A stretch of 64,000 nucleotides of DNA from Pseudorhodoferax sp. Leaf267 (GTDB lineage Bacteria; Pseudomonadota; Gammaproteobacteria; Burkholderiales; Burkholderiaceae_C), in assembly GCF_001422405.1 (NCBI RefSeq), contig NZ_LMMV01000022.1:238628-302627 (forward strand), written 5' to 3'. The position numbers and the translations under genes were made by a program. The notes under the pieces were generated by a model. That model was not told the DNA's origin and searched no databases. It saw only the letters and a list, made by a program, of their open reading frames with translations. Within the stretch, counting starts at the first letter, position 1, and the number at the start of each line of letters is the position of its first letter. Of this stretch, positions 1 through 64,000 are shown piece after piece.

Positions 1-259
1 TGGGCAGGCCTTCCAGCTCGTTCGCGAAGACCGCTTCCCACTGCGCCTTGGCTTCGTCGCGCGCAATGCAGCAGTCCACCACCGTCCAGCCGTCGCGGCC
101 GTCGACCGCGTCCCGCAGCAGCCACAGGTTGATGTGGTCCAGCGCGAACGGCAGCGCCATGCGGATCCAGCGCACGCCCGGCGCGACTTCCATCGTCGTG
201 CCCGGCGCGGGCAACTGGTCGCCAAAGGGGTAGTGCAGCTGGCTTTCGAGTGCGTTCAT
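1..259 (-). CDS. MBL-fold metallo-hydrolase, N-terminal fragment
   Basis: The first 86 codons of a minus-strand gene that runs off the left edge. The start is the ATG at 259. The visible protein begins MNALESQLHYPFGDQLP and continues with APGVRWIRMALPFALDHINL and then WTVVDCCIARDEAKAQW. This is the strand pattern that opens metallo-beta-lactamase-fold hydrolases of the type annotated beside MerR genes in Comamonadaceae. The HxHxDH metal-binding motif lies outside the window, so zinc binding and substrate class (lactone or thioester hydrolysis) cannot be confirmed. The gene diverges from the LiuR-like regulator. The 20-bp palindrome at 284-303 sits 24 nt upstream of its start, so it may share LiuR control. 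No good Shine-Dalgarno is visible. Confidence 0.7.
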   Translation of the reverse strand, partial: MNALESQLHYPFGDQLPAPGTTMEVAPGVRWIRMALPFALDHINLWLLRDAVDGRDGWTVVDCCIARDEAKAQWEAVFANELEGLP

Positions 260-283
260 GGCGGAGGGCTACCGGGTTGGTGT

Positions 284-303
284 TGACGTTTACGTAAACG
301 TCA
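284..303. promoter_or_regulatory. LiuR operator 1 (20-bp perfect palindrome)
   Basis: A perfect 20-bp palindrome with core ACGTTTACGTAAACGT, flanked by TG and CA, lies between the divergent MBL-hydrolase gene and the MerR regulator. The same 20 bp recur inside the second palindrome at 832-859. Perfect symmetry, duplication and position upstream of a LiuR-like MerR gene and its probable target make these its likely binding sites. Known LiuR boxes in proteobacteria have a similar ACGT-rich palindromic core. Binding itself is inferred. Confidence 0.8.
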
Positions 304-358
304 TCTGTAATCGCAGCCATTGTAGAAATCCGCATCCAATTCGCCTGTCACCTCCGCA

Positions 359-793
359 ATGCCCGCCAAACCCGCTCCCCCGCCCGCCGCCGCCCCAGCG
401 GCCAGCGCCTACAGCATCAGCGACCTGGCGCAGGAGTTCGACCTGACCACGCGCGCGATCCGCTTCTACGAGGACATGGGCCTGCTGCAACCGGAGCGCG
501 CCGGGCCCGGCGGCCGCATCCGTGTCTACAGCGCGCGCGACCGCACCCGCCTCAAACTCACGCTGCGCGCCAAGCGGCTGGGCCTGTCGCTGAGCGAGGC
601 GCGCGAGATCATCGACATGTACGACAGCCCGCGCGACACGGGCCCGCAACTTCAGAAGTTCCTGGCCGTGCTGGCCGCGCACCGGCAGGCGCTGGAGGAG
701 CAGCTGGCCGAGCTGCTGGCCAATCTGGATGAGGTGAAGGCGCATGAGAGAGAGGCGCGCGGCCTGCTCGCCAAGTCGCGCGCCGCGACTTGA
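359..793 (+). CDS. liuR: MerR-family regulator, LiuR-like (leucine/isovalerate catabolism)
   Basis: A 144-residue DNA-binding regulator. After an Ala/Pro-rich leader of about 17 residues comes a MerR winged helix-turn-helix (about 18-62, with TRAIRFYEDMGLL and GGRIRVYSARDRTRL) and then a long C-terminal coiled coil (about 95-130) for dimerisation. It has no cysteine or metal-binding loop, so it is not a metal sensor. That fits the short LiuR/acyl-CoA-responsive class, which represses leucine-degradation genes. The position next to a thioesterase and isovaleryl-CoA dehydrogenase, with matching palindromes on both sides of the gene, supports LiuR. The ligand is not readable from sequence. The ATG lacks a strong ribosome-binding site, and the low-complexity leader leaves some doubt about the exact start. 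Confidence 0.85.
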   Translation: MPAKPAPPPAAAPAASAYSISDLAQEFDLTTRAIRFYEDMGLLQPERAGPGGRIRVYSARDRTRLKLTLRAKRLGLSLSEAREIIDMYDSPRDTGPQLQKFLAVLAAHRQALEEQLAELLANLDEVKAHEREARGLLAKSRAAT

Positions 794-831
794 GGGTTCG
801 CGCCCCTTCCCGCGGGCCACGCGCTTCGCTA

Positions 832-859
832 TGATTGACGTTTACGTAAACGTCAATCA
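832..859. promoter_or_regulatory. LiuR operator 2 (28-bp perfect palindrome) overlapping the thioesterase/liuA promoter
   Basis: A perfect 28-bp palindrome contains the complete 20-bp core of operator 1 and extends it by TGAT/ATCA arms. It ends only 6 nt before the ATG at 866. A -10-like TATGAT at 830-835 overlaps its left edge, which would put the transcription start inside the palindrome. Bound regulator would then block the promoter or initiation, a repressor-type arrangement. Confidence 0.8.
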
Positions 860-865
860 ATTTCC

Positions 866-1318
866 ATGGCCCACGACTCCGATGCGATCGCGCCGTCTGC
901 GCTGTTCCAGCGCGTGCAGACCAGCCTGGAGCGCCAGGGCATGATGCGCCACCTGGGCGCGCGGCTGCTGCGCGTGGAGCCAGGGCTGTGCGAGATCGCG
1001 CTGCCGTTCTCCGACCGCGTGACCCAGCAGCAGGGCAGCTTCCACGGTGGCGCCATGGGCGCACTGGCCGACATCGCGGGCGGCTATGCCGCGCTGACGG
1101 TGGTGCCCGCAGGCATGGAAGTCGTGACCGTGGAGTACAAGATCAACTTTCTCGCGGCCCGTCAGGGCGGCGAGCTGCGCGCCACGGGCCGCGTCGTGCG
1201 TGCCGGCCAGCGCGTCATCGTCACCACGGCCGAGGTGCTGCACCTGGCCGAAGACGGCCGCGAGACCGCCTGCGCCGTGTCGCAGCAGACCCTGGCGCCG
1301 GTGCCGATGCAGTACTGA
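866..1318 (+). CDS. PaaI-family hotdog thioesterase
   Basis: A 150-residue cytosolic acyl-CoA thioesterase of the PaaI/YdiI hotdog type. The signature FHGGAMGALADIAGGYAAL (His60-Gly-Gly, acidic Asp69) is the family's substrate-binding and catalytic helix start, and VTVEYKINFLAA forms the following strand. It is the first gene after LiuR operator 2, 33 nt upstream of the isovaleryl-CoA dehydrogenase gene. It may therefore release CoA from branched or stalled acyl-CoA intermediates of leucine breakdown. Length is typical for the family. Exact substrate is inference. Confidence 0.85.
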   Translation: MAHDSDAIAPSALFQRVQTSLERQGMMRHLGARLLRVEPGLCEIALPFSDRVTQQQGSFHGGAMGALADIAGGYAALTVVPAGMEVVTVEYKINFLAARQGGELRATGRVVRAGQRVIVTTAEVLHLAEDGRETACAVSQQTLAPVPMQY

Positions 1319-1351
1319 CCGTCGCTTTTGCAACACCTTCGAGGAGACAAC

Positions 1352-2530
1352 ATGAACCTGCCCGGACTCAACTTCCAACTCGGCGAAGACGTGGACGCGC
1401 TGCGCGAGGCCGTGCATGCCTTCGCGCAGGCCGAGATCGCCCCGCGCGCGGCCGAGATCGACCGCAGCGACCAGTTCCCCATGGACCTGTGGCGCAAGAT
1501 GGGCGACCTGGGCGTGCTGGGCATCACGGCGCCCGAGGCCTATGGCGGCGCCAACATGGGCTACCTGGCCCACATGATCGCGATGGAGGAAATCAGCCGC
1601 GCCAGCGCTTCGGTCGGCCTGTCGTACGGCGCGCACAGCAACCTGTGCGTGAACCAGCTCAAGCGCAACGGCAACGATGCCCAGCGCCAGAAGTACCTGC
1701 CCAAGCTGATCAGCGGCGAGCATGTGGGCGCGCTGGCCATGAGCGAGCCCGGTGCCGGCAGCGACGTGATCTCCATGAAACTCAAGGCCGAGGACAAGGG
1801 CGGCTACTACCTGCTCAACGGCAGCAAGATGTGGATCACCAACGGCCCGGACGCCGACACGCTGGTCGTCTACGCCAAGACCGAGCCCGAGATGGGCGCG
1901 CGCGGCGTCACCGCCTTCATCGTCGAGAAGGGCATGCCAGGCTTTTCCATCGCGCAAAAGCTCGACAAGCTGGGCATGCGCGGCAGCCACACCGGCGAGC
2001 TCGTGTTCCAGGACGTCGAGGTGCCGGCCGAGAACGTGCTGGGTGCGTTGAACGGCGGCGCCAAGGTGCTCATGAGCGGGCTGGACTACGAGCGCGCCGT
2101 GCTGACCGGCGGGCCGCTGGGCATCATGCAGAGCGTGATGGACAACGTCGTCCCCTACATCCATGACCGCAAGCAGTTCGGCCAGAGCATCGGCGAGTTC
2201 CAGCTGATCCAGGGCAAGGTGGCCGACATGTACACCGTGCTGCAGGCCGGCCGCAGCTTCGCCTACACCGTGGCCAAGAACCTGGACCTGCTGGGCAGCG
2301 AGCACGTGCGCCAAGTGCGAAAAGACTGCGCCAGCGTGATCCTGTGGACCGCCGAGAAGGCCACCTGGATGGCCGGCGAGGGCGTGCAAATCTTCGGCGG
2401 CAACGGCTACATCAACGAATACCCGCTGGGCCGGCTCTGGCGCGATGCCAAGCTCTACGAGATCGGCGCCGGCACCTCGGAGATCCGCCGCATGCTGATC
2501 GGCCGCGAGCTCTTCGCAGAGACCATGTAG
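1352..2530 (+). CDS. liuA: Isovaleryl-CoA dehydrogenase
   Basis: A 392-residue FAD acyl-CoA dehydrogenase that oxidises isovaleryl-CoA to 3-methylcrotonyl-CoA in leucine degradation. The usual three-part fold is evident: N-terminal helices, a beta domain with [16 protein letters not shown] and [19 protein letters not shown], and a C-terminal bundle ending with [19 protein letters not shown]. The catalytic base of isovaleryl-CoA dehydrogenase lies on an internal helix rather than near the C-terminus. The matching motif LDYERAVL is present, with Glu247. The start at 1352 is chosen because GAGGAGA (1341-1347) sits just upstream; an in-frame TTG at 1328 is not needed. It follows the LiuR-controlled thioesterase and is the first committed liu enzyme here. 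Confidence 0.95.
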
Positions 2531-2536
2531 GCCGCC

Positions 2537-2562
2537 GGGGCCACGCCGAGCAGCGTGGCCCC
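2537..2562 (+). other. Intercistronic hairpin (10-bp perfect stem, 6-nt loop)
   Basis: GGGGCCACGC and GCGTGGCCCC form a perfect 10-bp stem with a CGAGCA loop 6 nt after the liuA stop. No U-tract follows, so it is not a standard intrinsic terminator. It may stabilise the upstream mRNA or attenuate transcription before the carbonic anhydrase gene. Confidence 0.6.
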
Positions 2563-2634
2563 GTGCGTGTGAAAATTGTTGCGCCGCAGCAGGCTTCCCC
2601 CTCCTCACCGCTGCGCCACGGAAAGAGAACGCCG

Positions 2635-3327
2635 ATGACTTCCTCACTGCAAAACCTGCTCGACAACAACCGCGCCTGGGCTGCCCAGATGGAGAAGGAC
2701 CGCCCCGGCTTCTTCACCAGCCTGCTCAAGCAGCAGACGCCGCGCTACATGTGGATCGGCTGCGCCGACAGCCGCGTGCCGGCCAACGAGATCACCGGGC
2801 TGGACCCGGGCGAGGTCTTCGTGCACCGCAACGTGGCCAACGTGGTCGTGCATTCGGACCTCAACGCGCTCTCCACCATCCAGTTCGCCGTCGAGCACCT
2901 GCGCGTGGAGCACATCATGGTCACGGGCCACTACGGCTGTGCCGGCGTGCGCGCCGCGCTGCTGGGCCAGCGCGTGGGCCTGGCCGACAACTGGCTGGCC
3001 CACATCGCCGACCTGCGCATGCGGCACCGCAAGCGCATCGACCACCTGCCGACCGAGCAGGCGCGGCACGACGTGCTGTGCGAGATCAACGTGATCGAGC
3101 AGGTCGGGAACGTGGCCCAGTCCACCGTCGTGCGCGATGCCTGGGCGCGCGGCCAGCAGCTCACCATCCACGGCTGGTGCTACGGCCTGAAGGACGGCCT
3201 GGTCAACGACCTCCAGGTCAGCATCGACCGGTCCGAGATGCTGCTCGACACCTTCCGCGCCGCCATCAAGCGCTACCCGCGCGCGGATGGCGGCCAGCCG
3301 CCGCAGCCCGAAGAAGACGACGAATAA
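2635..3327 (+). CDS. can: Beta-class carbonic anhydrase
   Basis: A 230-residue enzyme interconverting CO2 and bicarbonate. All zinc and catalytic residues of the beta class are present: Cys43, Asp45 and Arg47 in GCADSRVPA, then His99 and Cys102 in TGHYGCAGV. This is almost the same numbering as E. coli Can. The acidic C-terminal tail (QPEEDDE) is a minor peculiarity. It lies between isovaleryl-CoA dehydrogenase and a thiolase. A likely local role is bicarbonate supply for biotin-dependent methylcrotonyl-CoA carboxylase, encoded about 20 kb away; that link is inference. Start at 2635 gives the standard N-terminus, and the upstream open frame is read-through from liuA. Confidence 0.93.
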   Translation: MTSSLQNLLDNNRAWAAQMEKDRPGFFTSLLKQQTPRYMWIGCADSRVPANEITGLDPGEVFVHRNVANVVVHSDLNALSTIQFAVEHLRVEHIMVTGHYGCAGVRAALLGQRVGLADNWLAHIADLRMRHRKRIDHLPTEQARHDVLCEINVIEQVGNVAQSTVVRDAWARGQQLTIHGWCYGLKDGLVNDLQVSIDRSEMLLDTFRAAIKRYPRADGGQPPQPEEDDE

Positions 3328-3363
3328 GCCCGTTCCGACCCACCCACCTTTGAAGGAGACGAC

Positions 3364-4557
3364 ATGAGCACCGCAACCCAAGACCCCATCGTGATCCTCG
3401 GCGCCGCGCGCACGCCCATGGGCGGCTTCCAAGGCGACTTCGTCTCGCTGGCCGCGCACGACCTGGGCGGCGTGGCGATCCAGGCCGCCGTCGAGCGCGC
3501 CGGCATCTCGCCCGACGCCGTGGGGGAGGTGCTGTTCGGCAACTGCCTGATGGCCGGCCAGGGCCAGGCCCCGGCGCGCCAGGCTGCCTTCAAGGGCGGG
3601 CTGCCCAAGGGCGCGGGTGCGGTCACCTTGTCCAAGATGTGCGGCTCGGGCATGAAGGCCGCCATGCTGGCGCACGACATGCTGCTGGCCGGCACGCACG
3701 AGGTGATGGTGGCCGGCGGCATGGAGAGCATGACCAACGCGCCGCACCTGCTGATGAAGGGCCGCAGCGGCATCCGCATTGGCCACGACCGCGTGATGGA
3801 CCACATGATGCTGGACGGCCTGGAGGACGCTTACGAGCCCGGCCGCTCCATGGGCACCTTCGGCGAGGATTGCGCTGCCAAGTACGGCTTCACGCGCGAG
3901 GAGCAGGACAAGTTCGCCATCGCCAGCGTGCAGCGCGCCCAGGCCGCCACGCAGTCCGGCGCGTTCGCCAAGGAGATCGCGCCAGTCACCGTCAAGGGTC
4001 GCAACGGCGAGACCATCGTCAGCGTGGACGAGGGCCCGGGCAAGATCAAGCTCGACAAGATCCCCGCGCTCAAGCCCGCGTTCAAGAAGGACGGCACCAT
4101 CACCGCCGCGTCCAGCTCTTCCATCAACGACGGCGCGGCCGCGCTGGTGATGGCGCGTGAGTCCACGGCCAAGCGCCTGGGGAGCCAGCCCATCGCGCGC
4201 ATCGTGGGCCACACCACGCACGCGCAGGAACCCAACTGGTTCGCCACCGCCCCGGTCGGCGCCGTGCAGAAGCTGTTGGCCAAGACCGGCTGGAGCGTGG
4301 CCGACGTCGACCTGTGGGAGGTCAACGAAGCCTTCGCCGTCGTGCCCATGGCGCTGATGACCGAGCTCGGCCTGTCGCACGACATCGTCAACGTCAACGG
4401 CGGCGCCTGCGCGCTGGGCCACCCGATCGGCGCCAGCGGCGCGCGCATCATGGTCACGCTGATCCATGCACTGCAGGCGCGCGGCAAGAAGCGCGGCATC
4501 GCCACGCTGTGCATCGGCGGGGGCGAGGCGACGGCGCTGGCACTGGAACTGGTCTGA
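3364..4557 (+). CDS. Acetyl-CoA C-acetyltransferase (thiolase)
   Basis: A 397-residue degradative-type thiolase that can cleave acetoacetyl-CoA with CoA into two acetyl-CoA, or run in reverse. The nucleophile is Cys93 in LSKMCGSGMKAA. The other active-site elements are NEAFAV, His353 in NGGACALGHPIGASGAR and Cys383 in TLCIGGGEA. Length matches AtoB/PhaA homologues. A strong ribosome-binding site (GAAGGAGA) precedes the ATG. At the end of the first liu gene group it would consume the acetoacetyl unit that leucine breakdown produces. PHA synthesis (PhaA) is another possible use, but no phaB or phaC is nearby. Confidence 0.92.
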   Translation: MSTATQDPIVILGAARTPMGGFQGDFVSLAAHDLGGVAIQAAVERAGISPDAVGEVLFGNCLMAGQGQAPARQAAFKGGLPKGAGAVTLSKMCGSGMKAAMLAHDMLLAGTHEVMVAGGMESMTNAPHLLMKGRSGIRIGHDRVMDHMMLDGLEDAYEPGRSMGTFGEDCAAKYGFTREEQDKFAIASVQRAQAATQSGAFAKEIAPVTVKGRNGETIVSVDEGPGKIKLDKIPALKPAFKKDGTITAASSSSINDGAAALVMARESTAKRLGSQPIARIVGHTTHAQEPNWFATAPVGAVQKLLAKTGWSVADVDLWEVNEAFAVVPMALMTELGLSHDIVNVNGGACALGHPIGASGARIMVTLIHALQARGKKRGIATLCIGGGEATALALELV

Positions 4558-4565
4558 GGCCTGCC

Positions 4566-5156
4566 ATGGCCAGGCCGCAGCCTCAGCCGCGGTTCACCGC
4601 GGAGGAATACCTGGACTGGGAGCAGGCCCAGCCCGAGCGCCACGAGTACATCGACGGCGAGGTCTTCGGCATGGCAGGTGGCGAAGACCGCAATGCCACC
4701 GTGGCGGGCAACCTGTACATCGCCTTGCGCCAGCATCTGCGTGGCGGCCCGTGCCACGCCTACATGAGCGACGTGCGCCTGCATGTCGCCACCGCCAACG
4801 CCTACTTCTATCCCGACCTGATGGTCACCTGGGACCCGGCCGACGAAGCCAACCGCTTGTCCAAATCTGCGCCACTGCTGCTCGTCGAAGTGCTGTCCCC
4901 CAGCACCGCAGCCTACGACCGCGGCGACAAGTTCGCCCACTACCGCCGCATCGCCAGCCTGGAGGAATTCGTGCTGGTCGACATCGACCGCCGCGCCACC
5001 GACGTCTACCGCAAGGGCGCGGACGGCCTGTGGGTGCTGCACCCGTTCAGCGGCGACCAAGCCGTGGCCCTGGCGAGCGTGGCGCTGACGCTGCCCGCCG
5101 CCGACCTGTTCGCAGACCTGGAGGGCGACACGCCCAACCACAAGGAGACCCTCTGA
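4566..5156 (+). CDS. Uma2-family (DUF820) PD-(D/E)XK nuclease-like protein
   Basis: A 196-residue protein of the Uma2 family, a restriction-endonuclease-like fold common in cyanobacteria and scattered in proteobacteria. It opens with FTAEEYLDWEQAQPERHEYIDGEV, the usual Uma2 start. The putative active-site pieces follow as YFYPDLMVTWDP (Asp) and LLLVEVLSPSTAAYDRGDK (Glu, then Lys), so catalysis looks possible. The physiological role of the family is unknown. It starts 8 nt after the thiolase stop, and its stop TGA shares one base with the next ATG, so it is translated within the same operon. Confidence 0.85.
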   Translation: MARPQPQPRFTAEEYLDWEQAQPERHEYIDGEVFGMAGGEDRNATVAGNLYIALRQHLRGGPCHAYMSDVRLHVATANAYFYPDLMVTWDPADEANRLSKSAPLLLVEVLSPSTAAYDRGDKFAHYRRIASLEEFVLVDIDRRATDVYRKGADGLWVLHPFSGDQAVALASVALTLPAADLFADLEGDTPNHKETL

Positions 5157-5827
5157 TGTCCACCATCCTCATCATCGGCGCCTCGCGCGGCATCGGCCTT
5201 GAATTCGTGCGCCAGTACCGCGAGGCCGGCGAGCGCGTGATCGCCACGGCGCGCGACGACGAGGGCCTGGCGCGTCTGAAGACGCTAGGCGCCATCCCGC
5301 TGCGCATCGACGTGGCCGACCCGGGCAGCCTGAGCGGCCTGGCCTGGCAGCTGGACGGCGAGAAGATCGACCTGGCGCTGTACGTGGCCGGCGTCTATGC
5401 CACGGCCGACGCGCGCACGCCACCCACGCAGGAAGACTTCGACCGCGTCATGCACACCAACGTGCTGGGCGCGATGCAGGTCATCCCGCAGGTCGCGCCG
5501 CTGGTCGAGCCGCAGCCGCGCGGCCGCTTCGCGTTCATCACCAGCGCCATGGGCCGCATCGATGGCGTGGAGTCCAGCTACGCCTGGGCCTACCGCGTGA
5601 GCAAGGCCGCGCTGAACATGGTGGTGGCCACGGCGCAGCACGACTACCCGCAGGCCGTCATGGTCGCCATCTCGCCGGGTTGGGTGCAAACCGACATGGG
5701 CGGGGCCGACGCCACGTTGACCCCCGAGACCAGCGTCACCGCCATGCGCGCCGCGCTGGAGGCGCTGACGCCGCAGCAGCGCGGCGCGTTCCTCGACTAC
5801 GACGGCACGCCCTTCAAGACCTGGTGA
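5156..5827 (+). CDS. Short-chain dehydrogenase/reductase
   Basis: A 223-residue NAD(P)-dependent oxidoreductase of the classical SDR type. The cofactor motif is IIGASRGIGLEFVRQYREAG at the N-terminus, Ser130 lies in FITSAMGRI, and the catalytic YxxxK is Tyr146-Lys150 in YRVSKAALN. The following ISPGWVQTDMGG is the usual SDR loop after the active site. The substrate is not deducible. It resembles small C-factor-like SDRs. The ATG overlaps the stop of the Uma2-like gene by one base and the next gene begins 7 nt downstream. Confidence 0.9.
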   Translation: MSTILIIGASRGIGLEFVRQYREAGERVIATARDDEGLARLKTLGAIPLRIDVADPGSLSGLAWQLDGEKIDLALYVAGVYATADARTPPTQEDFDRVMHTNVLGAMQVIPQVAPLVEPQPRGRFAFITSAMGRIDGVESSYAWAYRVSKAALNMVVATAQHDYPQAVMVAISPGWVQTDMGGADATLTPETSVTAMRAALEALTPQQRGAFLDYDGTPFKTW

Positions 5828-5834
5828 GCGCCGC

Positions 5835-6464
5835 ATGATCGAAACCCTGGCGCAGCTGCGCGGCCTGTACGCCGCCCCCGGCGAGCGGGCGCTGCGCAAG
5901 CAACTGACGCGGCTCGACCCGCATGCGCGCCGCTTCATCGCCCTGTCGCCCTTCTGCGTCGTCGCCACCGGCGGTGTGCACGGCGGCCTGCTCGACGCCT
6001 CGCCGCGCGGCGGCGCGCCCGGCTTCGTGAAGGTGGCCGACGAGCGCATGCTGCTGCTGCCCGACGCGGGTGGCAACAACCGGCTCGACACGCTGGAGAA
6101 CCTGCTGGCCGACCCGCGCCTGGCGCTGATCTTCCTGATCCCGAATGTGGAAGAGACCCTGCGCGTGAACGGCCGCGCGCGCCTGCGCGACGAGCCCGCG
6201 TTCACGGAGCGCTTCGACCAGGAACGCCAGCGCCCCAAGCTCGTCATCGAGGTCGCCGTGCAGGAGGTCTACCTGCACTGCGCCAAAGCCTTCATGCGCT
6301 CGCAGCTCTGGCAGCCGTCCACCTGGCCCGCACGCGAGGTGCTGCCCAGCATGAACCAGATGATCCACGACCAGACCGATGCCGGCCCGGTGACCGAGTC
6401 CGCCCAGGCCATGCGCGCGCGCTATGAGTCGCAGTTGGCAGCCGAGCGGCTGCCTTCCGCCTGA
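5835..6464 (+). CDS. FMN-dependent PPOX-type flavoprotein (MSMEG_1061-like)
   Basis: A 209-residue split-barrel flavoprotein related to pyridoxamine-phosphate oxidase. Recognisable elements are the N-terminal helix with LDPHARRFIALSPFCVVAT, the strand LLDASPRGGAPGFVKVADE, and NNRLDTLENLLADPRLALIF, where NNR...D is the FMN-phosphate-binding region of this subfamily. Substrate unknown. Some relatives bind F420 rather than FMN, but this subfamily in betaproteobacteria is assumed to use FMN. Spacing to the SDR gene (7 nt) suggests co-transcription, and the two could form an oxidoreductase pair, though nothing in the sequence proves this. Confidence 0.82.
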   Translation: MIETLAQLRGLYAAPGERALRKQLTRLDPHARRFIALSPFCVVATGGVHGGLLDASPRGGAPGFVKVADERMLLLPDAGGNNRLDTLENLLADPRLALIFLIPNVEETLRVNGRARLRDEPAFTERFDQERQRPKLVIEVAVQEVYLHCAKAFMRSQLWQPSTWPAREVLPSMNQMIHDQTDAGPVTESAQAMRARYESQLAAERLPSA

Positions 6465-6507
6465 ACTACTTCCCAAAGCCACCACCACAACAACAGGAGA
6501 CACCACC

Positions 6508-7770
6508 ATGCACCGCCTCGCCCCTCTGCGCGCCGCCTTCGGGCGCGCGCTGCTCGCCGGCCTGCTGCTCGCCGCCGGCAGCCCGCACGCGCTAGCCCAG
6601 CCGCGCGACGAGGCGCTGTTCCAGGCGGCCACGGACGAGCGGCCCGCGCTCGTCAAGACGCTGGAGCAACTCGTCAACATCGAGACCGGCACCGGCGACG
6701 CCGAAGGCATGGCGGAGGCCGGGCGGTTCCTGGAGCAACAACTGCAGGCCCACGGCCTCACCGTCACGCGCCACAAGGCGGCAGGCCTGGCCATTGGCGA
6801 CAACCTGGTCGCCAGCATGAAGGGCCGCGGCGGCAAGAACCTGTTGCTGATGGCGCACATGGACACCGTCTACCCGCGCGGCATGCTGGCCAAGGCGCCG
6901 TTCCGCGTCGAGGGCGACAAGGCCTTCGGCCCCGGCATCGCCGACGACAAGGGCGGCGTGGCCGTCATCCTGCACACGCTCAAGCTGCTGAAGGCGCGCA
7001 ACTTCCAGGACTTCGGCACGCTCACCGTGCTGTTCAACACCGACGAAGAGAAGGGCTCGCTGGGCTCACGCGACCTGATCCAGGCCGAGGCGGCCAAGGC
7101 CGACGTCGTGCTGTCGTACGAGCCCACGGCGGCCGGCAAGGAGAGCTTTGCGCTGGGCACCTCCGGCATCGCCTACGTGATCGCCAACATCAAGGGCAAG
7201 GCCTCGCACGCCGGTGCTGCGCCCGAGCTGGGCGTGAACGCGCTGGTCGAGGCCGCCGACCTGGTGCGCCGCACGCTGGACCTGGACGACAAGGCGCGCG
7301 GCCTGCGCTTCAACTGGACCATCGCCAAGGCCGGCGCCGTCAACAACGTGATCCCCGACAGCGCCACGCTGAACGCCGACATGCGCTATGTGCGCAATGC
7401 CGACTTCGATGCCACCGTCGCCACGCTGAAGGAGCGCGCACAGCAGAAGAAGCTGCCGGCTGCCGAGGTGGACATCGTCGTCAACAGAGGCCGTCCGGCG
7501 TTCGACGCGGGCCCGGCCGGCAAGCTGCTGGTCGACAAGGCCGTGGCCATCTACAAGGAGGCCGGGGCCGACATCGGCGTGACCGAGCGCACCGGCGGCG
7601 GCACGGACGCGGCCTATGCCGCGCTGTCCGGCAAGCCCGTGATCGAGAGCATGGGCCTGCCCGGCTTCGGCTACCACAGCAACGACGCCGAGTACGTGGA
7701 CATCGGCGCCGTGCCGCGCCGGCTCTACCTGTCTGTGCGCATGGTCATGGACCTGGCGCGGGGCCGCTGA
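6508..7770 (+). CDS. Exported M20-family glutamate carboxypeptidase
   Basis: A 420-residue zinc peptidase similar to carboxypeptidase G2 (folate-hydrolysing, releases C-terminal glutamate). A Sec signal peptide covers about residues 1-30, ending ALA before Gln31. Metal-ligand motifs run in order: AHMDTVYPRG, GPGIADDKGGVAVIL, NTDEEKGSLGS with the catalytic Glu pair, and GFGYHSNDAEYV. The dimerisation domain lies between about 190 and 300 (GKASHAGAAPELGVNALVEA). The ATG at 6508 has AGGAGA 8 nt upstream. It probably acts in the periplasm on glutamyl peptides or folate-like compounds. It stands apart (43 nt) from the preceding gene. Confidence 0.9.
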   Translation: MHRLAPLRAAFGRALLAGLLLAAGSPHALAQPRDEALFQAATDERPALVKTLEQLVNIETGTGDAEGMAEAGRFLEQQLQAHGLTVTRHKAAGLAIGDNLVASMKGRGGKNLLLMAHMDTVYPRGMLAKAPFRVEGDKAFGPGIADDKGGVAVILHTLKLLKARNFQDFGTLTVLFNTDEEKGSLGSRDLIQAEAAKADVVLSYEPTAAGKESFALGTSGIAYVIANIKGKASHAGAAPELGVNALVEAADLVRRTLDLDDKARGLRFNWTIAKAGAVNNVIPDSATLNADMRYVRNADFDATVATLKERAQQKKLPAAEVDIVVNRGRPAFDAGPAGKLLVDKAVAIYKEAGADIGVTERTGGGTDAAYAALSGKPVIESMGLPGFGYHSNDAEYVDIGAVPRRLYLSVRMVMDLARGR

Positions 7771-7931
7771 CGCGGTTGGGGCGGCGCTGCAGCGCGCGCC
7801 GACATCACCGGCGGTCTGACGAACGCGCCTGGCCGAACGATGGCGCATGTCTGGCAGGCCTGCAGCAACCCGCAGATACCATCAATGCACAGGCGCCACG
7901 CATGGCGCCACCCCACCGGAGACGATCCCCC

Positions 7932-9062
7932 ATGCTGCTCACCCCCGACCACCAGGCCATCCGCGAAGCCGTGCGCGACTTTGCGCAGGCCGAGCTGTGG
8001 CCCCACGCCGCGCGCTGGGACCGCGAACACCATTTTCCCAAGGACGCCCACCAGGGCCTGGCCGCACTCGGCGCCTATGGCATCTGCGTGCCCGAGGAAT
8101 ATGGCGGCGCCGCCATGGACTACCTGAGCCTGGCGCTGGTGCTCGAGGAGATCGCGGCCGGCGACGGCGGCACCAGCACCGTCATCAGCGTGACCAACTG
8201 CCCCGTCAACGCCATCCTCATGCGCTACGGCAATGAGGCGCAGAAGAAGCGCTGGCTCACGCCGCTGGCGCAAGGGAAGATGCTGGGTGCGTTCTGCCTC
8301 ACGGAGCCCCACGTGGGCAGCGATGCATCGGCCCTGCGCACCACGGCGCGCAGGGATGGCGATGGTTATGTGATCGACGGCGTCAAGCAGTTCATCACCA
8401 GCGGCAAGAACGGCCACGTGGCCATCGTGATCGCCGTCACCGACAAGGGGGCGGGCAAGAAGGGCATGAGCGCCTTCCTCGTGCCCACCGACACACCGGG
8501 CTACATCGTGGCGCGTCTGGAAGACAAGCTGGGCCAGCACAGCAGCGACACGGCGCAGATCAACTTCGAGAACTGCCGCATCCCGGCCGACCACCTGATC
8601 GGCGCCGAGGGCGAGGGCTACAAGATCGCGCTGGGCGCGCTGGAAGGCGGGCGCATCGGCATCGCCGCGCAAAGCGTGGGCATGGCGCGCAGCGCGTTCG
8701 ATGCGGCGCTGGCCTACGCCAAAGAGCGCGAAAGCTTCGGCCAGCCGATCTTCCAGCACCAGGCCGTGGGCTTTCGGCTGGCCGACTGCGCCACGCAGAT
8801 CGAGGCCGCGCGCCAGCTGGTCTGGCATGCGGCCAGCCTGCGCGACGCCGGCCTGCCGTGTTTGAAAGAGGCCGCCATGGCCAAGCTGTTCGCCAGCGAG
8901 ATGGCCGAGCGCGTGTGCAGCGCGGCCATCCAGACGCTGGGCGGCTACGGCATCGTGAGCGACTTCCCGGTCGAGCGCATCTACCGCGACGTGCGCGTCT
9001 GCCAGATCTACGAGGGCACGAGCGACGTGCAGAAGATCCTGATCCAGCGCGCATTGGCATGA
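7932..9062 (+). CDS. Acyl-CoA dehydrogenase (short/branched-chain type)
   Basis: A 376-residue FAD-dependent acyl-CoA dehydrogenase. The flavin and substrate motifs are FCLTEPHVGSDASAL and KQFITSGKNGHVAIVIAVT. The C-terminal catalytic Glu361 is in QIYEGTSDVQKILIQ, the position used by short-chain and medium-chain enzymes, unlike liuA, whose base is internal. It is therefore not a second isovaleryl-CoA dehydrogenase. Butyryl- or 2-methyl-branched acyl-CoA are plausible substrates. A GGAGA motif precedes the ATG. About 160 bp separate it from the carboxypeptidase gene, so it likely has its own promoter. The next ATG overlaps its stop as ATGA. Confidence 0.92.
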   Translation: MLLTPDHQAIREAVRDFAQAELWPHAARWDREHHFPKDAHQGLAALGAYGICVPEEYGGAAMDYLSLALVLEEIAAGDGGTSTVISVTNCPVNAILMRYGNEAQKKRWLTPLAQGKMLGAFCLTEPHVGSDASALRTTARRDGDGYVIDGVKQFITSGKNGHVAIVIAVTDKGAGKKGMSAFLVPTDTPGYIVARLEDKLGQHSSDTAQINFENCRIPADHLIGAEGEGYKIALGALEGGRIGIAAQSVGMARSAFDAALAYAKERESFGQPIFQHQAVGFRLADCATQIEAARQLVWHAASLRDAGLPCLKEAAMAKLFASEMAERVCSAAIQTLGGYGIVSDFPVERIYRDVRVCQIYEGTSDVQKILIQRALA

Positions 9063-9550
9063 AGGAGGCCCCCACGCTCATCGCTTCGCGTATCGCTGCC
9101 CCCCGAGGGGGCGCGCCAGCGCCTTCGGGCGGCCGGGCGGCGCTGGCGGTTTGCGATTGCGGTCGCCTCGATGCGCGCCAGCGCCCACTGGCCTACGCGC
9201 AATGCTGCGGCCGCTACCTCGACGACTGGGCCGGCCTGCCCGCGCCCGACGCCGAGTCGCTCATGCGCTCGCGCTACACGGCCTTCGTGCGCGCGCGCGC
9301 CGACTACCTGCTGGCCACCTGGCACGTCAGCCGCCGGCCGGCCACGCTGGACTTCGACGCCGGCGTGCGCTGGCTGGGCCTGGAAGTGAAAGACCGCAAG
9401 GCGGTCGATGCCGACCATGCCGAGGTGGCCTTCGTCGCGCGCCAGCGCGACGCGGGCGGACGGGCGCACCGGCTCAGTGAACGCAGCCGCTTCGTGCGCG
9501 AAGACGGCCGCTGGTACTACCTCGACGCGATCGAGATCAACAAAGGATGA
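9059..9550 (+). CDS. YchJ-like (UPF0225) protein with repeat-derived N-terminus
   Basis: A 163-residue protein. The body matches the YchJ family: a degenerate SEC-C-type zinc motif (CDCGRLDARQRPLAYAQCCG), then ESLMRSRYTAFVRARADYLLATWH and a cystatin-like NTF2 segment ending SRFVREDGRWYYLDA. Function of the family is unknown. The first 30 or so residues (MKEAPTLIASRIAAPRGGAP and onward) are encoded by an intergenic repeat (9069-9144) and do not belong to the family. The normal YchJ N-terminus begins almost at the first Cys. The ATG overlaps the acyl-CoA dehydrogenase stop (ATGA), so translation may be coupled. Initiation inside or after the repeat at a non-ATG codon cannot be excluded. Confidence 0.8.
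   Translation: MKEAPTLIASRIAAPRGGAPAPSGGRAALAVCDCGRLDARQRPLAYAQCCGRYLDDWAGLPAPDAESLMRSRYTAFVRARADYLLATWHVSRRPATLDFDAGVRWLGLEVKDRKAVDADHAEVAFVARQRDAGGRAHRLSERSRFVREDGRWYYLDAIEINKG
9069..9144. repeat. Comamonadaceae-type C-rich/G-rich intergenic repeat
   Basis: The element begins with a C-run followed by ACGCTC, has a central GCCCCCCGAGGGGGC hairpin (9098-9112), and ends GGCCGGGCGGCGCT. From general knowledge of Acidovorax/Variovorax genomes this is a high-copy intergenic repeat. Here it is fully open in the reading frame of the YchJ-like gene and encodes its extra N-terminal segment. Confidence 0.65.
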
Positions 9551-9554
9551 ACGG

Positions 9555-10226
9555 ATGAATTTCGAAGCGGTGCTGTTCGACTGCGACGGCGTGCTGGTCG
9601 ACAGCGAGCCCCTCACCAACGGCGTGCTGCGCGACATGCTCGGCGAGCTGGGCTGGGTCATGACGGTGGAGCAGTGCATGGCCCAGTTCGTCGGCAAGGC
9701 CGTGATGGACGAAGTGGGCACCATCGAGGCCCGCACCGGCTTCAAGATGACCGAGGCATGGATGGCCACCTTCCGCCAGCGCCGCAACGACGCGCTGGTC
9801 GCGCAGCTGCAGGCCATCCCCAACATCCACGCCGCCGTCAAGGCCGTGCACGCACACTTCAGCGGCCGCATCGCCTGCGCCTCGGGTGCCGACCGGCACA
9901 AGGTCGAGCTGCAGCTGGAAAAGGTCGGCCTGATGCCGTTTTTCGAGGGCCGTGTCTTCAGCGGCCATGAGATGCCGCGCTCCAAGCCCGCACCCGATGT
10001 GTACCTGGCCGCGGCCGCCGCACTGGGTGTGGACCCGCGGCGCTGCGCCGTGGTCGAAGACACGGTCACCGGCGTCACCGCCGGCGTGGCCGCGGGCGCC
10101 ACGGTGTTCGGCTACAGCCCCGGCGGGCCCGGCCACAGCACGGTGGAATCGCTGATGGCCGTGGGCGCCGCGCAGGTGTTCACCGACATGGCGCAGCTGC
10201 CCGCGCTGCTGGGCGCGCCGGCCTAG
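9555..10226 (+). CDS. HAD-superfamily phosphatase (phosphoglucomutase/phosphatase-like)
   Basis: A 223-residue HAD subfamily I hydrolase. Motif I is FDCDGVLVDSEPL (nucleophile Asp9, acid/base Asp11). A helical cap follows (about 18-85), with SGADRHKVELQLEKVGL as motif II, MPRSKPAPDVYLAAAAALG as the motif III Lys, and CAVVEDTVTGVTAGVAAG as motif IV. It resembles beta-phosphoglucomutases and small sugar-phosphate phosphatases such as YniC/GPH. The substrate is undefined. It starts 4 nt after the YchJ-like stop and is probably co-transcribed with it. Confidence 0.9.
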   Translation: MNFEAVLFDCDGVLVDSEPLTNGVLRDMLGELGWVMTVEQCMAQFVGKAVMDEVGTIEARTGFKMTEAWMATFRQRRNDALVAQLQAIPNIHAAVKAVHAHFSGRIACASGADRHKVELQLEKVGLMPFFEGRVFSGHEMPRSKPAPDVYLAAAAALGVDPRRCAVVEDTVTGVTAGVAAGATVFGYSPGGPGHSTVESLMAVGAAQVFTDMAQLPALLGAPA

Positions 10227-10262
10227 CCGCGCGCACCGGCATCCCCAGCCAGCCAAGCGGCC

Positions 10263-11042
10263 ATGAGCACCCGCAAAAAGACGCCGGCCCCGCGTGCCGA
10301 CGCCGCCGCCGCGGCCTTCAGCCGCAGCCACGGGCCGCTGTACAAACAGGTGGTCGCTGTGCTGCGCGACGAGATCGTGAAGGGCGTGCATGCCGTTGGC
10401 CAGCACCTGCCGACCGAGGTCGAGCTGTCCGAGCGCTTCCGCTTGAGCCGCCACACCGTGCGCGAGGCGCTGCGCGAGCTGCGCGCCAGCGGCCTGGTGG
10501 CCTCGCGCCAGGGCTCGGGCACTATCGTCGTCGCGCCCGAGCGCTCCACGTCCTATATCCACGAGACCGGCACGATTGCCGACCTGTCGCAGTACTCGGC
10601 CCCGCGCTGGGACATCGTCAGCAGCGAGATGGTCGCGGTCGACGCCGAACTCGCCCCGCGCCTTCACAGCAAGGTCGGCCAGCGCTGGCTGCGCATCGAG
10701 GCCTACCGCTACGGCGAGCTGGGCACGGCGCCCGTGTTCTGGACGCTCGTCTACCTGCACGAAGACGTGGCCGGCATTGGTCGCCTGGTGGGCCGGCGCG
10801 AGCGCCCGCTCTACGAAATGATCGAGGACATGTACGGCGAGCGCGTGGCCGAGGTGGAGCAGCGCGTGAATGCGCGCCAGGTGCCCGAGGGGTTGGCGGG
10901 TCGGCTGGAGCTGGCGCAGGGCAGCACGGTGATCGAGGTGGTGCGGACCTACCAGCTCACGACGGGCAAGATCGTGGAGGTGTCCTGCAATCTGTATCCG
11001 ACGGCGCATTTCAGTCTGGTGCTGAAGTTGCGCCGGGCCTGA
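10263..11042 (+). CDS. GntR-family regulator, HutC/UTRA subfamily
   Basis: A 259-residue transcription factor. The N-terminal winged helix (about 22-90) contains LYKQVVAVLRDEIVKGVHAV, LPTEVELSERFRLSRHTVRE and ALRELRASGLVASRQGSGT, the GntR signature. The C-terminal UTRA ligand domain (about 105-250) contains RWLRIEAYRY, FWTLVYLHED and VIEVVRTYQLTTGKIVEVS. HutC-type regulators sense small metabolites such as urocanate, amino sugars or phosphonates. The ligand here is unknown. It lies 36 nt after the HAD phosphatase gene, so the phosphatase could be part of its regulon. No clear operator was seen nearby. Confidence 0.9.
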   Translation: MSTRKKTPAPRADAAAAAFSRSHGPLYKQVVAVLRDEIVKGVHAVGQHLPTEVELSERFRLSRHTVREALRELRASGLVASRQGSGTIVVAPERSTSYIHETGTIADLSQYSAPRWDIVSSEMVAVDAELAPRLHSKVGQRWLRIEAYRYGELGTAPVFWTLVYLHEDVAGIGRLVGRRERPLYEMIEDMYGERVAEVEQRVNARQVPEGLAGRLELAQGSTVIEVVRTYQLTTGKIVEVSCNLYPTAHFSLVLKLRRA

Positions 11043-11146
11043 GCCCATCCGGCCTTCGGCCCCTGCATCGCACCGTCTCTCGGGCGCCGCGCGCAAGCTT
11101 GCGAGTCCATGTGTCGCAACGCGCGCCCTCGGGCTTGCAAGCCGGC

Positions 11147-11359
11147 TCAGTCGCCCCACGGATCCCGACCCGGTGGGGGTCTTTCGCCAGATGCTTCGAG
11201 CACTTGCGCTGTTTGACGGAACGGGTGCCCTGCGCTCGTTTCCAGCCAGGCCACGGCGCGGGCCCACAGCTTGAAGCGATGCGGCCCCAAATCAAAAACG
11301 GCGACCTGCTTGTCGTGCAAGGTCCGGCTCACGCGGACCGTCCAGCGTTTCGTGTCCAT
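11147..11359 (-). CDS. Hypothetical protein (70 aa)
   Basis: A possible small gene of 70 codons starting at the ATG at 11359, preceded by GGAGAG at good spacing. The product is basic and Trp-rich at its start (MDTKRWTVRVSRTLHDKQ, then FDLGPHRFKLWARAVAWLE) and has no recognisable domain, signal peptide or membrane segment. Codon third positions are GC-biased but less so than in neighbours. It is followed on the opposite side by the GntR gene, with which it converges. I do not recognise a family. The case rests only on the start context and length, so it could be spurious. Confidence 0.4.
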   Translation of the reverse strand: MDTKRWTVRVSRTLHDKQVAVFDLGPHRFKLWARAVAWLETSAGHPFRQTAQVLEASGERPPPGRDPWGD

Positions 11360-11471
11360 GTGTCGCTCTCCAGTCATGCACCGTCAGCAAGCGGGCGCTC
11401 GGCGCAGCGGCTCGGCAAGTGCCCATGGCGCACCGCGCACAGTCTTGCGGGTGCCGCGGCCGATGGGCACG

Positions 11472-11840
11472 TCAGCCTGTGGGGTCTGCGGCATGTTTGA
11501 CATGCCGCAGCGCGACGGGAGCGAACATCCTCAGTTCGATGTTGTGCTGCCTGCAGTACCCGGACTGCAGCCATAGGCGCAAGGGCTTTCGGCCTTTGCT
11601 CGCCTTGCAGCCGATGCAGCACAGCACGACGTCGTCGACCGTCGGTTTTTTTCCTGCGTTGAGGCTGTCCCAGGTGGGGAAGGTGCTCCGCAGCCCGCTC
11701 GCTTCGCAAAACAGCTTGGCGCAGTAGACACAGCGCGCGTCGCGCGCCAGCACCTCCAGGGCCACGGCCCAGGGCACTTTGCAGCGAATCGCCGAACGGT
11801 GCAGTGCACGCAGCATGAGATCGTTCAGAGGCTTTGACAT
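11472..11840 (-). CDS. HNH-nuclease-like zinc protein lacking the catalytic residues
   Basis: A 122-residue protein starting at ATG 11840, with GGAAAG just upstream; a longer open frame to 11993 lacks such a signal. After an N-terminal helix, VLARDARCVYC starts a zinc ribbon whose second half is VVLCCIGCKASKG. The Cys37-x2-Cys40 and Cys75-x2-Cys78 pairs are those of HNH endonucleases. Where HNH enzymes carry Asp/Glu-His before the loop there is PTWDSLN, and the later Asn positions read DD and CK. The His and Asn of the active site therefore look lost. It may bind DNA or zinc without cutting, or be decaying. It is isolated between the small ORF and the PEP-CTERM gene. Confidence 0.65.
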   Translation of the reverse strand: MSKPLNDLMLRALHRSAIRCKVPWAVALEVLARDARCVYCAKLFCEASGLRSTFPTWDSLNAGKKPTVDDVVLCCIGCKASKGRKPLRLWLQSGYCRQHNIELRMFAPVALRHVKHAADPTG

Positions 11841-12141
11841 GGCTTTCCAAAGGATCGATTGGCGCAGACGAGGCGTCCGCGATGTCCACGTTGTCGGCTG
11901 TGTCCGAAGACGCCGCGTCGACGCCCAAGGCGTCGACGCGGGGTGCTTGCGCTTCGCTCGGACGTCCCTCACGGGCGTTGCAGCGAAGGTCAACCCGCTC
12001 GATCGGGTCGCTGGCCAGCAGCATCCAGACGGGCCTGCCCTGCGCCTTGGGGGCCAGCGTGCCTACGCTGGGCACCGGCGCAGTGCGCCCGGCTGTGCAG
12101 CGCGTCTCGCACCAGCGGCCTGCACGAGCCGGAACGCGTGG
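11841..12141. other. Intergenic stretch between HNH-like and PEP-CTERM genes
   Basis: Three hundred bases without a convincing gene; open frames here are short shadows. The only clear structure is the 13-bp-arm inverted repeat at 11913-11941, listed separately. Confidence 0.5.
11913..11941. repeat. Perfect inverted repeat (13-bp arms, 3-nt loop)
   Basis: CCGCGTCGACGCC and GGCGTCGACGCGG flank a CAA loop. On the minus strand it lies about 200 nt beyond the PEP-CTERM stop and 73 nt before the HNH-like start. No T-run follows on either strand, so it could be a Rho-assisted or processing hairpin, or a protein-binding site. Confidence 0.55.
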
Positions 12142-12954
12142 TCAGCTGACCTTGCGCCTGCGTGCCAACCCTGCCAGGCCCACCAAGCCCAAGCCCAGCA
12201 AGGCGAGGGAAGATGGCTCCGGGATCTCGATGCGGTCGCTGGTGATCGCCATCAGGAAGTTCACCTGGTTGGCCTGGCCTTCGACCGTGGTGAACCCGAT
12301 GCACGGCGACGCGGATCCCGTTGCGGCACAGGCTGCCGGGCTGAGCGTTGTCAGACTGGGCGCGGCAAAGAAGCTGAAGAAGTATTGGTCCGCACCAACG
12401 GTGAACGAATTGTTCAGCGACCCGTTCAGCACCCAGATGTCGTTGCATGGCGTCGGGCTCGCCACCACGCAGGGGGCCGAATTGGCCGTCTCGGCGAAAC
12501 GGATCGTGTACGTGGCCACGTACTCCGTGAACGCCGCAGCGCTACCGGTGGGCCGCAGTCCCAGGGTGGCACGAATGGTGGCGCGGGTCAGCGTCGCATA
12601 GTCGACATCCAGCACGTTGTTGGAGTGCGTGTACGTGTTGGCCGCCTTGGCGGCGCCGTTCGTTGCGATCGTGCCCGTTTGCGGACTTGCCGTGATGCCG
12701 ATGCCGCTTCGCCCTGGGCCTGGACCCGCGGCCGGGCAATCGCCCCACGTGATCGATGACGAACTGACGAGCTCGCAGCCATTGGCATTTCCGGGGCCCG
12801 CTCCGTTGAACGTCGTTGCGCCCGCAGTGGTCAAGAAAACGCTGGACACGGTGTAGTCCCAGTTGACGATCGGCGCCGCGTGGCTCGCCGAAGCGGCCAT
12901 GGTCCCCAGGGCCAACACGCCGGTAGCAATGATGATCTTGTTGATTTGCTTCAC
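12142..12954 (-). CDS. THxN-family PEP-CTERM sorting-domain protein
   Basis: A 270-residue exported surface protein. The signal peptide is about residues 1-26 (ending SHA before APIVNW). The body contains TYTHSNN, which carries the THxN motif that names this PEP-CTERM subfamily. The C-terminus is a textbook sorting signal: PEPSSLALLGLGLVGLAGL followed by RRRK. Such proteins are processed by exosortase (EpsH/XrtA) and associate with exopolysaccharide and floc formation. The start is GTG at 12954, with GGAGG about 8 nt upstream. A sigma-54-like promoter lies 70-85 nt upstream, consistent with the PrsK/PrsR-RpoN control known for PEP-CTERM genes. No exosortase gene is in this window. Confidence 0.93.
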   Translation of the reverse strand: MKQINKIIIATGVLALGTMAASASHAAPIVNWDYTVSSVFLTTAGATTFNGAGPGNANGCELVSSSSITWGDCPAAGPGPGRSGIGITASPQTGTIATNGAAKAANTYTHSNNVLDVDYATLTRATIRATLGLRPTGSAAAFTEYVATYTIRFAETANSAPCVVASPTPCNDIWVLNGSLNNSFTVGADQYFFSFFAAPSLTTLSPAACAATGSASPCIGFTTVEGQANQVNFLMAITSDRIEIPEPSSLALLGLGLVGLAGLARRRKVS

Positions 12955-13024
12955 TTTGTCGCCTCCAAATTGCGATCCAGGCAGTTGCCCGAATCGATCG
13001 GTCGTGGACCGATGGGCGCGTCAT

Positions 13025-13038
13025 GCACTTTGTGTGCC
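13025..13038 (-). promoter_or_regulatory. Candidate sigma-54 promoter for the PEP-CTERM gene
   Basis: Read on the minus strand the site is GGCACACAAAGTGC, with the diagnostic GG-N10-GC spacing. The -24 GGCAC is intact and the -12 is GTGC in place of TTGC. Initiation would be near 13013, giving a leader of about 60 nt to the GTG at 12954. Confidence 0.55.
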
Positions 13039-13043
13039 TGTAT

Positions 13044-13059
13044 GCGATTAAATAATCGC
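13044..13059. promoter_or_regulatory. Inverted repeat upstream of the PEP-CTERM promoter
   Basis: GCGATTA and TAATCGC arms separated by AA, immediately upstream of the sigma-54-like element. It could be a regulator site. A sigma-54 activator usually binds farther upstream, so identity is open. Confidence 0.4.
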
Positions 13060-13417
13060 GACAATAGGTTACGAATTTGGATCAAATCCAAGCGGATGCG
13101 TATGTAAGAAAACTCGTCAGTTTCACGTAAGACATGTGTATGAAGTTAACTGACAGATATGCACTCTTGGTAATACAAATCGGAAGGTCGTGGCTTATCG
13201 CACAGGGCATTGCGGCGGATTTGTTGCGTTATTTCGCGCGACAGTGCTGGTAGGGAGACGCAAAAATGCAAGCTGACGCATCCACGGATGGTTTTCGTCT
13301 GCTAAATGCGCTAATTTGCGGGGCTTTCTCTTCCGTGGATCTGCCAGCGCGTCGTGATGGTTGGTAACCGTCTTCACGATCGGTTGCACGCACGCCGTCT
13401 TGACCGATGGCGACCAT

Positions 13418-13435
13418 GCACGCGTATACGCGTGC
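13418..13435. repeat. 18-bp perfect palindrome
   Basis: GCACGCGTATACGCGTGC, perfectly self-complementary, 29 nt beyond the amidase stop on the minus strand. There is no T-run, so it is more likely a protein-binding site or transcript-end hairpin than a standard terminator. Confidence 0.5.
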
Positions 13436-13463
13436 CCAGCGCGCGCCGCGTCGCGCTCAGCCG

Positions 13464-14804
13464 TCACCCCAGCATTGCCGCCTGCTGCAAGTGGAAATCC
13501 GTCCCCCGCTGCAACTCGACCCCTGCCTGCAGCAACATCGGTTCCTGCCATTGCGCAGCCTCAAGCTGGACTCCGATCGGCATCCCCAGCCCCGTGAACC
13601 CGCATGGCACCGACAGCCCGGGAATGCCGGCCAGAGCTCCCGCATAGGTATTCCGCGTCACGGCCCTGGTGGCCTCCAGCAGGTTGTTCCCGTCTTCGAT
13701 CAGCGGCGCGCCGGCCGGCGTGGTGGGCGACAGCAGCATGTCCACCTGGGCGAACACGCCGCGCAATTGCAGGCGCCAGCGGTTGCGAAAGGCCATGGCT
13801 TCGGCGTACTGCACGGCCGTGAAGTCCAGGCCGTTGCGCATGCGCTCGTAGGTGGCGGCGTTGATGGCTTGCGGGTTGTGGGTCAGCTGCTGGTGGAACA
13901 CGTGGCACACGTCGGCGAAGACCGCGTGCGTCTGGTGGATGTGCGCCTCGCCGGCCAGCGGCAGGTCGACATCGACCAGCACGGCGCCCGCGCGCTCCAG
14001 GTGGTGGGCGGCGGCCATCACGGCCTCGCCCACGCCGGCCTCCAGCTGCTCGAAGTAGTGCTGGCGCGGGATGCCGATGCGCCGGCCGGCGATGCCGTCG
14101 TTCAGCGTGGTCAGCACGTGCGGCACCGGCAGGTCGACGGTGGTCGGGTCGGCAGCGTCGTAGCCGGCCAACACGGCGAACAGCCGCGCCACGTCGGTCA
14201 CGCGGCGCGCCAGCGGGCCGACGGAGTCGTTGTGCTCGCTGACCGGCACCACGCCGCGGATCGGGATGCGGCCGTGCGTGGGGCGCAGGCCGGCGACGCC
14301 GTTCAGGCTGGCCGGCAGCCGCACCGACCCACCCGTGTCGGTGCCCAGCGAGCCGGTGCACATGCCGGCCGCCACGCTGACGGCCGAGCCGCCGCTGCTG
14401 CCGCCGGGGATGCGTTCCGGGTTCCAGGGGTTGCGGCACTGGCCACCCACGGTGCTGAGCGAGCGCGAACCGAAGGCCAGTTCGGCCATGTTGGCGCGGC
14501 CCACGATCGTGGCGCCGGCCTTGCGCAGGCGCTCCACCACGGGTGCGTCGGCGGTGGCGATGTTGTCGGCCAGGAAGGACGCGCCGGCCGACGAGGCCTG
14601 GCCGGCGATGTCGATGTTGTCTTTCACGGATACGGTCATGCCGTGCAGCAGGCCCAGCCACTCGCCGCGCTCCTGCGCGGCGTCGGCCTGCTGGGCCGCG
14701 CCCATGGCACCGGCCTCGTCCAGGCTGATCATGGCCCGCAGCTGCGGGTTGTGGCGGCGGGCCTGCTCCAGTTGCCGGGCCGTGCGTTCGGAATACGTGG
14801 TCAT
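13464..14804 (-). CDS. Amidase-signature hydrolase (distal copy)
   Basis: A 446-residue amidase-signature enzyme hydrolysing C-N amide bonds. The Ser-cisSer-Lys triad is complete: Lys61 in VSVKDNIDIAG, cis-Ser136 in IPGGSSGGSAVSVAAG and nucleophile Ser160 in GTDTGGSVRLPASLNG. The 75/24 spacing is the one known from FAAH and MAE2. The start is ATG 14804, with AAGG upstream; the longer open frame to 14945 is read-through. It is the last gene of a minus-strand operon with a related amidase, a DHA2 exporter and a solute-binding protein. It is clearly a paralogue of the upstream amidase but diverged, so the two probably differ in substrate. GatA is excluded by context, as there is no GatB or GatC. 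Confidence 0.92.
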   Translation of the reverse strand: MTTYSERTARQLEQARRHNPQLRAMISLDEAGAMGAAQQADAAQERGEWLGLLHGMTVSVKDNIDIAGQASSAGASFLADNIATADAPVVERLRKAGATIVGRANMAELAFGSRSLSTVGGQCRNPWNPERIPGGSSGGSAVSVAAGMCTGSLGTDTGGSVRLPASLNGVAGLRPTHGRIPIRGVVPVSEHNDSVGPLARRVTDVARLFAVLAGYDAADPTTVDLPVPHVLTTLNDGIAGRRIGIPRQHYFEQLEAGVGEAVMAAAHHLERAGAVLVDVDLPLAGEAHIHQTHAVFADVCHVFHQQLTHNPQAINAATYERMRNGLDFTAVQYAEAMAFRNRWRLQLRGVFAQVDMLLSPTTPAGAPLIEDGNNLLEATRAVTRNTYAGALAGIPGLSVPCGFTGLGMPIGVQLEAAQWQEPMLLQAGVELQRGTDFHLQQAAMLG

Positions 14805-14853
14805 GGAGCCTTCTTTCGTTGGGTGAAGCGTTGAGGGGTGGGAACAGGTGGCA

Positions 14854-16341
14854 TCAGCGCCGTACCAGCTGCCGCGTGTGCAGCGACAGCGCGATGCCCG
14901 CCATGCACAGCAGCCACAGCACCCACAGCGCGGTGCGGCAGCCACCGATGAAGGCGGCGATGTCGGCGGGCGACGATCGCGAAAGGTGGCCGGCGTAGGC
15001 GGCCTGCTGGCTCAAGGGCGACAGCGGGGCGATGGCGATGCTCATGGCCATGGCAGCGCCCACGACCAGGCCGGTGTGCTGCAGCGTGGAGCGCACGGCG
15101 TTGGCGATGCCGCGCCGCTGCGGCTGCACGCTGGCCATGATCCCGCTGTTGTTCGACGTGAGGAACAGCCCGCTGCCCAGGCCGATCAGCAGCAGCCCGC
15201 CGCCGAGCTGCCAGCGTGCGATGCCGCCCGACAGCAGCACGGCCAGAAGCGCCAGGCCAGCGGCGGTCAGCACCAGCCCTGCGGCCGAGAGCCGCAGCGC
15301 CGAGTGGCGGCCCAGCAGGCGCCCGGCCACGGGCGCGGCCACCATCATGCCCAGCGGCACGGGCGCCACGCCCAGGCCGGCCTGGAACGCGTCCAGGCCC
15401 TGCACGCCCTGCAGGAACAGCGACATCAGCAGCAGACTGGAGGTCTGCGCCATGCAGATCAGCAGCACGCACACGTAGGCCGTGCCGCGCTCGCGATCGG
15501 CGAACAGGTCCGGGTCCACCAGCGGGTGCCGGCGCCGGTGCTGGCTCCACCAGAACGCCAGCAACGCGAGCACCGACACCAGGGCGCCGGCGATCACGTC
15601 GCGGCTGCGCCAGCCCTGCGGCCCGCCCATCGACAGCGCGTAGACCATGCTGCCCAGGCCCAGCATGGACAGCAGCGCGCCGAGCCCGTCGAAGCGCTCG
15701 ACCGGCGCCGGCACGCCGGGGCGCAGCGTGCGGCGCGCCCAGTGCAGCGCCAGCAGGCCCAGCGGCAGGTTCAGCAGGAAGATGGAGCGCCAGCCCGCCG
15801 TGCTGACGATCACGCCGCCCAGCACCGGCCCCAGCCCCTGCGCGGCCGCCGAGATCGTGGCGTTCAGCCCCAGGCCGATGCCCAGCAGGCGCGTGGGAAA
15901 GGCCTCGGTCAGCAGCGCCGTGGTGTTGGTGATGACCGCGGCGGCGCCCACCGCCTGCAGGCAGCGGAACACCACCAGCATCTGCGGTGTGGTCGCCAGG
16001 CCGCACCCCACGCTGGCCAGGGTCAGCACGGCCAGCCCCGCCAGATACAGCCGGCGCTGGCCAAACAGGTCCGACAGCCGGCCGAACACGAGGATCAGCA
16101 CAGTCAGCACCAGCATGTACGACAGCAGGAACCAGCTCGCCTGCGCCGGGCTGGCGCCCAGGTCGCGCGCCACTTGCGGCAGCGCGACGTTGAGCGTGCT
16201 GGCGTTGATGAAACACAGCATGACCCCCAGGGCCGTGACCGACAGCACACGCCAGCCGTAGCGGGCGCGGGCGTCGTCGTCTTCGTCGGGGTGCCAGGCA
16301 GGCGCGCCCAGACGCGCTCCCGTGCGCACGCCCGCACTCAC
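14854..16341 (-). CDS. DHA2-family MFS transporter (EmrB/QacA type)
   Basis: A 495-residue inner-membrane transporter with about 14 predicted helices. Motif A after helix 2 reads GRLSDLFGQRRLYL, and helix 5 contains LGPVLGGVIVSTAGWRSIFLLNLPLG, the antiporter motif C region of drug:H+ antiporter family 2. The start is taken as GTG 16341, which overlaps the upstream amidase stop as GTGA. A long open frame continuing to 17325 is a shadow of that amidase. Its place between two amidases suggests export of an amide or its hydrolysis product, or import by reversal. Drug efflux is the family default. Confidence 0.88.
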   Translation of the reverse strand: MSAGVRTGARLGAPAWHPDEDDDARARYGWRVLSVTALGVMLCFINASTLNVALPQVARDLGASPAQASWFLLSYMLVLTVLILVFGRLSDLFGQRRLYLAGLAVLTLASVGCGLATTPQMLVVFRCLQAVGAAAVITNTTALLTEAFPTRLLGIGLGLNATISAAAQGLGPVLGGVIVSTAGWRSIFLLNLPLGLLALHWARRTLRPGVPAPVERFDGLGALLSMLGLGSMVYALSMGGPQGWRSRDVIAGALVSVLALLAFWWSQHRRRHPLVDPDLFADRERGTAYVCVLLICMAQTSSLLLMSLFLQGVQGLDAFQAGLGVAPVPLGMMVAAPVAGRLLGRHSALRLSAAGLVLTAAGLALLAVLLSGGIARWQLGGGLLLIGLGSGLFLTSNNSGIMASVQPQRRGIANAVRSTLQHTGLVVGAAMAMSIAIAPLSPLSQQAAYAGHLSRSSPADIAAFIGGCRTALWVLWLLCMAGIALSLHTRQLVRR

Positions 16342-17699
16342 GCGGCCAGGCGCGCCAGGGCTGCCGTCAGCATCGCGGGGCGGCGCAGGTGGTGGTCCGT
16401 CGCGGCCTGGTAGTGCGCGCCCAGCGCCAGCACGCGCGCGTCTTCCCAGCGCGGCGCCACCAGCTGCATGCCGGCCGGCAGGCCGTTCGCGGCAAAGCCC
16501 ACGGGCACCGACAGCGCGGGCGTGCCGGCCAATGCCCAGGCATAGGTGAAGCGCGACAGGCCGCGCGTGGTTTCCACCATGCGCGCGGTGTCGATGGCCA
16601 GCGGCGCCGTGATGGGGCAGCTCGGTGTGACGATCACGTCGACCCGCGAGAACGCGTCGTCCACCACGCGCAGCCAGCGCTGCTTGAAGCGCAGGGCCTC
16701 GGCATAGGCGCGGCTGTCCACGGCCACGCCCTGCTGCAGGCGGCCCAGCACGTCGGCGCCGAAACTGCCGGGCGCGCTCGCCAGGCGCTCGGCGTGCACG
16801 GCCGCGGCCTCGGCATGCACCATGGGCATCAGGTGGCTCTGCGCCAGCGCGGCGCCCGGCAGCTCGATGCCGCGCACCACGGCGCCCAGTGCGCGCAGCT
16901 GGGCGATGGCGGCGCGCATGAGGCGTTCCACCTCGGGATCCAGGTCCTGCATGCACCAGGCCTCGGGCACGCCGATCCGCAGGCCTTCGATGCCCTGGGC
17001 AAAGCGGTGCGCCCAGCTGGCCACGGGCCGGTCCTCGGTCCAGTCGTCGCCCGCGTCGGGCCCGGCGATGACCTCGTAGGCCTGCGCCACCTCGGCGACC
17101 GTGCGCGCCAGCGGGCCGATGGTGTCGTAGGCGCCGCTGACCGGGAAGCAGCCGGTGTTCGGCACGCGCCCATGCGTGGGCCGCAGGCCGACCACGCCGT
17201 TCAGAGCCGCGGGGATGCGCACCGAGCCGCCCGTGTCGGTGCCCAGCGAGATGTCGCACAGCCCGGCCGCCACGCTCGATCCCGAGCCGCCGCTGGAGCC
17301 GCCCGGGATCGCGTCGGCGTTCCACGGGTTGCGGCCCAGGCCGTGGTGCGGGTTTTGCGTGGTGCCGCCGAACGCGAACTCGTGCAGGTTGGCCTTGCCG
17401 ACCAGGACCGCGCCGGCGCGGCGCAGCCGCTGCACCACGGGCGCGTCGGTGGCGGGCACGTGGTCGCGGAAGAACGCGGAGCCCATCGTCGTGCGCCAGC
17501 CGGCGGTGTCGATGTTGTCCTTGATGCTGACCGTCTTGCCGGAAAGCGGGGGCAGGGCGCCCCCGGCGGCGCGGGCGGCAGCGGCGCGCGCCTCGTCCTG
17601 CGCCTGGGGGTTGAACGAGATCATGGCGCGCAGGGCCGGGTTCAGGGCCTCGCCCAGGGCGAGCTGTGTGCGCGTGCGGTCGGCGATGGAATCGGTCAT
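16338..17699 (-). CDS. Amidase-signature hydrolase (proximal copy)
   Basis: A 453-residue amidase-signature protein with the full triad: Lys60 in VSIKDNIDTAG, cis-Ser135 in IPGGSSGGSGSSVAAG and Ser159 in GTDTGGSVRIPAALNG, again 75 and 24 residues apart. Similar enzymes act on aryl-, acyl- or peptide amides; the C-terminal half, which shapes specificity, is not diagnostic. It starts 7 nt after the solute-binding protein gene and overlaps the DHA2 gene by 4 nt, so the three are translationally coupled. The paralogue at the operon end shares the overall order of motifs. Confidence 0.92.
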   Translation of the reverse strand: MTDSIADRTRTQLALGEALNPALRAMISFNPQAQDEARAAAARAAGGALPPLSGKTVSIKDNIDTAGWRTTMGSAFFRDHVPATDAPVVQRLRRAGAVLVGKANLHEFAFGGTTQNPHHGLGRNPWNADAIPGGSSGGSGSSVAAGLCDISLGTDTGGSVRIPAALNGVVGLRPTHGRVPNTGCFPVSGAYDTIGPLARTVAEVAQAYEVIAGPDAGDDWTEDRPVASWAHRFAQGIEGLRIGVPEAWCMQDLDPEVERLMRAAIAQLRALGAVVRGIELPGAALAQSHLMPMVHAEAAAVHAERLASAPGSFGADVLGRLQQGVAVDSRAYAEALRFKQRWLRVVDDAFSRVDVIVTPSCPITAPLAIDTARMVETTRGLSRFTYAWALAGTPALSVPVGFAANGLPAGMQLVAPRWEDARVLALGAHYQAATDHHLRRPAMLTAALARLAA

Positions 17700-17706
17700 G
17701 GTGCGA

Positions 17707-19332
17707 TCAGCCGACGCTGATGGGGGTCAGGTCCTGGAACCACGACTGGGCCTGCACGAAACCCTTCACCTTGGGGCTCAGCGCGCGCGGGTTCATGTCG
17801 TGCGCGGCGAACAGGAACAGCGCGCGGTCGACCACCTGGCCGTGCACCTGGGACAGAAGCGCATCCTGCTTGGCCGCGCTGGTCTCGGTCTGGATCTGGG
17901 CGAAGATCTTGTCCAGCTCGGGGTCGCTGAACTTGCTCCAGTTCACGCCGGCGGGCGACGCCATGTTGGTCTGCAGGATGCGCGCGAACGCGCGGAACGG
18001 GTCGAACGGACCCTGCGAGATGTTCAGCGCCATGCAGCCTCGGCAATTGGGCGCGCCCGCGCCGGCCTTCCACGCCTCGATCAGCGCCTGCCACTCGAAC
18101 ACCTCGAACTCCACGTCGATGCCGATCTCGCCCAGGCTCTGCTGGATGAACTCGTTCATGGCCAGCGGCTGCATCTGGCCCGAGCCGCTGGAGGAGATGG
18201 CGACCTTGGTCTTGAGCCGGTTCCTGGGGCCGAAGCCGGCCTCGGCCATGAGCTTGCGCGCCGCGTCCGGGTCGTGCGTGAGCTGGAAGGTGGGCTTGCC
18301 GTACCAGGGGTGGCCCGCGGGCACGATGCCCTGGCCTTCGACCATCATGCCGCCCAGCAGGGTCTTGAGCGACGCGCGGTCGATGCCCAGGTTGGCTGCC
18401 TTGCGCACGCGCACGTCGTTCCACGGCGAGCCGGGCACCTGGGCCAGGAACCAGGTCCAGTTGTGCGGGTAGACATTCGAGATGACCTGGAAGCCCGCCG
18501 CGCGCAGCGACGGCACCGTGTCGGGGGCGGGTGCCTCGATGAAGTCGACCTGGCCCGAGCGCAGCGCCGCCACGCGCGCGTTCGCGTCGGGAATGGGCAT
18601 CAGCACCAACTTGGCCGCCTTGGGGATGCGCGCCTTGTTCCAGTAGGCGTCGTTGCGCACCAGCACCGCGCGCTCGCGCTGGCTGTAGCTCTCCAGCTTC
18701 CACGGGCCCGTGCCCACGGCCTTGTTGTTGTAGGCCGACCAGTCCTTGCCGGCCGCTTCCCACGCGCCCCTGTGCACCACGCCCATCCAGGTCAGCGCAT
18801 AGGGCAGCGTGCCGTCGACCGTGGCCGTCTCGACCCAGAAGCCCAGCGGCCCCTCGGCGCCCCACGCCACCACGCCCGGGATCTGCGGCAGCGCCTGGCT
18901 GTAGGCGCGCTGGTCGAACCAGGGCGCGTCGCGCTTGAACGCACGGTCGAAGCTGAACACCAGGTCGTCGGACGTCAGCACGTGGCCGTCGTGGAACTTC
19001 ACGCCCTCGCGCAGCTTGAAATGCCAGCGCTTGGGGTTGGCCGCGTCGGCATTCCAGGATGTGGCCAGGCAGGGCATCAGGCTGGCGGGCTTGTCGGCGC
19101 GCGCCAGGTCCCACGCCACGAGCTGGTCGTACAGCGTGACGTTCATGAAGCGGGCGCCTTCGCCGCCCTGGTCGGGAATGCCATTGCTGGCGGGCACGGC
19201 CGCCACGGTCATGCCCACGCGCAGCACGCCGCTGGGCGTCTGCGCGTTGGCAAGGTCCAGGCCCAGCAGCGCGGGGGCCAGGGAGGCTGCGCTGCCCAGC
19301 AGCAGGTGGCGACGGCTGATCTCGTTCGACAT
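17707..19332 (-). CDS. Peptide/nickel-type ABC solute-binding protein (SBP_bac_5), Tat signal
   Basis: A 541-residue periplasmic binding protein of the DppA/OppA family. The N-terminus has a twin-arginine motif (SRRHLLLGS) and a hydrophobic segment ending ANAQ around residue 30, so export may be by Tat. Family landmarks are RWHFKLREGVKFHDGHVLTS, DDLVFSFDRA, GTGPWKLESY and NDVRVRKAANLGIDR. It leads a minus-strand operon with two amidases and an MFS exporter. No ABC permease or ATPase genes accompany it, so it must borrow permeases encoded elsewhere or act as a chemoreceptor ligand protein. Start ATG 19332 gives a clean signal peptide; the frame extends to 19419 without better signals. Confidence 0.9.
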   Translation of the reverse strand: MSNEISRRHLLLGSAASLAPALLGLDLANAQTPSGVLRVGMTVAAVPASNGIPDQGGEGARFMNVTLYDQLVAWDLARADKPASLMPCLATSWNADAANPKRWHFKLREGVKFHDGHVLTSDDLVFSFDRAFKRDAPWFDQRAYSQALPQIPGVVAWGAEGPLGFWVETATVDGTLPYALTWMGVVHRGAWEAAGKDWSAYNNKAVGTGPWKLESYSQRERAVLVRNDAYWNKARIPKAAKLVLMPIPDANARVAALRSGQVDFIEAPAPDTVPSLRAAGFQVISNVYPHNWTWFLAQVPGSPWNDVRVRKAANLGIDRASLKTLLGGMMVEGQGIVPAGHPWYGKPTFQLTHDPDAARKLMAEAGFGPRNRLKTKVAISSSGSGQMQPLAMNEFIQQSLGEIGIDVEFEVFEWQALIEAWKAGAGAPNCRGCMALNISQGPFDPFRAFARILQTNMASPAGVNWSKFSDPELDKIFAQIQTETSAAKQDALLSQVHGQVVDRALFLFAAHDMNPRALSPKVKGFVQAQSWFQDLTPISVG

Positions 19333-19688
19333 GCGGGTTCTTTCGGTGAGAGGCGGTTCACAGGAATGCCCGGGGGGCACTGCGCACGACGGTTCGCATC
19401 CGCCTCGAAAGTTGTCCATGCAAATTGCAGGCCAGGGAAAACCCTGACGATGCAGTGGACCTAGGTGGCATGGCGGAGGAAACGAGGGATCTATTCGCTC
19501 TGATTCAGTGCGTGTGCACCTGAATTGGATGGTGGCGCAACGGGGAGCGCCGACGCTGGGATCCCCAAGTCATCCGTACAAGCGATGCGAGTGCTTCGAT
19601 TGCCGCTCGGGGTGGTTGATCGCCTGGAACCCGCCATGCGTTGCAATGCAGAGCCAGTCCGGGCGATGGCCTGGCGCGATGGGGGCGT
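19333..19688. other. Intergenic region upstream of the amidase operon
   Basis: About 350 bp without a supported gene. It should hold the promoter of the minus-strand SBP/amidase operon. The only structure noted is an imperfect inverted repeat with ATTCAG at 19503-19508 and CTGAAT at 19520-19525, a possible regulator site. Confidence 0.4.
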
Positions 19689-20357
19689 TCAGTCGGAGCG
19701 TGTGTCGCCCGTGTCCCAGGCCGGCAGCTGCCACCCGGTCGCCAGGGCCACCCCGCGCAGCAGCAAGGTGGTGCCGGCGCCGGCCAGGAGGCCGAGCCAG
19801 TCGTCCATCTGCAGCTGATGCGCCAGCACCACCACCCAGCCGCCCGCGAACGCGCAGACGGCATAGGGCTGGTGGTCGCTGAACGCGCTGGGGATCTCGT
19901 TGCACACGATGTCGCGCAGCACGCCGCCGAAGACGGCCGTCATCATGCCCATCAGCACCGCGACCACGGCCGGCATGCCGGCGGCCAGCGCGATCTGCGT
20001 GCCGCTGGCGGCGAACAGGCCCAGGCCCAGCGCGTCGGGCCACAGCATGGCGCGCTCGGTGGCCGCGAAATGGCGGCCGCGCATGAACAGCATGGCCAGA
20101 ACGCCCAGGCCCAGCAGCACCCACAGCCAGCCCGCGTGCTGCACCCAGAAGAAGGGCCGGCGGTCCAGCAGCACGTCGCGCAGCGTGCCGCCGCCGAACG
20201 CGGCCAGGCCGGCCACCATGCACACGCCCACGGCGTCGAGCCGCTTGCGCGCCGCTGCCAGCAGGCCCGAGGCCGCGAACGCCACGGTGGCCGCGGCCTC
20301 GATGGCGATCTGCGCGTTGGACAGCGTCAGCACGTGGGCGAGGGGCAGGGTGGTCAT
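19689..20357 (-). CDS. TRIC/UPF0126-family membrane protein (YadS/YicG-like)
   Basis: A 222-residue inner-membrane protein with about seven helices formed by two UPF0126 repeats. Each repeat carries the kinked-helix signature: AGLAAFGGGTLRDVLLDRR in the first and MTAVFGGVLRDIVCNEIP in the second. Bacterial relatives are structural homologues of eukaryotic TRIC cation channels, and some have been linked to glycine transport. The start at 20357 follows no good ribosome-binding site; an in-frame upstream ATG at 20384 would add nine residues. It converges on nothing nearby and faces the small plus-strand gene at 20448. Confidence 0.88.
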   Translation of the reverse strand: MTTLPLAHVLTLSNAQIAIEAAATVAFAASGLLAAARKRLDAVGVCMVAGLAAFGGGTLRDVLLDRRPFFWVQHAGWLWVLLGLGVLAMLFMRGRHFAATERAMLWPDALGLGLFAASGTQIALAAGMPAVVAVLMGMMTAVFGGVLRDIVCNEIPSAFSDHQPYAVCAFAGGWVVVLAHQLQMDDWLGLLAGAGTTLLLRGVALATGWQLPAWDTGDTRSD

Positions 20358-20447
20358 GGGAGTGGGCAGACGACGAGCGGCCATGGTAAGGCGCCACACG
20401 GGGCATTGGCCTACAGAAATCGAACGGTGCCTTGCCACTATGAGGAC

Positions 20448-20654
20448 ATGACACACCCCACCATGAAACTCGTGATCGAGGAGCCGCATCCCGGCGCCTA
20501 TGTCTGGGCTCTGATGGAGACCGACGACCGTGGCAAAACCGTGCGCGTGGCGCAGCGGGCCGAAGAGGCGAGCGACAGCTACGAAGCTGCGCTGGCGACC
20601 GGCACGCGCCGTCTGCACGCGGCCTTGCACGCGCAAACGCCCAGTACGGCTTGA
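20448..20654 (+). CDS. Small hypothetical protein (68 aa)
   Basis: A 68-residue soluble protein with no recognised domain. It contains MKLVIEEPHPGAYVWALMET and ends in an Ala/His-rich helix (ATGTRRLHAALHAQTPSTA), looking like a small two-strand-plus-helix fold. GAGG lies very close to the ATG at 20448; the in-frame ATG at 20463 is an alternative start. Codon use matches neighbours, so it is probably real. It lies between divergent TRIC and convergent AraC genes with no operon partner. No function is proposed. Confidence 0.6.
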   Translation: MTHPTMKLVIEEPHPGAYVWALMETDDRGKTVRVAQRAEEASDSYEAALATGTRRLHAALHAQTPSTA

Positions 20655-20659
20655 GGCTG

Positions 20660-21745
20660 CTACGGCCCGTGTGTCGACGGGCCGGCAGCGTCGCGGAACT
20701 GGCCGGGTGATTGGCCGGTCCAGTTCTTGAACGCGCGCGCAAAACTCTTCTTGTTGCGAAAGCCGACGCGCGCGGCCACCTGCTTGATGGGCTGGCGGGT
20801 GCGCAACAGCAGCTCCTGCGCATGCTCGCGCCGGTGCTCGTCCTTGAGGCCCTGCAATGTGGCGCCCTCGTCGCGCAATTGCCGGTGCAGCGTGCGTGCG
20901 CTGGTCGCCAGCAGCTGCGCCAGCTCGGACGCGTTGCGCGCGTCCTCCGGCCGCTCGCGCAGCACCTGGCGCACCTGCTGCACCAGCAGCCGGTCGCGCC
21001 GCCAGGGCAGCACGATCAGCGGCAGCGCGCGCTGCAGCATCTGGCGCATGGCGCGCTCGTCGCGCCGGATCGGCAACTGCAGGTAGCGCGCGTCGAAGCG
21101 CAGCTCGGCCGCGGTGGCGCCGAAGCGCACGCCGCCCGCGGGCTGCTGGAACACCAGGTCCACCGCGGCGCGGTGCGCGGGCGCGGGGTAGGGGAAGGCC
21201 ACTCCCGCCAGCGGGATGCGCGACTCCACGTACCAGCAGGCCAGCCCGTGCAGGTTGCGCAGCACGTGCAGCAGGCAGAACGCGCGGGCCTGTGCGCTGC
21301 TGTGTGCCGCGAGGTCGACCGCTTCCTCGATGCGCACGGTTGCGCTGCCTTGGGCCGTTGCGAGCTGCAGCCGGATGTCGTCTGTCAGCAGGCCATGGTG
21401 CCGGCACCAGCGGCGCAGCGCGATGCCCAGCGTGGGGGCGGTCAGCGAGGCCCGTGCCAGCATGCCGTAGCTGCCCCAGGGCAAGCGGCGGCGGAATGCG
21501 CCGAGGCCCTCGTCGTCCAGCTCCTGCATGGCGGCGGCCGACAGCGTCTCGAACTGCCGCGCGGTGATGCTGGCCGTTTCGATCTGCAAATCCTGTGGCT
21601 GGATTTGTGCGGCGACCAGCGCCGCCGCGCTCGACATGCCACGGCGTGCATAGGCCTCGGCCACGACACGCGCAAAGGCCATGGGCGTGGCGGCCATGCC
21701 GTGGGTCGGCGCGATGGTGGGCGTGCTGCGGTGCCGGCTGGCCAT
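20660..21745 (-). CDS. AraC-family regulator (OruR-type, arabinose-binding-like N-terminus)
   Basis: A 361-residue regulator. The N-terminal ligand domain (about 20-220; [40 protein letters not shown]) is the PF12625 type found in OruR and in regulators of fatty-acid and aromatic catabolism. The C-terminal double helix-turn-helix contains [19 protein letters not shown] and [20 protein letters not shown], then [10 protein letters not shown], the AraC signature. It is divergent from the acyl-CoA synthetase and methylcrotonyl-CoA carboxylase operon across 102 bp and is the obvious candidate regulator for it. Start ATG 21745 is chosen as the first Met before the conserved region; a later Met is possible. 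Confidence 0.88.
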
Positions 21746-21757
21746 GGCCCGCAGTGT

Positions 21758-21788
21758 GGCATCGTTGGCACCATTTGCAACCGATGCC
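21758..21788. promoter_or_regulatory. Inverted repeat in the AraC / acyl-CoA synthetase intergenic region
   Basis: GGCATCG and CGATGCC arms, 17 nt apart, midway between the divergent genes. Position and symmetry fit an operator, perhaps for the AraC-type regulator, although that family often prefers direct repeats. Confidence 0.35.
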
Positions 21789-21847
21789 GGGTGGCGCCAG
21801 GCAGCCCTTGGGCTTATGCTGGCGCTCCCCAACAGGAGACAAGCGCG

Positions 21848-23563
21848 ATGCAGACTGCCCCCGCCGCCCTGCGCGACAGCCAGGCCGCCGGCCCCACCGA
21901 CACGCCCTTGCTGGAGCAGACCCTCGGCGACTTCTTCGACGCCATGGCTGCGCGCCAGCCCGACCACGAGGCCCTGGTCAGCGCGCACCAGCGCCGGCGC
22001 TACAGCTATGCGGCCCTGCGCGACGGCGCAAACCAGCTCGCCAGCGCGCTGCTGGGCCTGGGCCTGGCCCCGGGCGATCGCGTGGGCATCTGGTCGCACA
22101 ACAACGCCGAATGGGTGCTGATGCAATTGGCCACGGCCAAGGTCGGCCTGGTGCTGGTCAACATCAACCCGGCCTACCGCGTGTCGGAGCTCGAGTACGC
22201 GCTGAACAAGGTGGGCTGCCAGGCGCTGGTCACCATGGCACGCTTCAAGACCAGCGACTACCTGGGCATGCTGCGCGAGCTGGCGCCCGAGCTGCCCAGC
22301 GCAACAGGCCCGCTGCAGGCCGCGCGGCTGCCCGCGTTGCGCCACGTGGTGTGGATCGACGCGCCCGAGGACCGGGGCGAGCAGGCCGGCATGCAGCGCT
22401 TCAGCACGCTGCTGGCCAGCGGCGACGCGGCCGACCCGCGCATCGCGGCCATCGCGGCCACGCTGCAAGCCACCGACCCGATCAACATCCAGTTCACGAG
22501 CGGCACCACGGGCTTCCCCAAGGGCGCGACGCTGACGCACCGCAACATCCTGAACAACGGCTTCTTCATCGGCGAGTGCATGCGGCTCACGCCGGCTGAC
22601 CGGCTGTGCATTCCCGTGCCGCTGTACCACTGCTTCGGCATGGTGCTGGGCAACCTGGCCTGCCTCACACATGGCGCGACCATCGTCTACCCCAACGACG
22701 GCTTCGACCCGCTCACCGTGCTACAGACCGTGCAGGACGAGCGCTGCACCGGCCTGCACGGCGTGCCCACCATGTTCATCGCCGAGCTGGACCACCCGCG
22801 CTTTGCCGAGTTCGACCTGTCCAGCCTGCGCACCGGCATCATGGCCGGCTCGCCATGCCCGGTGGAGGTCATGAAGCGCGTGGTCGAGCAGATGCACCTG
22901 CGTGAGATCACGATCGCCTACGGCATGACCGAGACCAGCCCCGTGAGCTGCCAGAGCAGCACCGACACGCCGCTGCAAAAGCGCGTGTCCACGGTCGGCC
23001 AGGTGCAGCCGCACCTGGAAGTGAAGATCGTCGCGCCCGAGGGCAGTGCCGTCGTGCCCATCGGCCAGCGTGGCGAGCTGTGCACGCGCGGCTACTCGGT
23101 CATGCACGGCTACTGGGGCGACCCGGCCAAGACGGCCGAGGCCATCGATGCCGAGGGCTGGATGCACACAGGCGACCTGGCGACCATGGACACCGAGGGC
23201 TACGTGAACATCGTCGGCCGCATCAAGGACATGGTGATCCGCGGCGGCGAGAACCTGTACCCGCGTGAGATCGAGGAATTCCTGTACCGCCACCCCGGCG
23301 TGCAGGACGTGCAGGTGGTCGGCGTGCCCGATGCGAAGTACGGCGAAGAGTTGTGCGCATGGGTCATCGCCAAGCCCGGCGTGGCAGTGGACGAGCAGGC
23401 GCTGCGCGACTTCTGCAAGGGCCAGATCGCGCACTACAAGGTGCCGCGCTACATGCGCTTCGTGCAGGCGTTCCCGATGACGGTGACGGGCAAGGTGCAG
23501 AAGTTCCGCATGCGCGAACAGATGGTGTCTGAACTGGGACTGAAGGAAGAAGGTACGGCATGA
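21848..23563 (+). CDS. AMP-binding acyl-CoA synthetase
   Basis: A 571-residue adenylate-forming ligase (fatty acid + ATP + CoA to acyl-CoA). Core motifs are [18 protein letters not shown] (P-loop, A3), [10 protein letters not shown] (A5), [12 protein letters not shown] (A7), [20 protein letters not shown] (A8) and the C-terminal Lys in [10 protein letters not shown]. It resembles medium-chain enzymes and the AtuH-like ligases that sit with methylcrotonyl/geranyl-CoA carboxylase genes. Start 21848 has AGGAGA upstream. It leads the second liu operon and its stop overlaps the liuB start (ATGA). Possible substrates are branched or short acids that feed leucine/isoprenoid degradation, or acetoacetate released by HMG-CoA lyase. 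Confidence 0.9.
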
Positions 23564-25182
23564 GTGTTCTGCAAACCAAGCTCAACGCCCGCGCGGCGGA
23601 TTTCGCTGCCAACGCCGCCGCGCTGCGTGCGGCCGTGGACGACCTGCGCGAGAAGATCGCCCAGGCCGCGGCCGGCGGTGGCGAGGCCGCGCGCGCCAAG
23701 CACACCGGCCGCGGCAAGCTGCTGCCGCGTGACCGCGTGCAGATGCTGCTGGACCCGGGCACGCCCTTCCTCGAACTGTCGCCGCTGGCGGCGCTGGCCA
23801 TGTACCCAGACCGCGACGGCAGCGACAGCGCGCCCTGCGCCGGCATCATCACCGGCATCGGCCGCGTGAGCGGCGTGGACTGCCTGATCGTGTGCAACGA
23901 CGCCACGGTGAAGGGCGGTACCTACTACCCGATCACCGTGAAGAAGCACGTGCGCGCGCAGGAGATCGCGGCGCAGAACAACCTGCCCTGCATCTACCTC
24001 GTGGACAGCGGCGGCGCCAACCTGCCGAACCAGGACGAGGTCTTCCCCGACCGCGACCACTTCGGCCGCATCTTCTACAACCAGGCCAACCTCAGCGCAC
24101 AGGGCATCGCGCAGATCGCGGTGGTGATGGGCTCGTGCACGGCCGGCGGCGCCTACGTGCCGGCCATGAGCGACGAGTCCATCATCGTGAAGGAGCAGGG
24201 CACCATCTTCCTGGCCGGCCCGCCGCTGGTGAAGGCCGCCACTGGCGAGGTCGTCAGCGCCGAAGACCTGGGCGGCGGCGACGTGCACACGCGCCTGTCG
24301 GGCGTGGCCGACCACCTGGCGCAGAACGACGCGCATGCGCTGGCCCTGGCGCGCCAGGCCGTGGCCGGCCTGAACCGCCGCAAGGCGCCCGAGATGGCGC
24401 TGCGCGAGAGCCGCCCGCCGCGCTACGCGGCCGAAGAGCTGTACGGCGTGATCCCCGCCGACACGCGCAAGCCCTACGACGTGCGCGAGGTCATCGCGCG
24501 GATCGTGGACGACAGCGAATTCGCCGAGTTCAAGGCCCGCTTCGGCACCACGCTGGTCTGCGGCTTTGCCCACATCGAAGGCATGCCGGTGGGCATCGTC
24601 GCCAACCAGGGCGTGCTGTTCTCCGAGGCCGCGCAGAAGGGCGCGCACTTCATCGAGCTGTGCGGGCAGCGCAAGATTCCGCTGGTGTTCCTGCAGAACA
24701 TCACCGGCTTCATGGTCGGCAAGCGCTACGAGAACGAAGGCATCGCGCGCCACGGCGCCAAGATGGTCACGGCCGTGGCCACGGTCAACGTGCCCAAGTT
24801 CACGGTGGTCATCGGCGGCAGCTTCGGTGCGGGCAACTACGGCATGTGCGGCCGGGCCTACTCGCCGCGCTTCCTGTGGATGTGGCCCAACGCACGCATC
24901 AGCGTGATGGGCGGCGAGCAGGCCGCCAGCGTGCTGGCCACCGTGCGGCGCGACGGCATCGAGGCCAGGGGCGGCCAGTGGAGCGCCGAGGAAGAGGAGG
25001 CCTTCCGCGCCCCCATCCGCGCGCAGTACGAGCACCAGGGCCACCCCTACTACGCCACGGCCCGGCTATGGGACGACGGCGTGATCGACCCGGCCGACAC
25101 GCGCCGCGTGCTGGCGCTGGGCCTGTCGGCCTCGCTGAACGCGCCGATCCCCGAGCCGAAGTTCGGCGTGTTCCGGATGTAA
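23560..25182 (+). CDS. liuB: Methylcrotonyl-CoA carboxylase, carboxyltransferase (beta) subunit
   Basis: A 540-residue carboxyltransferase moving the carboxyl group from biotin to 3-methylcrotonyl-CoA in leucine catabolism. Both crotonase-like halves are present: the N-terminal half with [21 protein letters not shown] and [19 protein letters not shown], and the C-terminal half with [18 protein letters not shown] and [18 protein letters not shown]. The latter is typical of MCC beta rather than propionyl-CoA carboxylase. It overlaps the acyl-CoA synthetase stop (ATGA) and is followed 10 nt later by the hydratase. The partner alpha subunit is encoded three genes downstream. Confidence 0.95.
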
Positions 25183-25192
25183 GGAGATCGCC

Positions 25193-25972
25193 ATGCTCAC
25201 CACCACCATCGAGCGCCATGTCGCCACCCTCACGCTGGCACGCCCCGACGTGCGCAACGCCTTCAACGACGAGCTGATCGCGGCGCTGACCGCCGCCATC
25301 GGCGACGTGGGCGCGCGCGAGGACGTGCGCTGCGTCGTCATCGCCGGCGAGGGCAAGGCCTTCTGCGCCGGCGCCGACCTGAACTGGATGCGGCGCATGG
25401 CCGACTACACGCGCGAGGAGAACCTGGCTGACGCCGGCAAGCTGGCCGAGATGTTGCGCGCGCTCTATGCCTGCCCCAAGCCCACCATCGCGCGCGTGCA
25501 GGGCGATGCCTATGCGGGCGGCACCGGCCTGGTGGCGGCCTGCGACATCGCGGTGTCCAGCGACACGGCGGGCTATTGCCTGAGCGAGGTGAAGCTGGGC
25601 CTGATCCCGGCCACCATCAGCCCCTATGTGGTCCGCGCCATGGGCGCGCGCGCGGCGCACCGCTACTTCCTGACGGCCGAGCGCTTCGACGCGGCCGAGG
25701 CCTTGCGCATCGGCTTCGTGCACGCGGTGGTGCCCGCCGACGCGCTGGACGGCAAGGTGGCCGAGCTGGCCAACGCACTCGTCAATGCGGGCCCCGAGGC
25801 CGTGAAGGCCTGCAAGCGGCTGGTGCAGGACGTGGCCGGGCGCGCCATCGACGCGGCACTGATCCGCGCGACGGTGGAAGGCATCGCCGACATCCGCGCC
25901 AGCGCCGAGGGCAAGGAGGGCGTGCAGTCCTTCCTGAACAAGCGCGCACCGGCCTGGCTGCCGGAACGCTGA
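25193..25972 (+). CDS. liuC: Methylglutaconyl-CoA hydratase (enoyl-CoA hydratase family)
   Basis: A 259-residue crotonase that hydrates 3-methylglutaconyl-CoA to HMG-CoA, the step after the carboxylase. Crotonase motifs: the oxyanion-hole segment GEGKAFCAGADLNWMRRM and the second AGGTGLVAACDIAVSS, with SEVKLGLIPATISPYVVRAM following. The LNWMRRM and IPATISPYV segments are characteristic of LiuC/AUH-type enzymes. AAGGAGA precedes the ATG. Position between liuB and liuD supports the assignment. Confidence 0.93.
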   Translation: MLTTTIERHVATLTLARPDVRNAFNDELIAALTAAIGDVGAREDVRCVVIAGEGKAFCAGADLNWMRRMADYTREENLADAGKLAEMLRALYACPKPTIARVQGDAYAGGTGLVAACDIAVSSDTAGYCLSEVKLGLIPATISPYVVRAMGARAAHRYFLTAERFDAAEALRIGFVHAVVPADALDGKVAELANALVNAGPEAVKACKRLVQDVAGRAIDAALIRATVEGIADIRASAEGKEGVQSFLNKRAPAWLPER

Positions 25973-25979
25973 ACGCGCC

Positions 25980-26684
25980 ATGGACATCCTGACGCAGTGG
26001 TGGAACGCGCTGGCCGCCTGGCTGGGCGTGGCTGCCGGCCATGCAGGCAGCGTGGTCCAAGGCAGCAGCCTGGACCTGCCGCAGCTGCTGGCCCTGGCCG
26101 CCGTGCTGGGCTGGGCCAGCGGCATTCGGCTCTACGCCGTGCTGTTCATCACCGGCATGGCCGGCTGGCTGGGCTGGTTGCCCCTGCCGCAGGGCCTGCA
26201 CCTGCTGCAGAACCCGGCCATGCTGGGGGCCAGTGGCTTCATGCTGTTCGTGGAATTCTTCGCCGACAAGATCCCGGGGCTGGATTCGCTGTGGGACCTG
26301 CTGCATTCGGTCATCCGCATCCCGGCCGGCGCGGCGCTGGCGGCCGGCGTGTTCGGCGCCGACAACGGCACCATGGCCGCCGTGGCCGCGCTGCTGGGTG
26401 GCTCGCTGGCCGCCACCTCGTTCGCGACCAAGGCCACGACGCGCGCCGCGGCCAACACCTCGCCCGAGCCGTTCTCCAACATCGGGCTGAGCCTGCTGGA
26501 GGATGGCCTCGTGGTCGGTGCGATCTGGCTGGCCACGAACCACCCGGTCGCCTTCGGCATCTGCCTCGTGATCACGCTGGTGCTCAGCGTGCTGCTGATG
26601 GTGGTGCTGTTCAAGTTCCTGCGTTTGCTGGGCCGCAAGTTGGCCGGGCTGTTTTCGGGGCAAGCTGCCTCACAAGGTACCTGA
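25980..26684 (+). CDS. DUF4126 membrane protein
   Basis: A 234-residue inner-membrane protein with several hydrophobic helices: LLALAAVLGWASGIRLYAVL, ASGFMLFVEFFADKIPGLDS, an Ala/Gly-rich middle, and a C-terminal helix (CLVITLVLSVLLMVVLFKFL) followed by RLLGRKLAGLF. The WASGIRLY and ADKIPGLDSLWD segments are typical of DUF4126. The family's function is unknown. Unusually it sits inside the leucine operon, 7 nt after liuC and 1 nt before liuD, so it must be co-translated with the carboxylase. A membrane role in transport or anchoring is only speculation. Confidence 0.88.
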   Translation: MDILTQWWNALAAWLGVAAGHAGSVVQGSSLDLPQLLALAAVLGWASGIRLYAVLFITGMAGWLGWLPLPQGLHLLQNPAMLGASGFMLFVEFFADKIPGLDSLWDLLHSVIRIPAGAALAAGVFGADNGTMAAVAALLGGSLAATSFATKATTRAAANTSPEPFSNIGLSLLEDGLVVGAIWLATNHPVAFGICLVITLVLSVLLMVVLFKFLRLLGRKLAGLFSGQAASQGT

Positions 26685-26685
26685 C

Positions 26686-28695
26686 ATGTTCAAGAAGATC
26701 CTGATTGCGAACAGAGGCGAGATTGCGTGCCGCGTTGCGGCCACCGCGCGCCGCATGGCCGTGCAGACCGTCGCTGTCTATTCCGACGCCGACGCCGACG
26801 CCCAGCACGTGCAGGCCTGCGACGAGGCCGTGCACATCGGTGGCAGCGCGCCCAAGGACAGCTACCTGCGCTGGGAGCGCATCCTGGACGCCGCCAAGGC
26901 CACGGGCGCCCAGGCTATCCACCCCGGCTACGGCTTCCTGAGCGAGAACGAGGAGTTCGCCAACGCCTGCGCCGCAGCCGGGCTGGTGTTCATCGGCCCG
27001 CCCGCGTCCGCCATCCTGGCCATGGGCCTGAAGGCCGAGTCCAAGCAGCTCATGGAAAAGGCCGGCGTGCCGCTGGTGCCGGGCTACCACGGCAGCGACC
27101 AGGACCCGGCGCTGCTGCAGCGCGAGGCCGACCGCATCGGCTACCCGGTGCTGATCAAGGCCAGCGCGGGCGGCGGCGGCAAGGGCATGCGCGCGGTGGA
27201 CAAGGCCGAGGACTTCGCCGCGGCCCTGGCCTCGTGCCAGCGCGAGGCCATCAACAGCTTCGGCGACGACGCGGTGCTGATCGAAAAATACGTGCAGCGC
27301 CCGCGCCACATCGAGATCCAGGTGTTCGGCGATACGCAGGGCAACTACGTCTACCTGTTCGAGCGCGACTGCTCGGTGCAGCGCCGCCACCAGAAGGTGC
27401 TGGAGGAGGCGCCCGCGCCGGGCATGACGCAAGAGCTGCGCCGCGAGATGGGCGAGGCCGCCGTGGCTGCCGCGCGCGCCGTGCACTACGTGGGCGCCGG
27501 CACGGTCGAGTTCATCGTCGAGCAGCGGCCCGATGGTTCCATGAAGTTCTTCTTCATGGAGATGAACACGCGGCTGCAGGTGGAGCACCCGGTCACCGAG
27601 GCCATCACCGGGCAGGACCTCGTGGAATGGCAGCTGCGCGTGGCCTTCGGCGAAGAGTTGCCGCTCAAGCAGGAGCAACTGCGCATCACCGGCCACGCCA
27701 TCGAGGCCCGCATCTGCGCCGAGAACCCCGACAACAACTTCCTGCCCGCGACCGGCACGCTGCATGTCTACGGCCTGCCCGACTGCGTGCGCTTCGAGCG
27801 TGGCCCTGTGCGCGTGGACTCGGGCGTGCGCCAGGGCGATGCGATCTCGCCGTTCTACGACTCCATGATCGCCAAGCTCATCGTGCATGGCGGCACGCGC
27901 GACGAGGCGCTGGCCCGGCTCGACCGTGCACTCGCCGCGTTGCGCGTGGTGGGCGTGCAGAGCAACGTGCAGTTCCTGCGCCGCGTGCTGGCCACGCCCT
28001 CGTTCGCCAACGCCAATCTGGACACGGCGCTGATCCCGCGCGAGCAGGCCGTGCTGTTCGACCAGGAGCCCATCGGCCTGGCGTTGGCCGTGGCCGGCGC
28101 CGTCGCCCAGACCGTGCTGGCCGAGCATGCGCAGGCCGCGCCGCAGCCCGGCACCTGGGCCGACCCCTGGGGCCAGCGCGACGACTGGCGCGCCTACACG
28201 CCGATGCAGCGGCGCTTCGACTACATCTTCCGCGGCGAAGCGGGCTCGGCGGCGCTGCGCATCCTGCACGACGGCGCGCTGCAGCTCACCGTCGCGGGGC
28301 AGACCGGCCTGCTGCGGTTCGCGGGCGCACCGGACGACGTGACGCTGCATTTCGGCGATGCCAGCCTGCGCGCCAGCCTGCTGCGCCAGGGCGAGACGGT
28401 GCACATCTTCGCGGGTCGTGGCGCCACGCAGATCGAGCTGGTCGACCTGCTGGCCCATGCCGGCGACAGCCACGGCGAGGGCGGCCGTCTCACCGCGCCC
28501 ATGCCGGGCAAGGTCGTGTCGTTCGCGGTGAAGGCCGGCGACAAGGTGAGCAAGGGCCAGGCCCTGGCCGTGATGGAAGCCATGAAGATGGAGCACACCA
28601 TCGCCGCGCCGGCCGACGGCACGGTGGCCGAGCTGCTGTACGCGCCGGGCGACCAGGTGGCAGAGGGCGCGGAGCTTTTGAAGCTGGCGGCCTGA
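26686..28695 (+). CDS. liuD: Methylcrotonyl-CoA carboxylase, biotin carboxylase/BCCP (alpha) subunit
   Basis: A 669-residue ATP-dependent subunit that carboxylates its own biotin. It comprises an N-terminal biotin-carboxylase domain (KKILIANRGEIACRVAATAR at the start), an ATP-grasp with KASAGGGGKGMRAV and HIEIQVFGDTQGNYVYLFER, a catalytic MEMNTRLQVEHPVTE, and a C-terminal biotinyl domain with the lysine in VMEAMKMEHTI (about 40 residues from the end). Length is normal for MCC alpha. It uses bicarbonate and ATP, which makes the LiuR-linked carbonic anhydrase relevant. A REP-like repeat begins at the base after its stop codon. Confidence 0.96.
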   Translation: MFKKILIANRGEIACRVAATARRMAVQTVAVYSDADADAQHVQACDEAVHIGGSAPKDSYLRWERILDAAKATGAQAIHPGYGFLSENEEFANACAAAGLVFIGPPASAILAMGLKAESKQLMEKAGVPLVPGYHGSDQDPALLQREADRIGYPVLIKASAGGGGKGMRAVDKAEDFAAALASCQREAINSFGDDAVLIEKYVQRPRHIEIQVFGDTQGNYVYLFERDCSVQRRHQKVLEEAPAPGMTQELRREMGEAAVAAARAVHYVGAGTVEFIVEQRPDGSMKFFFMEMNTRLQVEHPVTEAITGQDLVEWQLRVAFGEELPLKQEQLRITGHAIEARICAENPDNNFLPATGTLHVYGLPDCVRFERGPVRVDSGVRQGDAISPFYDSMIAKLIVHGGTRDEALARLDRALAALRVVGVQSNVQFLRRVLATPSFANANLDTALIPREQAVLFDQEPIGLALAVAGAVAQTVLAEHAQAAPQPGTWADPWGQRDDWRAYTPMQRRFDYIFRGEAGSAALRILHDGALQLTVAGQTGLLRFAGAPDDVTLHFGDASLRASLLRQGETVHIFAGRGATQIELVDLLAHAGDSHGEGGRLTAPMPGKVVSFAVKAGDKVSKGQALAVMEAMKMEHTIAAPADGTVAELLYAPGDQVAEGAELLKLAA

Positions 28696-28733
28696 CTCCC
28701 TCGCCCCCCTGGGGAGAGGGTTGGGGTGAGGGG
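28696..28733 (+). repeat. REP-like palindromic repeat
   Basis: Starts at the first base after the liuD stop: a CCCTCGCC/GGGGAGAGGG stem followed by TTGGGGTGAGGGG. The tail GGGAGAGGG-NN-GGGGTGAGGG matches the element at 40857-40894. These belong to the widespread REP type found after stop codons. A role as mRNA stabiliser or transcript end is plausible. Confidence 0.75.
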
Positions 28734-28800
28734 CCAGCGGCGCGGGCAGGCTGACGCGGCTTTAGCATCGGTCCCTTTGCACCTACAAGGACCCACCCCG

Positions 28801-29721
28801 ATGCGCATCACCGTCTGCCTGACCGACAGCAAGCCCGAACCCTGGGTGCAAGGCCTGCAGGCCGCATTGCCCGAGGCCGAGGTCTCGGCCTGGGCGCCCG
28901 GCCAACAGCCTGCCGACCACGCCGTGGTCTGGGCCCCGCCGCAGGCCTTCATCGACGCGCAGCCGGGCCTGAAGACCCTGTTCAACATCGGTGCCGGCGT
29001 GGACGCACTGATGCAGCTGAGCCTGCCCCCCGGCCTGGCCGTCGTGCGCCTGGACGACGCCGGCATGTCGGTGCAAATGGCCGAGTACGCCTGCCATGCC
29101 GTGATCCGCCACTTTCGCGAGCTCGACGTGTACGAAGCCGAGGCCCGCGCCGGCCGTTGGACCTACCGCAAGCCGCGTGAGCGGGCGGATTTCCCCGTGG
29201 GCATCCTGGGCCTGGGCGTGCTGGGCGAGCGCGTGGCCAGGGCCGTGGCGCACTTCGAGTTCCCGGTCATGGGCTGGAGCCGCACGCGCAAGGAGATCGA
29301 GGGCGTGCGCACCTTCGCGGGCGAGGCACGGCTGGGCGACTTCCTCGTCAACACGCGCGTGCTGGTCAACCTGCTGCCGCTGACCGACGCCACGCGCGGC
29401 ATCCTGAACAAGGCCACGCTGTCGGCGCTCAAGCCCGGCGGCTACCTGATCAACATCGCGCGCGGCGGGCACCTGGTCGAGGACGACCTGATCCCGCTGC
29501 TCGACAAGGGCCAACTGGCCGGCGCCACGCTGGACGTGTTCGAGACCGAGCCGCTGCCGGCTGCGCACCCGTTCTGGCATCACCCCAAGATCAGCATCAC
29601 GCCGCATGGCTCGGCGCGCACGCTGCGCAGCGAGTCGATCGCGCAGATCGCCGGCAAGATCCGAGCGATGGCGCGTGGCGAGGCGGTGGCGGGCGTGGTG
29701 GATTTCGAGCGCGGCTACTGA
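28801..29721 (+). CDS. Glyoxylate/hydroxypyruvate reductase A-like (D-2-hydroxyacid dehydrogenase)
   Basis: A 306-residue NAD(P)H-dependent 2-hydroxyacid dehydrogenase, GhrA-like. The Rossmann motif is GILGLGVLGERVARAVAHF. Catalytic Arg lies in INIARGGHLVEDDLIPLLDK, Glu in DVFETEPLP and His in HHPKISITPHGSA. It probably reduces glyoxylate, hydroxypyruvate or another 2-keto acid in the cytosol. It lies within the second liu region after the REP-like repeat, 105 nt behind liuD, and its link to leucine breakdown is unclear; a 2-ketoacid reductase could act on leucine-derived keto acids. Start ATG 28801 gives a standard N-terminus. Confidence 0.9.
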   Translation: MRITVCLTDSKPEPWVQGLQAALPEAEVSAWAPGQQPADHAVVWAPPQAFIDAQPGLKTLFNIGAGVDALMQLSLPPGLAVVRLDDAGMSVQMAEYACHAVIRHFRELDVYEAEARAGRWTYRKPRERADFPVGILGLGVLGERVARAVAHFEFPVMGWSRTRKEIEGVRTFAGEARLGDFLVNTRVLVNLLPLTDATRGILNKATLSALKPGGYLINIARGGHLVEDDLIPLLDKGQLAGATLDVFETEPLPAAHPFWHHPKISITPHGSARTLRSESIAQIAGKIRAMARGEAVAGVVDFERGY

Positions 29722-29952
29722 GACTGTTCCGTCGCTCCGGCGCCAGGCCGCAGCCAGCGTGAACGCCTCGTGCACGGCCGACCGCACCGCGCCACCGGGC
29801 CACAAGGACGGCGCCGCCGCTGGCCACGTAGACGCGGTCACCGAGGGTGACAGCCGCCCTGGCACGATCCGATACCCGACTGGCCGATGCGGACCCCGGC
29901 GATGCGCTACGCTTGCGGCCCCGCCGCTCCCCCCGCCAGAAGAGACATCGCC

Positions 29953-30873
29953 ATGCCCCTGCCCACCCACGCCAGACTCATCGACGTCGGCCCGCGCGAC
30001 GGCCTGCAGAACGAGAAGCAGCCGGTGCCGGCCGCCACCAAGATCGGCCTGGTGCAACGCCTGCAGGACGCGGGCCTGCGCGAGATCGAGGTCACCAGCT
30101 ACGTCAGCCCCAAGTGGGTGCCGCAGATGGCCGACAACGCCGAGGTCATGCATGGCATCGAACGCCGCAGCGGCGTGCGCTACTCGGTGCTGACGCCCAA
30201 CCTCAAGGGCTTGGAGGCCGCCATCGCCGCGCCGCGCGACGAGTGGCCCGACGAGATCGTGGTGTTCGGCGCGGCCAGCGAGGCCTTCAGCCAGAAGAAC
30301 ATCAACTGCTCGATCGCCGAAAGCATCGAGCGCTTCGCCCCCGTGGTCGAGGCCGCGCGGGCCCAGGGCATCGCCGTGCGCGGCGCGATGTCGTGCACGG
30401 TGGGCTGCCCCTACGAGGGCGAGATCGCACCCGAGAAGGTGGGCTACCTGGCCGGCCTCATGAAAGGCATCGGCGTGCAGCGCGTGGACGTGGCCGACAC
30501 CATCGGCGTGGGCACGCCGCGCCAGGTGCAGGCGGCGCTGGCGGCGACGCTGGCGCACTTCGATGTCGATGCGGTCTCGGGCCATTTCCACGACACCTAC
30601 GGCCAGGCGCTGTCCAACACGCTGGCGGCGCTGGAGGTCGGCGTGTGGAACTTCCAGTCGTCCGTGGCCGGGCTGGGCGGCTGCCCCTATGCCAAGGGCG
30701 CGACCGGCAACGTGGCCACCGAAGACGTGGTCTACATGCTGCACGGCATGGGCATCGAGACCGGCATCGACCTGGACGCGTTGATCGATGCCGGCGTCTA
30801 CATCAGCCAGGCCCTGGGCCGCGAGCCGCAGTCGCGCGTGTCCAAGGCCATCCGCACCAAGAGGGCCGGCTGA
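29953..30873 (+). CDS. liuE: Hydroxymethylglutaryl-CoA lyase
   Basis: A 306-residue TIM-barrel lyase that splits HMG-CoA into acetyl-CoA and acetoacetate, the last liu step. Key motifs are LIDVGPRDGLQNEKQPVP (divalent-metal Asp, catalytic Arg), VSGHFHDTYGQALSNTLAAL (metal His) and GLGGCPYAKGATGNVATED, whose Cys is the catalytic loop residue of HMG-CoA lyases. The ATG at 29953 has AGAAGAGA upstream; the longer frame from 29887 is unsupported. About 230 bp separate it from the reductase gene, enough for its own promoter, and it is followed after 1 nt by a LysE-type gene. Confidence 0.95.
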   Translation: MPLPTHARLIDVGPRDGLQNEKQPVPAATKIGLVQRLQDAGLREIEVTSYVSPKWVPQMADNAEVMHGIERRSGVRYSVLTPNLKGLEAAIAAPRDEWPDEIVVFGAASEAFSQKNINCSIAESIERFAPVVEAARAQGIAVRGAMSCTVGCPYEGEIAPEKVGYLAGLMKGIGVQRVDVADTIGVGTPRQVQAALAATLAHFDVDAVSGHFHDTYGQALSNTLAALEVGVWNFQSSVAGLGGCPYAKGATGNVATEDVVYMLHGMGIETGIDLDALIDAGVYISQALGREPQSRVSKAIRTKRAG

Positions 30874-30874
30874 C

Positions 30875-31510
30875 ATGGAACTCAACGTCTGGCTGGCCTA
30901 TTGCGTGGCGGCCTGGGTGATTGCGCTGTCGCCCGGCTCGGGCGCGGTGCTGAGCATGAGCCACGGGCTGTCGTACGGCGTGCGCAGCACCACGGCCACC
31001 ATCGTCGGGCTGCAGATCGGGCTGGCTGTCACGCTGCTCGTGGCCGGTGCCGGCATCGGCGCGCTGCTGATGGCATCCAGCGTGGCTTTCACGGTGGTCA
31101 AGGTGCTGGGCGCGCTCTACCTGCTGTGGCTGGGCTGGTGCCAGTGGCGCGCGCCGGTGCAGGAGCAGGCAGCAGGCGCTGTGGTGGCCGAGGCCACGCT
31201 CTCGGTGCGCCAGCGCATGCTGCGCGGCGCGTTGACCAACATGACCAACCCCAAGGGCATCGTGTTCATGGTGGCCGTGCTGCCGCAGTTCATCGATCCG
31301 GCACGGCCGCTGTGGTTGCAGCTGCTGATCCTGCTGGCCACCACCGTGGTGGCCGACGTGGTGGTCATGCACGGCTACGCCTGGCTGGCCTCGCGCCTGC
31401 AGGGGCTGCTGCGCAGCGCGCGGGCAAGGCGCTCGCAGAACCGCGTGTTCGGCGGCGTGCTGATGGCCATGGGCGCCAGCCTGTTCCTCGTCAAGCGGGC
31501 GAGCCAGTGA
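30875..31510 (+). CDS. LysE/RhtB-family amino-acid exporter
   Basis: A 211-residue inner-membrane exporter with six predicted helices. The N-terminus has the family signature: IALSPGSGAVLSMSHGLSYG, followed by GLQIGLAVTLLVAGAGIGAL. TNPKGIVFMVAVLPQFIDP is the conserved loop and helix. The protein may export leucine or another amino acid, which would fit the leucine-degradation neighbourhood, but specificity is not readable. It starts 1 nt after the HMG-CoA lyase stop and shares one base with the YbaK start (TGATG), so it is part of the same transcript. Confidence 0.9.
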   Translation: MELNVWLAYCVAAWVIALSPGSGAVLSMSHGLSYGVRSTTATIVGLQIGLAVTLLVAGAGIGALLMASSVAFTVVKVLGALYLLWLGWCQWRAPVQEQAAGAVVAEATLSVRQRMLRGALTNMTNPKGIVFMVAVLPQFIDPARPLWLQLLILLATTVVADVVVMHGYAWLASRLQGLLRSARARRSQNRVFGGVLMAMGASLFLVKRASQ

Positions 31511-32004
31511 TGTGCGGCGCTGAATTGACGGGCCTGCCCGAGGGCGTGCAGCGCGTGGCGCGGGCCTTGCAGGAAATGAATCACGCGCATGCGCCTCAGA
31601 TGCTGGACGACGCCGCGCGCACCGCGCAGCAGGCGGCCGACGCGCTGGGCATCGCGGTCGGCCAGATCGCCAAGAGCATCATCTTCAGGCGCAAGAGCGA
31701 CGAGGCGGCCGTGCTGGTCATCACCTCGGGCGACCGGCGCGTGGACGAGAAAAAGGTCGATGCGCTGGTCGGCAAGACGGGCCGGGCCGATGCCGATTTC
31801 GTGAAGGCGAAGACAGGCTTTTCCATCGGTGGCGTGTCGCCGCTGGCGCATGCGACGCCGCCCGTGGTGCTGATCGACCGCGAGCTGTTCCGCTTCGGCG
31901 AGATCTGGGCCGCGGCCGGGCATCCGCATGCGGTGTTCAAGCTGCGGCCCCAGGACCTGGAACGCCTGACGGGCGCGCCGGTCGCCGACGTGGTGATCGT
32001 GTGA
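31510..32004 (+). CDS. YbaK/ProX-type aminoacyl-tRNA deacylase
   Basis: A 164-residue YbaK/EbsC-fold protein. Such proteins hydrolyse mischarged tRNA, for example Cys- or Ala-tRNA(Pro). The fold is visible as QAADALGIAVGQIAKSIIFR, AVLVITSGDRRVDEKKV, then FSIGGVSPLAHATPPVVLID, where GGVSP is the conserved active-site loop. Lys in IAKSIIFR is the conserved catalytic lysine position. Exact editing specificity is unknown. ATG 31510 overlaps the LysE stop, and the stop region overlaps the next GTG start, so translation is coupled. Confidence 0.88.
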   Translation: MCGAELTGLPEGVQRVARALQEMNHAHAPQMLDDAARTAQQAADALGIAVGQIAKSIIFRRKSDEAAVLVITSGDRRVDEKKVDALVGKTGRADADFVKAKTGFSIGGVSPLAHATPPVVLIDRELFRFGEIWAAAGHPHAVFKLRPQDLERLTGAPVADVVIV

Positions 32005-32234
32005 CCACACCCGCGCGTGCCTTGCTGCGCAGCGCTCCGCGCGCGCTGGCATCCCAGGGCGACGTCGGCTCGCCCTGCGTCTCCATCTGCCGCATGGACG
32101 CCGGCGGTCTGTGCGAAGGCTGCTTGCGCAGCCTGCCCGAGATCGCGGGCTGGAGCCGCATGGACGACGCGGCGCGGCGCGTGGTCTGGGGCGCGATCCT
32201 GCAACGCGCGCAGGCGCGCGAGGTGGCTGCATGA
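32001..32234 (+). CDS. DUF1289 protein (small Cys-rich)
   Basis: A 77-residue protein with the DUF1289 signature SPCVSICRMDAGGLCEGCLR (four Cys likely binding zinc or an Fe-S cluster) followed by EIAGWSRMDD. Function unknown. In many proteobacteria it is fused or adjacent to other small genes. The start is GTG 32001 within the YbaK stop (GTGA overlap), and its stop overlaps the next gene's start (ATGA). Confidence 0.85.
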   Translation: MTTPARALLRSAPRALASQGDVGSPCVSICRMDAGGLCEGCLRSLPEIAGWSRMDDAARRVVWGAILQRAQAREVAA

Positions 32235-32872
32235 AGCAGATCGACTTCCACCTCGACTTCCTCTCGCCCTACGCCTACCTGGCGTTCGAGAAGCTGCCCG
32301 AGACGCTGATGGGCATCAGCCACCGGGTCGTCTACCGGCCCGTGCTGCTCGGTGCCTTGTTGCGCAATCACGGCCAGCGCGGCCCGGCCGAGATCCCCGG
32401 CAAGCGCGAGTGGACCTACCGGCAGGCCATGTGGCTGGCCCAGCGCCACGGCGTGCCGCTGCAGATGCCGGCGCAGCACCCGTTCGCGCCGCTGCCGCTG
32501 CTGCGCCTGGCGCTGGCCTGCGGGCCCGCGCCGCAGCCGAACCGCCATGTGTGCGAGACGATCTTTCGCCATGTCTGGCAGGGCGGTGGCGCCGACGCCA
32601 ACGACCCGGCGCGCCTGGCGGCGTTGACGGCCGCGCTGGCACCGCGCCGCGACCCGGCCGGCGATGATGTGAAGGCCGCGCTGCGCAGCCAGACCGAGGC
32701 AGCGATCGCGGCCGGCGTGTTCGGCGTGCCCACGCTGGTCGTCGACGGCCGCTTGTTCTGGGGCCTGGACGCGCTGCCCATGCTGCGCGACCACCTGGAC
32801 GGCCACAGCTGGTTCGCCGGTGGCGACTGGGACGCTGCGGCGCGCCAGCAACAGGCCGGCCCGCCCGGTTGA
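32231..32872 (+). CDS. 2-hydroxychromene-2-carboxylate isomerase (DsbA-fold, kappa-GST-like)
   Basis: A 213-residue thioredoxin-fold protein of the HCCA isomerase/kappa glutathione transferase family. DFHLDFLSPYAYLAFEKL places the active-site Ser12-Pro13 where DsbA has its cysteines. The helical insert runs about 35-175, then GVFGVPTLVVDGRLFWGLDAL gives the cis-Pro loop. It probably uses glutathione to isomerise aromatic or other intermediates. No naphthalene or related catabolic genes are nearby, so the substrate is open. ATG 32231 overlaps the DUF1289 stop as ATGA. Confidence 0.88.
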   Translation: MKQIDFHLDFLSPYAYLAFEKLPETLMGISHRVVYRPVLLGALLRNHGQRGPAEIPGKREWTYRQAMWLAQRHGVPLQMPAQHPFAPLPLLRLALACGPAPQPNRHVCETIFRHVWQGGGADANDPARLAALTAALAPRRDPAGDDVKAALRSQTEAAIAAGVFGVPTLVVDGRLFWGLDALPMLRDHLDGHSWFAGGDWDAAARQQQAGPPG

Positions 32873-32905
32873 GGCCACTGCACCGGGCACGCACAATCGC
32901 GCCCG

Positions 32906-34198
32906 ATGCTCCACACCCCCCAGCCCACGCAGCACCCCGACCGGGCGCTGCTGCACAACGAGATCCACGCGCGCCCACCCGAGGCCTTGACGGCGCCGTT
33001 GGCGATCACCCATGTCGTGATGCTGGCCGACGCCGAGGGCCGGGCGGCCAGCCGCGCGCACCTGGCGACGCTGCTGCGCGACCACCACCTGGCGCCACCC
33101 GACGCGCAGACCACGCACCTGCGCATTGCGCTGGGCCCGTTGCGCGTGCGCTGGGAGCTGCACACCGAGTTCGTGACCTGGACCTTCATGCTGCCGATGG
33201 CCGAGCCCGACCTGGCCACCCGCACGCCGGCCGCGGCGGCCGAGTCCGTGCCGCACGGCTGGCTGGCGGCGTTGCCGGGCCAATGCCTGTGCAGCCTGAA
33301 CCTGTGGGCGCTGGCCGGCCACGACGACGAGACGCACGCGCTGGCGCGCCAGCTGCTGCACGAGGACCAGCTGATCGGCTCCAGCGTGGCCGGCGGCCTG
33401 GCCGAGGTCACGACCGACTTCGCCATCCATGCCGATGGCTCCTCGCGCATGCTGCTGCACGTGGGCGGCATGTCCGCGCGACGCCTGGGCCGGCTGGTGC
33501 AGCGGCTACTGGAGATCGAGACCTACCGCATGGCCGCCATGCTGGGCCTTCCCGCCGCGCAGCAGGCCGGTGCCGTGCTGGCCAGCGCCGAGGGCGAACT
33601 GGCCGCGCTGGCCGAGGCCATCCGCAGTGCCGACCGCGACGCCGAGCCCGCGCTGCTGGACCGGCTCACGCGCCTGGCCGGCCAGGTCGAGAGCCAGCAC
33701 GCGGCCACGCACTCGCGCTTCTCGGCCAGCACGGCGTATTTCGAACTCGTGGACCGGCGCATCCAGGACATCGGCGAGACACGCCTGGCGGGCCTGCAGA
33801 CCATCGCCGAGTTCATGGACCGGCGCCTGACGCCGGCGCGCAAGACCTGCGAATGGGCGACGCGCCGGCAGGACGCGCTCTCACAGCGCGTCTCGCGCAT
33901 CAGCAACCTGCTGCGCACGCGCGTGGAGATCGAGCAGCAGCAGAGCAGCCAGGCCCTGCTGGCCACCATGAACCGCCGAGGCGATCTGCAGCTCAAGCTG
34001 CAGTCCACGGTCGAGGGCCTGTCGGTCGCGGCCATCACCTACTACATCGTCGGCCTGGTCAGCTACCTGGCCAAGGGCGCGCAGAAACTGGGCTGGCCCT
34101 GGTCGCCGGAAAGCACTGCGGCGCTGGCGATACCGCTGGTGGCGGGCACCGTCTGGTGGTCGCTGCGGCGGCTGCACCGGCGCGTGTTCAGCCATTGA
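32906..34198 (+). CDS. DUF3422 membrane-anchored protein
   Basis: A 430-residue protein of unknown function. The long soluble N-terminal part (about 1-370) opens with HPDRALLHNEIHARPPEAL, the DUF3422 signature, and contains extended helices (SFTAST-like RFSASTAYFELVDRRIQDIG, ISNLLRTRVEIEQQQSSQAL). It ends in two transmembrane helices (AAITYYIVGLVSYLAKGA and AALAIPLVAGTVWW). It resembles an egg-lysin-like or putative membrane-organising protein. It is separated by 33 nt from the isomerase gene and may still belong to that transcript. Confidence 0.88.
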   Translation: MLHTPQPTQHPDRALLHNEIHARPPEALTAPLAITHVVMLADAEGRAASRAHLATLLRDHHLAPPDAQTTHLRIALGPLRVRWELHTEFVTWTFMLPMAEPDLATRTPAAAAESVPHGWLAALPGQCLCSLNLWALAGHDDETHALARQLLHEDQLIGSSVAGGLAEVTTDFAIHADGSSRMLLHVGGMSARRLGRLVQRLLEIETYRMAAMLGLPAAQQAGAVLASAEGELAALAEAIRSADRDAEPALLDRLTRLAGQVESQHAATHSRFSASTAYFELVDRRIQDIGETRLAGLQTIAEFMDRRLTPARKTCEWATRRQDALSQRVSRISNLLRTRVEIEQQQSSQALLATMNRRGDLQLKLQSTVEGLSVAAITYYIVGLVSYLAKGAQKLGWPWSPESTAALAIPLVAGTVWWSLRRLHRRVFSH

Positions 34199-34347
34199 CA
34201 GGCCTCACACCACATCGCAAAACGAAACGCGCGGGTTACTACTGAAGTTGTAAGTCACAGTTGGTTTCACGTCAGAGCGGGGTCAGTGCGCGCGCCAAGA
34301 ATCCGCGCAGGCACCCCACCGGGGTGCCGTACAACAGGAGACAGACA

Positions 34348-36024
34348 ATGGCAGCAACAATGCCCGCAGGGGCAGCGGAGGCGAATCGCCCCATGAGCAA
34401 GGAGGAGCGCAAGGTCATCTTTGCCTCGTCGCTCGGCACGGTGTTCGAGTGGTACGACTTCTATCTCTACGGCACGCTCGCCGTCATCATCGGCAACCAG
34501 TTCTTCTCGGCGCTCGACCCGGCCTCGCGCACCATCTTCTCGCTGCTGGCCTTCGCCGCAGGCTTCATCGTGCGGCCCTTCGGCGCGCTGGTGTTCGGCC
34601 GGCTCGGCGACATGATCGGGCGCAAGTACACCTTCCTCGTCACCATCCTGCTCATGGGCCTGTCGACCTTCATCGTCGGCATCCTGCCCAACTACGCCAG
34701 CATCGGCGTGGCCGCGCCCATCATCCTGATCGTGCTGCGCATGCTGCAGGGCCTGGCGCTCGGCGGCGAATACGGCGGCGCGGCGACCTATGTGGCCGAG
34801 CACGCGCCGCGTGGCAAGCGCGGCTTCTACACCTCCTGGATCCAGACCACGGCGACGCTGGGCCTGTTCCTGTCGCTGCTGGTGATCCTGGGCGTGCGCA
34901 CCTCCATGGGCGAGGCCGCCTTTGCCGAATGGGGCTGGCGCATCCCGTTCCTGGTCTCCATCCTGCTGTTGGGCGTGTCGGTCTACATCCGGCTGTCCAT
35001 GAACGAGTCGCCGGCCTTCATCAAGATGAAGGCCGAGGGCAAGGTCTCCAAGGCGCCGCTGTCCGAGTCCTTCGGCCAGTGGAAAAACCTCAAGATCGTG
35101 ATCCTGGCACTCGTCGGCCTGACCGCCGGCCAGGCCGTGGTCTGGTACACGGGCCAGTTCTATTCGCTGTTCTTCCTGACCGGCGCGCTCAAGGTGGACG
35201 GCGCCACGGCCAACGTGCTGGTGGCCTGCTCGCTCATCATCGCCACGCCGTTCTTCGTGATCTTCGGTGCGCTGTCCGACAAGATCGGCCGCAAGCCCAT
35301 CATCATGGCCGGCTGCCTGCTGGCCGTGCTGACCTACTTCCCGGTGTTCAACGCGCTGACCAAGGCCGCCAACCCCGACCTGGCCGCGGCCCAGGCCAAG
35401 AACAAGGTCGTCGTGACCGCCGACCCGAAGGAATGCTCGTTCCAGTTCAACCCCACGGGCACGGCCAAGTTCACCAGTTCGTGCGACGTCGCCAAGCAGG
35501 TGCTGTCGGCCAACTCGGTGAGCTACGAGAACGTCGCCGGCCCCGCCGGCGCGCCGGCCACCATCAAGATCGGCGAGCAGGTCATCACCAGCTACAACGC
35601 CACGGGCCTGGCGGCCGATGAGCTCAAGGCCAAGGACTCGGCCTTCAAGAAGCTGGTGGCCGACGACCTGAAGGCCGCGGGCTACCCGGCCAAAGCCGAC
35701 CCGGCGAAGATCGACAAGGTCATGATCGTGGCCATCCTCACGTACCTGGTGCTGCTCGTGACCATGGTCTACGGCCCCATCGCTGCCATGCTGGTGGAGA
35801 TGTTCCCGACCCGCATCCGGTACACCTCGATGAGCCTGCCGTACCACATCGGCAACGGCTGGTTCGGCGGCCTGCTGCCGGCCACCGCGCTGGCCATCGT
35901 GGCGCAGACCGGCAACATGTACAACGGCCTGTGGTATCCCATCGTGATCGCGGGCGCGACGCTGGTGATCGGCACGCTGTTCGTGAAGGAAACCAAGGAC
36001 GTGGACATCTACGCAGACGACTGA
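34348..36024 (+). CDS. MHS-family MFS transporter with large periplasmic insertion
   Basis: A 558-residue member of the metabolite:H+ symporter (ProP/KgtP/ShiA-type) family, about 120 residues longer than usual. The N-terminal half has the family signature: [16 protein letters not shown], then [17 protein letters not shown] (motif A) and [20 protein letters not shown]. The second GRK motif is [13 protein letters not shown]. Between TM9 and TM10 (about residues 338-458) sits a soluble Lys/Ala-rich insertion with two cysteines (KECSF, SSCDV) that could form a disulfide. By topology it faces the periplasm. Likely substrates are carboxylates or betaine-like osmolytes. A CAACAGGAGACA start context and a good terminator frame the gene. 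Confidence 0.88.
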
Positions 36025-36045
36025 CGCCTCGGTCCCGAACCCACC

Positions 36046-36073
36046 AAGCCCGGCTCTGCCGGGCTTTCTTTTT
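36046..36073 (+). terminator. Rho-independent terminator after the MHS transporter
   Basis: AAGCCCGG and CCGGGCTT form an 8-bp stem with a CTCTG loop, followed by TCTTTTT. It is 21 nt after the transporter stop and separates it from the UvrA gene. Confidence 0.9.
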
Positions 36074-36190
36074 GGGCGCACGCACTGCGCGCCAATCCCG
36101 TCCGTTTCGCCTGGACTACTGACCAAACATCCAGCATGCCGGCCCGTTCTCCCTAGAATTGCCCGCTTGCCAGACTTCAGGCCTTTCTCC

Positions 36191-39100
36191 ATGCCCCAGG
36201 GAACCATCGCCATCCGTGGCGCGCGCCAGCACAACCTCAAGAACCTGGATCTCGACATCCACACCGGCGAGCTGACGGTGGTCACGGGCCCCAGCGGCTC
36301 TGGCAAGTCCAGCCTGGTGTTCGACACCTTGTATGCGGAAGGCCAGCGCCGCTACGTCGAGACCTTCTCGGCCTACGCGCGCCAGTTCCTGGACCGCATG
36401 GACAAGCCGGCCGTCGACAAGGTGCAGGGCGTGCCGCCTGCCATCGCCATCGACCAGACCAACCCGGTGCGCTCCTCGCGCTCCACGGTCGGCACGATGA
36501 CCGAGCTGAACGACCACCTGAAGCTGCTGTTCGCACGCGCCGGCCAGTTGTTCGACCAGGCGACCGCGCTGCCGGTGCGCCACGATTCGCCCGAGACCAT
36601 CTACGCCGAGCTGCAGCGCCGGGCCGCCGCGGCCGGCGACCCGCGCCTGGCCGTGACCTTCCCGGTCGAGCTGCCCGCCGGCACGACGGCCGAGCAGGTG
36701 GCCGAATGGCTGTCCGCCAGCGGCTTCACGCGCGTGCAGGCCGAGCGCGAGGTGGCCACGCCCACCGGCCCGCGCAAGCTGCTCGACGTGGTGGCCGACC
36801 GCTTCCGCCTGGCGAACGCCGAGAAGTCGCGCGCCGTCGAGGCCATCGAGACCGCCCTCAAGCGCGGCGCCGGGCGCATGAACGTTTATGCGGGCGGGGA
36901 GGCCGAGGGCGCGGCACCCGAGATCTGGCGCTTCTCCACCGGCCTGCACTGCCCCGAGAGCGACCTGCGCTACAGCGACCCGATCCCGTCGATGTTCTCG
37001 TTCAACTCGCCCGTGGGCGCCTGCGAGACCTGCCGTGGCTTCGGCCGCGTGATCGGCGTGGACTACGACCTCGTGATCCCGAACGACAAGATGACGCTGC
37101 GCGCCGGCGCCGTGAAACCCATGCAGACGCCTGCCTGGCAGGAGGCGCAGGACGACCTCATGCGCCACGCCGAGGCCGCCGGCATCCCGCGCGACACGCC
37201 CTACAAGCAGCTCACGGCAGAGCAGAAGCACTGGGTCATCCACGGCTCGCCGAACTGGAACGGCAAGTGGAACCAGCACTGGTTCGGCGTGAAGCGCTTC
37301 TTCGAATACCTGGAGAGCAAGGCCTACAAGATGCACATCCGCGTCTTGCTGTCCAAGTACCGCAGCTACACGCCCTGCGAGACCTGCGGCGGCGCGCGGC
37401 TCAAGACGCAAAGCCTGCTGTGGCGCCTGGGTTCCAAGGCTGATGCCGACGCCGTGCTGGCCCCCGAGAAGCGCTTCATGCCCGTGGGCGTGCAGTGGTC
37501 GCGCCCGCAGCTCGAAGCCCTGCCGGGCCTCACGCTGCACGACCTCATGCTGCTGCCCATCGACCGGCTGCGCCGCTTCTTCGACCGCATCGCCCAGGCC
37601 CAGCCGGCCGACGCCGCATCGGCCACCGACCATGGCGAGACGCAGGCCCTCAAGCTGCTGTTCGAGGAGATCACCACACGCCTGCGCTACCTGTGCGATG
37701 TGGGCATCGGCTACCTCACGCTGGACCGCCAGAGCCGCACGCTGTCGGGCGGCGAGGTGCAGCGCATCAACCTCACGACCGCGCTCGGCACCTCGCTGGT
37801 CAACACCTTGTTCGTGCTGGACGAGCCCAGCATCGGCCTGCACCCGCGCGACATGCACCGCATCATCGAGGCCATGCACCGGCTGCGCGATGCGGGCAAC
37901 ACGCTGGTGGTGGTGGAGCACGACCCGGCCGTCATGTTCGCGGCCGACCGCATGATCGACATGGGCCCCGGCCCCGGCGAGCGCGGCGGCAACATCGTGT
38001 TCGACGGCACCACGGCCGAACTGCGCCAGGCCCACACGCTGACCGGCGACTACCTGGGCGGGCGCAAGCAGATCGGCCTGGGCCAGCGCCGCGCGGTGGG
38101 TGACAACACGCCGCGCCTGATCCTCGAAGGCGCGCGCGAACACAACCTGCAGAACGTCTCGGTGGAGATCCCGCTGCAGCGCCTGGTCTGCGTGACCGGC
38201 GTCAGCGGCTCGGGCAAGTCCACCTTGATCCAGGACGTGCTGGCCCCGGCCCTGGTGCGCCACTTCGGCCGCGCCACCGAGTCGCCCGGCAAGCACGACC
38301 GGCTGCTGGGCGCCGACCACCTGGGCGACGTGGTCTACGTGGACCAGTCCCCCATCGGCAAGACCGCGCGCTCCAACCCGGCCAGCTACGTGGGCGCGTG
38401 GGACGCGATCCGCGCGCTGTTTGCTGACGCGCCGCTGGCGCGCCAGCGCAGCTACACCGCGTCCAAGTTCAGCTTCAACAGCGGCGACGGCCGCTGCCCC
38501 ACCTGCGGCGGCTCTGGCTTCGAGCATGTGGAGATGCAGTTCCTGTCCGACGTCTACCTGCGCTGCCCCGACTGCGACGGCAAGCGCTACCGCGCCGAGA
38601 TCCTGGAAGTGACCATCGAGCGGCGCGACGCCGCCAACGCGCGGCTGCGCCAGATGAACGTGGCCGACGTGCTGGAGCTCACCGTGAGCGAGGCCATCCA
38701 CGTCTTCGAGCGCGACCGCGAGGTGCTGCGCGTGCTGCAGCCCATCGTGGACGTGGGCCTGGAATATGTGAAGCTGGGCCAGCCCGTGCCCACCTTGTCG
38801 GGCGGCGAATCGCAGCGCCTGAAGCTGGCCGGCTTCCTGGCCGAGGCCGCCAAGAACGCCACGGCCTCGCGCCAGAGCCTGGCGCGCAAGGGCACGCTGT
38901 TCCTGTTCGACGAGCCCACCACGGGCCTGCACTTCGACGACATCGCCAAGCTCATGCGCGCGCTGCGCAAGCTGCTGGACGCGGGCCACTCGCTGGTCAT
39001 CATCGAGCACAACCTGGACGTGATCCGCGCCAGCGACTGGCTCATCGACATGGGCCCCGAGGGCGGCGACGCGGGCGGGCAACTGGTGGCCACCGGCACG

Positions 39101-41977
39101 CCGGAGGACCTGCGCGCGCATGCCACCTCGCACACGGGTGCCGCGCTGCGCGATTACGAGATCGCCATGGCGCAGGGCACGCACGAGGTGCGCGAGGCCC
39201 AGCCCCGTTATGCCGCCGCACCGGCCCGGCCCGACGCCATCGAGATCGTCAACGCCAAGGAGCACAACCTCAAGTCGCTCTCGGTCAACATCCCGCGCGG
39301 CAAGTTCAACGTGGTGACCGGCGTCAGCGGCTCGGGCAAGTCCACACTGGCCTTCGACATCCTGTTCAACGAAGGCCAGCGCCGCTACCTCGAATCGCTG
39401 AACGCCTACGCGCGCAGCATCGTGCAGCCCGCGGGCCGGCCCGAGGTCGATGCGGTCTACGGCATTCCGGCCACGGTGGCCATCGAGCAGCGCCTGTCGC
39501 GCGGCGGCCGCAAGTCCACCGTGGGCACGACCACCGAGGTCTGGCATTTCCTGCGCCTCCTGTACGTGAAGCTCGGCACGCAGCACTGCACCAAGGACGA
39601 CGCGCCCGTGCAGCCACAGACGCCCGACAGCATCGCGGCGCAGCTGCTGCGCCAGTTTCGCGGCCAGCACGTGGGCTTGCTGGCGCCGCTGGTCATGAAC
39701 CGCAAAGGCGTCTACACCGAGCTGGCCGACTGGGCGCGCCCGCGCGGCTACACGCACCTGCGCGTGGACGGCAACTTCCTGCCGACCACGGGCTTCCCGC
39801 GCATCGACCGCTTCAAGGAACACACGATCGAGCTGCCCGTGGCCAGCCTGGACGTGACGCCCGAGAACGAGGCCCGCCTGCGCGAGGCGCTGGCCACGGC
39901 GCTGGAGCATGGCAAGGGCGTGGTCCACATCCTGAGCCAGCTCGACGGCCTGCGCGCCGCCATGCAGGACGGCACGCCCACGGCCCATATCGGCGAGCTG
40001 CTGGCCTTCTCGAGCAAGCGCGCCTGCCCGGTCTGCGCCACGTCGTATGCCGAGCTGGACCCGCGCCTGTTCTCCTACAACAGCAAGCACGGCTGGTGCC
40101 CCGAGTGCGTGGGCACGGGCGTCAAGCTGACCAAGGACCAGCGCCAGGTCTACGACGACTCGGTGCAGGCGGACGACAACAAGGGCCGCGAACAGACCTT
40201 CGCCGAGCCCGAGGCCGAAGACGTGGAAGAGACCGTCTGCCCGCACTGCGCAGGCACGCGGCTGAACGCCACGGCCCGCGCCGTGCGCTTCGACGGCGTG
40301 GCCATCACCGACATCGCGCGCATGTCGGTGAGCCAGGTGCGCCAGTGGGTCGGCAACCTACAGGGCGCCAACCGCATGTCCACGCGCGAGGCCGACATCG
40401 CGCGCGACCTGCTGCCCGAGATCGGCAGCCGGCTCGAATTCCTCGAAGAGGTGGGCCTGAACTACCTCACGCTGGACCGCGGCGCGCCCACGCTGTCGGG
40501 CGGCGAAGCCCAGCGCATCCGCCTGGCCGCGCAGCTGGGCAGCAACCTGCAGGGCGTCTGCTACATCCTGGACGAGCCCACCATCGGCCTGCACGCGCGC
40601 GACAACCACATCCTGCTCAACGCGCTGCACAAGCTCGGCGACAAGGGCAACACGCTGGTCGTCGTGGAGCACGACGAAGACACCATCCGCCGCGCCGACC
40701 ACATCATCGACATCGGCCCCAGCGCCGGCAAACGTGGCGGGCGGCTGGTGGCCGAGGGCAGCGTCACAGATCTGTCGAACGCCGAGGACTCGGTCACCGG
40801 CCGCTACCTGCTACACGCCATGCGCCACCCGGTGAAGCCGCGCCGCTTCGTATTGCCCCCTCTCCCGCGTGCGGGAGAGGGCAGGGGTGAGGGTCTGCCG
40901 CCTGCAGGCGATGGCGTGGAGGCATGGCTCTCCGTCCGCGGCGCCCGCCTGCACAACCTGCACGAAGTGAACGCCGCGCTGCCGCTCAAGCGCCTGGTCG
41001 TCGTGACCGGCGTCAGCGGCTCGGGCAAGTCCACGCTCGCGCGCGACGTGCTGCTCAGCAACGTGCAGGAGGTCGTCGCGCAGCGCATGACCAAGGCCGG
41101 CCGCGACCACCTCGCCAAGTTTGGCCCGGCCTGGACCGGCTGCGACAAGGTCGAAGGCCACGAGAGCATCGACCGCGTGCTCGAGGTCGACCAGACCCCC
41201 ATCGGCAAGACCCCGCGAAGCTGCCCGGCCACCTACATCGGCTTCTGGGACACCATCCGCAAGCTCTTCGCCGAGACGCTGGAAGCCAAGGCCCGCGGCT
41301 ACGCGCCCGGCCGCTTCTCGTTCAACACCGGCGAAGGCCGCTGCCCCACCTGCGAAGGCCAGGGCATCCGCACCATCGCGATGAGCTTCCTGCCCGACGT
41401 GAAGGTGCCTTGCGAAAGCTGCCATGGCGCGCGCTTCAACCCCGAGACGCTGGCCGTGAGCTGGCGCGGCAAGAGCATCGGCGACGTGCTGCAGATGGAG
41501 GTGGACGAAGCCGTCGACTTCTTCGCCAGCATGCCCAACATCGCGCACCCGCTGCAGCTGCTCAAAGACGTGGGCCTGGGCTACCTCACGCTGGGACAAC
41601 CTTCACCGACGCTGTCGGGCGGCGAGGCCCAGCGCATCAAGCTCGTGACCGAACTCAGCAAGGTGCGCGACGACGTCACGCGCCGTGGCCAGAAGCCGCC
41701 GCACACGTTGTATGTGCTGGACGAGCCCACGGTGGGCCTGCACATGGCCGACGTGGAGAAGCTCATCCGCGTGCTGCACCGGCTGGTCGATGGGGGCCAC
41801 AGCGTGGTCGTGATCGAGCACGACCTGGACCTGATCGCTGAGGCCGACTGGGTGCTGGACCTGGGCCCCGAAGGCGGCGACGGCGGCGGGCGCATCGTGG
41901 GGGCAGCGGCGCCGGAGGACCTGGTGGCGCTGGACACGGCGACCGGGCGGGCGTTGGGGCCTGTGCTGGCGCGCTGA
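36191..41977 (+). CDS. uvrA: Tandem double UvrA (four ABC ATPase domains), excinuclease A-like
   Basis: A 1,928-residue protein, twice the usual UvrA (about 940), made of two UvrA units in one chain. Four Walker A motifs are seen near residues 33 (GPSGSGKSS), 670, 1044 and 1607 (GVSGSGKST each). Four LSGGE signatures and four DEP Walker B segments follow, so all ATPase sites look intact. Both halves carry the insert corresponding to the UvrB-binding and insertion domains. Zinc modules of the type CPTC...CPDC are present. In the first half one zinc pair is broken (CPES where a CxxC is expected), while the second has CPVC. A REP-like repeat at 40857-40894 is translated as linker between domains 3 and 4. 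A role in nucleotide-excision repair or drug/toxin resistance is inferred. ATG 36191 fits better than the upstream TTG. Confidence 0.9.
40857..40894 (+). repeat. REP-like repeat, in frame inside the UvrA gene
   Basis: CCCCCTCTCCC, a short loop, GGGAGAGGG and then CAGGGGTGAGGG. This is the same family as 28696-28733. It is read as [17 protein letters not shown] in the linker between ATPase domains 3 and 4 (about residues 1555-1571), and the frame continues. Confidence 0.8.
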
Positions 41978-42198
41978 TCGGCTGGGCCATCGGAGGGACT
42001 GCGTGAAAGCGCGCCGCCCCGGTGGGGCTGGCCCGTCGTGTCACGCACCCGGCGCACAGGCTGGCTCGTCCGAAGAGCTTGTGCGCCGCCTTCGCAAAGG
42101 CAGCGCACACCTTCATCGGTTCGGGCGGGACCGAAGGCCCTGACTCGACGCAACTTCGATCCCACGGCGCGTGCCTAGGGAAAGCCCGCATGATTGAC

Positions 42199-42212
42199 GC
42201 AAATTAATTTGC
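42199..42212. promoter_or_regulatory. Palindromic operator upstream of the RpiR gene
   Basis: GCAAATTAATTTGC, a perfect 14-bp palindrome, 52 nt before the RpiR ATG. Two further TATTTGCG copies at 42237-42244 and 42250-42257 share its TTTGC half-site. A candidate RpiR-type autoregulatory region. Confidence 0.5.
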
Positions 42213-42234
42213 TTCCAATCGTTCAGATGTTGTG

Positions 42235-42240
42235 TATATT
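42235..42240 (+). promoter_or_regulatory. -10-like element for the RpiR gene
   Basis: TATATT about 25 nt upstream of ATG 42265, in an AT-rich island (42190-42255) that stands out from the GC-rich context. No convincing -35 is present at 16-18 nt spacing. The position argues against the GTG at 42232 as start codon. Confidence 0.4.
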
Positions 42241-42264
42241 TGCGTCCAGTATTTGCGCGACGCC

Positions 42265-43158
42265 ATGAAAGCAGTTCCTCCCCACTCCGTCGAAGACTTG
42301 CGCCGCCTGGTGGAGCAGGAGCGCAGCGCGCGTGGCCGCGACCGCATGGGGGAGCGCACGCTGGCAGTGTTGGTCGACATGCTGGCGCGGCCCGGCTCGG
42401 CGGCCGTTCAAAGCATTTCCGAACTGGCGGCCCACAACGGTGTGGACGCTTCCACGCTGACGCGGCTCGGCAAGCGGCTGGGCTTCGACGGCTTCACGCC
42501 GCTGCAGGACGTGTTTCGCCGGCATGTCTCCGATACCCAGCCGTTCTACAGCGCACACGTCAACGAATTGGTGACGCGGCAGGACAAGGGCGCCGCCGAC
42601 ACCCTGCAGCACCTGGCCCAGTCCGAATGCCAGAAGGTCCTGGCCGTCGCCGGCACGCTGAACCAGGAGACGCTGGACCGGGCTGTCAGCATGCTGGTCG
42701 AGGCCAGGCATGTCCATGTGCTGGCACTGCGCGGCACCTATGCGCTGAGCCATTTCTTCGGCACGTTCCTGAGCACCATGCGCGCCTCGGTCACCATCCT
42801 GGGCGGACCCGCCTTCCAGCTCGCCGAAGACCTGGCACGCATCCAGCCCGGCGACCTGCTCGTCGCCATGACGTACCGGCCCTACACCCGCGAAGTGGTG
42901 AAGGCCGTGAACCTGGCCAAGGCCGAGGGCATCCCGGTGCTGTCCTTGACCGACGCCGGCTCGGCCATCGAAGTCTCAGGCGCCGCGGGCACCACCATCG
43001 TGGTCGACCAACCTTACTACTTCGACTCGATGCTGCCGCACTACTTTGCGGCCGAGGCGCTGCTGATGGCCGTGCTGCGCAAGCTCGGGCCCAAGGCATT
43101 GCAGACCACCCGGCGTCGCGAAGCCTTTGTCAAGGCGATGGAAGTCGAGATCAAGTAA
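42265..43158 (+). CDS. RpiR/MurR-family transcriptional regulator
   Basis: A 297-residue regulator. The N-terminal HTH (about 1-80) includes AVQSISELAAHNGVDASTLT and RLGKRLGFDGFTPLQDVFR. A C-terminal SIS domain (about 120-265; VHVLALRGTYALSHFFGTFL, GDLLVAMTYRPYTREVVKAV) binds phosphorylated sugars or similar ligands in this family. It begins a plus-strand block, with 13 nt to the ABC ATPase gene, and likely controls the importer and PLP enzymes downstream. A palindrome and an AT-rich promoter island lie just upstream. ATG 42265 lacks a clear ribosome-binding site. Confidence 0.9.
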   Translation: MKAVPPHSVEDLRRLVEQERSARGRDRMGERTLAVLVDMLARPGSAAVQSISELAAHNGVDASTLTRLGKRLGFDGFTPLQDVFRRHVSDTQPFYSAHVNELVTRQDKGAADTLQHLAQSECQKVLAVAGTLNQETLDRAVSMLVEARHVHVLALRGTYALSHFFGTFLSTMRASVTILGGPAFQLAEDLARIQPGDLLVAMTYRPYTREVVKAVNLAKAEGIPVLSLTDAGSAIEVSGAAGTTIVVDQPYYFDSMLPHYFAAEALLMAVLRKLGPKALQTTRRREAFVKAMEVEIK

Positions 43159-43171
43159 GCCCCACACGAAC

Positions 43172-44224
43172 ATGAGCACGATCGAACTCATCGGCCTTGG
43201 CAAGCGCTATGGCGACTTCACCGCGGTAGCGCCGACCGACCTGCGCATCGAGCAGGGCGAGCTCGTGACGCTGCTCGGCCCCAGTGGCTCAGGCAAGAGC
43301 ACCATCCTGTCGATGATCGCGGGGCTCACGGCGCCCAGCGAGGGCGTGGTCAGGATCGGCGGGCGCGACGTGACCCACGTACCGCCCGCGCAGCGCAACC
43401 TGGGCATGGTCTTTCAAAGCTATGCGCTGTTCCCGCACATGTCGGTGTTCGACAACATCGCATTCGCGCTGAGCATCCGCGGCGTACCGAAGCGCGAGAT
43501 CACCACCCGCGTCGACAAGGCACTGGCGCAAGTGCGTCTGGGAGGGCTGGCGCAGCGCCCGCCCTCCGAGCTGTCCGGAGGCCAGCAGCAGCGCGTGGCA
43601 CTGGCGCGCGCGCTGGTCTTCGAGCCGGAGATCCTGTTGCTGGACGAGCCCATGGGCGCGCTGGACAAGAACCTGCGGGAGCAGGTGCAGCTCGAGCTCC
43701 GGCAGCTCCAGCGCGACCTGGGCGTGACCACCGTGCTGGTCACGCATGACCAGGAGGAGGCGCTGTCGCTTTCGACGCGCCTGGTGGTGCTGGACAAGGG
43801 CCAGGTGCAGCAGGTCGACGCGCCGATGCAGGCCTACATGCGGCCACGCAACCGCTTCGTCGCCCAGTTCATCGGGACGGCCAATCTGTTCAGCGGCGAA
43901 CTGTCGCAGCGCGATGGCGTGCCCGCTCTGAGGCTTGCGGATGGCACGGAGCTGGCCTGCAGCGCTGCGGGCTGCGCCGCCGGCCCTGTCCATGTCGTCG
44001 TGCGGCCCGAGCACATCGAGTTGCTGCCCCACGAGAGCGGCCACGGTCTGCAGGCCGAGGTCGTCGAGAGCGTCTACCTCGGCCAGTCGACCAAGCTGCA
44101 TTTGCGCACCGGCGATGGCGTGCAGGTCATCGCTCTGGTGCAGCAGCGCCAGGCCGAAGCGTTGCCGGGCAATCAGCTGCGCATCCACTGGCGCGCAGAG
44201 CATGCCTGGCCGATGCCCCAATAG
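43172..44224 (+). CDS. PotA-type ABC importer ATPase
   Basis: A 350-residue ATPase for a polyamine/opine/phosphonate-type (POPT) importer. It has Walker [12 protein letters not shown] (about 35-44), Q-loop VFQSYALFPHMSV, signature LSGGQQQRVALARAL, Walker B ILLLDEPMGALD and H-loop VLVTHDQEEAL. The C-terminal TOBE_2 region (about 260-350) contains FIGTANLFSG and VVRPEHIELLP. It powers the two permeases encoded downstream. The order ATPase, SBP, permease, permease is typical of PhnSTUV/PotFGHI-like systems. Substrate not determinable from the ATPase. Confidence 0.93.
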   Translation: MSTIELIGLGKRYGDFTAVAPTDLRIEQGELVTLLGPSGSGKSTILSMIAGLTAPSEGVVRIGGRDVTHVPPAQRNLGMVFQSYALFPHMSVFDNIAFALSIRGVPKREITTRVDKALAQVRLGGLAQRPPSELSGGQQQRVALARALVFEPEILLLDEPMGALDKNLREQVQLELRQLQRDLGVTTVLVTHDQEEALSLSTRLVVLDKGQVQQVDAPMQAYMRPRNRFVAQFIGTANLFSGELSQRDGVPALRLADGTELACSAAGCAAGPVHVVVRPEHIELLPHESGHGLQAEVVESVYLGQSTKLHLRTGDGVQVIALVQQRQAEALPGNQLRIHWRAEHAWPMPQ

Positions 44225-44288
44225 CTGGCGCGCACGCCGTTCATCGCGATCTGCCCTCCATTCCTTTCCACCACTCCCAGGAGATTCC

Positions 44289-45329
44289 ATGCGCAAATCA
44301 CTTCGGTACCAGGCCTTGTTCGGTGCGCTGGCCGCATCGATGACGCTGTGCGTCACCGTCGGCCACGCCCAGCCGGCCTCCACGGTCAAGGAGTTCCGCA
44401 TCATGGAGGCGGGCGGCCCCAGCGGTGACTCGGTGGAGCAGGCGTACATCAAGCCGTTCACTGCGCGCACCGGCATCAAGGTCACGCGCGAAAGCCCGGC
44501 CAGCGCCGGCAAGCTGCAGGCGATGGTGCAGTCGAAAAACATCACCGCCACCCTGGTGGAACTCGGCGCGACCGACACCGCTGCCATGCGCGCGCTCGGC
44601 ATGCTGGAGCCGCTGGACTGGGCGGCCATCAACCCCGACCCGATCTATCCCGAGGCGCGCCAGCCCGACGCTTTCGGCTGGCAGTATTCCTCCACGCTCA
44701 TGGCATGGGCCAAGGGCACCAAGCCGCCCAAGACCTGGGCCGACTTCTGGAACGTGAAGGACTTCCCTGGCAAGCGTGCACTGCCCGACTACCCCGCAGC
44801 GACCCTGGCGATCGCGTTGCTGGCCGATGGCGTGGCGCCCGACAAGTTGTTCCCGCTCGACATCGACCGTGCCTTCGCCAGCCTGCAGAAGATCAAAGGC
44901 AGCGTCGCCGTCTGGTGGAAAGCCGGAGCGCAGCCGCCCCAGTTGCTGGAAGACAAGGAAGTGAGCTATTGCGTCGCGTGGTCCGGGCGGGTGATCGGCA
45001 ACCCCAAGCTCGAATACACCTACAACCAGGGCCTGCTGTCGTTGACGACCTTCGTGGTGCCCAAGGGTGCCGACCCGGCGTCCAAGGCAGCCGCCATGGG
45101 CCTGTTGCATGAAGCGTCGAAGCTGCAGAACCAGCTGGTCGCGGCCAACATCATTCCCTACACCGGCGCCAGCCCCGGCATCGAGAAGCTCGTGCCGCAG
45201 GAGCGGATCAACGACTTTCCGACCAGCGACGTGAACAAGAAGGTCCAAGTCCCCACGGATGCGACCTGGACCGCCGCAAACGCCGCACTGCTGCAAAAGC
45301 GCTGGCAAGAGTTCAAGCTCGGCCTTTGA
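44289..45329 (+). CDS. PotD/PhnS-type periplasmic binding protein
   Basis: A 346-residue extracellular solute-binding protein (SBP_bac_8-like). The signal peptide is about 1-28, ending GHAQ. The mature part begins VKEFRIMEAGGPSGDSVEQA, then YIKPFTARTGIKVTRESPAS and QYSSTLMAWAKGTKPPKTWA, the YsxTvla-like central strand of the polyamine/iron family. It delivers the substrate to the two permeases. The acidic polyamine-binding residues of PotD are not obvious, so a different small amine, amino acid or phosphonate is possible. ATG 44289 follows AGGAGA. Confidence 0.9.
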   Translation: MRKSLRYQALFGALAASMTLCVTVGHAQPASTVKEFRIMEAGGPSGDSVEQAYIKPFTARTGIKVTRESPASAGKLQAMVQSKNITATLVELGATDTAAMRALGMLEPLDWAAINPDPIYPEARQPDAFGWQYSSTLMAWAKGTKPPKTWADFWNVKDFPGKRALPDYPAATLAIALLADGVAPDKLFPLDIDRAFASLQKIKGSVAVWWKAGAQPPQLLEDKEVSYCVAWSGRVIGNPKLEYTYNQGLLSLTTFVVPKGADPASKAAAMGLLHEASKLQNQLVAANIIPYTGASPGIEKLVPQERINDFPTSDVNKKVQVPTDATWTAANAALLQKRWQEFKLGL

Positions 45330-45381
45330 GCCTGCGCTTGCCTGAGCCCTTCTGCCCGAGCCTGATGGAGGAGTCACCCGC

Positions 45382-46221
45382 ATGAACAGGATGTCGCGCT
45401 CGGCGGGCGCGCCGGGCTTTGCGCTGGTGGTGCCGCTGTTGGTGGTGATGGCGGTGGGCTTCAACCTGCCGTTGCTGCTCATGCTCGGCAAGAGCGTGGT
45501 CGGCGAGTCGGGCCTCACCCTGGACCACTTCGCCGAACTCTTCCGGGTGCCGGCCTACCTGCAGGTTTTGGGCAGCACCTTCCGCACTGCGTTGATCACA
45601 GCCGTGTTCTGTGTGCTGCTGGGCTATCCACTGGCGTACTGGCTGCGCGGACTGCCCCCACGCTGGCAGATGGTGGCGCTGGCGGCGGTCGTCGTGCCGT
45701 TCTGGGTGAGCATCCTGGTGCGCACCTATGCGTGGATCGTGGTGCTGGGCAACGCAGGCATCGTCAACCGCACCTTGCAGGCGCTGGGCTGGGCCGACGA
45801 GCCGGTCGCCTTTCTCTACAACCAGTTGGGTGTCGTCATCGGCACGGTCAATGTGCTGCTGCCCTTCCTGGTGCTGCCGTTGTTCGCGGCCATGCTCAAG
45901 ATCGACCCGCAGCTCATCCGTGCGGCCGAAACCCTGGGCGCCAGCCACTGGACGGCCTTTCGGCGCGTGTTCTTCCCGCTGAGCCTGCCGGCGCTGGCAG
46001 CGGGCGCGATCCTGGTCTTCATCCTCACGCTGGGCTTCTACATCACGCCCGCGATCCTGGGAGGCGGGCGCGTGCCGATGATCGCCAACATGCTCGACCT
46101 GCTGGTCAACCAGCAGCCCAACTGGGAGCTGGCCTCCACCATCTCCACCGTGCTGCTGGGGGTGACGCTGGTGCTCTTCGTGATGTACCTGCGGCTCACG
46201 GCGCAGCGGGAGTCGGCATGA
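45382..46221 (+). CDS. PotB-type ABC permease
   Basis: A 279-residue inner-membrane permease with about six helices. The first is LVVPLLVVMAVGFNLPLLLM, and the cytoplasmic EAA loop is IRAAETLGASHWTAFRRVFF followed by PLSLPALAAGAIL. It pairs with the next gene to form the membrane channel. The next ATG overlaps its stop (ATGA). About 50 nt and a GGAGG separate it from the SBP gene. Confidence 0.93.
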   Translation: MNRMSRSAGAPGFALVVPLLVVMAVGFNLPLLLMLGKSVVGESGLTLDHFAELFRVPAYLQVLGSTFRTALITAVFCVLLGYPLAYWLRGLPPRWQMVALAAVVVPFWVSILVRTYAWIVVLGNAGIVNRTLQALGWADEPVAFLYNQLGVVIGTVNVLLPFLVLPLFAAMLKIDPQLIRAAETLGASHWTAFRRVFFPLSLPALAAGAILVFILTLGFYITPAILGGGRVPMIANMLDLLVNQQPNWELASTISTVLLGVTLVLFVMYLRLTAQRESA

Positions 46222-47078
46222 CGGCGGCGCTGCCAACCCGCGGACTGCCTGCGCCGGCGCGCACCAGTGCTGCCATGGCGAAGCTGCAGGACCTCATGAT
46301 CTCGGGCGTGGCCATCGCCGTGCTGGTCTTCATGTGCCTGCCGGTGCTGATCGTCATCCCGATGTCGTTCTCCAGTTCGAGCTCCCTGCGCTTTCCGCCC
46401 GAGGGTTTCTCCATGCGCTGGTACCTGCAGGTGTTCGAGGACGAACGCTGGCTGCAGGCGCTGCACACCTCGCTGGGGCTGGCGGCGCTGTCCAGCACGC
46501 TGGCCCTGGTGCTGGGGGGCTTTGCCGCCTATGGCATCACGCGGGGCCGGTTCGCCGGCAAGGACGTGCTGCAGAGCAACTTCATCTCGCCGCTGATCAT
46601 TCCGTCGGTCGTGGTCGCGGTCGCGCTCTATTTCGCGCTGGCCAAGATCGGCATGCTGGGCTCGTTCGCCGGCCTGCTGCTGGGCCACACGCTGCTGGGC
46701 GTGCCGTACGTGGTGCTGATCATGTCGGTCGCGATCCGCGGCTTCGACATCCGCATCGAGCAGGTCGCCTTCACGCTGGGCGCGTCGTGGTTCACCATGT
46801 TCCGCCGCGTGCTGGTGCCCAACCTGCTGCCCAGCGCCGTCGCGGCCTGGATCTTCGCGTTCGTGACCAGCTTCGACGAGGTGGTCATCACCACCTTCAT
46901 CGCCGGGACCCACGAGACGGTGCCCAAGCGCATGTTCAACGAGCTGGTGCTGCAGGTGAACCCGTCCATCACCGCCATCGCCACCATGCTGATCGTCGGC
47001 AGCGTGAGCCTGATGGCGCTGGCGGCCTGGCTGGGACGCCGCAGCCGCCGCGCCCAGGCGCACATCGCCAGCCAATAG
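46218..47078 (+). CDS. PotC-type ABC permease
   Basis: A 286-residue permease with about six helices. The first helix is ISGVAIAVLVFMCLPVLIVI and is followed by FSSSSSLRFPPEGFSMRWY, a periplasmic segment typical of PotC/PhnV proteins. The EAA loop reads IEQVAFTLGASWFTMFRRVL, and FAFVTSFDEVVITTFIAGTH, near the end, is characteristic of this subfamily. Overlaps the PotB-type gene by 4 nt. It is followed by the aminotransferase gene after 25 nt, so uptake and catabolism are transcribed together. Confidence 0.93.
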   Translation: MTAALPTRGLPAPARTSAAMAKLQDLMISGVAIAVLVFMCLPVLIVIPMSFSSSSSLRFPPEGFSMRWYLQVFEDERWLQALHTSLGLAALSSTLALVLGGFAAYGITRGRFAGKDVLQSNFISPLIIPSVVVAVALYFALAKIGMLGSFAGLLLGHTLLGVPYVVLIMSVAIRGFDIRIEQVAFTLGASWFTMFRRVLVPNLLPSAVAAWIFAFVTSFDEVVITTFIAGTHETVPKRMFNELVLQVNPSITAIATMLIVGSVSLMALAAWLGRRSRRAQAHIASQ

Positions 47079-47103
47079 ATCACAAGACAGGATGAGCCCC
47101 AGC

Positions 47104-48483
47104 ATGTCGACATCCATTCCTGACCATCGCCGGCACGGCGGCCCGGTCCAGCTGTTCTACCAAAAGCCGGGCACAGCGCGGCGCCCCGTGGTGGACCGGG
47201 GCGAAGACATCTACCTGTGGGACACATCCGGCAAGCGCTACATCGATGCCTCGTCCGGCCCCATCGCCGCCAACATCGGGCACGGCAATGCACGCGTGAT
47301 CGAGGCGGCCCGCCAGCAGATGCGCAGGGTGTCGTACGCCAGCCGGGCGTTCTTCGAGAACGAGGCCAACACGCTGCTGGCCGAGGCCGTGACCGAACTC
47401 GCCGGCCCCGGGCTGGAACGCGCGTTTTTCGTCTCGGGCGGCTCCGAGGCGACCGAGAGCGCGATCAAGCTGGCGCGCCAGTTCGCCGTGAGCCAGGGGC
47501 ACAGCGCGCGCTGCAAGGTGCTTTCGCGCAACCCCAGCTACCACGGCAGTACGCTCGGCGCCATGGCGATCAGTGGCGATCCCGTGCCGGAGGCCATGTT
47601 CGGTGCGATGACACGGATCGCACCCAAGGTGCCTGCACCTTTTACCTACCGCTTGCCCGATGGCCATTCGGCCGAGTCGTACGCCCTGTGGTGTGCGGAC
47701 GCTCTGGAAGAAGCAATCCTCCAGGAGGGGCCGCAGACCGTACTGGCGTTCTTCCTGGAACCGGTGGGCGGGCTGGCCACCGGGGCGCTGGTGGCGCCCG
47801 GCAGTTACTACCGCCGCGTGCGCGAGATCTGCAGCCGCCACGGCGTCCTGCTGGTGTTCGATGAAGTCATGAGTGGCGCCGGCCGCTGCGGCAGCTTTCT
47901 GGCAGCCCACCAGTGGCCTGAGGCCAGGCCCGACATCGTGACCCTCGCCAAGGGGCTCGGGGCTGGCTATACGCCGCTGGGAGCGGTGCTCGCCTCGCGC
48001 CAGGTCGTGGAGGCGGTGGCGCAGATGGGCGGTTTCATGCACGGCTACACCTATGCGTCGAACCCCCTGTCCTGTGCGATCGGCCATGCGGTGGTGCAGG
48101 AGACGGTGGAGGGCCGGCTGATGGCCAATGCCGCCGCCATGGGCGCCAGGCTGCGCGAACGCCTGCAGGAGATCCAGCGCGGCAGCCGTGTGCTGGGCGA
48201 CATCCGCGGGATGGGCCTGCTGATGGCCATCGAGATCGTCTCCGATCGTGATCGCAAATCCATCTTTCCGGCGCAAGTGCGCGCCATCGAGCGCATCGTG
48301 GCGCTGGCCATGGAACGTGGCCTGTTGCTCTATTCCAGGCGCACCGCGAACGGCGTGTTCGGCGAATGGCTCATGGTGGCGCCGCCGCTGATCGCGGACG
48401 CCGATCAGATCGACACGATCGCGGGCCTGATCGGCGAGGCACTGGCCGCCTTCGAAAGAGAAGTGCCCGCACATGGTGCATGA
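47104..48483 (+). CDS. Class III (AGXT2/omega-type) PLP aminotransferase
   Basis: A 459-residue fold-type I PLP enzyme of class III. SGGSEATESAIKLARQF binds the cofactor phosphate, VLLVFDEVMSGAGRCG supplies the PLP-binding Asp, and TLAKGLGAGYTPLGAVL has the Schiff-base Lys283. Class III enzymes transaminate omega-amino acids, diamines or opine-like amines. Some members, such as phosphoethanolamine phospho-lyases and PbfA-type enzymes, are lyases instead. It lies between the ABC importer and another PLP enzyme, so it probably acts on the imported amine. Start 47104 has GGATGAG at good spacing; ATG 47092 is an alternative. Confidence 0.9.
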   Translation: MSTSIPDHRRHGGPVQLFYQKPGTARRPVVDRGEDIYLWDTSGKRYIDASSGPIAANIGHGNARVIEAARQQMRRVSYASRAFFENEANTLLAEAVTELAGPGLERAFFVSGGSEATESAIKLARQFAVSQGHSARCKVLSRNPSYHGSTLGAMAISGDPVPEAMFGAMTRIAPKVPAPFTYRLPDGHSAESYALWCADALEEAILQEGPQTVLAFFLEPVGGLATGALVAPGSYYRRVREICSRHGVLLVFDEVMSGAGRCGSFLAAHQWPEARPDIVTLAKGLGAGYTPLGAVLASRQVVEAVAQMGGFMHGYTYASNPLSCAIGHAVVQETVEGRLMANAAAMGARLRERLQEIQRGSRVLGDIRGMGLLMAIEIVSDRDRKSIFPAQVRAIERIVALAMERGLLLYSRRTANGVFGEWLMVAPPLIADADQIDTIAGLIGEALAAFEREVPAHGA

Positions 48484-48532
48484 GCTCGACCCGCGCACCC
48501 GGCTGGTTTTGTACTGACACACAAGGGTTTTT

Positions 48533-49804
48533 ATGAACAATCCATCACCCCACCCGAACCGGGTTGGCCCCAGCTTGCCGGCCAAGGGACGGCCCTGGAG
48601 CGAGATCGCAGCGCAGTTGCAGGAGCTCAAGGCCGGCGATCCGGACTGGAAGCGCGGTCGCCTGCCGGCACTGACCTACTTTCTCGACGACGCCACGTAC
48701 GAGGTGCAGGGGAAGGCCTACCAGCAGTTCATCAGCGAACCGGTGGGATTTCCCAGCAGCAGCAGCATGCTGAAGGACATCTTCTCCATGGCGCTGCCAT
48801 TGTTCGACGCGCCCGAGGGAGCCGGCGCGAGCTTTACGACCGGCGGGACGGAAAGCGTGTTCCAGGCCATCAAGACCGCCCGAGCCCAGGCGCGCGACCT
48901 GAGGAAGGAACGCTACGGCCGATTCAACATCGTGGCGCCCGAGACCGCCCACCCTTGCCTCGACAAGGCGGCCGAACTCATGGACATCGAGGTGCGCCGG
49001 GTCGGCGTCGACGGCGAACGCCGTGGCCATGCCGCAGCCATCCAGGTGGCCATGGACGAGCGGACCATGATGGTCTACGCATCGGCGCCGTGCTACCCAT
49101 TCGGCGTGTTCGATCGCATCGAGGAGCTGGGCGCCGTGGCGCAGTCGGCGGGGGTCTGGCTGCACATCGACGCGTGCTGGGGCGGCTTCCTGTCCCCTTT
49201 CGCCAAGAAGCTGGGGCGTTCGATCCCGTCATGGGATTTTTCGGTGCCGGGCGTCTCCAGCATTTCGGCGGACCTGCACAAGTTCGGTTACGCGCCCAAG
49301 GGCGCGAGCCTGGTGATGTACCGCGATGCGGCGGTACAGCGCTATGAGCGTTTCGAGTTCAGCAACTGGCCGCGGGGCTCGTATGTGTCTCCGTCCTTCC
49401 TGGGCACCAAACCTGCCGGCGCGGTTGCCAGTGCGTGGTCGGTGATGCAGTTCCTGGGGGAAGAGGGCTTCATGAACGCCACCGCTAAGGTGCTGGAGGC
49501 CACGGCGCGCCTGGTGGCAGGTGTCAATGCGATCGCCGGGCTGCGATGCGTCGAACCAGCAGGTGAATGTGGCATCGTGGTGTTCGAGTCCACGGACGCA
49601 GCGGTCGACATCACGGCCGTCGCCGATCGCCTGCTCGGCCGGGGCTGGGTGCGCGGCCAGATGCGGGAGCCCCGTGGGATTCACCAGGGTGTCAACCCAG
49701 CCCATCTCGAATCGATGGCGGACTATCTGGGGGAACTGGCCGCCGCGACCGAGTACGTGCGCGCCCATGCGCTCACCGGCAAGTTCAACGAACACACCTA
49801 CTGA
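48533..49804 (+). CDS. Sphingosine-1-phosphate-lyase-like group II PLP lyase/decarboxylase
   Basis: A 423-residue soluble PLP enzyme. FTTGGTESVFQAIKTARAQA is the cofactor segment, HIDACWGGFLSPFAKKLG gives the PLP-ring Asp, and SISADLHKFGYAPKGASLVM holds Schiff-base Lys250. The HKFGYAPKG motif and the later WPRGSYVSPSFLGTKPAGAV, then GEEGF, are hallmarks of sphingosine-1-phosphate lyase (Dpl1) rather than of glutamate or tyrosine decarboxylases. The N-terminal membrane helix of the eukaryotic enzymes is missing. It may cleave a phosphorylated amino alcohol or decarboxylate an amino acid. It is the last gene of the RpiR-ABC-aminotransferase block, preceded by AAGGG. Confidence 0.87.
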   Translation: MNNPSPHPNRVGPSLPAKGRPWSEIAAQLQELKAGDPDWKRGRLPALTYFLDDATYEVQGKAYQQFISEPVGFPSSSSMLKDIFSMALPLFDAPEGAGASFTTGGTESVFQAIKTARAQARDLRKERYGRFNIVAPETAHPCLDKAAELMDIEVRRVGVDGERRGHAAAIQVAMDERTMMVYASAPCYPFGVFDRIEELGAVAQSAGVWLHIDACWGGFLSPFAKKLGRSIPSWDFSVPGVSSISADLHKFGYAPKGASLVMYRDAAVQRYERFEFSNWPRGSYVSPSFLGTKPAGAVASAWSVMQFLGEEGFMNATAKVLEATARLVAGVNAIAGLRCVEPAGECGIVVFESTDAAVDITAVADRLLGRGWVRGQMREPRGIHQGVNPAHLESMADYLGELAAATEYVRAHALTGKFNEHTY

Positions 49805-49867
49805 AGTTCGTCCGTGCGGCGCTTGCGGTGCCGGCTGCTGGCCGACGCCCCCTCCAGCGTGGGAATC

Positions 49868-50275
49868 TCATCGCGACGCTCGCCCGACCTTCAGCTTCAA
49901 CGTCTCGAGATCCCGCCGCACATGCGCCACATCGGCCTCGAAGCTCTGCTGGCTCACCCCTTCCAGCCGCAGCACCACGAACGTCAGCAAGCAGCCGTCC
50001 CCGCAAGGCGTCACCCGAAAGGCGTTGTGCACCGTGGTGCCATCGGGCAGCGTGACATCGTGGTCCATCACCCCGAACGCATTGGCCGGCGCCATGGCCA
50101 CCTGTACTTGGCCCATCGGCGAACTGGCAAACCAGTGACCATGGCGTTGTTCGATTCCCGCTGCGAGCCCTGAGGCCCACAGCGGCAGGTTCTCCATGCG
50201 GCTCGCGAACGCGTAGACCGCGTCCGCCGAGGCATCGATCGTCTGGCTCACCACTACCGCTTCATGCACGGTCAT
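49868..50275 (-). CDS. SRPBCC-family (polyketide cyclase/START-like) protein
   Basis: A 135-residue helix-grip protein. The opening strand VVVSQTIDASADAVYAFASR and the following LPLWASGLAAG are typical of SRPBCC/polyketide-cyclase-like proteins, which bind hydrophobic ligands. The C-terminal long helix is QQSFEADVAHVRRDLETLKL. Ligand unknown. The ATG at 50275 has AGGA upstream; the longer frame to 50335 is not supported. It converges with the lyase gene (63-nt gap) and stands alone. Confidence 0.8.
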   Translation of the reverse strand: MTVHEAVVVSQTIDASADAVYAFASRMENLPLWASGLAAGIEQRHGHWFASSPMGQVQVAMAPANAFGVMDHDVTLPDGTTVHNAFRVTPCGDGCLLTFVVLRLEGVSQQSFEADVAHVRRDLETLKLKVGRASR

Positions 50276-50451
50276 CACGTCCTGCCTTTCGTCATAAGGG
50301 GAGGACGCTGATTCTGGCGCCGACGGCCGACACACAAGGGCCTTTCACGCCACTGTCAAATTCCCCCGCGAACATCCATGACCGCCGCATGACCGATCCG
50401 TGTCAGCGTCGTTCTTCGTTCGACCCCTTTGCGCCCCGGGCGCCCCCCGAC

Positions 50452-52284
50452 ATGCCTTTGCTTTCGCCTGCCCGCCCGGGCCGCTGGACCGTTCTCGCCG
50501 CCGCCTGCGCCGCCACACTGATGATCGCTGCCTGCGGCGGCAGCGGCGACGATGACGAGGCCACGCCGACCACCATCGCGCTGAGCCTGCTGGGCCGCCA
50601 TGAGACCGGTATCTTCGAGCAGAGCGCCGCCGAGATCCCGGCCTTTGACGCGGCCAGCCGGCGCGCTTTCGTCGTCAACGCGCACAAAGGTGCGCTCGAC
50701 GTGATCGACCTCAGCGACCCGGCCAAGCCGCGCCACATCGGCGAGATCCAGACGCGCAGCCTGCGCGCCGGCGTGCAGGCCAACAGCGTGGCCGTGAAGA
50801 ACGGCATCGTGGCCGTGGCCGTGCAGGCCGCGGTGAAGACCGACCCGGGCTTCATCGCGCTGTACCGTGCGTCCGACCTCGCGCTGCTGGGCCAGGCCAA
50901 CGTGGGCGCGCTGCCCGACATGCTCACCTTCACGCCCGACGGCCAGACCCTGCTCGTGGCCAACGAAGGCGAGCCCAGCGACGACTACCAGGTGGACCCC
51001 GAAGGCTCGGTCAGCCTCGTCGACGTGCGCAACCCGGCCGCGCCCGTGGTGCGCACGGCCGACTTCAAGGCCTTGATCGGCCAGGAGGCCGCGCTGCGCA
51101 CCCAGGGCGTGCGCATCTTCGGCCCGCGCGCGAACGCGGCGCAGGACTTCGAGCCCGAATACATCACCGTGTCGGAAGACGGCCGCACGGCCTGGGTGGC
51201 GCTGCAGGAAAACAATGCGCTGGCGAAGATCGACATCGCGAGCGCCACGGTGACGGCCATCACTGCGCTGGGCTTGAAGGACCACGGCCTGGCCGCCAAT
51301 GGCCTGGACGTGACCGACACCGACGGCAAGGCCGACATCCGCCCCTGGGCCGGCCTGCGCGGGCTCTACCTGCCCGACGCCATCGCCTCGTACAGCAGCG
51401 GCGGCAAGACCTACATCGTCACCGCCAACGAAGGCGATGCACGCGCCTGGGGCGAGGGCAACGCGGCCTACTGGGCCGGCGATGCGCGCCAGGGCTTTGT
51501 CGAGGAATTCCGCGTCAAGCACCTGGTGCACAACAGCGGCTTCGACCGGCGCGCGGGCGAAGACCTGCCGCCGCAACTGCGCGCGCTGGCCGCCGGTGCG
51601 GTGCTGAACCCGGATGTGTTCGGCTACTGCGGCGCGACCTGGAACCTGGCGGCCGGCACGGCCTCGTCGGGCGCCTGCCGCGACGACAACCAGCTCGGCC
51701 GGCTCAACATCACCTGGACGCTGGGCTACCAGACCAACCCCGACGGCAGCCCGCTGCTCAAGCGCCTGAACGGCAAGGATGTGCTGGTCTACGACGCGCT
51801 GTATGCCTACGGCGGCCGCTCGTTCTCGATCCGCGACGAGAACGGCGTGCTGGTCTGGGATTCGGGCGACCAGTTCGAGAAAAAGCTGGCCGAGCTGCTG
51901 CCCGCCCACTTCAACTCCGACCACGCCGAGACCGCGTTCGACAGCCGCAGCGACAACAAGGGCCCGGAGCCCGAGGGCCTGGCCATCGGCCGCATGGGCG
52001 AGAAAACGTATGCCTTCATCGGCCTGGAGCGCATCGGCGGCGCGATGGTTTACGACGTGAGCAACCCGCAGGCGCCGGTCTATGTGAGCTACATCAACAG
52101 CCGCGATTTCTCGGTGGCCAAGCCGGGCGACACCGCCGCCAGCCTGAAGCAGGCCGGCGACCTGGGGCCGGAGGGCTTGGCCTTCGTGGCGGCCAAGGAT
52201 TCGCCGAATGGCAAGCCGCTGTTGATCGTGGGCCATGAGGTGAGCGGCACGACCGCGATCTACCAACTCAACGCGACGTACTGA
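50452..52284 (+). CDS. Choice-of-anchor-I lipoprotein (beta-propeller, phosphatase-like)
   Basis: A 610-residue exported protein of the choice-of-anchor-I family, here anchored as a lipoprotein: the N-terminus ends LMIAACGG, with the lipobox Cys. The propeller domain has repeated strands such as AFVVNAHKGALDVIDLSDP, NSVAVKNGIVAVAVQA, PDMLTFTPDGQTLLVANEGE and YLPDAIASYSSGGKTYIVTA, and near the end GPEPEGLAIGRMGEKTYAFI and RIGGAMVYDVSNP. Function unknown; related proteins resemble alkaline-phosphatase-associated or esterase-like propellers. ATG 50452 gives a compact signal peptide; an in-frame ATG at 50389 would add 21 residues. It is monocistronic and convergent with the SMP-30 gene. Confidence 0.87.
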   Translation: MPLLSPARPGRWTVLAAACAATLMIAACGGSGDDDEATPTTIALSLLGRHETGIFEQSAAEIPAFDAASRRAFVVNAHKGALDVIDLSDPAKPRHIGEIQTRSLRAGVQANSVAVKNGIVAVAVQAAVKTDPGFIALYRASDLALLGQANVGALPDMLTFTPDGQTLLVANEGEPSDDYQVDPEGSVSLVDVRNPAAPVVRTADFKALIGQEAALRTQGVRIFGPRANAAQDFEPEYITVSEDGRTAWVALQENNALAKIDIASATVTAITALGLKDHGLAANGLDVTDTDGKADIRPWAGLRGLYLPDAIASYSSGGKTYIVTANEGDARAWGEGNAAYWAGDARQGFVEEFRVKHLVHNSGFDRRAGEDLPPQLRALAAGAVLNPDVFGYCGATWNLAAGTASSGACRDDNQLGRLNITWTLGYQTNPDGSPLLKRLNGKDVLVYDALYAYGGRSFSIRDENGVLVWDSGDQFEKKLAELLPAHFNSDHAETAFDSRSDNKGPEPEGLAIGRMGEKTYAFIGLERIGGAMVYDVSNPQAPVYVSYINSRDFSVAKPGDTAASLKQAGDLGPEGLAFVAAKDSPNGKPLLIVGHEVSGTTAIYQLNATY

Positions 52285-52368
52285 GAGCATCCGCCAGTTC
52301 CGCGGCGGTCGTTGGGGGCCCGCTCCGCGGCCTTCGGTTCCGAAGCAGACGCGCAGGGCGGCTGGGCG

Positions 52369-53268
52369 TTACGGCGTGCCGGCTCCCGGCACGTCGACCA
52401 CGGTGGTCCAGATCGCCGCCTCGCGCGCTGCCTTGCGCGCGGCCTCGTGGAAGTCGGGCGCCACGCACAGGCACAGCGTGCGCCGGTCCGGCCCGGCCAG
52501 CGTGAGCGCGAAGCAGCCCATGTTGCCGGTGGAGATGCTTTGCAGGATCTCGCCGCCCGGCGCCATGCGCACGGCGCGGTGGCCCACGGCGTCGGCGAAC
52601 CACACGGCGCCCTCGGCGTCGAGCACGGCCCCGTCGGGCGCGGCCTTCAGGCTGCCCAGCACGGCCGGCACGTCGCGCATCGTCGGCAGATCGCCGAACC
52701 GGGCCCAGTCGCGTCGTGGGCCCAGCGTGCCGTCCACGCGCACGTCGAAGGCCGAGATGCGGTTGCCCATGGTCTCCACCACGATCAATGTCTTGCCGTC
52801 CGGCGTGAGCATGGAGCCGTTCGGAAAGTACAGGTCCTCGGCCGCGATGAAGGCCGTGCCGTCGGGCTCCACGCGTGCGAGCCGGGCCAGCGCGGGCGCG
52901 CCGCCGCCCATGAGGTCGAAGCCGAAGTTGCCCACATAGGCACGGCCCTCGCGGTCCACCACCATGTCGTTGACATGGCCGCCGGCAATGCCCGAGAGAT
53001 CGGCGTGCTGCACGAGGCGGCCGTCGGCCTCGCGCCGCATGATCTTGCGCTCGCGCATGGAGACGACGAGCAGCCGCCCGTCCGGCAGCCAGCCCAGGCC
53101 CGAGGGCTGGCCCGGCACCTCGGCGATCTGCTCGACACGGCCATCCAGACCGACGGCGATCACCTGGTGCGTGTAGAAGTCCGACAGCCAGAGCCTGCCC
53201 TCGTGCCAGCGCGGCCCCTCGAAGAAGGTGTAGCCGGCGATGAGTTCTGAGAAGCGCGGTTCGGTCAT
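52369..53268 (-). CDS. SMP-30/gluconolactonase-family lactonase
   Basis: A 299-residue six-bladed beta-propeller lactonase (regucalcin-like). Metal-binding positions fit: Glu17 in YTFFEGPRWHEGRLWLSDF, Asn in GGHVNDMVVDREGRAYVGN and Asp in the NGSMLTPDGKTLIVVETMGN region. It probably opens a sugar- or hydroxy-acid lactone. It starts 13 nt after the upstream SBP gene, so it is in the same transcript as the amino-acid-type binding protein, in a neighbourhood with Bug proteins and a DapA-family enzyme that suggests organic-acid catabolism. Confidence 0.9.
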   Translation of the reverse strand: MTEPRFSELIAGYTFFEGPRWHEGRLWLSDFYTHQVIAVGLDGRVEQIAEVPGQPSGLGWLPDGRLLVVSMRERKIMRREADGRLVQHADLSGIAGGHVNDMVVDREGRAYVGNFGFDLMGGGAPALARLARVEPDGTAFIAAEDLYFPNGSMLTPDGKTLIVVETMGNRISAFDVRVDGTLGPRRDWARFGDLPTMRDVPAVLGSLKAAPDGAVLDAEGAVWFADAVGHRAVRMAPGGEILQSISTGNMGCFALTLAGPDRRTLCLCVAPDFHEAARKAAREAAIWTTVVDVPGAGTP

Positions 53269-53281
53269 GTCGTCTCCTTGT

Positions 53282-54175
53282 TTACTTGGCGTAGGCTTCG
53301 AGTGGCTTGTCGTTGGGCTCGCGGAAGAGTTGCTGCAGCGTGTCGCTCATGGGCAGGTTCAGGTTGGCGTTCTTGGGCGGGATCGGCGACATGAACCACT
53401 TGGTGTAGAGCTTGGCGGCCTCGCCCGACTGCATGAACTTGCGCAGCGCATCGTCCACGGCCTTCTTGAAGGCCGGGTCGTCCTTGCGGAACAGCAGCGC
53501 GATGGGCTCGGAGGCCAGGGCTTCGCCGACGATGTGGTAACCCGTGGGGTTGCGGCCGTTGGCGATCAGGCCGGCCAACAGGTTGTCGTCCAGCACGAAG
53601 GCGTCGGCGCGGCCCGACTCCAGGATCAGCATGCTGTCGAAGTGGTCCTTGCCCAGCACCGTGGGGATGTCGATGTTCTTGTTCTTCGCATAGGTGCGCA
53701 GCAGCTGCACGGCCGTGGTGCCGGTGGAGGCGGCCACGGTGCGGCCGGCCAGCTGGTCGAACGAGGTGATGCCCGAGTCCTTCTTCACGGCCATGCGGAC
53801 CTGGCTCACGTAGCTGGTCAGCGCGAAGGCCACCTGTTGCTGGCGCGTGAGGTTGTTGGTGGTGGGGCCGCAGCCGATGTCCACCGTGCCATTGCCCACC
53901 AGCGACATGGTGTTCTGCGCGGTCAGCGCCATGTACTCGCGCTTGGCAGTCGGGGCGATCTCCTTGAGCACGTGTTCGCACAGCTCGACGTGGTAGCCCA
54001 CGTACTGCGCATTGGCGCCCAACGCATAGGCCATGGGCGCAGAGGCTTCGCGCACGCCCAGCACCACGGTGCCGGTGGACTTGATCTTGTCGAAGGTGCT
54101 GGTGGCGGGGTTGCCCTGGGCCGAGGCGGCGCAGGCCAGCGAGGCGAGGGCGATGGAAAGGAAGAGGCGGTTCAT
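53282..54175 (-). CDS. Amino-acid-type ABC solute-binding protein (GltI-like, family 3)
   Basis: A 297-residue periplasmic binding protein. The signal peptide is about 1-19 (ends ASAQ). The mature chain has FDKIKSTGTVVLGVREASAP, VGYHVELCEHVLKEIAP, NGTVDIGCGPTTNNLTRQQQ and LAGRTVAASTGTTAVQLLRT, the order found in GltI-type glutamate/aspartate proteins (SBP_bac_3). No permease or ATPase genes are adjacent, so it is an orphan. It is co-transcribed with the SMP-30 lactonase and divergent from a Bug-type gene. Confidence 0.9.
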   Translation of the reverse strand: MNRLFLSIALASLACAASAQGNPATSTFDKIKSTGTVVLGVREASAPMAYALGANAQYVGYHVELCEHVLKEIAPTAKREYMALTAQNTMSLVGNGTVDIGCGPTTNNLTRQQQVAFALTSYVSQVRMAVKKDSGITSFDQLAGRTVAASTGTTAVQLLRTYAKNKNIDIPTVLGKDHFDSMLILESGRADAFVLDDNLLAGLIANGRNPTGYHIVGEALASEPIALLFRKDDPAFKKAVDDALRKFMQSGEAAKLYTKWFMSPIPPKNANLNLPMSDTLQQLFREPNDKPLEAYAK

Positions 54176-54345
54176 GTTGTCTTTCTGGGGCTCATGTCGG
54201 CTGTAGCGCAGCCGCGTGGCTGCAGCGGCCACCTTAGCAGCCGGCCCGGTGCCACTTGCCGTTGCCCGCCTGGGGCTTTCACGGATTGCTGCATGATCCG
54301 GCAACCCGCCCAATGCGCGGTTCATTGAAGTTCAGGAGTCATTGC

Positions 54346-55320
54346 ATGTCGTTTCCCTCTGTCTCGCGGCGCTCGGCGCTAATGCTCGCGCTGGCGGCTG
54401 CCGCGCCCTTGCCAGCGCTGGCCCAGAGCAGCTTTCCCAACAAGCCCATCAAGCTGGTGATCGCCTTCCCCGCCGGCGGGCCGACCGACATCACCATGCG
54501 CCAGCTGGCCGCCAATGCCTCCAAGGTGCTGGGCCAGACCGTCATCATCGAGAACAAGCCGGGCGCGGGCGGCACGCTGCCGGCGCAGGCGCTGCAGATC
54601 TCGCCGGCCGACGGCTACACCATCGCGCAGATTCCGCTCGGCGTGTTCCGCCTGGCCTACACCACCAAGGTGGGTTGGGACCCGATCAAGGACATCAACT
54701 ACGTCATCAACGTCACGGGCTACGCCTTCGGCATCGTGGTGCCGGCCGACAGCCCGTTCAAGACCTGGCAGGACTTCGTGGCCTATGCGAAGGCCAACCC
54801 CGGCAAGCTGACCTACGGCTCCACCGGCACGCTGACCAGCCCGCACCTGACGACCGAGCGCATCGCGCAGGCCGCCGGCATCGAGTTGCAGCACGTGCCT
54901 TACAAGGGCAGCGCCGACCTGATGCTGGCCGTGGTCAGCGGCCAGCTCATGGCGGCAGCCGACTCCACCGGATTCGCACCGCAGGTCGAGGCCGGCAAGC
55001 TGCGCGTGCTCAACACCTGGGGCGCCAAGCGCCTGGCCAAATTCCCCGATGCGCCCACACTGAAGGAGCTGGGCATCGACATCGTGCAGAACTCGCCCTT
55101 CGGCATCGGCGCACCCAAGGGCACGCCGCCCGAGGTCGTGAAGAAGCTGCATGACGCGTTCAAGCAGGCCATGGAAGACCCCAGCTACGTGGCCGCACTC
55201 GACAAGTACGACATGCTGCCCGACTACAAGAGCTCGGCCGAGTACACCAAGTTCGCGCAGGACACGCTGGCGCGCGAGAAGGCCATCATCGAAAAGCTGG
55301 GCCTGGCCAAGCCGCAGTGA
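54346..55320 (+). CDS. Bug-family tripartite tricarboxylate-type binding protein
   Basis: A 324-residue periplasmic protein of the Bug (TctC) family, which binds carboxylates or other small solutes. The signal peptide is about 1-27 and ends ALAQ. Landmarks are IKLVIAFPAGGPTDITMRQL, TVIIENKPGAGGTLPAQALQ, GSTGTLTSPHLTTERIAQAA and VPYKGSADLMLAVVSGQL, the two ligand-contact loops. Such proteins are amplified in Burkholderiales and usually lack linked TctA/TctB genes, as here. AGGAG lies upstream of the ATG. Divergent from the GltI-like gene. Confidence 0.93.
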   Translation: MSFPSVSRRSALMLALAAAAPLPALAQSSFPNKPIKLVIAFPAGGPTDITMRQLAANASKVLGQTVIIENKPGAGGTLPAQALQISPADGYTIAQIPLGVFRLAYTTKVGWDPIKDINYVINVTGYAFGIVVPADSPFKTWQDFVAYAKANPGKLTYGSTGTLTSPHLTTERIAQAAGIELQHVPYKGSADLMLAVVSGQLMAAADSTGFAPQVEAGKLRVLNTWGAKRLAKFPDAPTLKELGIDIVQNSPFGIGAPKGTPPEVVKKLHDAFKQAMEDPSYVAALDKYDMLPDYKSSAEYTKFAQDTLAREKAIIEKLGLAKPQ

Positions 55321-55351
55321 GCATGGCGGGCCAACGCGGCATGATCGCGTG

Positions 55352-55660
55352 ATGGCCCCACCCCCGACAGACGAATGGCAGGTCGTGCACGTGCAGCCGC
55401 GCGCGCCGGCCAAGCCGGCCGTGGGCGCGCCCTGCAACGGCTGCGGGCTGTGCTGCCTGGCCGAGCCCTGCCCGCTGGGCGTGCTGCTGTCGCGCAGGCG
55501 GCATGGCGCCTGCAGCGCGCTGCGCTGGGATGATGGGCAGCAGCGCTACCTGTGCGGCGCGCTGGACAGGCCCTGGCTCGCGCCCCTGGCCAGGCGCTGG
55601 ATCGCCGCCGGCATCGGCTGCGACGCGGACATCACTCCGCTTCGATCCCTGCCGCCTTGA
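55352..55660 (+). CDS. Small Cys-rich protein (YkgJ-like cluster)
   Basis: A 102-residue protein with the cluster GAPCNGCGLCCLAEPCPLGV (five Cys) and two later cysteines (ACSAL, YLCGALD). The arrangement resembles YkgJ-type proteins thought to bind zinc or iron, but it is shorter and I cannot assign a function. It starts 31 nt after the Bug gene stop and its 3-prime end overlaps the convergent Bug gene by 29 nt. Confidence 0.75.
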   Translation: MAPPPTDEWQVVHVQPRAPAKPAVGAPCNGCGLCCLAEPCPLGVLLSRRRHGACSALRWDDGQQRYLCGALDRPWLAPLARRWIAAGIGCDADITPLRSLPP

Positions 55661-56591
55661 TGATCCGGCCCCAGCGGTCCAGCTCGGCCAGCTGGAACTT
55701 GGCGAGTGCGTCCGGCCCCAAGAAGGCCGCTTCCTGACCGGTCTTCTCGATCACCTGCTGCACGTTCGGCGCGGCCAGCGCCAGGCGCACCAGATCGGAC
55801 AGCCTGGCCACCACCGGCGCGGGCGTGCCGGCTGGCGCATACAGCGCGTTCCAGTAGCCGAACTCGTAGCCCGGCAGCGACTCGTTGATGGCCGGCACCT
55901 CGGGCGCCAGCGGCGAGCGCTTGGGGCTGCTCATGCCCAGTGCGCGCAGCTTGCCGGCCTTGACCTGCGGCAGGCTGGTCGTGAGGTCCACGATCATGAG
56001 GTCGATCTGGCCGCCGACCAGGTCCAGCACGGCCGGCGGGTTCGCCTTGTACGGCACGTAGTTGAACTTCGTGCCCGTGGCCTGCTGGAACAGCTCGGTG
56101 GCGATCTGCGCCGACGAGCTGCCCGAGCCGTAGTTCAGCTTGCCCGGCGAGGCCTTGGCCAGCGCCACCAGCTCGGACACGTTGTTCGCCTTGAGCTGCG
56201 GGTGCACCACCAGCGCCAGGTAGCCGCGCGCCAGCAGTGCCACCGGTGCGAAGTCCTTGATCGGGTCGTAGGCGATCTTCTTGAGCAGGTGCGGGTTCGC
56301 CGACTGCGTGGTGTTGGTCGTCATGAACAGCGTGTAGCCGTCCGGCGGGGCCTTGGCCACGTACTGCGCGGCAATGCTGCCGAAGGCGCCGGCCCGGCTC
56401 TCCACGATGACGGTCTGGCCAGAGAGCCGCGTGATCTCGGCGCCCATGGCGCGCGTCAGGCCGTCGGTGGCGCTGCCGGGCGTGGAGCCGATGACGATGG
56501 TGATGGGCCTGGCCGGCCAGGCCGGGGCCTGGGCAAAGCTGGCGGTGCAGATCGTGCAGGCGAGCGCGATCAGCGCGCGACGTGTGCGCAT
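55632..56591 (-). CDS. Bug-family binding protein (second copy)
   Basis: A 319-residue Bug-type periplasmic binding protein. Signal peptide about 1-20, ending SFAQ. Motifs are ITIVIGSTPGSATDGLTRAM, TVIVESRAGAFGSIAAQYVA, NYGSGSSSAQIATELFQQAT and VPYKANPPAVLDLVGGQIDL. It diverges clearly from the plus-strand copy at 54346, so the two likely bind different ligands. It lies 44 nt downstream of the DapA-family gene in the same minus-strand unit. Both genes have a CGAGGAGA ribosome-binding context. Confidence 0.92.
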   Translation of the reverse strand: MRTRRALIALACTICTASFAQAPAWPARPITIVIGSTPGSATDGLTRAMGAEITRLSGQTVIVESRAGAFGSIAAQYVAKAPPDGYTLFMTTNTTQSANPHLLKKIAYDPIKDFAPVALLARGYLALVVHPQLKANNVSELVALAKASPGKLNYGSGSSSAQIATELFQQATGTKFNYVPYKANPPAVLDLVGGQIDLMIVDLTTSLPQVKAGKLRALGMSSPKRSPLAPEVPAINESLPGYEFGYWNALYAPAGTPAPVVARLSDLVRLALAAPNVQQVIEKTGQEAAFLGPDALAKFQLAELDRWGRIIKAAGIEAE

Positions 56592-56635
56592 GGTGTGTCT
56601 CCTCGGGTGAAAGAAAAGGGGAAAGGGCGTGCGGG

Positions 56636-57553
56636 TCAGCGCAGAAGATTCCAGCCGTCCAGCAGCGCGCGCAGCTGTTGCTGCTGCGCGTCTGCCAGGG
56701 GCCAGGCCGACGGCGCGCGCGTGGCGCCGCAGTCGTTGCCCATGAGCTGCAGCGCGGTCTTGACCACGGTGACGTTGGTGCCGTTGTTCTCCTGCGCGCG
56801 CAGGTCCTCGAACGGCAGCATCTCGGCGATCAGGCGCTGGGCCAGCGGGTAGTCGGCGGCTTCCAGCGCGTCGTGGATGGCGACGGAGCGCTGCGGCAGC
56901 ACGTTGATCAGGCCGGACGTGAAGCCGCGCGCGCCCACGGCGTACAGCGGCGGCGCCCAGACCTCGGCCAGCCCGCCGACCCAGGCCAGGTCGCGGTCGG
57001 CCGTGCGGCGCATCGCCGCAGCCAGCACCAGCGGCGTGGGCGACGCCCACTTGATGCCCACGACCTCGGGGATGCGGCACAGCGCCTCGATCGCGGCCAG
57101 GCCGATGTTCTCGTTGCGCAGGTACAGCACCACCGGCAGGCCGCCGCCCGCGTCGGCAATGGCCTGCACATAGGCCACCACGCCACGCGGCGAGACGAAG
57201 GGGTCGGGCGGCTGGTGCACCATCAGCGCGTCGGCACCGGCCGCGCGCGACACGCGGGCCAGCGCGCAGGCCTCGTGCACGCTGCGGCCCACGCCGGCCA
57301 ACAGTGGCACGCGGCCGGCCACGCAGTCGGCCGCGATGTGGATGGCCTGCTCGGCCTCGGCCGCCTGCAGGCCGTAGAACTCGCTGGTGTTGCCGTTGGC
57401 CACCAGCACGTGCACGCCGGCCTGCACGGCGCGCTCGACCACCGGGCGCAGCGGCGCGGCGGCCACGCGGTCGTCCTTGTCGAACGGCGTCACCAGGATG
57501 CCGGAAATGCCGTTCAGCGCCTGGCGCAGCGCGGGGCCTTGGAAGGTGGCCAT
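56636..57553 (-). CDS. Dihydrodipicolinate-synthase-family aldolase/dehydratase (KdgD-like)
   Basis: A 305-residue TIM-barrel enzyme of the DapA/NanA family that forms a Schiff base with a 2-oxo acid. The catalytic Tyr144 (VVLYLRNENIG) and Lys168 (GIKWASPTP) are present. The phosphate/substrate loop is ANGNTSEFYGL, different from DapA's GTTGE. This variant resembles 5-dehydro-4-deoxyglucarate dehydratase and related 2-keto-sugar-acid enzymes more than lysine biosynthesis. The gene is first in the minus-strand unit with a Bug gene and is divergent from a LysR regulator, consistent with catabolism of an imported acid. Confidence 0.9.
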   Translation of the reverse strand: MATFQGPALRQALNGISGILVTPFDKDDRVAAAPLRPVVERAVQAGVHVLVANGNTSEFYGLQAAEAEQAIHIAADCVAGRVPLLAGVGRSVHEACALARVSRAAGADALMVHQPPDPFVSPRGVVAYVQAIADAGGGLPVVLYLRNENIGLAAIEALCRIPEVVGIKWASPTPLVLAAAMRRTADRDLAWVGGLAEVWAPPLYAVGARGFTSGLINVLPQRSVAIHDALEAADYPLAQRLIAEMLPFEDLRAQENNGTNVTVVKTALQLMGNDCGATRAPSAWPLADAQQQQLRALLDGWNLLR

Positions 57554-57616
57554 GGTTGTTCTCCTCGGGTGTGTTGATGCGGGTGCTACTCTAGAAAGCG
57601 CCGCCTGTCCCGTCCA

Positions 57617-57631
57617 ATCCAAATCGGCGAT
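57617..57631. promoter_or_regulatory. Candidate LysR box
   Basis: ATC-N9-GAT, which is a T-N11-A motif with dyad symmetry, in the 100-bp divergent region between the LysR gene and the DapA-family gene. It is 22 nt upstream of the LysR GTG. Confidence 0.45.
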
Positions 57632-57653
57632 CCCGCCATCCAAGTTCTGAATC

Positions 57654-58541
57654 GTGTTCCAGCTCTCCCAACTGCGCTGCTTCGTTGCCGTGGCCACCGA
57701 GCTGCATTTCGGCCGTGCCGCCACGCTGCTGCACATGACGCAGCCACCGCTCACGCGCCAGATCCAGCTGCTGGAGCACGAGGTCGGCGTGCGCCTGCTG
57801 GAGCGTGCCGGTGGCACCGTGCGGCTGACGCCGGCCGGCGCCACCTTCCTGCGCGAGGCCGAGGACATCCTGCGCCGCAGCCAGGCCGCCATGCAGGCCG
57901 CGCGCCGCGCCATGCGCAGCGATGCCGGCACGGTCACGCTGGGCTTCATCGCGGCGGCCAGCTTCGCCGTGCTGCCGCAGGTGCTGGCCGCGATCCGCGA
58001 CGCGCTGCCCGACGTGCAGGTGGTGCCGCGCGAGATGCAGACCGTGGACCAGCTCGACGCGCTGGCCGCAGGCCGCATCGACCTGGGCCTGGTGCGGCCG
58101 TTCGCGCCGCGCAGCTTTGCCGACAGCGCCACGCTGCTGCGCGAGCCGCTCGTGCTGGTGGCACCGCGCGGCCACGCGCTGGCCGAGGGCGGCCCGCTGC
58201 CGCTGGCCGCGCTGGAAGGCCAGGCCTTCATCGAATACTGCCCGTCGGAGACGCGCTACATCTACGAGCTGATCGCCGGCCGCTTGCGTGCCGAGGGCGT
58301 GGCGCCCGACACCGTGCAGACGCTGAGTCACACGCACTCGATCCTGGCGCTGGTCGATGCCGGCTGGGGCGTGGCGCTGGTGCCGCATTCGGCCATGCGG
58401 CTGGGCCTGGCGAACCTGGCGTTCCGCCCGTTGCGCGACCCGGCCGGCCTGCATGCCGAGCTGCACCTGGTCTGGCGGCGCGAGAGCCGGCACGCGGTGG
58501 CCAACACCGTGCGCAGCGTGCTGCAGCAGGCGTTCGCCTGA
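57654..58541 (+). CDS. LysR-family transcriptional regulator
   Basis: A 295-residue LysR-type regulator. The N-terminal winged helix (about 1-62) contains LRCFVAVATELHFGRAATLL and QPPLTRQIQLLEHEVGVRLL. The inducer-binding domain (about 90-295) begins GTVTLGFIAAASFAVLPQVL. The GTG start at 57654 is required, because a stop lies close upstream. It is the expected activator of the divergent DapA-family/Bug operon, sensing the acid or its metabolite. Confidence 0.93.
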   Translation: MFQLSQLRCFVAVATELHFGRAATLLHMTQPPLTRQIQLLEHEVGVRLLERAGGTVRLTPAGATFLREAEDILRRSQAAMQAARRAMRSDAGTVTLGFIAAASFAVLPQVLAAIRDALPDVQVVPREMQTVDQLDALAAGRIDLGLVRPFAPRSFADSATLLREPLVLVAPRGHALAEGGPLPLAALEGQAFIEYCPSETRYIYELIAGRLRAEGVAPDTVQTLSHTHSILALVDAGWGVALVPHSAMRLGLANLAFRPLRDPAGLHAELHLVWRRESRHAVANTVRSVLQQAFA

Positions 58542-58553
58542 GGAGCAGGACGG

Positions 58554-59351
58554 TCAGCGCGCGGCGCGCTGCGCCAGCACCAGCCGCGCGAACTCGGCGA
58601 AGCCCGCGCCACGTTCGCCGTCCGTCACATAACGCGGCAGCTGCGCGAGCTGCGGCACGAAGCGCGCGATGTTGGCCACGCCCACGCTGTGGGCGAAGGC
58701 GCCGAACATGCGCTGGTCGTTCGTCGAATCGCCCACGTAGGCCCAGCGGTCGATCTCGGCGTCCAGATCGCGCTGCCACAGCTCGCGCACGATCCAGCGC
58801 GCGCCCTGCAGCTTGTCGTGCTCACCGTACCAGCCGTTCACGTGGATGGAACTGACGGTGGCGTGCATGCCCGCGTCGCGCATAGCCTGCAGCACGGCGT
58901 CGATCTGCGCCGCGCCGAGTTGCTCGAACTCGCTGTGGTCGATGGCGATGTCGGTCTCGCGCCCCGGCGAATCCGTGGCGCGGCGCGCACCCGGAATGCT
59001 GCGCTCGATGTGGTGCAGCACCTGCTGCATGCGCGCGAAGTTCGCACTGCGCGTGGCGGCGTCCTGCTGGTGGCGCTTCTCCACGCTGCCATCGGCCCGG
59101 CGCAGCAAGGCCACCGCGCCGTTCTCGGCCACGATGGCGTCCACCGGCCAGGTCGGTGCGAACGGCAGGCTCCAGCCCACCGAGCGGCCCGTGATCGGCA
59201 CGACTGCCAGGCCCGCGGCCTTCAGATCGGCCAAGGCCTGCAGCGCATCGGGCGTGATCGCGCCTTCGGTGGTCAGTGTGTCGTCGATGTCGGTAAGGAC
59301 GCCGACGAGGCCGGCGCAGGCGGCGGCCGGGAAGGCAGAGAGTGCTTGCAT
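58554..59351 (-). CDS. HAD-superfamily phosphatase (Cof/sucrose-phosphatase-like)
   Basis: A 265-residue HAD subfamily IIB hydrolase. Motif I is VLTDIDDTLTTEG (Asp21, Asp23). The C2 cap follows, and motif IV is YVGDSTNDQRMFGAF. The fold resembles Cof-like phosphatases and mannosyl-3-phosphoglycerate or sucrose phosphatases, which act on sugar phosphates. It begins 11 nt after the glycosyltransferase stop, so the two are co-transcribed, suggesting a sugar-linked role. No clear ribosome-binding site. It is convergent with the LysR gene. Confidence 0.85.
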   Translation of the reverse strand: MQALSAFPAAACAGLVGVLTDIDDTLTTEGAITPDALQALADLKAAGLAVVPITGRSVGWSLPFAPTWPVDAIVAENGAVALLRRADGSVEKRHQQDAATRSANFARMQQVLHHIERSIPGARRATDSPGRETDIAIDHSEFEQLGAAQIDAVLQAMRDAGMHATVSSIHVNGWYGEHDKLQGARWIVRELWQRDLDAEIDRWAYVGDSTNDQRMFGAFAHSVGVANIARFVPQLAQLPRYVTDGERGAGFAEFARLVLAQRAAR

Positions 59352-59362
59352 GGTGGAGGTTG

Positions 59363-61102
59363 TCAGGGCGCACGCCGTGCGGACACACGGTAGAGCTGCA
59401 CGGCGCCATCGGTGTGCAGGCGCTCGAACCAGTCGTCGAACGCAGGGTGGGAGACGACACCGGGCGCCCGCGCCGTGTCGATCACGAAGGCATCGAAACC
59501 TTGCGAGGCGAGCTTGCGGTGCAGGGCCTGCGGCGCGAGATGCTGGACATCCCGGTAGCGCCATGGCCCGAAGACTTCGCCCCAGACGGGCTGAGGTGCG
59601 TAGTAGAGCGAGTCTTCCAGCCCGAGCTGGTAGAGGCGGCCCACCGGGTGGGCGCGCACGTGCTCCCACATGGCGTAGCCGTTGACCTCCCTGCGCAGCA
59701 GCGACGCCCGGGCTTCGGGCGTTGCCGCGATGCGCTGGCCTTGCTTGTAGATTGCCGAGCTCGCGGCGATGCCCAGCGCGGCCAGCAGCAGCCCGGCCGT
59801 GCCACGCGCCAGCGGCAAAGGCCAGCGCGCGACCAGGCGGCGCGCCAGCGGCTGGCAGCTCGCGACCGACAGCAGGGCAAGCAGGGGATAAGCCGACATC
59901 AGGTAGCGCGGGTAGCGCGAACTCAGCAGCCAGACCAGCAGCATCCAGCCGCACAGCAGCATGGCGCCGCGCGCCGAGGCCGAGCGGCGCAGCGCGGGGA
60001 CGCAGGGCGACAGCAGCGCCGGCCACAGCAGCCAGTGCGGAAGGCCCGCGTTGCGCCGCAGGTCGTCGAACTGCGCCTTGTGGTCGCCGGCGTCCCAGTC
60101 CGTGAAGCCGAACACCGGGCCGCCGATCGGATTGAACGGGTCGCCCGTCACGATGGCGTTGCGCGCATACCAGTACAGCGACGGCAGGGCGAGGCTGGCC
60201 AGCACCATGGGCCAGGTCGAGGCGCGCCGCTCGTGCCACAGCAGGGCCAGCGCGAAGAACGGCAGCAGGGCCAGCACCTGGTACTTGGAGCCCAGCGCGG
60301 TGCCGAGCAGCAAGCCGCTCACCACCCACCAGGGCCGCGCGCGGCGCGTGCGCGCCTGGTCGAGCGCGATGGCGCTGGCCAGCACGAACAGCGTGACACC
60401 CATGTCGATGTAGGCGCTGTCGAACTCGCCCTTGGTCAGCGTGAGCCAGACGATGGCGGCCGCGCACCCGGCGATGCGGCCCAGATGCAGGGCGCCGAGC
60501 CCGTAGACCAGCCAGGCCGTCAGCCAGCCGGCTGCGGCATGCAGCAGATGGGGCAGGACGTCGTTGCCGAACAGCAGCGCGGCCGCGTAGAGCAGGTCGA
60601 AGTTGTACGGGAACCAGGGGTAGCGCAGCCAGGGATTGACCTGCAGCCGGCCGCTGTCGGCCCACTGCTGCGCGTGGGGCAGGTGGTACATCAGCTCGTC
60701 CCAGGCCGTGGGCGGAGCCAGGGGCTTGAGCAGCAGCGAGGCGATGGCCAGCGCCAGGCATGCCAGCGCGATGCGATCGCCGAACGCCAGGGGCACCGCG
60801 GGGGCGGCCGGTGCGGCCCGCGCAGTGTGCCGCATCTGCCAGGCCTGGTGGCCCGCGGCCAGCAGCCCCAGCAGCACGAGGGCCGCGACCCAGTGCGGCC
60901 GCAGCAGGCCGGCGATGGCGAGCGCCTGCAGCACGCAGATGGCCATGCCCAGGCCCACGGTCGTGGCGACCGGGGTCGTGAGGCCGGGTGGCAGAGCGGC
61001 GGCCCGCAGCCGCGCCAGGGCCACGCTTCCCATGCCCCAGCAGCCCAGCAGCACCGCCACCAGGAGGGCGTACTGCGAAACGGCGAACACGGCTGCGTGC
61101 AT
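59363..61102 (-). CDS. PMT/ArnT-type (GT39-like) membrane glycosyltransferase
   Basis: A 579-residue polytopic membrane protein with about 10-12 helices. The first periplasmic loop has APPTAWDELMYHLPHAQQWA, where the acidic Asp-Glu pair is typical of PMT/ArnT catalytic loops. It continues VNPWLRYPWFPYNFDLLYAA, and a soluble C-terminal domain follows (about 460-579, LEDSLYYAPQPVWGEVFGPW). Such enzymes transfer sugars from lipid carriers to proteins, lipid A or glycans. The acceptor is unknown. Co-transcribed with the HAD phosphatase. Start at ATG 61102. Confidence 0.82.
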   Translation of the reverse strand: MHAAVFAVSQYALLVAVLLGCWGMGSVALARLRAAALPPGLTTPVATTVGLGMAICVLQALAIAGLLRPHWVAALVLLGLLAAGHQAWQMRHTARAAPAAPAVPLAFGDRIALACLALAIASLLLKPLAPPTAWDELMYHLPHAQQWADSGRLQVNPWLRYPWFPYNFDLLYAAALLFGNDVLPHLLHAAAGWLTAWLVYGLGALHLGRIAGCAAAIVWLTLTKGEFDSAYIDMGVTLFVLASAIALDQARTRRARPWWVVSGLLLGTALGSKYQVLALLPFFALALLWHERRASTWPMVLASLALPSLYWYARNAIVTGDPFNPIGGPVFGFTDWDAGDHKAQFDDLRRNAGLPHWLLWPALLSPCVPALRRSASARGAMLLCGWMLLVWLLSSRYPRYLMSAYPLLALLSVASCQPLARRLVARWPLPLARGTAGLLLAALGIAASSAIYKQGQRIAATPEARASLLRREVNGYAMWEHVRAHPVGRLYQLGLEDSLYYAPQPVWGEVFGPWRYRDVQHLAPQALHRKLASQGFDAFVIDTARAPGVVSHPAFDDWFERLHTDGAVQLYRVSARRAP

Positions 61103-61152
61103 GCGGGGCTACCGCTGGCTCGGGCAATCCTCAGTCGCTGGGCGGTGCAGCC

Positions 61153-62781
<1,629 letters not shown>

Positions 62782-62875
62782 AGCGCAGTTCCAGGTGAGA
62801 GGGCGGCGCAAGAGGTGCGGCGCCAGGGCGAAAGGGCGCTATTTTCGGCCAAATGGCCGATCGGCTGTGCGCCGC

Positions 62876-63181
62876 CTACTTCTTGCAGCGCCCGTCGACG
62901 GGCGTGGAGCCGTCGCGGCACTCGGTCAGCACCGACGGGCGCGGTGCGGCGCCGGCCGCGCCTTCCTGCTGCACGTAGGCGATCTTCTTCTTGCCCATCG
63001 CGCAAGTGCCGACGATGCGGCCGGCCGTCGACTGGTCGGCCTCCAGCACGGTCACCGAGAACTGCGCCAGGCCGGCTTCGCGGATGCGCCCCTCGATCTG
63101 GGTGCGCAGCGCTTCGCAGTTGTCCTGGGCGAAGGCCGTGCCGGCCAGCAGCCCTGCGAGGGGGATGAACCAGAGTTTCAT
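62876..63181 (-). CDS. DUF1161 periplasmic protein
   Basis: A 101-residue exported protein. Signal peptide about 1-18 (ends AFAQ). The mature part has DNCEALRTQIEGRIREAGLA, then SVTVLEADQSTAGRIVGTCA and GKKKIAYVQ, the DUF1161 pattern including its Cys pair (NCEAL, GTCA). Function unknown. The tail ends in RCKK with two additional Cys (ECRDG, GRCKK), which is longer than in many relatives. Located 13 nt after the MFS gene stop, so probably in the same transcript. Confidence 0.88.
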   Translation of the reverse strand: MKLWFIPLAGLLAGTAFAQDNCEALRTQIEGRIREAGLAQFSVTVLEADQSTAGRIVGTCAMGKKKIAYVQQEGAAGAAPRPSVLTECRDGSTPVDGRCKK

Positions 63182-63194
63182 GGCTGCGAGTTTC

Positions 63195-64000
63195 TCACCG
63201 CGCCGGCTGCGGCACCAGGGCCCGGCGCGCGCGCAGCAGCAGGGCCGCTGCGATGGACATGTTGAGCAGGTTCCAGGCGATGCCGTTCAGAAAGGCAGCG
63301 CGGTAGCTGCCCGTGAGGTCGAACACCTTGCCCGACATCCAGCCGCCCAGCGCCATGCCCATCAGCGTGCACATCAGCACCGTGCCCACGCGCGCGCCGG
63401 CCTCGGCCGGCGGGAAATGCTCGCGCACGATGATGGCGTACGACGGCACGAGCCCGCCCTGGAACAGGCCGAACAGCGCGGACACCACGAACAGCGGCAC
63501 CAGGTCGTCGAACGGCAGGAACAGCAGCAGCGCCACGCACTGCAGGGCCGAGCCCAGCAGCAGCGTGCGCAGCCCGCCGATGCGGTCGCAGATGGCGCCC
63601 GAGATCAGCCGGCTGGCGATGCCGAAGCCCAGCATCACCGACAGCATCTGCGCGCCGCGTGCCGCGCCGAAGCCCAGGTCGGTGCAATAGGCCACGATGT
63701 GCACCTGCGGCATGGCCATGGCCACGCAGCAGGCCGTGCCGGCCACGCACAGCAGGCCCTGCGCCATGCCCAGCGACAGGCCGAAGGGCCGCAGCGAGGC
63801 CATGACGGCAGGCGTTGGGTTGCCGGGCGCGGCGGCCTGCAGCGCTGGTGGCCGCGCGCGCAGCAACAGCGCCAGGGCGGCCATCGTCACACTGCAGAAA
63901 AGGGCCATGCCCCGATAGGTTTGGCGCCATCCGACGGATGCGACGAAGTGTTGCACTACCGGGGGCCAGACCGTGCCGGCCAGGTAGTTGCCGCTGGCGC
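63195..64000 (-). CDS. MFS transporter, C-terminal part (5-prime end beyond window)
   Basis: The last 268 codons of an MFS transporter that enters from the right edge. It starts in frame as ASGNYLAGTVWPPVVQHFVA, then VGWRQTYRGMALFCSV, typical of oxalate/formate- or monocarboxylate-type MFS proteins. The central cytoplasmic motif and second half include GAICDRIGGLRTLLLGSALQ and LFGLFQGGLVPSYAIIVREH, followed by a final pair of helices. A GTG at 63956 is an internal codon, not the start. The substrate is unknown. Confidence 0.88.
   Translation of the reverse strand, partial: ASGNYLAGTVWPPVVQHFVASVGWRQTYRGMALFCSVTMAALALLLRARPPALQAAAPGNPTPAVMASLRPFGLSLGMAQGLLCVAGTACCVAMAMPQVHIVAYCTDLGFGAARGAQMLSVMLGFGIASRLISGAICDRIGGLRTLLLGSALQCVALLLFLPFDDLVPLFVVSALFGLFQGGLVPSYAIIVREHFPPAEAGARVGTVLMCTLMGMALGGWMSGKVFDLTGSYRAAFLNGIAWNLLNMSIAAALLLRARRALVPQPAR

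Follow-up and report, generated by a model that had tools for sequence, protein, structure and literature searches.

A putatively transferred operon of Pseudorhodoferax sp. Leaf267 with an RpiR-family regulator, an ABC importer and two PLP enzymes, predicted to act on a carboxylated amine

Which compound is imported and degraded by an operon that joins an RpiR-family regulator and an ABC importer to two different PLP enzymes? In the window (the whole stretch of 64,000 nucleotides analysed), open reading frames and profile searches revealed seven intact genes in an operon-like run at 42265-49804, all on the + strand and separated by 13 to 64 bases or overlapping by 4 bases (Table 1). The presence of the regulator gene, the importer and the two PLP enzymes in a single operon-like run, as proposed in the initial annotation, was confirmed. 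Six adjacent genes had been counted there; the adjacency holds, and the number is seven, with two permease genes in the importer. The earlier remark that no described pathway was known for this combination agrees with the open-access literature searched, in which no paper on an RpiR regulator with an importer and two PLP enzymes was found.

Table 1. Features of the operon, its candidate control region and the accessory segment (window coordinates)
Feature	Position	Strand	Remarks
Accessory segment	41975..50342		Missing at the same site of congener G591
Candidate RpiR operator region	42196..42257		Putative function
MurR/RpiR-family regulator (probable HTH + SIS)	42265..43158	+	SIS loop TYRPYTRE instead of phosphate loop
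ABC importer ATPase, PotA subfamily	43172..44224	+	TIGR01187 potA
Periplasmic binding protein, GABA/opine-type SBP_bac_8 family	44289..45329	+	Pocket A41 S45 Q132 S134 W231 R234 T253 Y291
ABC permease 1, PotB/PotH-like	45382..46221	+	Profile matches
ABC permease 2, PotC/PotI-like	46218..47078	+	Profile matches
Class III aminotransferase	47092..48483	+	PRK07483 nearest (below cut-off); sister to BKACE-linked aminotransferases
S1P-lyase-lineage PLP enzyme	48533..49804	+	PLP residues kept, substrate-phosphate pocket degraded, without C-terminal extension
SRPBCC-type protein (Polyketide_cyc2)	49868..50335	-	Within the same accessory segment

The ATPase matches the potA model with 357.3 bits (cut-off 355.6). 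The binding protein matches SBP_bac_8 with 120 bits and none of the NCBIfam models; in the PDB it finds 4i1d, GABA sensors and Atu4243 at E values of 1e-48 to 1e-38, and PotD at 1e-4. Of the original assignment to the POPT-type importers, the PotA-type ATPase stands and a PotD/PotF-type binding protein does not. Import of a polyamine followed by ordinary putrescine-pathway transamination, which the initial annotation had named as fatal to its own proposal, would fit the PotA match and the PotB/PotC-like permeases. It is very improbable, because the best solved relatives of the binding protein are GABA/opine binders and not PotD, and its pocket keeps an Arg. The operon also contains neither a glutamylpolyamine synthetase nor an aldehyde dehydrogenase, and the SPL-like enzyme would be left without a role.

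The reference pocket of the GABA receptors (Pf622/Atu4243) consists of W9, T13, F100, F/Y102, W202, R205, D228 and Y264. The GABA binders Pf622 (9d57) and Atu4243 (4eq7/4euo) belong to the same family as the operon protein, which reads A S Q S W R T Y at these positions (three identical, one conservative, four changed). W231, R234 and Y291 are kept and T13 is replaced by S45, whereas W9 is changed to A, F100 to Q, F/Y102 to S and D228 to T. The ammonium end of the pocket is altered, with the Arg retained and the Asp that holds the amino group lost. Among the aligned proteins, two from Skermanella have the nearest pocket (A S Q Y W R A Y). A GABA importer was rejected because of the D228 and F100 changes.

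The second PLP enzyme (423 aa; PF00282, 90.7 bits) is the sole PF00282 match in the genome at E<=0.001. The HKFGYAPKG and SP-G-PAGA-type motifs noticed earlier were located at residues 249-257 and 286-297 (SPSFLGTKPAGA), and the enzyme is of the S1P-lyase lineage. Its solubility is unremarkable, StSPL and other bacterial S1P lyases being soluble as well. The fold is closer to StSPL (TM 0.91; 0.90-0.91 for most chains) than to MfnA or GAD (0.79-0.82). Among the S1P lyase residues listed in PMC6148460 (Table 3), those of the PLP site (G168, T169, H201, D274, C276, H310, K311) are all conserved; relative to StSPL (3mad) they correspond to G105/T106, H140, D213, C215, H249 and K250, with T292 for S353. 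The substrate-phosphate pocket, in contrast, is kept at two of five positions, A103, Y105, N126, H129 and K317 being represented by L47, Y49, P70, a gap and K256. The active-site loop is shortened. The C-terminal extension near the substrate entry is missing from the 423 aa enzyme; SPL-type relatives (L025, L028, L031) have 480-487 aa and the StSPL chain has 514 residues. A query with the 43 C-terminal residues gave only chance matches to capsid structures. In a midpoint-rooted tree of 38 rows with one characterised sequence, the enzyme groups with L032 and L047 at 100/100 support, and a 99/96 split places it on the 33-row side and StSPL on the 5-row side. A true S1P lyase was rejected on the pocket, the C-terminus and the tree position; as key parts of the phosphate pocket are lost, the enzyme probably acts on another substrate than S1P.

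The membership in PF00282 also allows decarboxylation to be considered. In an ordinary omega-amino-acid route the SPL-like enzyme would convert, for example, aspartate to beta-alanine, from which transamination would form malonate semialdehyde, or an equivalent glutamate/GABA route would be followed. Such a route would account for the class III aminotransferase, the GABA-type binding protein and the match to the MfnA model TIGR03812 (191.2 bits), although this score is below the cut-off of 299.4. It is rather unlikely in view of the lost GABA-site Asp, the SPL-like fold, and Cys215 and Lys256, which agree with S1P lyase and not with the sole plasmid glutamate decarboxylase aligned; in addition, import and decarboxylation of a common amino acid would have no evident purpose. 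Group II amino-acid decarboxylases bind the substrate carboxylate with an Arg of the C-terminal domain. The H384 column of the enzyme is shared with StSPL and contains His in 86 of 92 rows (91 homologues and StSPL), and the one glutamate decarboxylase aligned has a 7-residue insertion there. A biosynthetic pair like Dat/Ddc, in which a class III aminotransferase and a PF00282 decarboxylase would yield 1,3-diaminopropane for a siderophore, is extremely improbable. A comparable pair lies beside IucA/IucC on a Halorussus plasmid (its second gene, annotated as aspartate aminotransferase family, is presumably the decarboxylase). The window operon, however, has an importer alongside and no siderophore gene, and its PLP enzyme, of SPL type, bears only a weak likeness to DABA decarboxylase (44.8 bits, cut-off 900).

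The regulator contains a SIS domain (PF01380, 42.7 bits, cut-off 25) and an HTH_6 match just below the cut-off (27.9 versus 28.3 bits). SIS and a probable HTH are common to it and to regulators of the NanR/MurR/RccR type, but where these have the loop SxSGxTK it has TYRPYTRE, aligned with SSSGSTKE of 4ivn and SQSGRSKD of 8ju9. A role of the SIS phosphate loop in RpiR regulators is described in PMC12713135. PYTR is present in six of six aligned RpiR rows, and PYTR in place of SxSGxTK may flag, at sequence level, RpiR regulators whose ligands are probably not phosphorylated sugars. At this loop the solved family member 3sho likewise deviates from SxSGxTK. In the operon protein a single Thr remains from the phosphate loop and an Arg is new; anion binding could persist.

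With this loop rewritten, the sensing of a phosphorylated ligand by the SIS domain, from which the initial annotation had argued, is unsupported. The substrate class derived from it, a phosphorylated amino compound or aminophosphonate that the SIS domain would sense and the S1P-lyase-like enzyme would cleave, has several points in its favor: the lineage and fold of that enzyme, the preserved equivalents of K317 and Y105 and the SIS domain itself. In addition, one SPL locus (L089) adjoins a phosphonate-type binding protein, and close to other SPL-like genes there is a binding protein of the NMT1 type (L051, representing a cluster that occurs in 9 of the 92 loci) with a weak match to a phosphonate model (28.6 bits, cut-off 27). 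A substrate of this class is nevertheless improbable and was rejected on the SIS-loop and lyase-pocket residues, with A103, N126 and H129 altered and the C-terminal extension missing; the GABA/opine-family binding protein with its pocket Arg also argues against it.

Upstream of the regulator gene lies the palindrome GCAAATTAATTTGC (42199-42212), whose exact sequence is found at a single place in the 6.5-Mb genome. Half-sites are located nearby at 42196-42204 (GACGCAAAT), 42238-42246 (ATTTGCGTC) and 42251-42257 (ATTTGCG). This region is a candidate RpiR operator. Because the alternative GTG start at 42232 falls within it, the ATG at 42265 is favoured.

The aminotransferase (Aminotran_3, 298 bits) contains the motif AKGLGAG with K287, which from family knowledge we take to be the catalytic lysine, and matches PRK07483 with 421.9 bits, below the cut-off of 485. 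In a tree of 22 rows it belongs to a 100/98-supported clade of 11 rows with BKACE-linked aminotransferases. Relatives in this clade are encoded beside BKACE, GNAT and deacetylase genes, or beside a CoA-transferase and a thiolase. BKACE enzymes use up beta-keto acids, and from these neighbours the products of the aminotransferases look like beta-keto acids. The operons of Phyllobacterium, Shinella and Pararhizobium (aminotransferase, BKACE, GNAT, deacetylase) contain a sister group of aminotransferases that are 49-51% identical; the window operon is without the three accompanying genes and differs in importer and regulator. No BKACE, CoA-transferase or dehydrogenase is encoded within the seven-gene operon, and two BKACEs are encoded elsewhere in the source genome. 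The neighbourhood of the nearest aminotransferase (Roseomonas, 57%) has no BKACE in 17 kb. Three Rhizobium plasmids carry clusters of BKACE, RpiR, aminotransferase, amino-acid ABC importer (GlnHPQ), C45 peptidase and RpiR. They resemble the operon in a PYTR-loop RpiR (30-31%), a class III aminotransferase (39-41%; that of the R. leguminosarum plasmid scores above the PRK07483 cut-off) and an ABC importer, and differ in the polar-amino-acid type of the importer, the C45 peptidase, the BKACE and the absence of an SPL-like gene from the 17-kb stretches.

From sequence comparison, the reading preferred here, with a probability of roughly 0.6, is that the operon was acquired by transfer and serves the catabolism of a carboxylated amine. 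The likeliest substrate would be a beta- or omega-amino acid of the non-proteinogenic kind, in preference to polyamines and phosphorylated compounds. Points against this reading are the lack of a BKACE, CoA-transferase or dehydrogenase in the operon and of a BKACE near the Roseomonas aminotransferase, the varied SPL-family neighbourhoods with few amino-acid importers or class III aminotransferases, the phosphonate-type matches near SPL genes, and the Thr and Arg of the SIS loop. Uptake of the carboxylated amine would be the task of the binding protein and the PotA-type importer. The S1P-lyase-lineage enzyme would cut the C-C (or C-COOH) bond adjoining the amino group, and the PRK07483-like class III transaminase would take off the beta or terminal amino group to give a keto acid or an aldehyde. 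The order with the lyase first and the transaminase second would be the simpler one, since the lyase requires the amino group. The regulator would bind the upstream palindrome and sense the compound or an intermediate. Being compact and confined to a single segment, the operon lends itself to a straightforward ligand screen for its substrate. A more specific version is decidedly unlikely. In it, the S1P-lyase-lineage enzyme would belong to a group of C-C lyases, hitherto undescribed, that act on carboxylate analogues of sphingoid phosphates. From an imported beta-amino-gamma-hydroxy acid it would release an aldehyde together with an amine of the beta-alanine type, which corresponds to phosphoethanolamine with a carboxylate instead of the phosphate. 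This amine would then be deaminated by the adjacent beta-amino-acid transaminase, and the RpiR SIS domain would sense an amino acid and not a sugar phosphate.

The operon and one gene on the opposite strand make up a segment of 8.37 kb, which is absent from the congener, where both flanking genes are present at the same site. The nearest relatives seen for parts of the operon are mostly alphaproteobacterial. The binding protein was found at E<=1e-70 in one of six genomes of the genus and the aminotransferase at E<=1e-140 in one of 399 genomes of the order, in both cases the source genome itself. Searches with the binding protein in overlapping samples matched 1/300 genomes of the order (E<=1e-60), 1/398 of the phylum (E<=1e-70) and 2/369 of the class (E<=1e-45), with a sole non-self match that is 34% identical. 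The operon appears to have been acquired from outside by horizontal transfer, with this bacterium as the probable recipient. A 12-mer direct repeat (48516, 50329) was dismissed as chance, the segment holding 19 repeated 12-mers.

Synteny of the full operon was surveyed in 86 loci (80 genome contigs and 6 plasmids) by tblastn at E<=1e-8 over at least 90 aa. The initial annotation had staked its proposal on the genes co-occurring elsewhere; the complete set was absent from these loci, of which the genome contigs are the best 80 of 489 confirmed relatives, so that it may occur elsewhere, and sub-combinations recur. A similar ATPase with both permeases is present in three loci (L058, L075, L089), an RpiR match in one (L044), an aminotransferase match somewhere in the stretch in 13 (above 40% in L005 alone) and a match to the binding protein in none of the 86.

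Gene neighbourhoods were counted in 92 non-independent loci, after five of 97 had been dropped for want of a predicted SPL gene; gene calls were made in this analysis, and the 30 largest clusters were inspected, each named from one representative. The class III aminotransferase cluster lies within 6 kb of the SPL gene in only 5 of the 92 loci. A cluster of SBP_bac_3 amino-acid binding proteins occurs within the same distance in 12 and is absent in 80, and the nearest lyase relatives (L032, L047) adjoin an SBP_bac_3 amino-acid ABC importer. The large S1P-lyase-like group highlighted here has members that automatic reading could mistake for sphingolipid or phospho-enzymes. Neighbourhoods across the SPL family are varied and include NMT1-type ABC importers, AMP-ligases, TctC and hydantoinase.

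The operon is real and accessory. From the sequences compared here it is best explained as a system that would import a carboxylated amine and degrade it by means of a transaminase and an enzyme of the sphingosine-1-phosphate (S1P) lyase lineage with an altered pocket. Its working resembles that of known amino-acid import and catabolism operons. The run of genes reported in the initial annotation is present, but comprises seven genes and not six. The motifs HKFGYAPKG and SP-G-PAGA, also reported there, were found in the last protein at residues 249-257 and 286-297.

Coordinates of the operon, its surroundings and related clusters (window positions unless a fetched locus, L, is named)
Feature	Position	Strand	Content or remark
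Accessory segment	41975-50342		8368 bases; seven operon genes and a small SRPBCC-type gene; absent in congener G591
Perfect palindrome GCAAATTAATTTGC	42199-42212		upstream of the ATG at 42265
Seven-gene operon	42265-49804	+	RpiR, PotA-subfamily ATPase, SBP_bac_8, two permeases, Aminotran_3, Pyridoxal_deC (Pfam and NCBIfam)
Rhizobium plasmid clusters	L119 1040-8888; L120 991-8888; L121 1072-8894		BKACE, RpiR, class III aminotransferase, GlnHPQ, C45 peptidase, second RpiR
Class III aminotransferase - BKACE - GNAT acetyltransferase - HDAC-family deacetylase operon	L125 7965-11799; L126 7959-11799; L127 7968-11813		conserved on three plasmids

In congener G591 the match to the uvrA-like gene, which precedes the operon, stops at window position 41974; 30 bases further on begins sequence matching the window from 50343. 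In G253, G175 and G590 uvrA directly adjoins the gene at 53283, and in G069 uvrA is the sole match within the stretch fetched. The binding protein is present in one of six genus genomes and the aminotransferase (E ≤ 1e-140) in one of 399 genomes of the order, in each case the window's own. The lyase-like enzyme (E ≤ 1e-30) occurs in 12 of 299 genomes of the family, 11 of them besides its own with 39-41% identity. Its closest relatives among the matches listed are from Falsochrobactrum (54%) and a Rhizobiaceae MAG (48%). The closest relatives seen of the importer are from Skermanella (binding protein 58%, remaining parts 57-64%) and those of the aminotransferase from Roseomonas, Phaeobacter and Sinorhizobium (54-57%); the nearest relatives seen are mostly alphaproteobacterial. 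The G+C content of the segment's four 2-kb bins is 66-68%; outside it, 26 of 28 bins have 68-73% and the other two 63 and 65%. Movement of the segment as one unit is the simplest explanation, with loss by deletion in the congener also possible; the direction of transfer is one that we infer. What follows the uvrA-like gene (41974-53283) is variable in the genus: G591 carries the 50.4-52.3 kb gene there, and in the window genome the operon is additional to this gene. The UvrA-like ORF itself (36167-41977) encodes 1936 aa, about twice the usual UvrA length, and all six genus genomes have a match to the first 611 aa. The lyase-like and SRPBCC-type genes are flanked, at 48516 and 50329, by a direct repeat of 12 bases (88% over 17 bases), with its second copy at the right edge of the segment; it is likely due to chance, since many such repeats exist within the segment.

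The best solved relative of the lyase-like enzyme (48533-49804) is StSPL, the characterised bacterial S1P lyase (PDB 3mad). An AlphaFold2 model from a 62-row alignment (pLDDT 94, pTM 0.92) matched StSPL with TM 0.86-0.91 (first match 0.91). For the S1P lyases of human, yeast, Aspergillus and Burkholderia the TM was 0.87-0.90, for MfnA or glutamate decarboxylases 0.79-0.82, and for a shorter Legionella chain 0.71. According to the residue roles in the sections of PMC6148460 used (including Table 3), the PLP-binding residues are conserved, whereas only Tyr and Lys are left of the five substrate-phosphate residues. A103 is replaced by L47 and N126 by P70, and the position of H129 lies inside a deletion. 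The N126 column is Asn in all 91 homologues examined, so the loss occurred in the window enzyme; the H129 column is Gly in 80 of the 91, so most of the group is unlike S1P lyase at this position. The enzyme deviates at 14 of 82 well-conserved columns (homologue leave-one-out median 2), a number exceeded by two homologues, L005 (19) and L007 (22), with 13 in its nearest relative, L032 of Falsochrobactrum. The SPL-type relatives, 480-487 aa long, have a C-terminal extension that it also lacks. In a 38-row tree the enzyme groups with L032 and L047 of Rhizobiaceae (clade support 100/100), and a 99/96 split separates 33 rows including it from five including StSPL.

Both L032 and L047 have an amino-acid importer of the SBP_bac_3 type and another SPL-like gene adjoining; L047 adds a class III aminotransferase, short-chain dehydrogenases and a split transketolase. 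The L047 cluster (387-16762), in which the two SPL-like genes are divergent and an aldehyde dehydrogenase and a gluconolactonase-like gene also occur, resembles a pathway for a polyhydroxylated amine. In the set of 92 loci that have a predicted SPL gene, clusters (each named from one representative) found within 6 kb were GntR/FCD (18 loci), SBP_bac_3 (12), NMT1-type binding protein (9) and class III aminotransferase (5). The L089 cluster (3683-9168) combines an SPL-like gene with a phosphonate-type binding protein (PF12974), a PotA/B/C-like importer and a class III aminotransferase. SPL-like genes of a different kind, from the window's own family, adjoin an NMT1-type ABC binding protein (L021, L022, L023, L024, L026, L027).

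The pocket Arg of GABA binders holds the ligand carboxylate. The operon's ATPase scores narrowly above the potA model cut-off. The binding protein is closest to 4i1d and the GABA binders Pf622 and Atu4243, followed by mannopine/agropine binders, and matches PotD with E 1e-4. The GABA site of the Pf622-based sensor iGABASnFR2, as given in excerpts of PMC12999171, consists of W9, T13, F100, Y102 (F102 before mutation), W202, R205, D228 and Y264, D228 hydrogen-bonding the GABA amino group. The window protein has A, S, Q, S, W, R, T and Y at these positions, and two Skermanella proteins have A, S, Q, Y, W, R, A and Y. Retention of the Arg together with loss of D228 suggests a ligand that is carboxylated but is not GABA.

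The top NCBIfam model of the aminotransferase is PRK07483, at 421.9 bits below its cut-off of 485. In a 22-row tree the protein falls within a six-row group (99/97), which with its sister group makes 11 rows (100/98). Three Sinorhizobium members of the six-row group have nearby either an M20 aminoacylase or an amidase together with a penicillin acylase, and two of them have BKACE genes (for enzymes consuming beta-keto acids) about 3 to 5 kb away; no BKACE was found in the 17-kb stretch holding the Roseomonas member. Neighbours in the sister group are BKACE with a GNAT acetyltransferase and HDAC-family deacetylase, BKACE with a deacetylase, or CoA-transferase, thiolase and deacylase. As BKACE and CoA-transferase/thiolase are two uses of a beta-keto acid, beta-amino acids are the probable substrates of these transaminases. 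N6-acetyl-beta-lysine transaminase is a known activity of this kind, and the operon conserved on three plasmids is possibly a route for an N-acetylated, beta-lysine-type beta-amino acid.

The half-site of the palindrome is repeated at 42238-42246 and 42251-42257, and together these form a candidate RpiR operator. The 6.5-Mb genome contains the exact palindrome at a single place; in the shuffled window about 0.33 matches with up to three mismatches are expected, and 31 of 100 shuffles gave at least one. In four RpiR proteins of known ligand a highly conserved loop holds the phosphate, its Ser and Thr making the contact in SpNanR (PMC12713135, in excerpt). This loop is SSSGSTKE in 4ivn and SQSGRSKD in 8ju9, but TYRPYTRE in the window RpiR; 3sho, its best solved match, departs from the motif too. 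PYTR is invariant in an alignment with five Rhizobium proteins from clusters on three plasmids, whose class III aminotransferases are 39-41% to the window's; a PYTR-loop RpiR therefore accompanies amino-acid catabolism genes. L119 and L120 carry this loop in both of their two different RpiR regulators. Given the loop and this company, the phosphorylated ligand proposed in the initial annotation for the SIS domain appears doubtful; with one Thr kept and two Arg, binding of some anion is possible.

The S1P lyase pathway, polyamine system, GABA system and BKACE pathway each failed a tested defining feature, and the operon is therefore not classed with any of them. No described pathway with this gene combination was found in the open-access literature searched (subscription journals were mostly outside its scope): no paper there joined S1P lyase, amino-acid ABC transporter, aminotransferase and GntR, or S1P lyase, RpiR and ABC transporter, or three of RpiR, aspartate aminotransferase family protein, amino-acid ABC transporter and BKACE. 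Titles and abstract openings of part of the RpiR matches made no such pathway evident. On plasmid CP081101 (Rhodobacteraceae bacterium M382) an SPL-like gene and an aminotransferase of the 11-row clade are some 5 kb apart, and on NZ_CP123585 (Alisedimentitalea scapharcae) the same distance separates an SPL-like match from an aminotransferase with 48% identity, outside the tree. The pair thus recurs with a different importer and regulator, possibly as the same cluster inherited in both. A related importer adjoins a class III aminotransferase (38%) in Cupriavidus sp. P-10, with no SPL-like gene found in 19 kb; in Skermanella it adjoins class III and class IV aminotransferase genes, the class III one being remote (23% over part).
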